Of a stretch of DNA of 28,907 nucleotides, positions 1 to 28,907 are shown one piece after another. How positions within the stretch are numbered: the stretch's first letter is position 1; the number at the start of each line of letters is the position of its first letter. The notes below the pieces were generated by a model. That model ran no database searches and was not told the DNA's origin. It saw only the letters and a program-made list of their open reading frames with translations. Both the position numbers and the translations under genes were made by a program. The DNA is taken from IMG/VR virus record IMGVR_UViG_3300028268_000006, positions 1 through 28,907 of that record; one strand, written 5' to 3'. The DNA comes from a virus.

Positions 1-52
1 GGCCCTTGAGGTGGAAACACCATTGCGAGTTCGACTCTCGCCGCCCGCACCA
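1..52 (+). tRNA. tRNA 3' part, cut by window edge, isotype uncertain (Leu-GAG?)
   Basis: A T-arm (GCGAG, loop TTCGACT, CTCGC), a 3' acceptor strand CGCCCGC and ACCA are clear. A GGTG-AAA-CACC variable arm marks it as class II (Leu or Ser). The only T33-compatible reading of the remaining anticodon loop is TTGAGGT, giving GAG (Leu), but only two pairs of the anticodon stem then form. The 5' half lies outside the window. Confidence 0.6.
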
Positions 53-58
53 AGTTTA

Positions 59-147
59 GCCCTTCTGGCGGAACGGAAGACGCGGCAGTCTCAAAAACTG
101 TTGTCCGTAAAATGGACATATCGGTTCGAGTCCGATGAGGGGCACCA
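59..147 (+). tRNA. tRNA-Leu(CAA)
   Basis: Acceptor GCCCTTC pairs with GAGGGGC, followed by ACCA. The anticodon loop CTCAAAA sits in a GCAGT/ACTGT stem. The long variable arm TGTCC..GGACA is as expected for Leu. That arm happens to resemble the dispersed palindrome family. The T-loop TTCGAGT is canonical. Confidence 0.92.
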
Positions 148-154
148 TCTAAAG

Positions 155-214
155 CTTGGCCGGAGAAAGTCTGGCCTATCCGAGAGACTAGCGTGGGAAA
201 CCATCCCCTCTCGG
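155..214 (+). other. folded non-tRNA spacer
   Basis: No T-arm or CCA end is present, so this is not a tRNA. Two hairpins can be drawn: GGCC(161-)..GGCC and a 7-bp CCGAGAG/CTCTCGG stem (about 179-212) enclosing a GGG..CCC pair. It may be a processed small RNA or the remnant of a deleted tRNA. Confidence 0.35.
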
Positions 215-217
215 TTT

Positions 218-303
218 GGAGAACGGGCGGGACGGTAACGCAACTGACTGCTAATCAGTACAACCTTTGGGTTGATCCGGTTCGACTCCGGAGTTCTCCG
301 CCA
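218..303 (+). tRNA. tRNA-Ser(GCT)
   Basis: Acceptor GGAGAAC/GTTCTCC with G73 and CCA. Anticodon loop CTGCTAA in a perfect ACTGA/TCAGT stem. A class II variable arm follows. This is the first of four adjacent Ser tRNAs that together read all Ser codons. Confidence 0.95.
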
Positions 304-307
304 TATT

Positions 308-394
308 GGAAAGTAAACCTAGCAGGGTCTAGGGCTCGATTGGAAATCGATGCGGTCCGAAAGGACTGGTTTTCAAGTAACCTGCTTTCCGCCA
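308..394 (+). tRNA. tRNA-Ser(GGA)
   Basis: Acceptor GGAAAGT/GCTTTCC with G73 and CCA. Anticodon loop TTGGAAA on a 4-bp stem (position 27-43 is mismatched). The class II arm has GGTCC/GGACT. The T-loop TTCAAGT is canonical. Confidence 0.88.
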
Positions 395-398
395 TTTA

Positions 399-482
399 GG
401 ATCGTACAGACGACGTTCGTCAATTCGTTTCGAAAACGAAGGCTCCTTCGGGATGACGGTTAAACTCCGTTGCGATCCTCCA
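399..482 (+). tRNA. tRNA-Ser(CGA)
   Basis: Acceptor GGATCGT/GCGATCC. Anticodon loop TTCGAAA in a TTCGT/ACGAA stem. Class II variable arm. The discriminator is T rather than the bacterial Ser G73, and the T-loop is TTAAACT, lacking C56. Confidence 0.88.
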
Positions 483-486
483 GTTT

Positions 487-571
487 GGAAGGTACTGCTG
501 ATGGTGATGCGACCGGCTTTGAATACCGGGGCTCCTTCGGGATGGGCGTTCGATTCGTCTACCTTCCTCCA
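487..571 (+). tRNA. tRNA-Ser(TGA)
   Basis: Acceptor GGAAGGT/ACCTTCC. Anticodon loop TTTGAAT, with a C.A mismatch at 31-39. The class II arm CTCCTTCGGGA matches that of the neighbouring Ser(CGA), pointing to tandem duplication. Discriminator T. Confidence 0.88.
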
Positions 572-578
572 TTTTAGC

Positions 579-665
579 GCACGTATGGTAGAGCGGCAAT
601 TACATCTGCCTGTAGAGCAGACGCCCTTCGGGGCTACGGAGGTTCGAGTCCTTCTGCGTGCACCA
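579..665 (+). tRNA. tRNA-Tyr(GTA)
   Basis: Acceptor GCACGTA/TGCGTGC with A73 and CCA. Anticodon loop CTGTAGA in TCTGC/GCAGA. It has the long variable arm normal for bacterial Tyr and a TTCGAGT T-loop. Confidence 0.93.
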
Positions 666-668
666 GTT

Positions 669-680
669 TTGTGGTATAAT
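669..680 (+). promoter_or_regulatory. extended -10 promoter-like site
   Basis: TTGTGGTATAAT is a perfect TATAAT with an upstream TGTGG. No good -35 is visible. The same block occurs at 26471-26481 and, with changes, at 2156, 23867 and 28405. It would fire just before the Met(CAT) tRNA. Confidence 0.45.
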
Positions 681-693
681 GATTTTAGTTTGA

Positions 694-769
694 CGCCGGG
701 TAGAGAAGTGGTTATCTCGCTATCCTCATAAGTTAGAGATCGTGGGTTCAAATCCCACCCTGGCAACCA
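694..769 (+). tRNA. tRNA-Met(CAT), initiator-type acceptor
   Basis: Anticodon loop CTCATAA. The acceptor pairs GCCGGG with CCTGGC while the end bases are C1 and A72, the mismatch that marks bacterial initiator tRNA and allows formylation. The other initiator hallmark, three G-C pairs at the base of the anticodon stem, is missing: the stem is CTATC/GTTAG with a T.T mismatch. It could therefore be a hybrid, or an elongator with a decayed first pair. A second CAT tRNA lies at 3808. Confidence 0.85.
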
Positions 770-771
770 AT

Positions 772-846
772 GGGTCTGTAGCATAGTGATAATGCGCCTC
801 CCTGTCGAGGAGAACTACGACGGTTTGAATCCGTTCGGACCCGCCA
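772..846 (+). tRNA. tRNA-Asp(GTC)
   Basis: Acceptor GGGTCTG/CGGACCC with G73 and CCA. Anticodon loop CTGTCGA. T-loop TTTGAAT. Only two bases separate it from the preceding Met tRNA. Confidence 0.93.
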
Positions 847-1012
847 TTTTGAAGTCGTAAATCCGGTTTCTGCTGCTTCCCGGATTTAAGTGCTATAGCC
901 AAGCGGAGCAGCGACAACTATAGCAGCGACAACCGTCCGTTATGGCGGAAAATCCTAGAACATAACGAGTTCTAGCGCAGGTCCGCCGGAGCCGTTAATC
1001 CGGCAGAATTTA
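847..1012 (+). ncRNA. structured segment between tRNAs, function unknown
   Basis: No tRNA or ORF fits. Several nested inverted repeats are visible: AAATCCGG/CCGGATTT near 857-888, GCTATAG/CTATAGC near 891-922, a GGCGGA..TCCGCC stem enclosing a perfect 7-bp hairpin CTAGAAC/GTTCTAG with a 7-base loop, and GCCGGA/TCCGGC near 986-1005. The density of paired arms suggests a folded RNA or a scrambled tRNA relic. Confidence 0.4.
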
Positions 1013-1086
1013 CACCTCGTCGTCTAGGGATAGGACAGTACCCTTTCAAGGTATGAACGCGGGTTTGATTCCCGTCGAGGTGACCA
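1013..1086 (+). tRNA. tRNA-Glu(TTC)
   Basis: Acceptor CACCTCG/CGAGGTG with A73 and CCA. Anticodon loop CTTTCAA in GTACC/GGTAT. T-loop TTTGATT. The first base is C rather than the usual G. Confidence 0.9.
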
Positions 1087-1092
1087 AGTTGT

Positions 1093-1177
1093 TGTGAGGT
1101 GCGCCGAATGGGAAGGCACGCGGCTGTTAACCGCGCGACGAAAGTCACTGTGGGTTCGACCCCCACCCTCACAGCCA
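1093..1177 (+). tRNA. tRNA-Asn(GTT) with a class II-like variable arm
   Basis: Acceptor TGTGAGG/CCTCACA, G73 and CCA. Perfect anticodon stem CGCGG/CCGCG with loop CTGTTAA. Perfect T-stem GTGGG/CCCAC. Between the anticodon and T stems lie 14 bases (1136-1149) containing GAC-GAAA-GTC, a small hairpin arm. A normal Asn tRNA has 4-5 bases there. The arm and G73 are features seryl-tRNA synthetase uses, so the charged amino acid deserves a test. Confidence 0.88.
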
Positions 1178-1184
1178 ATTTAAT

Positions 1185-1259
1185 ACCCCGTTCGTTCAAT
1201 AGGTAGGACCGAACATTCTGAATGTTCCGATGGTAGTTCGAATCTGCTGCGGGGTGCCA
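1185..1259 (+). tRNA. tRNA-Gln(CTG)
   Basis: Acceptor ACCCCGT/GCGGGGT with G73 and CCA. Anticodon loop TTCTGAA in a perfect GAACA/TGTTC stem. T-loop TTCGAAT on a stem with two G.U pairs. Confidence 0.9.
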
Positions 1260-1337
1260 TCGCTGTCGAAGTGGAAGTACAAGCGACAAGACCGCAATAA
1301 TGGCTCAACTACTAGGGTCAGGTGCGGGCTGAATTTT

Positions 1338-1412
1338 ACCGTTGTATGCTAAATGGTAGGCAAAATGACTTTGAATCATTTGGTCCTGGTCCGAATCCAG
1401 GCGACGGTGCCA
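1338..1412 (+). tRNA. tRNA-Gln(TTG)
   Basis: Acceptor ACCGTTG/CGACGGT with G73 and CCA. Anticodon loop CTTTGAA in AATGA/TCATT. It follows Gln(CTG) after a 78-base spacer that has a weak TCGCT..AGCGA pairing and no gene. Confidence 0.92.
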
Positions 1413-1417
1413 TTTTA

Positions 1418-1432
1418 GTCCAGAAAATGGAC
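1418..1432 (+). repeat. 15-bp palindrome, copy 1 (GTCCAGAAAATGGAC)
   Basis: Arms GTCCA and TGGAC flank a 5-base centre. It lies six bases after the CCA of Gln(TTG). This is the reference form of a family found along the whole window, candidate binding site of a dimeric repressor or silencer. Confidence 0.7.
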
Positions 1433-1457
1433 AGAACGTTTTGTGTAATGGGTAGTA

Positions 1458-1497
1458 TGTTGCCTACTTCTTATCATAAAATGGATAGTAGGCAACA
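1458..1497 (+). other. perfect 11-bp stem-loop
   Basis: TGTTGCCTACT (1458-1468) and AGTAGGCAACA (1487-1497) are exact reverse complements around an 18-base loop. The loop holds ATCATAAAATGGAT, a weak relative of the 15-bp palindrome. No T-run follows, so a simple terminator is unlikely. It could be a processing site between Gln and Thr tRNAs. Confidence 0.5.
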
Positions 1498-1512
1498 AGA
1501 TGCTCATAAACC

Positions 1513-1588
1513 GCACCCGTGTCTCAGACGGTACAGAACGAGATTCGTATCCTCGTATTCATCGGTTCGATTCCGGTCGGGTGCTCCA
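1513..1588 (+). tRNA. tRNA-Thr(CGT)
   Basis: Acceptor GCACCCG/CGGGTGC, then T73 and CCA. Loop TTCGTAT in CGAGA/CCTCG, with an A.C mismatch at 31-39. T-loop TTCGATT. Confidence 0.85.
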
Positions 1589-1592
1589 GATC

Positions 1593-1880
1593 ATGAACAA
1601 AATGAAAAAATCGATTGAAATTCCAAGTAGCCTCCAGAAGGTATGGAATGAGTATCGTATCTTAAAGTCTCGATCAGATCATTTTGGGTACAAGTCCCTA
1701 CTGATAAATTCCTACCCGAAACCTACAGAAGAAGATATAAAACAAATGAAAGACTATTCTGAAAAGTACATTCGGCTGTATATTGAGTCCTGTCAAGTAT
1801 TAACCACTGATTTTCTTGGGGCCTACTGGGACGACGACGGTTCTTGTATCTTGAGTAATGGACTAAGATTTCAGTATTAG
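1593..1880 (+). CDS. hypothetical protein inside the tRNA array (95 aa)
   Basis: The reading frame fills the gap between Thr(CGT) and Thr(GGT). The start taken is the ATG at 1593, five bases after the tRNA CCA; ATG 1602 is an alternative, and neither has a clear Shine-Dalgarno sequence. The protein is charged, soluble and Tyr-rich, with a helical middle (KQMKDYSEKYIRLYIES) and an acidic WDDDGS near the C-terminus. I do not recognise a family. Its TAG stop contributes the first base of the next tRNA, a very tight packing that would couple mRNA processing to tRNA maturation. Confidence 0.55.
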   Translation: MNKMKKSIEIPSSLQKVWNEYRILKSRSDHFGYKSLLINSYPKPTEEDIKQMKDYSEKYIRLYIESCQVLTTDFLGAYWDDDGSCILSNGLRFQY

Positions 1881-1953
1881 CCACCATACGTCAGTGATAG
1901 ACCTCTATCTTGGTACGATAGAAACGCGGGTTTGATTCCCGCTGGTGGCTCCA
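1880..1953 (+). tRNA. tRNA-Thr(GGT)
   Basis: Acceptor GCCACCA/TGGTGGC, then T73 and CCA. Loop TTGGTAC in a perfect CTATC/GATAG stem. T-arm GCGGG/CCCGC. Its first base is the last base of the upstream stop codon. Confidence 0.9.
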
Positions 1954-1967
1954 AGTTAGGAGTTGGA

Positions 1968-2153
1968 TTGGAAACTGACGAAGCCAAGTCGTTTAAGTCG
2001 TGCAAAGAAGCCTTGAACTTCATCGATGGTCTTCATAAGAAAAAGACTCCATGTGGCTTACATAGTAAACTCCACGATGATGATACCACAGACTGGTGGG
2101 TAACGTGGAAACAAAAAACAAGAAAGTCTAAAAAAGACTTGACAAATTTATAA
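1968..2153 (+). CDS. small charged protein (61 aa)
   Basis: The start chosen is TTG at 1968 because AGGAG (1957-1961) lies six bases upstream and earlier in-frame starts fall inside the Thr tRNA. The product is Lys- and Asp-rich with a WWVTWKQK segment and a basic C-terminus. No family is recognised. The promoter at 2139-2166 overlaps its last codons, so the next transcript begins just past this gene. Confidence 0.5.
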   Translation: METDEAKSFKSCKEALNFIDGLHKKKTPCGLHSKLHDDDTTDWWVTWKQKTRKSKKDLTNL

Positions 2154-2166
2154 AGTGTGGTATCCT
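2139..2166 (+). promoter_or_regulatory. sigma70-like promoter
   Basis: TTGACA (2139-2144), a 16-base spacer ending TGTGG, then TATCCT (2161-2166). The -35 is a consensus match and the TGTGG block is shared with other promoter-like sites in this phage. It would start a transcript near 2173 covering the second half of the tRNA array. Confidence 0.65.
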
Positions 2167-2172
2167 AAGATT

Positions 2173-2377
2173 GTAATTCGGTGCTGGTGCCCACAAGAGG
2201 CCAGATGATTGATAGCCCTAGTGTCAAGGGCCGAGGGAAGACACCACCGAAACAAGTTTTAGTTTTGTCGCACTCTAGAGGATGACAAAAACTGTAGGGT
2301 GGCAAACTTGCAGGAACAAATCATCCGCCTTTGCCAGGGAAACCGATGACGTTATATCATTCGGGCGACAAATTTTT
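2173..2377 (+). ncRNA. structured leader after the promoter, no gene
   Basis: The predicted transcript opens with TTCGGTG (about 2177), which pairs with CACCGAA (about 2245). Inside is a GCCCT-7 base loop-AGGGC hairpin. A second stem, AGTTTTGTC/GACAAAAACT, lies near 2267-2294, and TGGCAAA/TTTGCCA near 2301-2337. There is no T-arm or CCA, so these are not tRNAs. Confidence 0.4.
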
Positions 2378-2458
2378 GCTAGATTGGCTCAGTGGCGACA
2401 GCACCGCACCTGTAATGCGGCACGCAACACGAGGGTTCGAGTCCCTCATCTAGCCCCA
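2378..2458 (+). tRNA. tRNA-Thr(TGT) with C33 and a long variable loop
   Basis: Acceptor GCTAGAT/ATCTAGC, then C73 and CCA. D-stem GCT/AGC, anticodon stem CCGCA/TGCGG and T-stem GAGGG/CCCTC are all intact. The loop is CCTGTAA, so position 33 is C instead of the nearly universal U. The variable region (2421-2430) has 10 bases rather than 4-5. Confidence 0.85.
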
Positions 2459-2461
2459 TAT

Positions 2462-2476
2462 CGTCTAGAAAATGGA
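2462..2476 (+). repeat. 15-bp palindrome, copy 2 (one mismatch)
   Basis: GTCTAGAAAATGGAC lies four bases after Thr(TGT), the same placement as copy 1 after Gln(TTG). Confidence 0.5.
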
Positions 2477-2552
2477 CAACAATCTCGGCGAGTATGGCTC
2501 GTCTGAGGGGTGCGCGGGGTACCCAGGAGTGATCCAAAACCCCGACAATTTT
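2477..2552 (+). other. folded spacer, no gene
   Basis: Two hairpins are visible: CTCGGCGAG..CTCGTCTGAG near 2483-2508 and GGGGT/ACCCC near 2516-2542. No T-arm. Confidence 0.3.
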
Positions 2553-2627
2553 GGGTTGGAAGCCAAACGGTGCGGCTCGTGACTGTGGATCACGGTGTAG
2601 AGGGTTCAACTCCCTCCCTTCCCTCCA
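2553..2627 (+). tRNA. tRNA-His(GTG) with imperfect acceptor
   Basis: Anticodon stem CGTGA/TCACG with loop CTGTGGA and T-arm GAGGG/CCCTC are perfect. The acceptor GGGTTGG/CCTTCCC has two central U.U mismatches, and the discriminator is T, whereas bacterial His tRNA uses G-1:C73. Function as a His acceptor is uncertain. Confidence 0.75.
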
Positions 2628-2671
2628 AGCAGCCGAGAAATGCGGGTTCGAGTCCCGCTGGTAGTATACCA
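2617..2671 (+). pseudogene. tRNA-Gly relic fused to tRNA-His
   Basis: The end of the His tRNA runs into CCAAGCAGCCGA, a perfect T-arm GCGGG-TTCGAGT-CCCGC and a terminal ACCA. CCAAGCAGCCGA and ATGCGGGTTCGA match the 3' half of the Gly(TCC) tRNA at 4682-4763. There is no 5' half, so this looks like a recombination scar. Confidence 0.5.
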
Positions 2672-2878
2672 ATGTACAAGGTATTGACAGGTGGACGGAG
2701 TAAATCCTGTCGCCATCATCTAAGGAAGGATCTCGGCATAATTTAGTCGTGAAACTCAGTTCGATTCTGAGTCCCTATGGGGATCTTCCAATGGTAGGAT
2801 GCGACAAAACCGGAAATGCGGGATTCGATGCCCACCCTCGGGTAGAGGTCGTCTAAGGAGGACTCCGGTATAAATTTT
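2672..2878 (+). pseudogene. degenerate tRNA pieces, no intact gene
   Basis: A T-arm CTCAG-TTCGATT-CTGAG near 2756-2772, a D-arm-like TTCCAATGGTAGGA near 2787-2800 and a T-arm-like GCGGGATTCGATGCCC near 2818-2833 occur without matching acceptors or anticodon arms. GACAGG/CCTGTC forms a hairpin near 2686-2711. I see no ORF. Confidence 0.4.
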
Positions 2879-2950
2879 GGGCCAGCCTCCGAAGAGGAGA
2901 AACGCTTTGCAAGCGATTCGCGGTGGGTTTAACCCCCACTTGGTCCACCA
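2879..2950 (+). tRNA. tRNA-Ala(TGC)
   Basis: Acceptor GGGCCAG/TTGGTCC with A73 and CCA. Anticodon loop TTTGCAA with an imperfect stem (position 28-42 is A.A). T-arm GTGGG/CCCAC with loop TTTAACC. The D-arm is short. Confidence 0.85.
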
Positions 2951-2952
2951 AG

Positions 2953-3049
2953 TTTGTACGAGGCTATTGATAGTAACTCCTGAGCCGGGTTTGGGTGACT
3001 GCTGCAAAAGCGTTAAAGGCCAATTGCAGTCCCCTCTCGTACAAAGCCA
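2953..3049 (+). ncRNA. CCA-ended folded RNA that is not a standard tRNA
   Basis: TTTGTACGAG (2953-2962) and CTCGTACAAA (3036-3045) are exact complements, followed by G and CCA like an acceptor end. Inside, GGG-T-GACTGC pairs with GCAGTC-CCC. There is no T-loop. A TGCAAAA run invites comparison with Cys(GCA), the one missing isotype, but no valid anticodon stem forms. It may be a decayed tRNA or a tRNA-mimic RNA. Confidence 0.4.
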
Positions 3050-3168
3050 TTTTCGGTAAAGGTCGGAAACGTAATTCCTTTTGCGGTTGGTAGTGTTGGC
3101 CTCTCACGGAGAGAATGTCCAACTGAGTAAATCCTTCCGTTCCGGTAACCAGTTCCGGAGTTAGTTTA
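3050..3168 (+). other. spacer with tRNA-like fragments, no gene
   Basis: Contains GTTGG..CCAAC near 3089-3124, a CTCT-CACGG-AGAG hairpin and CCGG..CCGG near 3142-3158. AGTAAATCCT also occurs in the relic region near 2699. No complete tRNA. Confidence 0.3.
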
Positions 3169-3244
3169 GGGCAGTGAGTTTGCGCGGTCGGAACGGAGAT
3201 CTGAAAAGTCTCACGGCGCGGTTCGACTCCGCGACTGCCCACCA
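3169..3244 (+). tRNA. tRNA-Phe(GAA)
   Basis: Acceptor GGGCAGT/ACTGCCC with A73 and CCA. Loop CTGAAAA in GAGAT/GTCTC. T-arm with loop TTCGACT. Confidence 0.93.
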
Positions 3245-3245
3245 T

Positions 3246-3319
3246 CGGAGTGTAGTGTAAAGGCAACATCCGAGTTCCGGGAACTCGTGTTCGGGTATCG
3301 TGATCCCGCACTCCGACCA
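3246..3319 (+). tRNA. tRNA-Pro(CGG) with C33 and altered T-loop
   Basis: Acceptor CGGAGTG/CACTCCG with A73; C1-G72 and A73 are Pro identity elements. Anticodon stem CGAGT/ACTCG with loop TCCGGGA, so position 33 is C. The T-loop reads ATCGTGA with a mismatch at its closing pair instead of TTCRANY. Confidence 0.85.
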
Positions 3320-3324
3320 TTTAT

Positions 3325-3402
3325 CCGAGTGTAGCGAAGCCTGCGTAACGCGTCTGCTTTGGGAGCAGAAGATCGGGGGTTCAAATCCCTCCACTCGGAC
3401 CA
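3325..3402 (+). tRNA. tRNA-Pro(TGG)
   Basis: Acceptor CCGAGTG/CACTCGG with A73 and CCA. Loop TTTGGGA in TCTGC/GCAGA. T-loop TTCAAAT. Near twin of Pro(CGG) in the acceptor stem. Confidence 0.94.
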
Positions 3403-3409
3403 ACTTTAA

Positions 3410-3485
3410 GCCCGGTTAGCTTAAGTGGAAAGAGCACAAGGTTGCGAACCTTGATATAGGCGTTCAACTCGTCTACTGGGTACCA
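3410..3485 (+). tRNA. tRNA-Arg(GCG)
   Basis: Acceptor GCCCGGT/ACTGGGT with A73 and CCA. Anticodon stem CAAGG/CCTTG with loop TTGCGAA. GCG is unusual: most bacteria read CGU and CGC with an inosine-modified ACG tRNA. A GCG tRNA needs no deaminase. Confidence 0.87.
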
Positions 3486-3490
3486 TTTAC

Positions 3491-3566
3491 GGCCCCATCG
3501 GCAATGTACAGTCAATCTCGCTTCGAACGAGAAATAGTCTAGGTTAGAGTCCTAGTGGGGCTACCA
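3491..3566 (+). tRNA. tRNA-Arg(TCG)
   Basis: Acceptor GGCCCCA/TGGGGCT with A73 and CCA. Loop CTTCGAA in a perfect TCTCG/CGAGA stem. The T-loop is TTAGAGT, with A at position 56. Confidence 0.9.
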
Positions 3567-3570
3567 TTTT

Positions 3571-3640
3571 AGGGGATGATCCGAGATCAAATCGGTCTCC
3601 AAAACCTTTTAGAGGAGTTAGACTCTCCTATCCCCTGCCA
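3571..3640 (+). tRNA. tRNA-Trp(CCA)
   Basis: Acceptor AGGGGAT/ATCCCCT with G73 and CCA, as in bacterial Trp tRNA. Loop CTCCAAA on a shortened stem. T-loop TTAGACT. Confidence 0.88.
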
Positions 3641-3645
3641 AGTTC

Positions 3646-3800
3646 GTGTTGAGTAAAGGTCTGAGTTGCGTCACTGGTTTCCGCGCTCCTGAAGACTCCA
3701 TGCAGGGGAATAGAATCCGCCGTGGACCAAGTCCGAAGGCATTTCGGTGGACATGTCCGAAGAATATTATTACGGAAAAGCGGAGCGCACTCAACACGAT
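3646..3800 (+). ncRNA. large structured RNA-like segment, unknown
   Basis: CGTGTTGAGT (about 3646-3655) pairs exactly with ACTCAACACG (about 3789-3798) across about 150 bases. A second stem, GCGCTCC/GGAGCGC, lies inside it, and the core has CCGAAGGCATTTCGG and repeated GGAC/GTCC arms. It sits between Trp and Met tRNAs with no ORF of note. The nested long-range pairing is what an independently folding RNA would show. I see no group I core motifs in it. Confidence 0.5.
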
Positions 3801-3807
3801 TCGATTT

Positions 3808-3878
3808 GCCGTGTTCCCCAGAGGGGGTGAAGATCTCATAAGTCTTTGGATTGGGTTTGATTCCCAAGTACGGCACCA
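3808..3878 (+). tRNA. tRNA with CAT anticodon (elongator Met or Ile2)
   Basis: Acceptor GCCGTGT/GTACGGC with A73 and CCA. Loop CTCATAA in AAGAT/GTCTT. T-arm TTGGG/CCCAA. A G1-C72 pair excludes the initiator. Whether C34 is modified to lysidine (Ile, AUA) cannot be told from sequence. Confidence 0.9.
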
Positions 3879-3890
3879 AGAAAGGAAAAC

Positions 3891-4037
3891 ATGAACCAAG
3901 AAGTAAGAGTCTATCCGTACGAACACGACTGCCCGAAGTGTGGAGCAAAGGCTCCGGAGTCGTGTCACATTTTCGCGGCAGGTGTGTATTGTGCCGAACG
4001 CATACAGAAAGCAAAAGAAAACACCAAATCCATTTAA
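3891..4037 (+). CDS. zinc-ribbon-like microprotein (48 aa)
   Basis: ATG at 3891 is preceded by AAAGGA (3881-3886). The product has CPKCG at residues 14-18 and further C26, H27 and C34, enough ligands for one zinc site, then a Lys-rich tail. The gene fits exactly between two tRNAs. The stop codon lies inside palindrome copy 3. Small zinc fingers of this kind are common among phage early proteins; the function is unknown. Confidence 0.6.
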   Translation: MNQEVRVYPYEHDCPKCGAKAPESCHIFAAGVYCAERIQKAKENTKSI

Positions 4038-4042
4038 TGGAC
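4028..4042 (+). repeat. 15-bp palindrome, copy 3 (AT-symmetric centre)
   Basis: ATCCATTTAATGGAC overlaps the end of the 48-residue ORF and precedes the next tRNA by seven bases. Confidence 0.5.
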
Positions 4043-4049
4043 AGTTTTA

Positions 4050-4140
4050 GCCGGAACCCCGAGGTGGGAGCGGAGATTTATAAACTCTGTAGACGGTAGA
4101 TGACCGTTGCTTGTGGGTTCGAATCCCACTTCCGGTTCCA
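4050..4140 (+). tRNA. class II-like tRNA, probable anticodon TAT (Ile?)
   Basis: Acceptor GCCGGAA/TTCCGGT and T-arm GTGGG-TTCGAAT-CCCAC are sound. The anticodon stem has four pairs plus an A.A at 31-39, leaving loop TTTATAA, anticodon TAT. A long variable arm (ACGG..CCGT) gives 91 bases, a Leu/Ser-like size, while the D-arm is unusually short. The amino acid is uncertain: Ile by anticodon, Leu or Ser by shape. Confidence 0.7.
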
Positions 4141-4141
4141 T

Positions 4142-4217
4142 GCTCTCGTAGCTCAGTTGGAAGAGCAACTGACTCTTAATCAGAAGGTCGGGGGATCGTT
4201 TCCCTCCGAGAGCACCA
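4142..4217 (+). tRNA. tRNA-Lys(CTT)
   Basis: Acceptor GCTCTCG/CGAGAGC with A73 and CCA. Loop CTCTTAA. The T-loop is ATCGTTT, non-canonical at positions 54 and 58. Confidence 0.9.
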
Positions 4218-4223
4218 AATCTA

Positions 4224-4297
4224 GCCTCGTGAGTGTGGTGGTGCATAACGGGTCTTTACCCCGTTTGGATACAGTTCGATTCTGTAGCGAGGCACCA
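4224..4297 (+). tRNA. tRNA-Lys(TTT) with C33
   Basis: Acceptor GCCTCGT/GCGAGGC with A73 and CCA. Anticodon stem ACGGG/CCCGT, loop TCTTTAC, so C at 33 and TTT at 34-36 with A37. Canonical T-loop. Confidence 0.87.
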
Positions 4298-4301
4298 ATT
4301 T

Positions 4302-4376
4302 GCGCCTGTCGTCCAACGCATAGGGCCTCACTCCTCTAAAGTGAAGACGAGGGTCGGACTCCCTCTGGGCGCTCCA
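4302..4376 (+). tRNA. tRNA-Arg(TCT) with C33
   Basis: Acceptor GCGCCTG/TGGGCGC, then T73 and CCA. Anticodon stem TCACT/AGTGA with loop CCTCTAA (C33). The T-loop is TCGGACT, lacking T55. Confidence 0.87.
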
Positions 4377-4381
4377 GTTTT

Positions 4382-4456
4382 GGTCTCGTAGTTCAACGAA
4401 TAGAACGGTTGTTTCCTGAACTTCAGATCTGAGTTTGACTCTCAGCGAGACTCCCA
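4382..4456 (+). tRNA. tRNA-Arg(CCT)
   Basis: Acceptor GGTCTCG/CGAGACT, then C73 and CCA. D-stem GTTC/GAAC. Anticodon stem GTTGT/ACTTC has two U.U mismatches; loop TTCCTGA. T-arm CTGAG/CTCAG is perfect. Confidence 0.82.
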
Positions 4457-4496
4457 AAAATAAATATTTAGAATAGTGAACAAAACAAGAAGTTTG

Positions 4497-4515
4497 GTCG
4501 TATAGTTCAAGTGGG
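4497..4515 (+). pseudogene. tRNA 5' fragment
   Basis: GGTCG.ATAGTTCAA copies the start of Arg(CCT) at 4382 (GGTCTCGTAGTTCAA) but is cut off by the next tRNA. Probably a deletion scar. Confidence 0.35.
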
Positions 4516-4591
4516 GAGAGCGTAGATTAGTGGCTAAATCGGCTGGTCTACACCCAGTTCATCGTAGGTTCGAGTCCTACCGTTCTCACCA
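4516..4591 (+). tRNA. tRNA-Val(TAC) with C33
   Basis: Acceptor GAGAGCG/CGTTCTC with A73 and CCA. D-stem GATT/AATC. Anticodon stem GCTGG/CCAGT with loop TCTACAC, C at 33. T-arm GTAGG/CCTAC. Confidence 0.87.
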
Positions 4592-4598
4592 AGTTTAC

Positions 4599-4675
4599 TG
4601 GCGGATAGCTCAATGGCTTAGAGCCCTGAACTGATAATTCAGAGGTTGACAGTTCAAGTCTGTCTCCGCCAACCA
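4599..4675 (+). tRNA. tRNA-Ile(GAT)
   Basis: Acceptor TGGCGGA/TCCGCCA with A73 and CCA. Loop CTGATAA in CTGAA/TTCAG. T-arm GACAG/CTGTC. Fully canonical. Confidence 0.95.
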
Positions 4676-4681
4676 AGTTAT

Positions 4682-4763
4682 GCGGGAGTCGCTCAATGGT
4701 GGAGCCTCTGCCTTCCAAGCAGCCGACCTAGTCATGCGGGTTCGAATCCCGTCTCCCGCTCCA
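4682..4763 (+). tRNA. tRNA-Gly(TCC) with a long variable arm
   Basis: Acceptor GCGGGAG/CTCCCGC, then T73 and CCA. Loop CTTCCAA in CTGC/GCAG. The variable region is 12 bases (4724-4735) with GAC-CTA-GTC, the same GAC/GTC mini-stem as in the Asn tRNA at 1093. T-arm GCGGG/CCCGT. Last tRNA of the array. Confidence 0.88.
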
Positions 4764-4773
4764 TCTCTAAAAA

Positions 4774-4788
4774 ATCCACAAAATGGAC
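4774..4788 (+). repeat. 15-bp palindrome, copy 4
   Basis: ATCCACAAAATGGAC sits between the last tRNA and the first virion gene. Confidence 0.55.
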
Positions 4789-4794
4789 AATCTT

Positions 4795-4853
4795 CAGACC
4801 GATTGGTCTGCGAGTGGGGCCGGTCTACGACGCCCCCGTCAACCAAACCCCAC
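4795..4853 (+). other. leader hairpins before the first virion gene
   Basis: AGACC-GATT-GGTCT (4795-4808) and GTGGGG (4814-4819) pairing with CCCCAC (4848-4853) lie 18 bases before the start codon at 4871. No T-run, so a regulatory leader or RNA-processing boundary is more likely than a terminator. Confidence 0.4.
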
Positions 4854-4870
4854 ACATAAAGGACTTAAAA

Positions 4871-5500
4871 ATGGCAAATCAAAATACCGTTGTAGGATTT
4901 CCTAGCGGACTTTTCGTTCAGTCTATCACCTCCACTACCGAAACAGCTTTGACTGTTCCTGCTACTGCTGGAATTTTCCCCGGTCTTCCCTCCCCCGTCT
5001 CTCCCGCTGGTGCTGGACTCGACATTCAGGTACCAACCGATGTTCAGTTTGGCGAACTAGATGGTCATCCGTTTAAAATTCGGGTAGCTGGTAAGGTATT
5101 CACCGGAGCAGCTCTCACCTTCCTTCCTAAGTTGTATTATGTTCCGGCGGCTGTCGCAGCCTCCGCCACTTCGGGGACGTTGACGAACGACTCAGTGGTT
5201 GTAGCTTTGGCTGCTACTTCGGTTACTGGAGCTAGTAACTTTGTTGTCGAGGCCGAGTTCCTGTGGGATTCGACTTCAAAGATTCTCGGCGGCTTTGTAA
5301 CGTCAGCCCAGATCGGTGGAGTTAATATCGTGGCCAACTCTGGAACAGCAGGAACCAACGTAGCAACAACGGCTATCACAACCACATATACTGCTGGTAC
5401 TCCGGTTAGCTTGCTGAACTTCATTCCTTCGTTCACTTTTGGTACTGCGAACGCTGCTAATACTGTGCAGGTCACAGAGTTCGTCGTAGATCGCGTTTAA
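4871..5500 (+). CDS. putative virion protein, beta-rich (209 aa)
   Basis: ATG at 4871 has AAAGGA eight bases upstream; longer in-frame extensions would run back into the Gly tRNA. The protein is rich in Ala, Thr, Val and Gly with almost no Lys or Cys and no membrane segment, a composition typical of head decoration, head-fibre or tail-spike base proteins. Alternating hydrophobic stretches suggest beta strands (FKIRVAGKVFTGAALTFLPK). No family is recognised. Being the first gene after the tRNAs, with a structured leader and palindrome copy 4 upstream, it probably opens the late transcript. Confidence 0.75.
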   Translation: MANQNTVVGFPSGLFVQSITSTTETALTVPATAGIFPGLPSPVSPAGAGLDIQVPTDVQFGELDGHPFKIRVAGKVFTGAALTFLPKLYYVPAAVAASATSGTLTNDSVVVALAATSVTGASNFVVEAEFLWDSTSKILGGFVTSAQIGGVNIVANSGTAGTNVATTAITTTYTAGTPVSLLNFIPSFTFGTANAANTVQVTEFVVDRV

Positions 5501-5509
5501 TCTATATCA

Positions 5510-5536
5510 GCCCCTCGGGGGCAGGGTAAAGCCCCC
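5510..5536 (+). promoter_or_regulatory. alternative hairpins upstream of an RBS
   Basis: GCCCC-TCG-GGGGC (5510-5522) competes with GGGGGC/GCCCCC (5517-5536). The second ends just before the TTGGAG ribosome-binding site of the gene at 5548. It could act as an attenuator or as translational control. Confidence 0.4.
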
Positions 5537-5547
5537 TTGGAGTTTTT

Positions 5548-5766
5548 ATGACGATTGCAGACTGGATTCTTTTTATTGCTTTTTTAGTGGTTGCTGTATT
5601 CGGGATAGATCGTCATCTGTGCCTAAAAGATGTAGAAAAAGATTTGAAACTCTACCTGAACGATCTTTCGGTAGCTAGAGATTTGGCAGAAGGAAGTGTA
5701 AAAGTTCACTACCAAGCAACTGTCTCTGCGGTTAAAACACTTATTAGAATTCATTTTGAACGGTAA
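5548..5766 (+). CDS. small single-pass membrane protein (72 aa)
   Basis: Residues 5-22 (DWILFIAFLVVAVFGI) form one membrane span, followed by a charged helical tail (LKDVEKDLKLYLNDL). GGAG lies five bases before the ATG. Position and size would fit a holin accessory or spanin-like protein, but no lysis motif is visible and the call stays generic. It ends eight bases before the next start. Confidence 0.65.
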   Translation: MTIADWILFIAFLVVAVFGIDRHLCLKDVEKDLKLYLNDLSVARDLAEGSVKVHYQATVSAVKTLIRIHFER

Positions 5767-5774
5767 GGAATACG

Positions 5775-6125
5775 ATGCCAAACTCACTCGTCTCGCTACC
5801 TATGATTATAGATACGGACATAACAACTTGGCGTAACTCTGCTGCTGTTGTTTCCGCCGGGTACACTACGGGTATCCGAGTCAAGAAACTTGTTGTTGCT
5901 GTAGGCCCTGGAGGGGCCTCTTCCGCAGGAACAGTTGCGATTACTGCTCCGTCCGATTCTTCTGTTCTTTATCCCCCTTTGATTATATCTGCCTCTATTT
6001 CCGCTAATTCTATTCTATATAGCGACGAACCTACCGATACTACCGGTACTCTTACTTGGCGTGACTTTGCGGTGACTGGGTTAACGGCCACGGGAACCAG
6101 ACTCACCATATATTGGACGGTTTAA
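5775..6125 (+). CDS. putative small virion protein (116 aa)
   Basis: A compact beta-rich, Thr/Ser/Ala-rich protein without Cys, signal or membrane segment. Motifs include GIRVKKLVVAVGPGG and LTATGTRLTIYWTV, reminiscent of stabilising or head-fibre proteins, but no family can be assigned. Its 3' end overlaps possible upstream starts of the fibre gene, so translation is probably coupled. Confidence 0.65.
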   Translation: MPNSLVSLPMIIDTDITTWRNSAAVVSAGYTTGIRVKKLVVAVGPGGASSAGTVAITAPSDSSVLYPPLIISASISANSILYSDEPTDTTGTLTWRDFAVTGLTATGTRLTIYWTV

Positions 6126-6127
6126 TC

Positions 6128-7402
6128 GTGAAGAAATCTTTTATAACTCTCGGATTCTGTTTGTCCATTTTCTGGACTGCTTCGGCCCAAACTCCTTCTG
6201 TTACGATTAACGGCACTCCTCCTCCATATACGTTTACTGGAGATGTTACTCAGACTGGGCAGACATTTAATTTTTCTTCGGGGACCGCAACTACCGCCAC
6301 TAGTATCACGGGAGGTGGTGCTGGGGCACAACTGTATAACACAGCGGCGAGTACGACGGCGTTCGTGTATCCGGCAACTGACACCAACGCGATGAATCTA
6401 GATGGCAATCGGACTGATTCCTATACCCCGGATGGGACACCTGAACGACCATACAAAACTCTTGCTCAACTTGTAACAGGTATGGCAAGTGTTACAGGTT
6501 CTTATGTCATCGCTTGCAACCCAACGACCACCGCCTACACATACACGGGCGCAGTAACGTTTCCGTCCTATCAGGGAACAATTATAGGCAATGGTTGCAA
6601 TTGGAACATCACTGGCAACGTGTCTATTCCCGGGGTCTATTTTATCTCCAACCTGTACACAACGATCACTGGAACGCTGTCCTACACCGGATCGAGTACA
6701 GCAGAAAAAGTTCGGATCGGCGGATCGCTCACGGTTTCTGGTGGTGTTACCACCAGTGGCTACGATCACTTCTTCGATATGAGTATCCTGTCGAACACGG
6801 TGGTTAACGTCGCCTCCGGTTCGACGCCTGTATTTACTAATGTGGTTGGTACCCCGCTTATCAAAACGGCTGCTGGATCAACGGCGGCAACGGTGGTGAC
6901 AATCATCGACAGCCAGTCTCTTGCGTCTGGCGCTTATACCAACGTTGACATGAGCAATGGCGGATTGGCAGTGATTCGCGGCTTTATCGCCACCAACAAT
7001 AACACGGTCCCAAATATCAACTTGGCCGGGTCGAGTGGGTCAAGCGCTTCTGTAGCAAGTTCTCTGGCAAGCGTGTCTGTTGTTTGGGCAGCCGCTGGCA
7101 GTTCGTATGTCTATATCGACAACGGATCGATTTACGGGTTGCTGACAGGCTCAAATCTGCTGACGCCGAACGGCCTGGGCATGTCTGCGCCAGGCACGAA
7201 TACGATGACGGTCAAGTCCGGCACGACCGGCGCGGCTACCTTCGATAGCGGCACGACCGGCGCGGTGAATGTGGGCACGGGCGCTAATGCCAAGACGGTA
7301 ACCATCGGCAACTCAACCGGGGCAACTGCGTTGATTCTGAATGCGGGAACGGCGGGGGGTAAGCGGTTCCGTCATCAGCACGGACGGAACCATGACGGCT
7401 AA
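6128..7402 (+). CDS. exported fibre-like protein, N-terminal part (frame-split)
   Basis: GTG at 6128 begins MKKSFITLGFCLSIFWTASA-Q, a textbook Sec signal peptide; an ATG at 6113 would add five residues and spoil it. The mature part is a 400-residue Thr/Gly/Ser-rich beta-solenoid-like stretch with no Cys clusters. Near 7354-7359 a run of six G separates this frame from the next: reading one base onward continues smoothly into the frame of the 959-residue ORF at 7341-10220, whereas this frame ends 14 codons later in basic nonsense (KRFRHQHGRNHDG). The two ORFs are best seen as one gene of about 1,360 codons. The signal peptide also encodes palindrome copy 5. Confidence 0.75.
   Translation: MKKSFITLGFCLSIFWTASAQTPSVTINGTPPPYTFTGDVTQTGQTFNFSSGTATTATSITGGGAGAQLYNTAASTTAFVYPATDTNAMNLDGNRTDSYTPDGTPERPYKTLAQLVTGMASVTGSYVIACNPTTTAYTYTGAVTFPSYQGTIIGNGCNWNITGNVSIPGVYFISNLYTTITGTLSYTGSSTAEKVRIGGSLTVSGGVTTSGYDHFFDMSILSNTVVNVASGSTPVFTNVVGTPLIKTAAGSTAATVVTIIDSQSLASGAYTNVDMSNGGLAVIRGFIATNNNTVPNINLAGSSGSSASVASSLASVSVVWAAAGSSYVYIDNGSIYGLLTGSNLLTPNGLGMSAPGTNTMTVKSGTTGAATFDSGTTGAVNVGTGANAKTVTIGNSTGATALILNAGTAGGKRFRHQHGRNHDG
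6163..6177 (+). repeat. 15-bp palindrome, copy 5 (inverse orientation)
   Basis: GTCCATTTTCTGGAC lies within codons of the signal peptide (Ser-Ile-Phe-Trp), 35 bases after the GTG start. Confidence 0.6.
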
Positions 7403-10220
7403 CAGCGATACGTTGATTCCCAGCCAGAAAGCCGTTGTGACTTACGTTGGAAACAAGATCAACGGTTTGGCGTGGCGCCCTGCCGTGCAGCACGCGGACT
7501 CGGCGACAACGGCTCCCGGAACGGCGATTGTGGGGCAAACAAGCTACACGTCGGATGGATTCGCCTTGGTGAACGGTGACCGCATCCTGTTTATGAATGC
7601 CAGTTCTGGAACTTATCTGAACAAGGTTTATACCGTGGCGGGCGTTGGAACTTCGATTACGCTGACATTGGCCACCGATGGGCAATCGGGAACAGGCGCG
7701 CCAACCAACGGCGATGCGCTTTATGCGACGCAAGGGACAGTCAATGGCGGAAAAATCTTTGTTTACAGCTCCACGTCAGCCACTTGGGTACAGGCTTCAA
7801 GCCCAGCTGGAACGCTGCTGGCGGCTAACAACCTAAGCGACGTATCGAATGCTGCCACCACAAGAGCAAATATCAGCGCAGCCAAGAGCGGGGCCAATAG
7901 CGACATCACATCGTTGACCGGATTGACCACTCCTTTGAGCACCGCGCAGGGCGGTACAGGCGCAGGTGTTTTGACGGGTTACCGGTACGCGAACGGGAGC
8001 GGCGCGGATACGGCCTCCACAACGATTCCATACTCTGCCTTGATTGGGGTAGCCTCCAGCGGAGCGAACTCGAATATCACTTCACTGACCGGATTGACCA
8101 CCGCGCTTCCGGTCAACGAAGGAGGAACGGGAGCGGCCACGGCGGCGGCAAATTCAGTGTTCGGAAACGCTACTGGATCAACGGCGGCACCTGGGTTTAC
8201 GCAGAATCCATCCGTTGTCACGTTGCAGGCCAGCAGCGCTATCACCACGCCGCTCTTCAACGCTTCGACTTGCACGGGTACGGCCCAGGCAGAGGTTTTG
8301 ACGCTTTCTCCTGCGCTTCTGTCGCAGGCGGTCAACACGGCGGTGCAATGCACGCCCGTAGCGGCCAATACAGGGGCAGGAGCAACGCTCAATGTAAATG
8401 GTTTGGGTGCCAGGACGATTACCAAGTGCGGCGGGCAGTCAATCGCAGCAAACGATTTAATTACCGGCACGGCAGCGTACTTCACCAGCACGGGCACGAC
8501 GTGGGAGCTACTCAATCCGATCGCTGGCGGGTGCGGGACTTCTACGAGCGGAGTGACTTCGCAATATGCGCTTTCTCAGATGACAGCGACGCAATCAGTA
8601 AGTACAGGAACAATTATTCGCTTCCCGGCTCCTACAGTTTCATCCGGCACGGATATATCCTATTCATCGTACACGTTCACACTGGCAGGCGGGAAGACCT
8701 ATCGCATCGTTTCATCCATTGGCTATAGCACTGCGAGCAGTAGCACTGGAGGAGGAACGGTGTATATAAGAACCGGGTCAACGGGAGGCAGTGGAACTAT
8801 TATAAGTCAATTCGCCGCCGACCCTAATAGCTCTACCACTCAGTACATATCTAGCCCTAACTTGGGTTATTTTCTGTATGCTCCATCGGTAAGCACAACC
8901 ATTCATCTTGAATCTGGTGGAGGTATAGGCTCAGTCGGGGCCTACAGCGAATATCCATGGATTTCAATTGAAGAGATCCCCGCCACAACCTCACTGCCAG
9001 CAGGCAGCGCAACGGGGAACACTCTAGCGGGCCTGAAACTCGGCACGGACACCGGCACGGCACAGGCGCACGTCGTGGCGTTAAGCCCGGCGATCACGTC
9101 AAATCAAGCGGGAACCGAAGTGTACTTTATTCCTGCGGCGGCAAACACGGCCACAGCTCCTACACTGGCGGTGAATGGGCTTACTGCGATGACAATCACC
9201 GTCTGCGGAACCAGTGCGGCGGCGGTGGGAGACTTAGCCACAAGCACGATTGCCGATGTGGTGAGCGATGGAACGTACTGGCAGTTGCAAAATTCGAAGG
9301 TTACGATTTGCGGTTCTACGGCTACTACGCTGACGGCGAATGGAGGGGCGAACACAGCTATTAGTGGAATCAGCACAAGCGGTGTGGGGGTGTCTGGTAA
9401 CAGCACGGGTAATTACGGTGGGATATTTTCAGGTAGTTACGGCGTAGAGGGAATCAGCGCAAATGGTAGCGGCTACGGTGTGTACGGTACCAGCACGAGT
9501 AACTACGGGGTGTTTGGTCTGTCCGTGAGCGGCGTGGGAGTGATAGGACAGCAAAATGGCGCACTTACTGCAAATACTACGCAGCCTGTTTTATATGGCG
9601 TTCGTAGTAGCACACTAGGTTCCTACACTTCCACAGGAGCGATCATTCGCGGCGAAGACCTATCTGCATCTACCGGCAACCTGCTTGAATTGGTGAAGCA
9701 AGGGACTACCGATCTCAGTGTAGATAATGCCGGTGCGCTCCACGTAGGCCCAACAGTTTCTCCAACGTGGGGCTCTGCGTACAAAGTACTTGATTTGAAT
9801 AGTTATGGTGTTTTGGTGGGCTCATACAATGGTGCTGGCTGGACTGGTACATCTTATGGCCAATCTGAGTGGGGCCAAAACACTTACTTTACAGGCGCTA
9901 GTTATGCTGTAGGTACTGGCAATGCCAGTACAATTCTTCAGTCCGCAGGTCAACTGGAATTTGCAAACGCACCTTCCGTATCAGCGGGGGCGGTCCAAAC
10001 CTTTACGCCTCGTTTCGACATATTTTCAAGCGGAAACGTGGCTATCGGCACAACCACGGACGCAGGGTACAAACTTCAGGTTGCAGGCACAATTTCAGTC
10101 AACAGTGGCACTAGCCAAGTCTACCGCTGTGCGTCGGATGGGAATCTCAAGGCGGGTCAATTGACCACTAACAGTTCAGATTGTGGCACATCAGTGGCAT
10201 TGGGTTTGTATGTACGATAG
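7341..10220 (+). CDS. fibre-like protein, C-terminal part (959 aa)
   Basis: An ATG at 7341 exists but has no ribosome-binding site; the frame more likely continues the gene at 6128 through the G6 run. Tail-fibre repeats are clear: SLTGLTTPLSTAQGGTG and its variant LTGLTTALPVNEGGTG, then GVYGTSTSNYGVFG-type glycine turns near 9380-9560 and a tail-tip style AIGTTTDAGYKLQVAGTI near 10035-10100. A roughly 85-residue domain occurs twice (near 8270-8530 and 9045-9310), each starting CTGTAQA or DTGTAQA and containing TxxVNGL and a late Cys-Gly. No chaperone (S74) domain follows. GC content is visibly higher in 6500-8500 than in the flanks, suggesting modular exchange. Confidence 0.8.
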   Translation: MRERRGVSGSVISTDGTMTANSDTLIPSQKAVVTYVGNKINGLAWRPAVQHADSATTAPGTAIVGQTSYTSDGFALVNGDRILFMNASSGTYLNKVYTVAGVGTSITLTLATDGQSGTGAPTNGDALYATQGTVNGGKIFVYSSTSATWVQASSPAGTLLAANNLSDVSNAATTRANISAAKSGANSDITSLTGLTTPLSTAQGGTGAGVLTGYRYANGSGADTASTTIPYSALIGVASSGANSNITSLTGLTTALPVNEGGTGAATAAANSVFGNATGSTAAPGFTQNPSVVTLQASSAITTPLFNASTCTGTAQAEVLTLSPALLSQAVNTAVQCTPVAANTGAGATLNVNGLGARTITKCGGQSIAANDLITGTAAYFTSTGTTWELLNPIAGGCGTSTSGVTSQYALSQMTATQSVSTGTIIRFPAPTVSSGTDISYSSYTFTLAGGKTYRIVSSIGYSTASSSTGGGTVYIRTGSTGGSGTIISQFAADPNSSTTQYISSPNLGYFLYAPSVSTTIHLESGGGIGSVGAYSEYPWISIEEIPATTSLPAGSATGNTLAGLKLGTDTGTAQAHVVALSPAITSNQAGTEVYFIPAAANTATAPTLAVNGLTAMTITVCGTSAAAVGDLATSTIADVVSDGTYWQLQNSKVTICGSTATTLTANGGANTAISGISTSGVGVSGNSTGNYGGIFSGSYGVEGISANGSGYGVYGTSTSNYGVFGLSVSGVGVIGQQNGALTANTTQPVLYGVRSSTLGSYTSTGAIIRGEDLSASTGNLLELVKQGTTDLSVDNAGALHVGPTVSPTWGSAYKVLDLNSYGVLVGSYNGAGWTGTSYGQSEWGQNTYFTGASYAVGTGNASTILQSAGQLEFANAPSVSAGAVQTFTPRFDIFSSGNVAIGTTTDAGYKLQVAGTISVNSGTSQVYRCASDGNLKAGQLTTNSSDCGTSVALGLYVR

Positions 10221-10236
10221 AAAGCAAGGAGAAAAC

Positions 10237-10491
10237 ATGAAGAAAGTAGTATTCGCATTGATGACGTTAGCGCTGTCTGTTCCAGTCTATGCGCAGCAAC
10301 CCACACAAGAACCAACCGTCACAGAGTTGAAAGCTGAAATTGCGCAGCTCAAAGGTCAGCTTTGGGGTGCCCAACAAGCATTGCTTCAATGCCAGCTTCC
10401 ACAGGTTCGGCAGGACATTCAGGCCACGCAGTCTGCGGTTCAGGCGGAAAAGGCTAAGAAAAACGAGACCAAGCCCGCCCCGAAAAAGTAG
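10237..10491 (+). CDS. periplasmic coiled-coil protein (84 aa)
   Basis: AAGGAGA precedes the ATG. MKKVVFALMTLALSVPVYA-Q is a signal peptide with a YAQ cleavage site. The mature part is a heptad-rich helix (VTELKAEIAQLKGQLWGAQQ) ending in a Lys/Pro tail. There is no lipobox, so it is not a lipoprotein-type outer spanin. It may form a periplasmic rod or partner the exported fibres encoded on either side. Function unknown. Confidence 0.7.
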   Translation: MKKVVFALMTLALSVPVYAQQPTQEPTVTELKAEIAQLKGQLWGAQQALLQCQLPQVRQDIQATQSAVQAEKAKKNETKPAPKK

Positions 10492-10535
10492 CATAACGGC
10501 ACGGGTAGATTGCCAAAACATTTTTAAGGAGAATT

Positions 10536-10673
10536 ATGAAGAACTATGAAAAGGGAGAAACTCCCAAGACAGAAGCAAAATCCCATGATAAGAAGTTTCT
10601 GAAGACCGCAGCTAAACTCGCCAAGAAAGTTGAGAAGGCGGAGAAGAAATCTGCGAAGAAGGGGAAGAAATGA
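10536..10673 (+). CDS. Lys-rich microprotein (45 aa)
   Basis: TAAGGAG lies six bases before the ATG. After 18 mixed residues the product becomes a run of Lys/Ala/Glu (AAKLAKKVEKAEKKSAKK). Its TGA stop overlaps the next start in an ATGA junction. Similar basic peptides are common in this phage and may bind DNA or RNA. Confidence 0.6.
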   Translation: MKNYEKGETPKTEAKSHDKKFLKTAAKLAKKVEKAEKKSAKKGKK

Positions 10674-10816
10674 AGACCAACAAAGATGTGAAGAAATCCG
10701 CAAAACCAGCGGAGAAATCTTCAAAGAAGCAGGTCGGGTCGGTCAAAATCAAGGTGAAAATCAGGGCGGCGACCCCGGAAGCTGCGAAGTCTGCTCTTAA
10801 GAAAGCCATCAAGTAG
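10670..10816 (+). CDS. Lys-rich microprotein (48 aa)
   Basis: Starts in the ATGA overlap with the upstream gene, indicating coupled translation. A basic N-terminal half is followed by GSVKIKVKIRAATPEAAKSA, a predicted strand-helix. The last base of its TAG is the first base of palindrome copy 6. No family recognised. Confidence 0.58.
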   Translation: MKTNKDVKKSAKPAEKSSKKQVGSVKIKVKIRAATPEAAKSALKKAIK

Positions 10817-10830
10817 TCCATTTTCTGGAC
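10816..10830 (+). repeat. 15-bp palindrome, copy 6
   Basis: GTCCATTTTCTGGAC fills the junction between a stop codon and the ribosome-binding site (AAAGGA) of the next gene. Confidence 0.7.
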
Positions 10831-10840
10831 AAAGGACACC

Positions 10841-11167
10841 ATGAAAAATACATCTTCACGCGGTAAGTCCGCGATGGGTGGGGGCAAATCCCACAGCAAG
10901 GCGAAGTCCTCGCACAAGCCCCACGAGATTCATATTCGTAGGGGGCACAGTGGGGGCTTCATAGCCAAGCATATCCACAAAACCGACCCTGATACGGGAG
11001 TGACCCCCGAAGAGGAAGAGCATGTTCTTGCCGATATGCCTTCTCTCCAGAGTCACATCGCTGAAAACATGGGGGACCAGGGATCGGCTCAAGCACCTCC
11101 CCAAGCCGCAGCGACTCCACAACCACAAGTTCAGCCAGCTTCTGCCCCAGTAGCGGCACAGCAATAA
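10841..11167 (+). CDS. hypothetical His/Lys-rich protein (108 aa)
   Basis: AAAGGACACC precedes the ATG. The N-terminal third is Ser/Lys/Gly/His-rich (GGGKSHSKAKSSHKPHEIHI), the middle has HIHKTDPDTG and an acidic EEEE patch, and the C-terminus is Pro/Gln/Ala-rich low complexity. Mostly disordered by composition. The His clusters could bind metal; function unknown. Confidence 0.65.
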   Translation: MKNTSSRGKSAMGGGKSHSKAKSSHKPHEIHIRRGHSGGFIAKHIHKTDPDTGVTPEEEEHVLADMPSLQSHIAENMGDQGSAQAPPQAAATPQPQVQPASAPVAAQQ

Positions 11168-11187
11168 AATAAATCAGGAGATTACTA

Positions 11188-11907
11188 ATGTTTGGATTAT
11201 CTACAAATGAATCGTTTATTCTTGGAGTCGGGTCGCTGTGGGTTTACTCCTCCGCTGTTGCCGCACTTCCCGAACCGACTGAGAAGTCGAGCAACTTTTA
11301 CACTTGGGTGTACAAACTTTTGAAATCCGTCGCTGGGGATCTCAGTGCAAAGTTTGGCCAGTACATTCCGAAAGTAGCATCTATTCTGGTCTTTGCACTT
11401 ATGTTTTCGTTGACCGCCCGATCCCAGACGACCACTACGACAGCAACAGCCACCGCCAGCAATGGTTTCACGGCCAGTTCGGACGCCAGTGCCATTTACT
11501 TTAACAAAGCGTGGGGGACTGGGACGCATGTAACCGAATCCTACGACTTAATTGACTTCGGTAAAACCAAGGCAAATCACGTCTACGTGGAAGGTCATGA
11601 ACTAGTAGCATCTACTGCTGGGTTTAATATCTACGCGGGAGGCTTGGCCTATGAACCGAATCTATCTGGATTCTTGAATAAGACCAACGTTACATCCAGC
11701 AACCTCGGAGCCACGTTCTATGCTGCGCTTGGTAACGGCGTCCCCTCGACAGGTGGTAGCCACGTATCCGCTATTGTTGGTGGGCAACTAAAGTATAAAG
11801 CCACGTCTTCGCTTACTTGGAATGCCTTGCAGGCATCGTGGCTTCGCTTTGGTCCTCAGAACGGATATTCGATCAGCACGGGACTCAGCTTTATTTTTGG
11901 GAAGTAA
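11188..11907 (+). CDS. holin-like N-terminus joined to barrel-like protein (239 aa)
   Basis: SD CAGGAG. Residues 1-60 (one hydrophobic stretch GVGSLWVYSSAVAALPEP, then FYTWVYKLLKSVAGDL and SAKFG) resemble small phage holin-like proteins. Residues 61-80 (PKVASILVFALMFSLTARSQ) look like a second signal sequence with a cleavable SQ junction, and the remaining 160 residues are alternating beta strands ending FGPQNGYSISTGLSFIFGK, like the closing strands of an outer-membrane barrel. A signal in the middle of a protein is odd: either two genes have fused or an internal start exists, although no ATG lies directly before residue 61. It abuts the next gene (TAA, then GTG). Confidence 0.65.
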   Translation: MFGLSTNESFILGVGSLWVYSSAVAALPEPTEKSSNFYTWVYKLLKSVAGDLSAKFGQYIPKVASILVFALMFSLTARSQTTTTTATATASNGFTASSDASAIYFNKAWGTGTHVTESYDLIDFGKTKANHVYVEGHELVASTAGFNIYAGGLAYEPNLSGFLNKTNVTSSNLGATFYAALGNGVPSTGGSHVSAIVGGQLKYKATSSLTWNALQASWLRFGPQNGYSISTGLSFIFGK

Positions 11908-12573
11908 GTGGACAAAGCAATCAAGATCGCGCGTCTATCTCTTGCTTTGGCAGGGGCTTTTTGCTTGCTTAGCATTGGTGTCCTAGCTTGGACATGGATA
12001 CCGAAACTCTGTATACACGCTGACGGTGTGCTTAGCCGCCTAGAGATTGTGGAGAGCAAAGCCTATGCGACCCTATCGCATCTGGATGATGCTTCTAAAG
12101 TATGGAGTGATTCCTCCAAAGATCAGGCATCTGCCGTCACGGAGCTTGTACAGAACGCGAATGGAGCTATCCAAGCGGCTCAAGGCGCTGCCGATACAGC
12201 TAAGGGGGCACTGAGCGCCATCCGATCTCAAGCGGACGCTGTAGGGCCTGTTCTGGCTGATTCACGCACGGCTATTAAGTCCATCAACACCGATCTGATA
12301 ACGCTAAATCAGGATGAGCAATCGCTCAATACTATTCTGCTAGACACAGATGCCCAGGTAAAGTTATCGAGCGCCAAGGTGCAATCCACGCTTACGTCTT
12401 TTCAGGCGTTATCGGAGCAGTCGTCATTAACAATGTCGGATGTCCGTAAGGTTTCAGATCACGTGGAGCAGGTGATAGACAATCCGAAGAAGACTCCTTG
12501 GGTATTGAAAATACTCCCATCTGTTGTCAGACTCGAAGTTAACGCGGCAGTTACTTGGTTCTCTGCGCATTAG
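11908..12573 (+). CDS. membrane-anchored coiled-coil protein (221 aa)
   Basis: GTG follows the preceding TAA directly. Residues 7-30 form one membrane anchor (LSLALAGAFCLLSIGVLAWTW), then about 150 residues of Ala/Ser/Asp/Gln-rich helix with heptads, as in methyl-accepting proteins or inner-membrane spanins, and a short amphipathic C-terminal segment (PWVLKILPSVVRLEVNAAVTWF). With its neighbour it could bridge inner membrane and envelope. Lysis is one possible role, not shown. Confidence 0.65.
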   Translation: MDKAIKIARLSLALAGAFCLLSIGVLAWTWIPKLCIHADGVLSRLEIVESKAYATLSHLDDASKVWSDSSKDQASAVTELVQNANGAIQAAQGAADTAKGALSAIRSQADAVGPVLADSRTAIKSINTDLITLNQDEQSLNTILLDTDAQVKLSSAKVQSTLTSFQALSEQSSLTMSDVRKVSDHVEQVIDNPKKTPWVLKILPSVVRLEVNAAVTWFSAH

Positions 12574-12602
12574 TAATTGTTTATAAGGAGAGGCAGGGCA
12601 AA

Positions 12603-12770
12603 ATGCCAAACAAGAAACCAAGGACTAAGGCCGGAAAGAGAGCCGTAGTCAAAAACGATATGGATAGGTTCAAGGCCGGAACACTAAAGTCTAGTTCTGG
12701 CCAAAAAGTTACCAACCCAAAACAAGCCATCGCGATTAGTTTGCACTCGGCTGGAATTAAGAAGAAGTAA
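12603..12770 (+). CDS. DUF6496-like small basic protein (55 aa)
   Basis: Start at ATG 12603, since AAGGAGAGG lies just upstream; the longer frame to 12555 overlaps the preceding gene. The C-terminal half (FKAGTLKSSSGQKVTNPKQAIAI) follows the pattern of the DUF6496 family of basic phage and bacterial proteins (FKxGxLxSG..V.xxKQAIAIALSEA). Function in that family is unknown. Its stop overlaps palindrome copy 7. Confidence 0.72.
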   Translation: MPNKKPRTKAGKRAVVKNDMDRFKAGTLKSSSGQKVTNPKQAIAISLHSAGIKKK

Positions 12771-12784
12771 TCCATTTTCTGGAC
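12770..12784 (+). repeat. 15-bp palindrome, copy 7
   Basis: ATCCATTTTCTGGAC begins at the last base of a stop codon and ends 16 bases before the start at 12801. Confidence 0.65.
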
Positions 12785-12800
12785 AATTTGGACGAGGATA

Positions 12801-15209
12801 ATGAAGAAAATTCTGTTTCTTTTTGTACTGCTTCCTGTTATGGCGATTTCTCAGGCCACAACGGGGTACCACCGTGTTAGTCAGGTCTTCACTAAGTCCT
12901 CGTCAAATACTACGGCTATGGTTGTTCCCTACGCAAAAATTACAGTAACGGGAACAGGTTCGGGAACCTCGGCTACTATCTATTCTGATCCTATTCTTAC
13001 TTCCCAGATTTCTCCTTCCATGGTTACCGCAGACGGATCTGGAAACTATTCTTATTATATCCCTCTGAACTACTGTGTAAACGAAACGGTTTCCTCCCCC
13101 GGGATGGGTACATACACCACACAGAATATTTGCGCGCTAGAAGCGTTTCAAAGACTGACGACAACTGGCACAAGCGGGGTAGCTACTTTGAGCGGGGGGA
13201 TACTCAATATTCCCAACTACACCTATACCCTTCCAATTGCCACCACATCAACTCTAGGTGGCATAAAGCCAGACGGCGTGACCTGTACGGTGGCTGGAGT
13301 AACTGGAATTTTGACATGCGGCGGCGGATCAGCAGCATCGATCACGGTAGGCACGACAACGGTCAGCAGCGGCACAAGCGGCTATATTCTCTACGACAAC
13401 GCGGGCACGCTGGGCAACTTGGCGACGACTGGAACCGGTAGCGTGGTTCTTCTAAAATTTCCAGTTTACAGCGATGTAGGCAACGCCAATCTTATATTTG
13501 GCTCATCGTTTTCGTCCAACACCACCGGCAACGGCAACGTGGCGAATGGGAATGCTGCGCTCTATGCCAACACCACCGGCAGCTACAACACTGCGAATGG
13601 GGATAATGCGCTCTATGCCAACACCACCGGCAACTCCAACATTGCCATTGGGCTTCAATCTGGCTGGTATCTTGCGGACGGCACGACAGGAAATATCAAT
13701 TCGAGCAATTCAGTGTTTGAAGGAAACTTTACCAAAGCTGCTGCTGCCAGCGATACGAACGAGATTGTGATTGGCTATAGCGCAATCGGAGCAGGGAGCA
13801 ACACAGCGGTTATCGGCAACAGCAGCGTAACCGATGTGTATCTAGGCTCAGCGTCGGCAAACGCTAGTCTACATGCGGGTGGAATCACGGATTCGGGGCT
13901 GACCACTGCTGGCTACGTGACCAATAACGCGTCTGGAGCACTTGGCACAGTCGCCACCATTCCGTACTCGGCTTTGTCAGGTACGGTTCCAACGTGGAAC
14001 CAGAACACGACAGGCACAGCGGCTAATATCACGGCGACAAGAAACTCTACATTAACGACGCTGTCGGCGCTCTCACTGCCGTATAGTCAGTTGACTGGCA
14101 CGCCATCTACTTCGACAACCGTGAATGGGCAGACCTGCACACTGGGCAGTTCGTGCACTGTTACCGCTTCGGCTTCGGGCATTACGGTGGGCACGACCAC
14201 GGTGAGCGGCAGCACGACTGGGCATGTGCTTTATAACAATGGAGGGACTCTAGGAGATATTGCAACGACCGGCAGCGGGAGTGTAGTGTTGTCTTCTACA
14301 TTAGGAAGTTATCTTCCGCTGTCTGGTGGAACATTGACGGGAGGCTTGACGGGAACAACGGCAAATTTTACAGGTAACACTACTTTTGGGACATCAGGAG
14401 CGGGAAACACCATTGATTTGTATGGTACTGTAACTGTCAGGCCGCAAGCGGCGGCAACTTCGTTGACCAACTACAATAGTAACAACTTGTACATTGCGGG
14501 AAGCTATTACTCTACATCGACTAGCCAACCTATAAGTTCAGATTGGGAATTTACGAATATTGTAGGAAGTGGTTCATCTCCGACTTCTGTTTTAACCATA
14601 GCTAATGCAGATACGAACGAGACGCGTAGTATTTCGATGTTGTATCCAGTTACTGTCGCCAGCCTTTCCAACTCCAACGGCGTAGTAATTCCGTTAAGTA
14701 CCACTGGTTACACTGGAAGCGGAAACGTGGTGTTGTCTTCTACGTTGGGAAGCTACCTTCCGCTGTCTGGTGGAAGTTTGACTGGAGCTTTAAGTGGCAC
14801 TACTGCATCGTTTACTGGCGCAGTAACGCTTGGCGGCACAATCTCAGCAATGGTCCACTACCTCGGATTTTCCGACATGAGTAATAGCGTGTATTCCTCA
14901 TCTGCGGCAGTTAGTTGGTTACTAAGTCCTGTAAATATGACTTTATATAACACAGTAACTGCGGTAGGTGTATCTTGCACATCACAAGCAAGATTGCTTC
15001 ATGCGGCGACGGCAAGTACGACATTTAATCTTGATTACGATGGTGTTAGCTTTGGCACTGTCACGTTTGCTGCATCGTCAAGTATTGGAACATTTAGCTG
15101 GTCTAGCGGCTTAAGTGTCGCTGCTGGAAATGCATACGAAGTTTATGCCCCATCTACGGCAGACGCAACGGCGGCAGGACTGTCTCTTACAATTTGCGCG
15201 ACTTACTAA
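12801..15209 (+). CDS. exported fibre-like adhesin (802 aa)
   Basis: Begins with a signal peptide (MKKILFLFVLLPVMAISQA). Residues 20-120 form a beta domain with ITVTGTGSGTSATIYSDP. Around 13510-13650 the repeat NTTG.xN.ANG..ALYA occurs three times, the pattern of trimeric autotransporter head repeats. Later the block VVLSSTLGSYLPLSGGTLTG occurs twice (near 14283 and 14731), typical of phage fibre shafts. The C-terminal 120 residues form a separate beta domain with two Cys. No S74 chaperone. Likely receptor binding, but the signal peptide means the protein would leave the cytoplasm before virion assembly unless the signal is a tail-anchoring element. Confidence 0.8.
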   Translation: MKKILFLFVLLPVMAISQATTGYHRVSQVFTKSSSNTTAMVVPYAKITVTGTGSGTSATIYSDPILTSQISPSMVTADGSGNYSYYIPLNYCVNETVSSPGMGTYTTQNICALEAFQRLTTTGTSGVATLSGGILNIPNYTYTLPIATTSTLGGIKPDGVTCTVAGVTGILTCGGGSAASITVGTTTVSSGTSGYILYDNAGTLGNLATTGTGSVVLLKFPVYSDVGNANLIFGSSFSSNTTGNGNVANGNAALYANTTGSYNTANGDNALYANTTGNSNIAIGLQSGWYLADGTTGNINSSNSVFEGNFTKAAAASDTNEIVIGYSAIGAGSNTAVIGNSSVTDVYLGSASANASLHAGGITDSGLTTAGYVTNNASGALGTVATIPYSALSGTVPTWNQNTTGTAANITATRNSTLTTLSALSLPYSQLTGTPSTSTTVNGQTCTLGSSCTVTASASGITVGTTTVSGSTTGHVLYNNGGTLGDIATTGSGSVVLSSTLGSYLPLSGGTLTGGLTGTTANFTGNTTFGTSGAGNTIDLYGTVTVRPQAAATSLTNYNSNNLYIAGSYYSTSTSQPISSDWEFTNIVGSGSSPTSVLTIANADTNETRSISMLYPVTVASLSNSNGVVIPLSTTGYTGSGNVVLSSTLGSYLPLSGGSLTGALSGTTASFTGAVTLGGTISAMVHYLGFSDMSNSVYSSSAAVSWLLSPVNMTLYNTVTAVGVSCTSQARLLHAATASTTFNLDYDGVSFGTVTFAASSSIGTFSWSSGLSVAAGNAYEVYAPSTADATAAGLSLTICATY

Positions 15210-15217
15210 GGACAAAA

Positions 15218-15772
15218 ATGAAAAGATTTCTTACTATTATCCTACTGGTGCTTATATCAGTTGGTGCAAAAGCAACGTCTTACAATACAAGTACGACGCT
15301 AGTTGCCACCTCTTGCACTTCTGGGTCATCTAGTCCGTGCGCTGCCTCTACAACATACTTGTGGTCCAGTCAGGTAGTTAGTGGTGCCATTACTGTATTT
15401 GTAACTTCTAGTGGATCGGTTATTCACGGAGATGCTGGTGCTTATTTCAGTTTAGATAGTGGAGGTGGTTTCACTAATTTTAAGGAATGGAGTAGCACTT
15501 CTTGGTCTAGTGAAACCTATTCAGCGGTTATATCTATTTCAAATCTGGCAACGCTGCAAGTAAAGTTAAGCGTCGATGGCTACGCGGGTATCTATACATC
15601 AAGTATTACGCCTACGGCGATTTATGTGATCGCAACAGCTACAAGCGGCAGCACAGTAATTTGGTTTATGGGTGCAAATGGTCCAATCAAATTTGATTTT
15701 CCGCCTCCCTATGATGCGGAGCACAGGTTGGGCGAGATAGCCCATATGCTCACATCCACAAATATTGCTTAA
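15218..15772 (+). CDS. exported beta-rich protein (184 aa)
   Basis: TAAGGAC precedes ATG 15218. The signal peptide MKRFLTIILLVLISVGAKA is followed by a Thr/Ser-rich domain with one Cys pair (SCTSGSSSPC) and many Trp and Tyr (TTYLWSSQVVSGAITVFVTS). It is transcribed directly after the adhesin and may be its cap or accessory subunit. Family not recognised. Confidence 0.68.
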   Translation: MKRFLTIILLVLISVGAKATSYNTSTTLVATSCTSGSSSPCAASTTYLWSSQVVSGAITVFVTSSGSVIHGDAGAYFSLDSGGGFTNFKEWSSTSWSSETYSAVISISNLATLQVKLSVDGYAGIYTSSITPTAIYVIATATSGSTVIWFMGANGPIKFDFPPPYDAEHRLGEIAHMLTSTNIA

Positions 15773-15784
15773 GGAGATACAATC

Positions 15785-16150
15785 ATGGCTTATCAGTTAT
15801 CTGGCTACACAACGAGTTTTGGCATCGCACTTAGTGCCGCATATCTGCGAATTATGAGTGTAAATGTCGAGCACGCGTCTAAACAGGCCGTTGTTAATTA
15901 TGCGATCTATGCTACAGCAGAAGCAGCAGCCGCAAAGAAAGATGCGGTAGAGTCTGGGTCTTGCTCTTTTTATGACTCATCGGATGGCAATGATTTGCTG
16001 TACTCCAACAACTTTGCATGTGCTCTAGGAACCGACCCAGCGGGAACACAGCCAACCAAAGTTACAGACATTGCGCAATGCCAAGCGTATCTCGCGCTCA
16101 AGAACCACAGCAGCATGACCACTCTTTTAACCGGAGCTACTGCTGTTTAA
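15785..16150 (+). CDS. hypothetical protein (121 aa)
   Basis: AAGGAGA precedes the ATG. No signal peptide. An Ala-rich helix (YAIYATAEAAAAKKDAVESG) is followed by a Cys-containing loop region (SCSFYDSSDG, FACALGTDP, IAQCQAYLA). It closes the fibre operon; the next gene begins after 81 AT-rich bases. Confidence 0.6.
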   Translation: MAYQLSGYTTSFGIALSAAYLRIMSVNVEHASKQAVVNYAIYATAEAAAAKKDAVESGSCSFYDSSDGNDLLYSNNFACALGTDPAGTQPTKVTDIAQCQAYLALKNHSSMTTLLTGATAV

Positions 16151-16231
16151 TCTTAGGCGTGGAAGGTAAGCCAACTAGTATAAAATAAATATTTAAACCT
16201 AGAAAAAAATAAAGATTAATAAGGAAAAAAC
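16151..16231 (+). promoter_or_regulatory. AT-rich intergenic gap upstream of terL
   Basis: TATAAAAT occurs near 16179 but without a recognisable -35. TAAGGA at 16220-16225 serves the TTG start of the terminase. Possibly a weak promoter. Confidence 0.3.
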
Positions 16232-18310
16232 TTGACTTCTGACTCTGATCGTTTTGATGAACTTTACACACAATATGGTGGGTATGAAAAAATACCAAAT
16301 AAAGTTCTGTATTCTTTTTTGCTAGAAGTCAAAAATAATCTAATCAATCTCTCCAAGTTAGGGGCAGATGTAGTTCCAGCCTCTTCTCTCGGTAAAGAGG
16401 TTAGGCGTCGATGCGAAACCGATCTATTCTGGATGGCTAGATATTTTACCTGGGAGACTAACCCGCACAGCGAAAAAGGAACTAAATCACTTTCCGAAAA
16501 TCTGATTACGGAAGAATACTATAAAATAGTTTGCGATTTGTTCGTAAAGAAAGATAAATCCAAACCCCTAAATCAGCAGTCTCCCGTAAAAACACGTCTT
16601 CTTCTGTGGCCACGTTCTGGATACAAAAGCACTCTGGACCATGTAGATACCGTGCAATGGATTCTCAATTTTCCCTCTATTCGTATTTTGTACCTAACCG
16701 CAGAAGCTACCTTATCAAAAGGTTTCGTAGATGAGGTAAAAGGGCACTTCCAAAAGAGCGAAGACGAGCCTACTTTGATGGAGTTGTTCTTTCCTGAATT
16801 TTGCTTTCAAGAGACAACAGTTGAAGAAGAAGGAAAGAAGACCAAAGGACAAAGAGAAAAAACAGAGGTCTTTACTTGCCCGGTTTGGAAATCCAAAAAG
16901 ATTCGTCGTAAAGAACCGACAGTTGTCGCGTCGTCTGTTGGCAAAACAAAGTCTGGATGGCACTACGAACTCATCAAAATGGACGATGCAGTTTCGGACG
17001 TAAATACCGAAACTTCTGAACAATGCTCCAATATTTCTCATAAATTGTTCTTGGCTGAAAAGTTAATCATCCCTGGGGGATACTATGTTGATTATATCGG
17101 TACCCGATATGCCGACGAAGATCACTACGGGGAGCTCTTAGAAAAGAATGAGAATGTCGGGGACGTTGAAAGAACGGAAGGACTAGGATGGTTCTTCGTT
17201 CACAACAAAACCACCAACATGGACATTTTGGTTGGCCGCGCGATCACCATCAAGCCAGAAGTAGCACAAAGACTACAGGCAGAGGGTCGCCCGGTCACAT
17301 ACAAAGAGGCGGGAGAAGAGGGTTGTATTCTACTTCTTCCCCACATCATGTCATTTTCTTGGCTAATGAATGACTTAGCTAAGGACGAAAAGAGTTTCGA
17401 AGGACAAAGAAACCAGAACCCCCGTCCAGTGGGAAGCATAACTTTTGATAGAAATCTTCTGGTAAAATGTACTGTTCCCTATCAGCTAATTCCTCGTAAC
17501 GGTCCCGTTTCTAATATGTGGGATTTCGCAGGTGGCAAGAACAAAAAGGGTCTGGACTACACCACTGGCTCCGCAGTTTTGTGGGGCGAAGAGGATGAGT
17601 ATTTTGCAACCGGCAAAAAATCCGGCAGCAAAAAGACTGTGGGGTACGCTCTGAAGGTGGTTCGGGACCGCTTTAACAACCTAACGGCGGCCCAAGCTGT
17701 GGTTCGATTGGCTCAAGAAACCAGACCGTTTGTCATCAGCATCGAAGATTCTCCCGGAATACGATATGTAGAGCCGACGATTCGAACAGAAGCGGCAAAA
17801 ACTGGAGATTCTTTCATTATAGAACTTTGCGACCATATTGACTGGATCCCCGTAAGCAATGAAATAGATGCAAAGAAATTACGCATGGGCCAGCTATACC
17901 CGTGGATGGTAGGAAATCAGTGGAAGTTCCTAAATGCTTGCATGGAGCCTCTGGCGATTGAGATTTTGTACTCTGAATTTGAGAAGTGCATGACCTCCCA
18001 CCATCATGATGATATACCAGACAATCTGGCTCGTCAGCTAAAACACGCTCCTCGCGCGACACAAGCCATAGTGGAAAACAATACGGATATGTTTTTCGGG
18101 ATCGACCGACTAGGTTGGGGAGAAATATATGACGAAAATTATAGGGCAGATCTAGGCCCTTCCTACTATCTTGGAGAAGATGGGGTTTTGGTTCCTACTG
18201 TTGCTACGTTACCAGAACCGAGTCTAGAGGAATTTACCCCCGAACCGGACGTACCCAACAAAACTCCGAATGGTATGCAAAATATACTAGGAGCAGGAAT
18301 CTGGGGATGA
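16232..18310 (+). CDS. terL: terminase large subunit
   Basis: This is the DNA packaging motor. The ATPase part has a Walker A variant LLLWPRSGYKST near residues 123-134, a following strand RILYLTAEA, and Walker B LIKMDDA near 246-252 with the acidic pair. The RNase H-like nuclease part has MWDFAGG near 430, VISIEDSPG near 500 and HHHDDIPDN near 590, giving the three acidic metal-binding positions. At 692 residues it is longer than most because of a charged insertion near 200-215 (EEEGKKTKGQREKTE). Start is TTG at 16232, nine bases after TAAGGA. It overlaps the next gene by ATGA. No small terminase subunit is recognisable nearby. Confidence 0.93.
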   Translation: MTSDSDRFDELYTQYGGYEKIPNKVLYSFLLEVKNNLINLSKLGADVVPASSLGKEVRRRCETDLFWMARYFTWETNPHSEKGTKSLSENLITEEYYKIVCDLFVKKDKSKPLNQQSPVKTRLLLWPRSGYKSTLDHVDTVQWILNFPSIRILYLTAEATLSKGFVDEVKGHFQKSEDEPTLMELFFPEFCFQETTVEEEGKKTKGQREKTEVFTCPVWKSKKIRRKEPTVVASSVGKTKSGWHYELIKMDDAVSDVNTETSEQCSNISHKLFLAEKLIIPGGYYVDYIGTRYADEDHYGELLEKNENVGDVERTEGLGWFFVHNKTTNMDILVGRAITIKPEVAQRLQAEGRPVTYKEAGEEGCILLLPHIMSFSWLMNDLAKDEKSFEGQRNQNPRPVGSITFDRNLLVKCTVPYQLIPRNGPVSNMWDFAGGKNKKGLDYTTGSAVLWGEEDEYFATGKKSGSKKTVGYALKVVRDRFNNLTAAQAVVRLAQETRPFVISIEDSPGIRYVEPTIRTEAAKTGDSFIIELCDHIDWIPVSNEIDAKKLRMGQLYPWMVGNQWKFLNACMEPLAIEILYSEFEKCMTSHHHDDIPDNLARQLKHAPRATQAIVENNTDMFFGIDRLGWGEIYDENYRADLGPSYYLGEDGVLVPTVATLPEPSLEEFTPEPDVPNKTPNGMQNILGAGIWG

Positions 18311-18654
18311 TGAAGATACATCTAGAGATATTGGACGACGAAGGAAAAATTCTAGCAGAAAGTACCTCGGATGCCTCACAACCTTGTATGTGGCGCGCCG
18401 CTACGGGGAAATCTTTGATAGCCACGCTTCCGAGACAATCAGATGCTCTAGTTTTGGGAACCTATGAGCTTTTCGGGGTCACGGTTCAGCCCCACCTTCG
18501 TATAGACAAGCCTAATAGCCAAACTCCCATAGCTAGTCCACAAAATGGACAAAACCTTCTTCCGTGGGGTACGATTTCCCCGACAAAACCAAGTACCAAC
18601 TTTCCAAATTCACAAACAGGTCGCCCTAGCGACTTTCTAAGAGGAACAAAATGA
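18307..18654 (+). CDS. hypothetical protein (115 aa)
   Basis: Starts in an ATGA overlap with terL and ends in an ATGA overlap with the next gene. The N-terminal 65 residues form a small beta domain (MKIHLEILDDEGKILAES) and the rest is a disordered Pro/Asn/Ser tail. Palindrome copy 8 lies inside the coding sequence of the tail. Candidate head-completion or packaging accessory protein by position only. Confidence 0.6.
   Translation: MMKIHLEILDDEGKILAESTSDASQPCMWRAATGKSLIATLPRQSDALVLGTYELFGVTVQPHLRIDKPNSQTPIASPQNGQNLLPWGTISPTKPSTNFPNSQTGRPSDFLRGTK
18536..18550 (+). repeat. 15-bp palindrome, copy 8 (within a CDS)
   Basis: GTCCACAAAATGGAC, same centre as copy 4, encoded within the disordered tail of the 115-residue protein. 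Confidence 0.5.
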
Positions 18655-18995
18655 AAATGAATACTAGCAACATCGGGGGCGGTCTAATCAATCTCGGTGG
18701 AAATCTTGAGCAACCTCGCGACTCCAATCCATCTGACTACTCTGCTGTTGGACCGTCTGGTCCTGCGGGGCAAGCTGAAGGTGCAGGAAAACTGATTACC
18801 TTGACCCAGAATCAAGAAGGCCCTCGGCACATTAACGACGATGGGGAAAATACCCCTTCTGTCTGGGGTAAATTTGATGGCATTACCCCCGAGAAGAACA
18901 AGGGTGAAGGCGCAGGTCAGTCAAATATCAAGTGTGATTGGTCTGTAGATTTTGAAACTGGCCAGACGATTCCCAACGCTTCTCAAGACTACTAA
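18651..18995 (+). CDS. hypothetical Gly/Asn-rich protein (114 aa)
   Basis: Coupled to the preceding gene by a 4-base overlap. Largely low complexity (IGGGLINLGGNLEQ, VGPSGPAGQAEGAG) with one more ordered C-terminal segment (NIKCDWSVDFETGQ). Probably a structural accessory because it lies between terL and portal. No family recognised. Confidence 0.6.
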   Translation: MKMNTSNIGGGLINLGGNLEQPRDSNPSDYSAVGPSGPAGQAEGAGKLITLTQNQEGPRHINDDGENTPSVWGKFDGITPEKNKGEGAGQSNIKCDWSVDFETGQTIPNASQDY

Positions 18996-19046
18996 CTACA
19001 ACTCCCAACTATTCCATATTTAAGAATATAGAACGAAAGGTCTCCC

Positions 19047-21122
19047 TTGCCGACCCTCCCAGAACCAACTCGAAATCCGCACGAAGAAATAACGTTAAAA
19101 GAAGCACAAGTATTTCTAAATACTGGTACTTTCGGAGATCCCGCTGCGCTTGCGCTTACAATTCAAGATGCGGAGAGAGCGGAATCCGAAGAGCACAGGC
19201 GCGAGTGGATTACCGCATGGAATAGTTCAAGAGACCTCTATAACTCGATTTATTCTCCGAATTACTGGCCCGGAACTCAGATAGAGGCGGCGTCCGTGAA
19301 TTTTTTTACGGTTGCTACTGCTATTAACGGAATCAATCCGCAAATTTTAGCTGGGTTGTTCTATGAAAATCCTCCGTTTATGATCCAAGAGAGGAGCGGC
19401 ACAACCAGCCAATGCGCAAGAGCAGTTGGGGCGTTGCTGGGGTATCAACTTGAGGACATCAATTTCCGGGAAGAAATTCGTCTCGGGTGTATGAACTTTC
19501 TGCTTTTTGGAACATCAATTTTCCAAGAAGGGTGGGAGAAGTTTACCCGAGAAAGAAAGATTGTCCGTCGGAAAAATCCAGTAGTTACGATCAAATCCCA
19601 AATCCCGGGAGCACCTGATACCCGTATCAGCGACGACGAACTCGAAGAAGAGGTAGTAGAAGAGGTTGTTGACAGACCCACCTTTGAGCACATCGTAAAT
19701 CTCCGTGAAGTTTTGGTTGATCCGGGACTCAGTGTTCCAGATATCCGTAAAGCTAAATATGTCATCCGCCGCCGGTATATGACGTGGGACGATCTCGATA
19801 AACTCCGTGATCGTGAGGGGTATGACATCCCTTCTCGTGAGAAACTTCTTGAATTATTCTTCCCCCCGCAAGAGCCCGTAGAGGCTAACGTCGGCGAAGA
19901 AGGCGGAAGAAATCCGCTGTGGGATGCTCGCGCTGAACCTCGGTGGGATACCACAACCGCTGATCCATTCCAAAAACCATTGGAAGTCTTGGAGCGTTGG
20001 GACAACAAAACCTACATCGTCGTTCTCCAGAAAAAAGCCGTAATTTATAACGGTATGAATATCTACGGAAAGATCCCCTTCCTGTCTATTGGATGGTGGG
20101 ATGTTCCCGGAGCATTCTGGTCGATGGGGCTTGGGCGCACGATTGGAACCGAGCAGCGTTTGCAGACAGGTACAACTAACCTGATGCTGAACATGGCAAA
20201 CCTGAAGCTAAATGCTCCGTTTGTCAGAGTTCGCGGCAAGTCGATCCCTACCCAAAGCATTCGAATTGGACCAAATAAGATGATCGAGGTCGATCAAAAA
20301 GGCGACCTTGAGGTTCTGAAATTTGGTGACCCAGTTGTAGAAGCTAATCAGATATTATCCCTATCCCAAAGTCGGGTGGACTCTGTATCTGGAAATAGCT
20401 CAATGACTGGCTCTGGAATTGCTGGAGCAAGTGGTCATTCCAATATGGCTCGTAGTTCTGCCGGTGCTTCTGGACTTTTGCAAAGTGCCTCCAACGTAAT
20501 TTCAGACGCTGTGGACAAACTGGCGGCACAAGTTATTGTTCCCTTCCTGTATGACATGCAGGAAATGAACCGATCCATGCTTCCATATTCCCAGCTTGAT
20601 TATATCATGTCTGAGGAATTGAAACACGAGTATGTTACATCGGGCGGGGATTTGATCGACATCTTAAATGCCAAAGTCAAATTCTCAATTCTTGCTGGCA
20701 GTAAGATGCAGACCCGCCGGAACATGTCGCAGTCTTTGCCCATGCTGTCGCAGTTTCTCGCTAACCCAGCAGTTATCCAACAATTGTCTGTAGAGGGTAA
20801 AAAAGTAGATGTAAACGAAATCTGCCGTATGTGGTTCGAGATGTCTGAGTTCAAAAATATGAACGATGTGATTGTTGACATGACCCCCCAAGATTTGCAA
20901 AGACAACAAGAGCAAAGTCAGGGAGGAGCGCTTCAACAAAAAGCGCAGGTCCAGTCTCAGTTACAGCAACAGAAGTTTGAACAACAACAGCAATTAGCCG
21001 ACTCCGAAAATATAGCCCGCGCCGCAAGAGATGTACTTCGAGAAGGATTCAAAAGATCAGTGGAACCCGAGGAGCTGACAGGTACGCCAAGCGCCACAAC
21101 TGGTTTTGGTAGTCTAAGTTAA
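19047..21122 (+). CDS. portal protein
   Basis: The portal forms the ring at one capsid vertex through which DNA enters and exits. Evidence is position (after terL, before scaffold and MCP), length (691 aa, close to P22-type portals of about 725) and portal-like blocks: FLLFGTSIFQEGWEKF near residue 150, a long wing section with LREVLVDPGLSVPD near 220, the GAFWSMGLGRTIGTEQRL segment near 355 and a C-terminal Gln-rich coiled coil (QQEQSQGGALQQKAQ) like the barrel helix. Start is TTG at 19047 with AAAGG upstream; the next in-frame start would remove conserved-looking sequence. Confidence 0.85.
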   Translation: MPTLPEPTRNPHEEITLKEAQVFLNTGTFGDPAALALTIQDAERAESEEHRREWITAWNSSRDLYNSIYSPNYWPGTQIEAASVNFFTVATAINGINPQILAGLFYENPPFMIQERSGTTSQCARAVGALLGYQLEDINFREEIRLGCMNFLLFGTSIFQEGWEKFTRERKIVRRKNPVVTIKSQIPGAPDTRISDDELEEEVVEEVVDRPTFEHIVNLREVLVDPGLSVPDIRKAKYVIRRRYMTWDDLDKLRDREGYDIPSREKLLELFFPPQEPVEANVGEEGGRNPLWDARAEPRWDTTTADPFQKPLEVLERWDNKTYIVVLQKKAVIYNGMNIYGKIPFLSIGWWDVPGAFWSMGLGRTIGTEQRLQTGTTNLMLNMANLKLNAPFVRVRGKSIPTQSIRIGPNKMIEVDQKGDLEVLKFGDPVVEANQILSLSQSRVDSVSGNSSMTGSGIAGASGHSNMARSSAGASGLLQSASNVISDAVDKLAAQVIVPFLYDMQEMNRSMLPYSQLDYIMSEELKHEYVTSGGDLIDILNAKVKFSILAGSKMQTRRNMSQSLPMLSQFLANPAVIQQLSVEGKKVDVNEICRMWFEMSEFKNMNDVIVDMTPQDLQRQQEQSQGGALQQKAQVQSQLQQQKFEQQQQLADSENIARAARDVLREGFKRSVEPEELTGTPSATTGFGSLS

Positions 21123-21124
21123 CC

Positions 21125-21139
21125 GTCCATTAAATGGAC
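21125..21139 (+). repeat. 15-bp palindrome, copy 9 (6-bp arms)
   Basis: GTCCATTAAATGGAC, the most symmetric copy, two bases after the portal stop codon. Confidence 0.7.
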
Positions 21140-21179
21140 ACAACCATCCGCAATGAAGGATTTTCATTAGGAGAACGTG

Positions 21180-21776
21180 ATGCTAGAAATCGAAAAAGAA
21201 ATACTAGATACACAGAAGAAAAATGAAGAACTTGAGGAAAAGTTATTTCTTCTACGAGGAAAAGAGTTAGCTCTGAGGACATCTATAGCCATAAAAACGG
21301 CAGAAATTGAATGTCCTCACATTGCGGGAAGTAGTATACTTTCCGTATGCCGAGATATTTTGGGTAAAACAAGTATTGCTTGGCATCAGCTAAATAGTTC
21401 TGCGGGCGGAACTATCGTTGGTGTCTGCTTACTATGCAACCGACAGTTCAGACCAGAGGACCTTGATTACACTTACTGGAGAAGTAAACCAAGTTTCTGC
21501 CGAATATCTAAAGCAGGAAAACAAGAACCCATAGGACCGGACGAGAATGTAGACGAAGAGATTAAAAAGCAATTTACAAATTTTAAGGAAAAAGGAATTG
21601 ATCTTGAACAAGTACAGACTTGGGGTGCCAATTACTTTGAAGAATTTCTCCAGCTTTCTCCCGAAGAACTAGACAAGAAATCTGATTTCGAAATCCGAAA
21701 AGTCATGGAATACGTCCGAGAAAAACGCAAGAAGGAAAAGGAGTCCGCGAATGTCCCTAGTACCCAGACAGCCTAA
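21180..21776 (+). CDS. hypothetical coiled-coil protein (198 aa)
   Basis: ATG 21180 is preferred over the adjacent GTG 21177 because TAGGAG ends eight bases upstream. Residues 1-45 form a coiled coil (EIEKEILDTQKKNEELEEKL). The centre has CPH, a CRD and a CLLC pair, a possible zinc site (near residues 42-86). The C-terminus is highly charged (MEYVREKRKKEKES). It overlaps the next gene by 26 bases. Possibly a head-assembly chaperone; not established. Confidence 0.65.
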   Translation: MLEIEKEILDTQKKNEELEEKLFLLRGKELALRTSIAIKTAEIECPHIAGSSILSVCRDILGKTSIAWHQLNSSAGGTIVGVCLLCNRQFRPEDLDYTYWRSKPSFCRISKAGKQEPIGPDENVDEEIKKQFTNFKEKGIDLEQVQTWGANYFEEFLQLSPEELDKKSDFEIRKVMEYVREKRKKEKESANVPSTQTA

Positions 21777-21969
21777 TTTCTATGTTCAAGGCAAAGACAA
21801 CATGGGAGGAATCCCAACTACAGACTTTGACAACATGTCCGACGAAGACCTCCGTAAACTTATGAATGGCGTAAACGCTCTAAGTGGAAAAGCCGCTCGT
21901 GTTCCCCCACCAAAACTCCCTCCTGTCAAGCAAGAGTTTGATCTTGATGCTTATTTTAGGGGAGAGTAA
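21751..21969 (+). CDS. small protein sharing the DFDNM motif with the scaffold (72 aa)
   Basis: The start overlaps the upstream gene and AAGGAG lies nine bases before it. Residues 25-38 read TDFDNMSDEDLRKL. The scaffold-like protein at 22433 ends with EDFDNMTDEQHQAL. The shared element, followed in both by basic residues, is a good candidate for a common capsid- or portal-binding peptide. The stop overlaps the next ATG (TAATG). Confidence 0.65.
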   Translation: MSLVPRQPNFYVQGKDNMGGIPTTDFDNMSDEDLRKLMNGVNALSGKAARVPPPKLPPVKQEFDLDAYFRGE

Positions 21970-22310
21970 TGATAGACTACGATCAGATTGAGCCGGAACT
22001 TAACCTCTATGAACGTGGAAGGATGCTTCGGACTACTATAAATACCCCAGGTTGGGAGACAGTTCTGGAAACAATTCACTCATATGTAGAGGATATTGAT
22101 CGACAGATGAGGGCGATTCCTGTCGGAGATCCTAGTGTAGTTCCCAGTCATGCGGCCTTGTTTGCTTTGGATAAATTTGAAACATATTTCAAGCAGGACA
22201 TTTCCAATGCCATAGAAGTTTCCGAGAATCCTTCTGAGGACCTGCAACACTATTTAATAGAGTCCAAGGACAGATTTGACGTTCGGAAGGCAATGGATAC
22301 GGCCAGTTAG
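21969..22310 (+). CDS. hypothetical helical protein (113 aa)
   Basis: Starts in a TAATG overlap. All-alpha acidic composition (PGWETVLETIHSYVEDIDRQ, LDKFETYFKQDISNA), no Cys. Similar small helical proteins before the scaffold are often head accessory factors in phages; here that is inference from position. Its TAG ends at palindrome copy 10. Confidence 0.62.
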   Translation: MIDYDQIEPELNLYERGRMLRTTINTPGWETVLETIHSYVEDIDRQMRAIPVGDPSVVPSHAALFALDKFETYFKQDISNAIEVSENPSEDLQHYLIESKDRFDVRKAMDTAS

Positions 22311-22324
22311 TCCATTTTCTGGAT
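22310..22324 (+). repeat. 15-bp palindrome, copy 10
   Basis: GTCCATTTTCTGGAT begins at the last base of the upstream stop codon. A TATACT hexamer lies at 22331-22336, so the site would cover the upstream part of a possible promoter for the scaffold and MCP genes. Confidence 0.6.
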
Positions 22325-22432
22325 TCCCAGTATACTAGGTATCTACGCGGTAACAACCAAAATCGCGCCATATATCAGTTAATCACGCAGCATAAACCCG
22401 CAGGGATGGATTATCCCTAGGAGAATGAATAA

Positions 22433-23611
22433 ATGGCAATTCCTGTAGTAGATCCGTGGCTTGTGAACTCTGATGGAACACCCGACCCTTTTGCTGGAAC
22501 TGTAGATTTTAGGTCCGACCCCGGTGATCTTCGTGATCCTGATGTACCGACCGACGGAGACCCCGTCTTGGAGTCCCACGAAAGTCTTGATCCCGAAATC
22601 GTAGTTGAAAAACCAGAGGCGGAACTGGAACCCGCTCCTCCTGTCACTCCACCCGCAGAACAGGAACCAGAAGAACCAGAAGTATTGGAAGTAGAAGGCG
22701 GGATGGTTACCCTGGAAAAGGAACGGGGCCAGTGGAAAGCTACCCTTACTTCCAACAATGGAGGAAACCCTCAAGTCTATTGGGGAAAAAACAAGAATGA
22801 CCTTTTGGGAAATGTTCTGAAAGCGCAGTTAAACGCAACCCAAAAGATTAGAGAGCTAAACGGAAAGTTGAAGTTTGGTACTCCGGTATCTAGACCGAAA
22901 AACGTACCTGTTCCCACTCCAGAAAATCGTCCGCTTACTGCTGATGAAATTTTTGAGGTCAAGACCCAACTTGAGTCTGATCCTTCTTTGGCAATCAATA
23001 CCCTCTTCCAAAAGAGCACGGGATTGTCGATGCAGCAGTTGGTGAATATGGCCCAAGAAGGCAGGCAAGCTGCCATCGAACTGCGTGCAGATGCAGCTAA
23101 TAGAACCTTCCGAGAAGAGAATCCAGATTTCTATCCTGATAAGGATTATAAGAATTTTGAAATGATTTTGAAGTGGCTGGCCAAGTTCAAACTTGGTAAG
23201 ATGGTTAAAGGGGAAGACGTTGATCCTATTTTTGCGGAACTAGTCTCCACCGGAAACTACACAGCCGAAACTCTTGAGGAGGCTTTCGAAGACCTGAGCA
23301 CGGATGGTTTGTTGATTCAGGCTCCTAAAGCACCCAAACAAGCTCTGCCAAAAGCAGAAACCCCTCCGCCGGTAGCGGTTCAGCAACACGAACCGGCACC
23401 TGCGCCGCGCCCCGACTCACGGATTGTGAATACGGTGGTGCGCCCGAGAGCGGCTACAGGACTCAGGACTGCTGACGTAACACCCGTCAGTGCTCCCGAC
23501 ACTCCGAAAGCGCCCTCAGCCGAGGACTTTGATAACATGACCGACGAACAGCACCAAGCATTGTGGCAAGCTATTCGCCGGGATCGTTTGAAAAGTCGGC
23601 GCTCCAACTAA
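22433..23611 (+). CDS. scaffold-like protein (392 aa)
   Basis: Located directly before the MCP, acidic and Pro-rich at the N-terminus (PAPPVTPPAEQEPEEPE near residue 62), then a helical centre with SDPSLAINTLFQKSTGLS and EENPDFYPDKDYKNFEMILK, then a Pro/Ala linker and a basic C-terminus ending DFDNMTDE..IRRDRLKSRRSN. Disordered acidic N-terminus, helical middle and basic coat-binding C-terminus match internal scaffolding proteins in general. TAGGAG lies upstream of ATG 22433. Confidence 0.75.
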   Translation: MAIPVVDPWLVNSDGTPDPFAGTVDFRSDPGDLRDPDVPTDGDPVLESHESLDPEIVVEKPEAELEPAPPVTPPAEQEPEEPEVLEVEGGMVTLEKERGQWKATLTSNNGGNPQVYWGKNKNDLLGNVLKAQLNATQKIRELNGKLKFGTPVSRPKNVPVPTPENRPLTADEIFEVKTQLESDPSLAINTLFQKSTGLSMQQLVNMAQEGRQAAIELRADAANRTFREENPDFYPDKDYKNFEMILKWLAKFKLGKMVKGEDVDPIFAELVSTGNYTAETLEEAFEDLSTDGLLIQAPKAPKQALPKAETPPPVAVQQHEPAPAPRPDSRIVNTVVRPRAATGLRTADVTPVSAPDTPKAPSAEDFDNMTDEQHQALWQAIRRDRLKSRRSN

Positions 23612-23629
23612 ACAAACAAAGGAATAACC

Positions 23630-23797
23630 ATGAGTTTTTCACCAGCATCAATCGTAACTTCCGGGGCGCTTCCGAACTTAGTAGCAATTCACTATGAACG
23701 TGAAGCGATTCCTAACCTGTATCCGCCTTTGGGCTAGGACGGAGTTATGAAGAAGGGCGTAGTTTTTACGGAAGGCGCAAACGCCCTTCCTCAGCAT
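23630..23797 (+). CDS. major capsid protein, exon 1 with internal TAG
   Basis: MSFSPASIVTSGALPNL begins a typical capsid N-arm. The frame reads NLYPPLG, then TAG (23735), then stays open for 30 codons to the 5' splice site. The last exon bases CTCAGCAT (23790-23797) pair with GTGCTGAG (23811-23818) in the intron, an 8-bp P1 with the required U.G at the cut. Confidence 0.75.
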
Positions 23798-26422
23798 TGG
23801 ATGTTTTCTTGTGCTGAGAACCAATCTGACTAAATCCGTTAATCCCTGTAGACAAGTTCCAGAGAATATGGTATACTTATCTAGAAGTTAAAAACAGACA
23901 AGACGGAGCGAAGATTTCCATGAACGAAACACGAAAAGAAAATTGGGCGTATTTAGCAGGATTGCTCGATGGAGAAGGTTGTTTTACGATTACGGGTACC
24001 TGGAAGAAGAGAAATCCAGCACCTAAAACTGCCGAAGGAAGCGAAGTATACTTCCACATGAATTTGATTATCAGCCTGTACAATAACGATCTTTCTGTTA
24101 TGAAATGGCTGGTTCAACATTTCGGAGGCGTTTATTACGTACATCATCCTTCCAAAAAACCTACCCATAAAGTGGGATATTCTTGGCACCCAAAAGGAGC
24201 TAAGAACAAAGAACTTCTTATTCTCGGTGTTCTCCCCTACATGATAATAAAGAGAGAACAAGCTAAAATATCTTTAGAGTATCTTCGGCTGAATGGTGCA
24301 AATGCTGTCAACCAGAGACTTGAGATGCGGGAAAGAATACAAACACTTAATGGGCACGGCATGGGAAAACGCCAAACGACTAATATGTCAGACCGACCGG
24401 AAGATGGCCGGAAGATAGAGTCTGGACTCGTAGGTGACTACGAGAGTGAGCTTGTGGTGACGCAAGTAGTGCCAGATTACGTTAACAAAGTAATCTATGC
24501 CCCCTAAACAAAACGGACGAAACAAAAGCCCCTGCCCCTACGTCAGGGAAACCAAATCCAATTCTACACCTACGCTCTGCTTGCCGCAAACCTTAACCAG
24601 GCGGGGGAAGGTACCGTAGGATCTCCAATCAGCGAATCCAGCACTAAGATCGTGGCTACGATTGGTCAGTACGCTGACTTTATCAATAGTTCGGACTTGG
24701 CGCTTGATGTCGCAATCGATGACCCTGGTTTGCTACAGAGTCTCGCGAATGAACTTAACTACCGCTTGGCTTTGACTCTCAACACGCTGGTTCAGCTAAC
24801 CGCTGATTCTGCTGTTGCGGTTGATAACCAAGTTAACATCCAGTTGGCCAATGGATCTTACCTCACTGCGAATAACCTTCGCTCTGCTGTACAGTCCTTG
24901 GTTAGCGTAAATGCTCGGCCTCTCGTGGACAACAAATTTGGTGGCATTATCCATTATCAAAACTATCACCAAGCGGCGTAAGCCGTATATAGGGTGGATA
25001 TAAAATTTGAGCTAAATCGGGGAACCTCTCTAGTAGACAATCCCGAGGAAAGACTCCTTAACAATTCGAAATAGTCGAAAGGATACGAGATGTATCAGGA
25101 AGATAAGACTAAATGGTCGTATATGGCCGCTTTAATTGATGGTGAGGGTTGTATCTCCATCTACCGTAGACTGAGTGACGGCGAGAAATATACGCGAGTT
25201 CACAAAGTCAAAGCCAACACTAACCCGTATAATCAGTTTAGTATGCGGGTGCAGGTTACCAACACCGATCTTAGATTGATGAAATGGCTAATCGCAAACT
25301 TTGGCGGGGTTTACTACCAGAAAACACAAGGAAACGGCAAACACAAAGCCGCTTACGAGTGGAGACCTAAAGGTAGATCCAACGTAGAGAAGTTACTGCT
25401 GGGAATTCTCCCGTACATGATTATCAAACCGGAACAAGCAAAAATCGCGCTTGACTATATTCGGATGACAATCGGTAACGAAAGGAACCCAGAAAAGCGT
25501 AACGAGATGTATCACCGTATGCGCATCCTGAACCAAAAGGGAGAATCCGTAGAGACTAATACGCTCGACTGTCCAGATAATGGACAGATGATAGAGTCCG
25601 AACTCGGTTGCGAAGCCGAGAGTGAAGATCAGGTGACTGATCTAACGTGGGCGGAAAAGAAGGCGAAGCTAGAAGTGGAAAATCTGGAAGCGGAGAAATC
25701 CGATAGTTTGGAAAGATTCCGGTTCGAGATTGCCCACCCTACCTACTTCCCGCGTTAATCCTAAACACAATTACCTAATGTTGTTCGCGACATCCTGAAC
25801 GATACGAGTTACAACGGTCTTACCGACATTGTAAAGCGTTCGGACGAGATGAGGGCTATGCTGTTTGAACTGCCGAAGAACGAGGATGTTATTTCGTTTG
25901 CTGGCGTGAAGTTCAAGCAGACATCGACTGCGCCGACAGTAACTATAAGTGGTAACACTTATTACAACACCTATGAACAAGACGTAGCTTAAGCGGGTGA
26001 CTGCTTTCGAACACAGCCCAAATTCGGTGGATAACTCTTAGGAGTCAATACCGAGCCAAGCCCCGAAAGGGGAAGGTGTAGAGACTAGAGGGGCTGCTCC
26101 TGAAAAGGATGATGGTATAGTCCGAACTGTGCGGCGACGTACAGAGGTCGATGGAAACAATCGGCCCCGCCCGTTAGGGCGAGTAACAAAATTGATCTTT
26201 GGTGATGACGCTATCTTCTCGGTATTCCTTGGCAAGAACCCCGAGGACGGTAGCAAAAACTATAAATTGTTTATTCAAAGTGCACCAGATCAGGGCTCTG
26301 TATCTGATCCAGCTCACCAAATTGGCGGATGGGTAAGTTACAATGTTCGCTATACGAACACGCTCCGTCCTGGCAGCACAATGACTCTAAGACGCATACA
26401 ATCAGAGACTTCCAACTCGTAA
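23630..26422 (+). CDS. major capsid protein, four exons with three group I introns
   Basis: Proposed exons: 23630-23797, 24526-24954, 25774-25989 and 26195-26422, all phase 0, giving about 346 codons. The product shows the HK97-fold MCP pattern of phages with a LPNLVAIHYER N-terminus: QHK|PLPLRQGNQIQFYTY across junction 1, GTVGSP and TIGQYADFI, GGIIH|PNVVRDILNDTS across junction 2, and IFGDDAIFSV then GSVSDPAHQIGGW at the C-terminus. Exon 1 contains an in-frame TAG at 23735-23737 that splicing does not remove. AAAGGA lies before the ATG. Exon limits for intron 3 are less certain (5' site 25972 or 25989). Confidence 0.85.
23735..23758 (+). other. candidate recoding gap in the MCP (GGC-TAG ... 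GGC)
   Basis: A GGC codon is followed at once by TAG; an in-frame GGC recurs at 23756-23758 with GGAG (23741-23744) between. This arrangement parallels T4 gene 60, where a Gly codon before UAG is the take-off site and an identical codon the landing site. Readthrough or a nonfunctional gene are alternatives. Confidence 0.35.
23849..23877 (+). promoter_or_regulatory. promoter inside intron 1
   Basis: TAGACA (23849-23854), 17 bases ending ATATGG, TATACT (23872-23877). It would transcribe the endonuclease ORF at 23920 independently of the late capsid transcript. Confidence 0.45.
23920..24507 (+). CDS. LAGLIDADG homing endonuclease, intron 1 (195 aa)
   Basis: The motif LAGLLDGEGCF lies at residues 12-22 with the metal-binding acidic residue. 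A single motif means it acts as a homodimer. It is followed by the usual fold blocks (LSVMKWLVQHFGGVYYVHH; LLILGVLPYMIIKREQAKI; basic tail). Such enzymes cut intron-less alleles to drive intron spread and some also act as maturases. Residues after about 150 are encoded by the intron's P7-P9 core, so the C-terminus is constrained by RNA structure. Close relative of the ORF at 25090. Confidence 0.9.
   Translation: MNETRKENWAYLAGLLDGEGCFTITGTWKKRNPAPKTAEGSEVYFHMNLIISLYNNDLSVMKWLVQHFGGVYYVHHPSKKPTHKVGYSWHPKGAKNKELLILGVLPYMIIKREQAKISLEYLRLNGANAVNQRLEMRERIQTLNGHGMGKRQTTNMSDRPEDGRKIESGLVGDYESELVVTQVVPDYVNKVIYAP
24526..24954 (+). CDS. major capsid protein, exon 2
   Basis: Reads KPLPLRQGNQIQFYTY onward through EGTVGSP, TIGQYADFINSSDLAL and NELNYRLALTLNTLVQL, ending FGGIIH. 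The open frame continues 24 bases into intron 2 (YQNYHQAA-stop), which is not capsid sequence. Confidence 0.82.
25090..25758 (+). CDS. LAGLIDADG homing endonuclease, intron 2 (222 aa)
   Basis: MAALIDGEGCI at residues 12-22 is the catalytic and dimerisation helix. It shares with the ORF at 23920 the blocks LMKWLIANFGGVYYQ, WRPKG and LLGILPYMIIKPEQAKI, so the two are paralogues. AAAGGATACGAG precedes the ATG. The C-terminal 70 residues are encoded over P7-P9 and include an unusual charged helix (EKKAKLEVENLEAEKSDSLE). Confidence 0.9.
   Translation: MYQEDKTKWSYMAALIDGEGCISIYRRLSDGEKYTRVHKVKANTNPYNQFSMRVQVTNTDLRLMKWLIANFGGVYYQKTQGNGKHKAAYEWRPKGRSNVEKLLLGILPYMIIKPEQAKIALDYIRMTIGNERNPEKRNEMYHRMRILNQKGESVETNTLDCPDNGQMIESELGCEAESEDQVTDLTWAEKKAKLEVENLEAEKSDSLERFRFEIAHPTYFPR
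25571..25585 (+). repeat. 15-bp palindrome-like copy that is the intron P8 stem
   Basis: GTCCAGATAATGGAC matches the family, but lies exactly in the P8 position of intron 2, which explains its symmetry. It may not belong functionally to the dispersed family. Confidence 0.4.
25774..25989 (+). CDS. major capsid protein, exon 3
   Basis: PNVVRDILNDTSYNG then IVKRSDEMRAMLFELPK and GVKFKQTSTAPTV, ending TYYNTYEQDVA before TAA in intron 3. No start codon of its own. Confidence 0.8.
25990..26194 (+). mobile_element. group I intron 3, no ORF (about 205 nt)
   Basis: Core AAATTCGG..ACCGAGCCAAGCC, P6-like CCCC-GAAA-GGGG, P7 strands GACTA (26083-26087) and TATAGTCC (26116-26123), then P9 hairpins GGTCGAT/ATCGGCC and CGCCC-GTTA-GGGCG. 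With cuts at 25989 and 26194 the exon ends are T and G, frame is kept, P1 is 5 of 6 pairs and P10 AUCU pairs. An alternative is T25972 with G26183. The catalytic core is unmistakable; only the boundaries are open. Confidence 0.83.
26195..26422 (+). CDS. major capsid protein, exon 4
   Basis: IFGDDAIFSVFLGKNPEDG, KLFIQSAPDQGSVSDPAHQ and IGGWVSYNVRYTNTLRPG match the C-terminal part of HK97-type capsid proteins. Ends at TAA 26420-26422. Confidence 0.82.
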   Translation: MFGDDAIFSVFLGKNPEDGSKNYKLFIQSAPDQGSVSDPAHQIGGWVSYNVRYTNTLRPGSTMTLRRIQSETSNS

Positions 26423-26453
26423 GGAACTCTGAAAAATAAATTCGATTTTCTTG

Positions 26454-26481
26454 TTGCATAACCAAGAAACTGTGGTATAAT
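26454..26481 (+). promoter_or_regulatory. promoter downstream of the MCP
   Basis: TTGCAT (26454-26459), 16 bases ending TGTGG, perfect TATAAT (26476-26481). Drives the HNH gene and the small genes after it. Confidence 0.62.
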
Positions 26482-26510
26482 GCAATTATTGGGTTCGAAT
26501 TCATAGGTAA

Positions 26511-26534
26511 GGGGCGGCGCTGACCCGCCGCCCC
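26511..26534 (+). terminator. GC-rich 9-bp hairpin in the HNH leader
   Basis: GGGGCGGCG-CTGACC-CGCCGCCCC. No T-run follows. It lies between the promoter at 26454 and the HNH start, so it may protect or attenuate that transcript, or end capsid transcripts with help from a factor. Confidence 0.4.
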
Positions 26535-26562
26535 GAAACCTCATGGTCAGATGAGGAGAAAC

Positions 26563-27045
26563 ATGGAAACCAAGATTTGTTCAAAGTGCGGAGAGACTAA
26601 ATCGATTGATGACTTTAGTAAACGAAAAGCGTCTAAAGACGGTTATCAACCTCTCTGTAAGACATGTAAAAAAGAGTACAACACGCAGTGGGCGGTGGAA
26701 GACAAGGATAGCCCACGAAGACCGAATCGAAACAGTTTCTTCAACGCAAAGAAAAGGTCCAAGAAGACAGGGGTTCCCTTTACGATTACAGAATCCGGCT
26801 TCATTGTCCCGGAAATATGTCCAATTCTAGGTATTAAACTAGAAAAAGGACGCATTAATGGGTCGTTGGATACATCCCCAAGCCTGGACAAAATTCGCCC
26901 GGAACTCGGGTACGTACCGGGAAATATCGCTGTTATATCGTACCGAGCGAACCGCATCAAGAACGATGGTACTGCCGAAGAACACCGAAAGATCGCAGAC
27001 TGGATGGACGCCCAACTAAAGGAGACCCCCAATGTTCGGTCCTGA
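26563..27045 (+). CDS. HNH-type homing endonuclease (160 aa)
   Basis: Start at ATG 26563 because GAGGAG (26553-26558) is correctly spaced; ATG 26551 lies inside that signal. N-terminal zinc finger CSKCG and CKTCKKEY near residues 5-39. The C-terminal block (SPSLDKIRPELGYVPGNIAV then SYRANRIKND..EEHRKIADWM) is the signature of free-standing phage HNH endonucleases, where the Asp-Lys-Ile and Asn residues bind metal and DNA. Sits just after the intron-rich capsid gene, a typical homing location. Confidence 0.85.
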   Translation: METKICSKCGETKSIDDFSKRKASKDGYQPLCKTCKKEYNTQWAVEDKDSPRRPNRNSFFNAKKRSKKTGVPFTITESGFIVPEICPILGIKLEKGRINGSLDTSPSLDKIRPELGYVPGNIAVISYRANRIKNDGTAEEHRKIADWMDAQLKETPNVRS

Positions 27046-27217
27046 TCCAGAAGTTAGTACGTGGACGGCGGAGGACTGGGAACAGTATGTTTACCCAGAC
27101 CCCGTGCCAGAGGAGCTACTAGACCTCCGAAAATCCTATGCTGCTATTCTGCAAAATAGGTGGAAAGATATGCTAGAGTATCTGAATTACCTTTCTAAGG
27201 AGACCAATGCCGACTAA
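27032..27217 (+). CDS. hypothetical acidic protein (61 aa)
   Basis: Overlaps the HNH gene by 14 bases, AAAGGAG upstream. Contains two helices (TAEDWEQYVY, LLDLRKSYAAILQNRWKDML). No family recognised. Confidence 0.6.
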   Translation: MFGPDPEVSTWTAEDWEQYVYPDPVPEELLDLRKSYAAILQNRWKDMLEYLNYLSKETNAD

Positions 27218-27521
27218 CACACCGCTCACCTGCGAAGTAAAAGACGGAGAACTGGTAGTTCGAATTGGTATTTCTACCCTAGCCGAAGCCTCCGAATTTG
27301 AAGGTAGAGATCCGTTTTGGGTTTTCGATTACGACCAGAATAAATTCGTGCAAGAGTACAAGATCATAGCCCCAGTAGGATGGGCAAAAGACGTTTGTCG
27401 AGAGATTAACCGAGAAGGAGAAGACGGAAGTAGCCTCCTAACCCATCTTTTAGACACAGCGTCTGAACGCGCTCTTGACCAAGGAAGTTTAAGCGTATGG
27501 TCTCCGAAGTGGGGGAACTAG
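27207..27521 (+). CDS. hypothetical protein (104 aa)
   Basis: Overlaps the preceding gene by 11 bases with AAGGAG before its ATG. Starts with a beta hairpin (CEVKDGELVVRIG) and ends with a helix (LLDTASERALDQ). Common phage small-protein architecture; function unknown. Confidence 0.62.
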   Translation: MPTNTPLTCEVKDGELVVRIGISTLAEASEFEGRDPFWVFDYDQNKFVQEYKIIAPVGWAKDVCREINREGEDGSSLLTHLLDTASERALDQGSLSVWSPKWGN

Positions 27522-27719
27522 ATGGCCCATTACAATCACAAAGTATCCTTCTGTGAACATTGCCAGACCGATATAATTATCTGTGGAAAATGTGGGAACA
27601 ACTGCTGTAATGGAGGGTACGGAATCCTACCAGATGGTACTACTTGTGATGCTTGTCCCTCTGCTTACGAAGAGCAAGAAAAACTATGGAGGATACGAGA
27701 TGCCCAACTTCCCAAATGA
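27522..27719 (+). CDS. Cys-rich zinc-binding protein (65 aa)
   Basis: ATG follows the upstream TAG directly. CEHC, CGKCGNNCC and a late CDAC supply up to eight ligands for two zinc sites. Likely a nucleic-acid or protein-binding accessory factor. Confidence 0.65.
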   Translation: MAHYNHKVSFCEHCQTDIIICGKCGNNCCNGGYGILPDGTTCDACPSAYEEQEKLWRIRDAQLPK

Positions 27720-27801
27720 CCCGTTTGCGTACTTGATAGTTTTGGTAGGTACAGCCATCCTATTCTATTTGATTGGAAACTATCCAAGGTGGAAAAATTG
27801 A
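27700..27801 (+). CDS. membrane microprotein (33 aa)
   Basis: ATG 27700 is preceded by GGAGG and overlaps the end of the Cys-rich gene in another frame. Residues 10-27 (AYLIVLVGTAILFYLIGN) form one membrane span followed by a basic tail. Size and topology fit holin-like or inhibitory phage peptides; not proven. Confidence 0.5.
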   Translation: MPNFPNDPFAYLIVLVGTAILFYLIGNYPRWKN

Positions 27802-27935
27802 AAGTAGCTTATAAAAGAGAGGAACCCGATGCCGTCTACTGTATCCGTAACAACATCTTCGTCGCTGCCGAATCTGTCCGCTACTTACTATGGAAAGAAA
27901 ACCAAGCCAAAGCCAAAGAAGGCCAAGAAAACTAA
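27798..27935 (+). CDS. small protein, frame A of an overlapping pair (45 aa)
   Basis: TTG start five bases after AAGGTGG. The product (MKVAYKREEPDAVYCIRNNI then FVAAESVRYLLWKENQ) has a natural amphipathic composition. It shares most of its length with the ORF at 27829 in a different frame, so one may be spurious or both may be made. Confidence 0.42.
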   Translation: MKVAYKREEPDAVYCIRNNIFVAAESVRYLLWKENQAKAKEGQEN

Positions 27936-27942
27936 GAAGTAG
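27829..27942 (+). CDS. MCP N-terminus-like microprotein, frame B (37 aa)
   Basis: AGAGGAA precedes ATG 27829. Residues 6-24 (SVTTSSSLPNLSATYYGKK) align with residues 7-25 of the capsid protein (SIVTSGALPNLVAIHYERE): SLPNL/ALPNL and the aromatic pair are kept, about 9 of 19 identical. The rest is a Lys/Pro tail. It could imitate the capsid N-arm to bind scaffold or capsid subunits, or be a remnant of a duplicated MCP start. Confidence 0.55.
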   Translation: MPSTVSVTTSSSLPNLSATYYGKKTKPKPKKAKKTKK

Positions 27943-27944
27943 GA

Positions 27945-27959
27945 ATCCAGAAAATGGAC
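27945..27959 (+). repeat. 15-bp palindrome, copy 12
   Basis: ATCCAGAAAATGGAC lies between the Lys-rich stop and the GGAGG of the next gene. Confidence 0.65.
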
Positions 27960-27969
27960 GGAGGTAAAC

Positions 27970-28131
27970 ATGGCAGCAAAACATCCCGGTTTCAAAGCGA
28001 TCCAATCAAAAATCCAGAAGTCTGGGTACAGCAAGGAGTCTGCCGGAGCAATTCTAGCAAACGCTACCCGAAAAGCTAACCCATCAGCTAAGTCGAAGAA
28101 TCCGAAACTGAAAAAAGTAAAGGGTAAGTAA
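27970..28131 (+). CDS. conserved small basic phage protein (53 aa)
   Basis: GGAGG lies seven bases before the ATG. The pattern HPGFKAIQSKIQKSGYSKES, AGAILANATRKA and NPKLKKVKGK is that of a widespread basic phage protein of unknown role. Ends in a TAATG overlap. Confidence 0.68.
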   Translation: MAAKHPGFKAIQSKIQKSGYSKESAGAILANATRKANPSAKSKNPKLKKVKGK

Positions 28132-28364
28132 TGGCTGACCAACCCGTTAGGCTTAAAAAGAGTAGTCAGGTACATGAAGCTACCTACGACCCTAGTACGA
28201 AACGATGCTCTGTTGTTCTAAACGGAGCGACGGTAGCATACCACCAAGTCGAACCCCAGACTATAGCAGAGTGGGAAAAGGCGGATAGTCCCGGAAAATA
28301 CTTCCACGAGTTTATCCGGGGACCCAAGGATAACCCAAAACATAAGTTTTCAAGAGTACGATAA
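28131..28364 (+). CDS. KTSC-like domain protein (77 aa)
   Basis: The sequence follows the KTSC layout: an early small-residue turn, YDPSTKRCSVVLNGATVAY strand pair, a VEPQTIAEWEKADSPGKYF helix-turn and a closing FIRGPKDNP. KTSC proteins are small domains of unknown function often found in phages. Confidence 0.7.
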   Translation: MADQPVRLKKSSQVHEATYDPSTKRCSVVLNGATVAYHQVEPQTIAEWEKADSPGKYFHEFIRGPKDNPKHKFSRVR

Positions 28365-28404
28365 AATAAATCTAGAATCATGAACAAATCTTATGATTTT
28401 TTCG

Positions 28405-28415
28405 TATGGTATAAG
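28405..28415 (+). promoter_or_regulatory. extended -10-like site
   Basis: GTATGGTATAAG, matching the TRTGGTATAAT set with one change. The -35 is weak. It would transcribe the structured region and the gene at 28782. Confidence 0.35.
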
Positions 28416-28436
28416 TGAAACCATGTGAAAGAGATA

Positions 28437-28504
28437 AAACGGGCACAGATTTTGGCCCGTTTACCGGGGGTGGGCTTTATTCCTCCTTTCTCCCACCCCC
28501 GTTT
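28437..28504 (+). terminator. tandem terminator-like hairpins
   Basis: AAACGGGC pairs with GCCCGTTT (to about 28462), then CGGGGGTGGG (28465-28474) pairs with CCCACCCCCG (28492-28501), followed by TTT. The second is a perfect 10-bp GC-rich stem. Confidence 0.6.
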
Positions 28505-28781
28505 CGATCTATACAGCAGGGAAGCCTCTCCTAGATGCTCAAATCCCCTACTAGTTTTTGTCCAGAAAATGGACCTAGGCAGGTTACTACTAAGAAAGAG
28601 TTAAATCTCTTCTTTCGTTAGCCCCGAGAAAGAGACGAAACTGTTCAGGCTGGAAACAAATGAAGGAGACTGGACGCCCGAGACGACCTCTTCGGTGGAA
28701 CCTTTCCCTAGTTTCTTTCCGGGCAAGTCTGCCCAAAACTTTCTGAATCAGTAACCTGCACTTTGTTTATCAAGAGGTAGT
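28505..28781 (+). other. structured leader region, no gene seen
   Basis: Besides palindrome copy 13, AAGAAAGAG/CTCTTCTTT near 28591-28616 can pair, and CCCGAGAAAGAGACG and CGCCCGAGACG repeat a GAGA..ACG element. No ORF with a ribosome-binding site is visible before 28782. Confidence 0.35.
28560..28574 (+). repeat. 15-bp palindrome, copy 13 (GTCCAGAAAATGGAC)
   Basis: Exact match to copy 1, in the leader of the last gene and preceded by a T-run. Confidence 0.68.
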
Positions 28782-28907
28782 ATGTCTAAAGTCGATCCTT
28801 TCGACGACCACAATCGCCATCTAGTTGGCCTTCCCGATCACGTTCTGAGGGATATAGCAAGGAACGAAGCTGCCCCCCGAGAGTACCGGAAGGCGGCTGT
28901 TGAGCGT
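28782..28907 (+). CDS. hypothetical protein, 5' part (runs off the window)
   Basis: ATG 28782 is preceded by AAGAGGTAG. The first 42 codons encode an acidic then helical stretch (LVGLPDHVLRDIARNEAAP). No stop in the window and no family recognised. Confidence 0.6.
   Translation, partial: MSKVDPFDDHNRHLVGLPDHVLRDIARNEAAPREYRKAAVER

What the first reader, a model, noticed from the sequence alone, without database searches (positions are those of the whole stretch)
23630..26422. Capsid gene interrupted by three group I introns
Three separate group I cores (P7 strand pairs at 24378/24415, 25554/25591 and 26083/26116) lie within one capsid gene, and exon joining restores capsid-like motifs across the junctions. 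Introns in a late structural gene, three in a row, are unusual; most phage group I introns lie in nucleotide-metabolism, polymerase, terminase or lysis genes.
Basis: partly seen in the sequence, partly recalled or inferred. Interest (0 to 1): 0.85.

Follow-up and report, generated by a model that had tools for sequence, protein, structure and literature searches.

The report
Capsid gene with coreless mini-introns
The main shell-protein gene of a soil phage, probably of Acidobacteria, is cut by three ordinary self-splicing introns and by a fourth 52-base insert that keeps the splice-site helices of such an intron but has no room for its catalytic centre; relatives carry up to nine interruptions in this one gene, many with the same kind of tiny insert, which probably borrow a neighbour's catalytic centre.

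Summary
Observation confirmed, and incomplete. The major head protein gene (23630-26422) holds three group I cores, all found by a covariance model built only from relatives (E 1e-20, 7e-20, 7e-17). Introns: 23798-24515 and 24955-25773 (both LAGLIDADG), 25975-26194. Removing all four restores a capsid 95% identical to an intron-less relative; dN/dS is about 0.03.

Of 67 non-redundant relatives, 44 carry full introns in this gene, up to nine interruptions. I found 21 distinct mini-inserts of 32-59 nt at 8 sites. All are U|...G|; 20 of 21 beat every shuffle; Px is absent from full introns. Four sites carry full introns in relatives. Minis occur only in genes with full introns (19/44 versus 0/23), usually 16-52 nt upstream of one.

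Best reading: coreless group I mini-introns, derived from full introns and spliced by group I chemistry, probably with a neighbouring intron's core (inferred, not shown). Closest known: 63-75 nt fungal rRNA introns with P1, P10 and PM. Capsid introns as such are known in phages. No RNA evidence was available.

The parts
23630..23718 (+). Exon 1 of the major head protein gene (MSFSPASIVTSGALPNLVAIHYEREAIPN + CT of Leu30)
   Evidence: spliced alignment to intron-less L006; PHROG 1357 major head protein for the joined exons, E 1.1e-12
23719..23770 (+). Coreless mini-intron, 52 nt, with an in-frame TAG and a +1 frame shift
   Evidence: no group I core match here; intron-less relatives lack it
23712..23718 (+). 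P1, 5'-exon strand CUAACCU (ends in U, opposite G of the IGS)
   Evidence: pairs with IGS 23731-23737 GGGCUAG, one A.C mismatch
23724..23730 (+). P10, intron strand CGCCUUU, directly 5' of the IGS
   Evidence: pairs with 3' exon 23771-23777 GAAGGCG, 7 bp; L136 has AGCCUUU/GAAGGCU, a compensatory change
23731..23737 (+). IGS strand of P1, GGGCUAG
23752..23760 (+). Px, intron strand GAAGGGCGU
   Evidence: pairs with 3' exon 23781-23789 ACGCCCUUC, 9 bp; in the MFE fold of 23708-23822, z -4.2
23771..23797 (+). 27-nt exon 2 (G of Leu30, KAQTPFLS, AT of Met39), tiled by P10, Px and the 5' strand of the next intron's P1 (23790-23797)
   Evidence: K31, A32, T34, P35 invariant in the family; against L006 4 synonymous and 0 non-synonymous changes
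23798..24515 (+). Group I intron 1, 718 nt; P1 CUCAGCAU/GUGCUGAG (IGS 23811-23818), P7 about 24378/24415, ends in G
   Evidence: R1 64.7 bits at 24300-24463; Rfam 19.1 bits
23920..24507 (+). LAGLIDADG homing endonuclease ORF, 195 aa, in intron 1
   Evidence: PF00961 E 6e-6, phrog_5046 E 2e-20
24516..24954 (+). Exon 3 (G of Met39, TKQKPLPL...FGGIIH)
24955..25773 (+). Group I intron 2, 819 nt; P1 UAUCCAU/GUGGAUA (IGS 24994-25000), P10 UAGG/CCUA; last base is A
   Evidence: R1 75.4 bits at 25441-25639 and 44.2 bits at 25002-25148; ends in A in all full introns at this site
25090..25758 (+). LAGLIDADG homing endonuclease ORF, 222 aa, in intron 2
   Evidence: PF00961 E 7e-4, below its cut-off; phrog_5046 E 5e-20
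25774..25974 (+). Exon 4 (PNVVRDILNDTS...GNTYYNTY)
25975..26194 (+). Group I intron 3, 220 nt, no ORF; ends in G
   Evidence: Rfam Intron_gpI 51.4 bits, R1 77.9 bits, covariation
26195..26422 (+). Exon 5 (IFGDDAIFSVFLG...SETSNS) and stop

Best explanation
This is the major head protein gene of a tailed phage, probably of Acidobacteriota, and a hot-spot for group I introns. In the window it holds three full group I introns, two carrying LAGLIDADG homing endonucleases that probably spread them, and one coreless mini-intron. The mini-intron keeps only the substrate part of a group I intron: P1 (the 5' exon end in U, paired to an internal guide that starts with G), P10 (the bases just 5' of the guide, paired to the 3' exon start) and a third helix Px (a segment after the guide, paired to the 3' exon just beyond P10), and it ends in G. 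P10 and Px form a pseudoknot that holds both splice sites together. I propose that a guanosine bound by a complete group I core, most likely that of the full intron just downstream in the same RNA, cleaves the 5' site in P1, and that the freed 5' exon then attacks the 3' site; the downstream intron splices itself in the usual way. The minis probably arose from full introns that lost their core, which became dispensable beside another core, while the pairings to the exons became stronger. Shown by sequence: gene identity, exact junctions, three cores, the mini anatomy and its recurrence, purifying selection on the joined exons, restriction to genes with full introns. Inferred: that the mini is removed as RNA (about 0.85), by group I chemistry (about 0.8), and that the core is borrowed from a neighbouring intron in cis (about 0.45).
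For: Three cores by an independent model and covariation. 21 distinct minis of 32-59 nt at 8 sites; all U|...G|, though the aligner mildly favours such ends; 20 of 21 beat all 60 shuffles for P1+P10+Px. Px mean score 17.3 against 8.6 shuffled in minis, 7.5 against 6.9 in 150 full introns. Compensatory changes, e.g. P10 CGCCUUU/GAAGGCG (window) and AGCCUUU/GAAGGCU (L136). Each mini holds an in-frame stop, yet the short exons behind nine of them show 40 synonymous changes at 53 sites and 3 non-synonymous at 184. At 297 only exact splicing restores invariant Trp298. Four of eight mini sites (32, 40, 185, 310) hold full introns in relatives (p 4e-4). Minis only in genes with full introns: 19 of 44 versus 0 of 23; 17 of 20 lie at most 52 nt before a full intron, against 20 of 189 full introns.
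Against: No RNA data; no spliced copy of the window's mini junction was found in IMG/VR. Borrowing of a core is inferred from association only: when each site is weighted once and its worst member taken, the proximity p is only 0.02, and three minis (L136 at 29, L251, L293) lie 150-182 nt upstream of the next full intron. Fungal minis of similar anatomy are reported to splice in vitro without any group I core nearby (PMC3160393).
Confidence: 0.6

Rival explanations
1. The mini-introns are self-sufficient minimal group I ribozymes: exon sequence supplies the rest of the fold, as proposed for the 63-75 nt PaSSU-type introns of Phialophora.
For: Same three pairings as the fungal introns: P1, P10 and a mid-intron/3'-exon helix called PM. 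Pairings to the exon are stronger than in full introns.
Against: The smallest (32 nt, L137) leaves 7 nt between IGS and Px and 6 nt after Px, so no P7 guanosine site fits inside. Minis never occur in genes without a full intron. The fungal introns needed about 300 nt of downstream sequence in vitro.
Confidence: 0.22
2. The small inserts stay in the mRNA and ribosomes skip them (translational bypassing, as in T4 gene 60 or yeast mitochondrial byps).
For: Right length (32-59 nt), an in-frame stop in every insert, hairpins; the T4 gap of 50 nt is recalled knowledge.
Against: Matching take-off and landing codons in 1 of 21; at site 297 skipping would lose or change invariant Trp298; P1 and P10 with a U.G at the cut site, the U|G ends, and full introns at four of the same sites are unexplained by it.
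Confidence: 0.05
3. The core is supplied in trans by any excised intron or another group I RNA of the phage, not specifically by the downstream neighbour.
For: Minis accompany full introns of several subtypes; three lie 150-182 nt from the next one. In vitro, group I cores can act on separate P1/P10 duplexes (recalled, not tested here).
Against: 17 of 20 minis lie within 52 nt upstream of a full intron, more than chance.
Confidence: 0.15
4. The gene is decaying: the inserts are damage in a dead capsid gene, or assembly errors.
For: The frame is broken without splicing.
Against: Identical in two other metagenome contigs (L004, L005, 100% in the exons); dN 0.06 against dS about 2.0; conserved helices with compensatory changes.
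Confidence: 0.02

Closest known systems
Small degenerate group I introns in fungal SSU rRNA (PaSSU of Phialophora americana 67 nt; Arthonia 63 nt; Porpidia 78 nt), PMC3160393
   Same: No core P3-P6; P1 with G.U at the 5' site, P10, and a mid-intron/3'-exon pairing (PM, equal in position to Px here)
   Different: Those are in rRNA, at two sites, end in U, have a P7-like hairpin and are 63-78 nt. These are 32-59 nt, in a phage protein gene, at 8 sites, end in G, have no room for P7 in the shortest, and accompany full group I introns.
Capsid-gene intron of mycobacteriophage LittleE (Cluster J), PMC3706429
   Same: Group I intron in a major capsid gene, spliced late in infection, U|...G| boundaries
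   Different: One intron, HNH endonuclease; no mini-introns; unrelated host
Phage Twort and Bastillevirinae genes with up to three group I introns, PMC11878797 and its reference 34
   Same: Several group I introns in one phage gene
   Different: Polymerase, terminase or reductase genes; at most three per gene as reported there; no coreless members found in the passages read
Faustovirus E12 capsid gene (13 exons, 12 introns), PMC6247863
   Same: Capsid gene riddled with introns, five of them group I; very short exons
   Different: Eukaryotic giant virus; introns 396-3,256 nt; the other seven were read as spliceosome-like

Membership tests
Group I intron (the three full introns) | Conserved core P3-P4-P5-P6-P7-P8 with covariation | tested here: met
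   R1 E 1e-20, 7e-20, 7e-17; Rfam cut-off passed for intron 3 only; covariation incl. P7 on the intron 3 family
Group I intron (the three full introns) | U at the 5' splice site in P1, G as last intron base | tested here: met
   U at all three 5' sites; last base G for introns 1 and 3 but A for intron 2, as in the other full introns at that site
Group I intron (the three full introns) | Self-splicing with exogenous guanosine | not testable with these tools
   needs RNA
Group I intron (mini-intron 23719-23770) | P1 with U.G at the 5' site, P10, last base G | tested here: met
Group I intron (mini-intron 23719-23770) | Catalytic core P3-P8 | tested here: not met
   52 nt in all (32-59 nt in the class); no R1 or Rfam match
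PaSSU-type degenerate group I introns | P1, P10 and a mid-intron/3'-exon helix (PM) | tested here: met
   P1, P10 and Px in the 21 minis, 20 above all shuffles; definition
PaSSU-type degenerate group I introns | P7-like hairpin with a G-C guanosine site | tested here: inconclusive
   not searched systematically; no room in the 32-nt member of L137
PaSSU-type degenerate group I introns | Last intron base U | tested here: not met
   G in all 21
Translational bypass element (T4 gene 60, byps) | Matching take-off and landing codons | tested here: not met
   1 of 21
Major head protein (phrog_1357) | Sequence match over most of the protein | tested here: met
   E 1.1e-12, residues 11-291; 39% identity to Tunturi_3 major head protein
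HK97-fold capsid | Fold | tested here: inconclusive
   AlphaFold model failed, pLDDT 33.5; best PDB hit, a capsid, only E 0.03

The most novel reading that the evidence does not exclude
A class of non-autonomous group I introns: 32-59 nt RNAs reduced to P1, P10 and a pseudoknotted 3'-exon helix, excised by the catalytic core of a neighbouring full intron, a group I counterpart of trans-dependent degenerate introns, in a phage capsid gene with up to nine interruptions.
Probability: 0.45. Interest if true: 0.92.

Novelty: new variant of a known kind. Interest (0 to 1): 0.82.

Why it matters
Group I introns are usually taken to carry their own ribozyme. A recurrent, compact and covarying class that keeps only the splice-site helices would show how far such an intron can shrink, and makes testable whether one catalytic core can serve two introns in one RNA. 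It also gives about twenty natural sequences for the unsettled question of how the tiny fungal introns splice. In practice, inserts of 32-60 nt escape standard intron searches and break gene calls, so coreless introns may be overlooked elsewhere. The capsid gene of these phages, with up to nine interruptions in 981 coding bases, is a system for studying homing introns in an essential late gene.

Tried and rejected
Single intron from exon 1 straight to TKQK: rejected, it deletes KAQTPFLSM, part of it invariant in the family. Reading through or recoding the TAG: rejected, the downstream frame differs by one and itself has TGA and TAG before the exon. Bypassing: codon match 1 of 21. Pseudogene: dN/dS. 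Assembly error: two more contigs agree. Small inserts of exactly 27 nt in L254, L295 and L218 are in-frame protein variation, not minis. Insert placements in L016 and L137 (site 302) were aligner artefacts, corrected by eye. Search for a spliced copy of the window's mini junction in IMG/VR: none. Structure prediction of the capsid: failed. Rfam alone missed intron 2 of the window.

Full report
WHAT WAS CLAIMED. A capsid gene at 23630-26422 interrupted by three group I introns.

THE THREE CORES ARE REAL. The window is a 28,907-base IMG/VR virus record. Rfam's group I model passes its threshold only at 25965-26144 and is weak at 24210-24444. I built covariance model R1 from 14 small introns of other contigs. 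In the window it matches only inside the claimed introns: 26010-26160 (77.9 bits), 25441-25639 (75.4) with its 5' part at 25002-25148 (44.2), 24300-24463 (64.7), and marginally 23830-23947 (12.2). For the family of the third intron, all of P3-P9, with the P7 pseudoknot, is paired in 97.5% of cells; 36 of 52 pairs have changes on both sides (0 of 500 shuffles), and sliding the partners destroys it. Introns 1 and 2 encode LAGLIDADG endonucleases.

THE GENE. The joined exons match PHROG 1357, major head protein, and are 39% identical to the intron-less major head protein of Tunturiibacter phage Tunturi_3, a podovirus of Acidobacteriota. Close intron-less relatives exist: L006 is 95% identical, and L294 lies in a contig assigned to an Acidobacteria MAG. 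The HK97 fold could not be confirmed.

A FOURTH INTERRUPTION. A spliced protein-to-DNA alignment against L006 gives introns 23719-23770, 23798-24515, 24955-25773 and 25975-26194. The first is 52 nt, holds an in-frame TAG, and is followed by a 27-nt exon in another frame that encodes KAQTPFLS; K31, A32, T34 and P35 are invariant down to 38% identity. The same structure occurs in two other contigs, L004 and L005, whose joined exons are identical to the window's.

RELATIVES. Of 67 non-redundant genes, 23 have no full intron and 44 have one to eight; the extremes (L070, L079) have eight full introns and one mini. There are about 50 distinct full-intron sites by site and phase, a few of which may be alignment noise. 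The portal and scaffold-like genes beside it align without interruption in the same contigs, so the capsid gene is the target. Rfam RF00028 matches occur in 33 of 46 of these records searched.

MINI-INTRONS AS A CLASS. Small inserts of 32-59 nt occur at sites 29, 32, 40, 92, 185, 268, 297 and 310 (residue of the reference). All start after U and end in G; the aligner gives a small bonus for such ends, but at 297 the tryptophan codon fixes the junction. Example L251: CAUGACU|auuuaagCUGCUU-GGUCAUG-caaacc-GAAGUGGU-agauauuG|AAGCAG-aa-ACCACUUC, where P1 pairs CAUGACU with GGUCAUG, P10 pairs CUGCUU with AAGCAG, and Px pairs GAAGUGGU with ACCACUUC. Example L137, 32 nt: GAAGGCU|GUUUG-GGCCUUU-uaaaucu-AUGAAGG-uauaaG|CAAAC-cc-CCUUCAU. 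For 20 of 21 distinct minis the summed score of P1, P10 and Px exceeds all 60 shuffles of the insert. In 150 full introns Px is at background (7.5 against 6.9), in minis it is not (17.3 against 8.6), and P10 is stronger in minis (13.5 against 5.5). P10 and Px compensate changes between relatives. In the window the 27-nt exon is tiled by P10 (23771-23777), Px (23781-23789) and the 5' strand of the next intron's P1 (23790-23797); the local RNA fold shows Px and that P1.

THEY MUST BE REMOVED. All 21 hold an in-frame stop. Yet the whole coding sequence is under strong purifying selection (window against L006 dN 0.06, dS about 2.0), and so are the short exons behind nine minis: 40 synonymous changes at 53 sites, 3 non-synonymous at 184. 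Skipping by ribosomes would need matching take-off and landing codons; 1 of 21 matches.

WHERE THE CATALYST COMES FROM. Four of eight mini sites carry a full group I intron at exactly the same position in a relative (chance about 4e-4), so minis look like full introns without the core. Minis occur in 19 of 44 genes with full introns and 0 of 23 without (Fisher 1e-4, not corrected for kinship). The next interruption downstream is a full intron in all 20 cases that can be judged, within 16-52 nt in 17 (full introns followed so closely by another: 20 of 189). With one worst case per site the proximity p is 0.02. I therefore think it likely, but not shown, that the neighbour's core performs both reactions.

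KNOWN OR NEW. Capsid introns in phages are known (PMC3706429), as are three introns per phage gene (PMC11878797) and a capsid gene with 12 introns in Faustovirus (PMC6247863). For the minis the closest known are fungal rRNA introns of 63-75 nt with P1, P7, P10 and PM, the last pairing mid-intron to the 3' exon; one was reported to splice in vitro, but only with about 300 nt of downstream sequence (PMC3160393). The phage minis share P1, P10 and PM/Px, but are shorter, end in G instead of U, lie in a protein gene at many sites, and accompany full introns. I found no report of such introns in phages in the library searched; most subscription papers are not in it. I rate them a new variant of a known kind.

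LIMITS. No RNA data. Counts depend on my own aligner and manual correction of a few contigs. Related sequences are not independent, so p values are guides. Which core acts is inference.

Noticed in passing
window 24955-25773; L021, L055, L076, L078 at site 185; L060, L062, L065, L081 at site 72: Full introns at site 185 end in A, not the canonical G, while mini-introns at the same site end in G; several introns at site 72 also appear to end in A.
   Followed up: partly
L137 near 4834-4843: A 10-nt insert TTATAATTTG sits at the exact position (site 293) of full introns in relatives, after T and ending in G; a remnant, an ultra-small intron or an assembly error.
   Followed up: partly
window 26551-27045; L028 intron at site 231: A free-standing endonuclease VII-like HNH gene directly follows the capsid gene; related sequence lies inside the intron at site 231 of the L028 contig and elsewhere near the capsid gene of other relatives.
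   Followed up: partly
window 59-4763: Dense cluster of 24 tRNA genes with many anticodons on one strand.
   Followed up: no
window 6113-10220: A long repetitive, tail-fibre-like ORF pair (6113-7402 and 7341-10220) overlaps in different frames; possibly a frameshift or sequencing error.
   Followed up: no
L004 (IMGVR 3300023228_000005, 28952 bp): Same virus by capsid exons (100%), with the capsid gene near position 4017 instead of 23630, so the records may be permuted versions of one genome; lengths differ by 45 bases.
   Followed up: no
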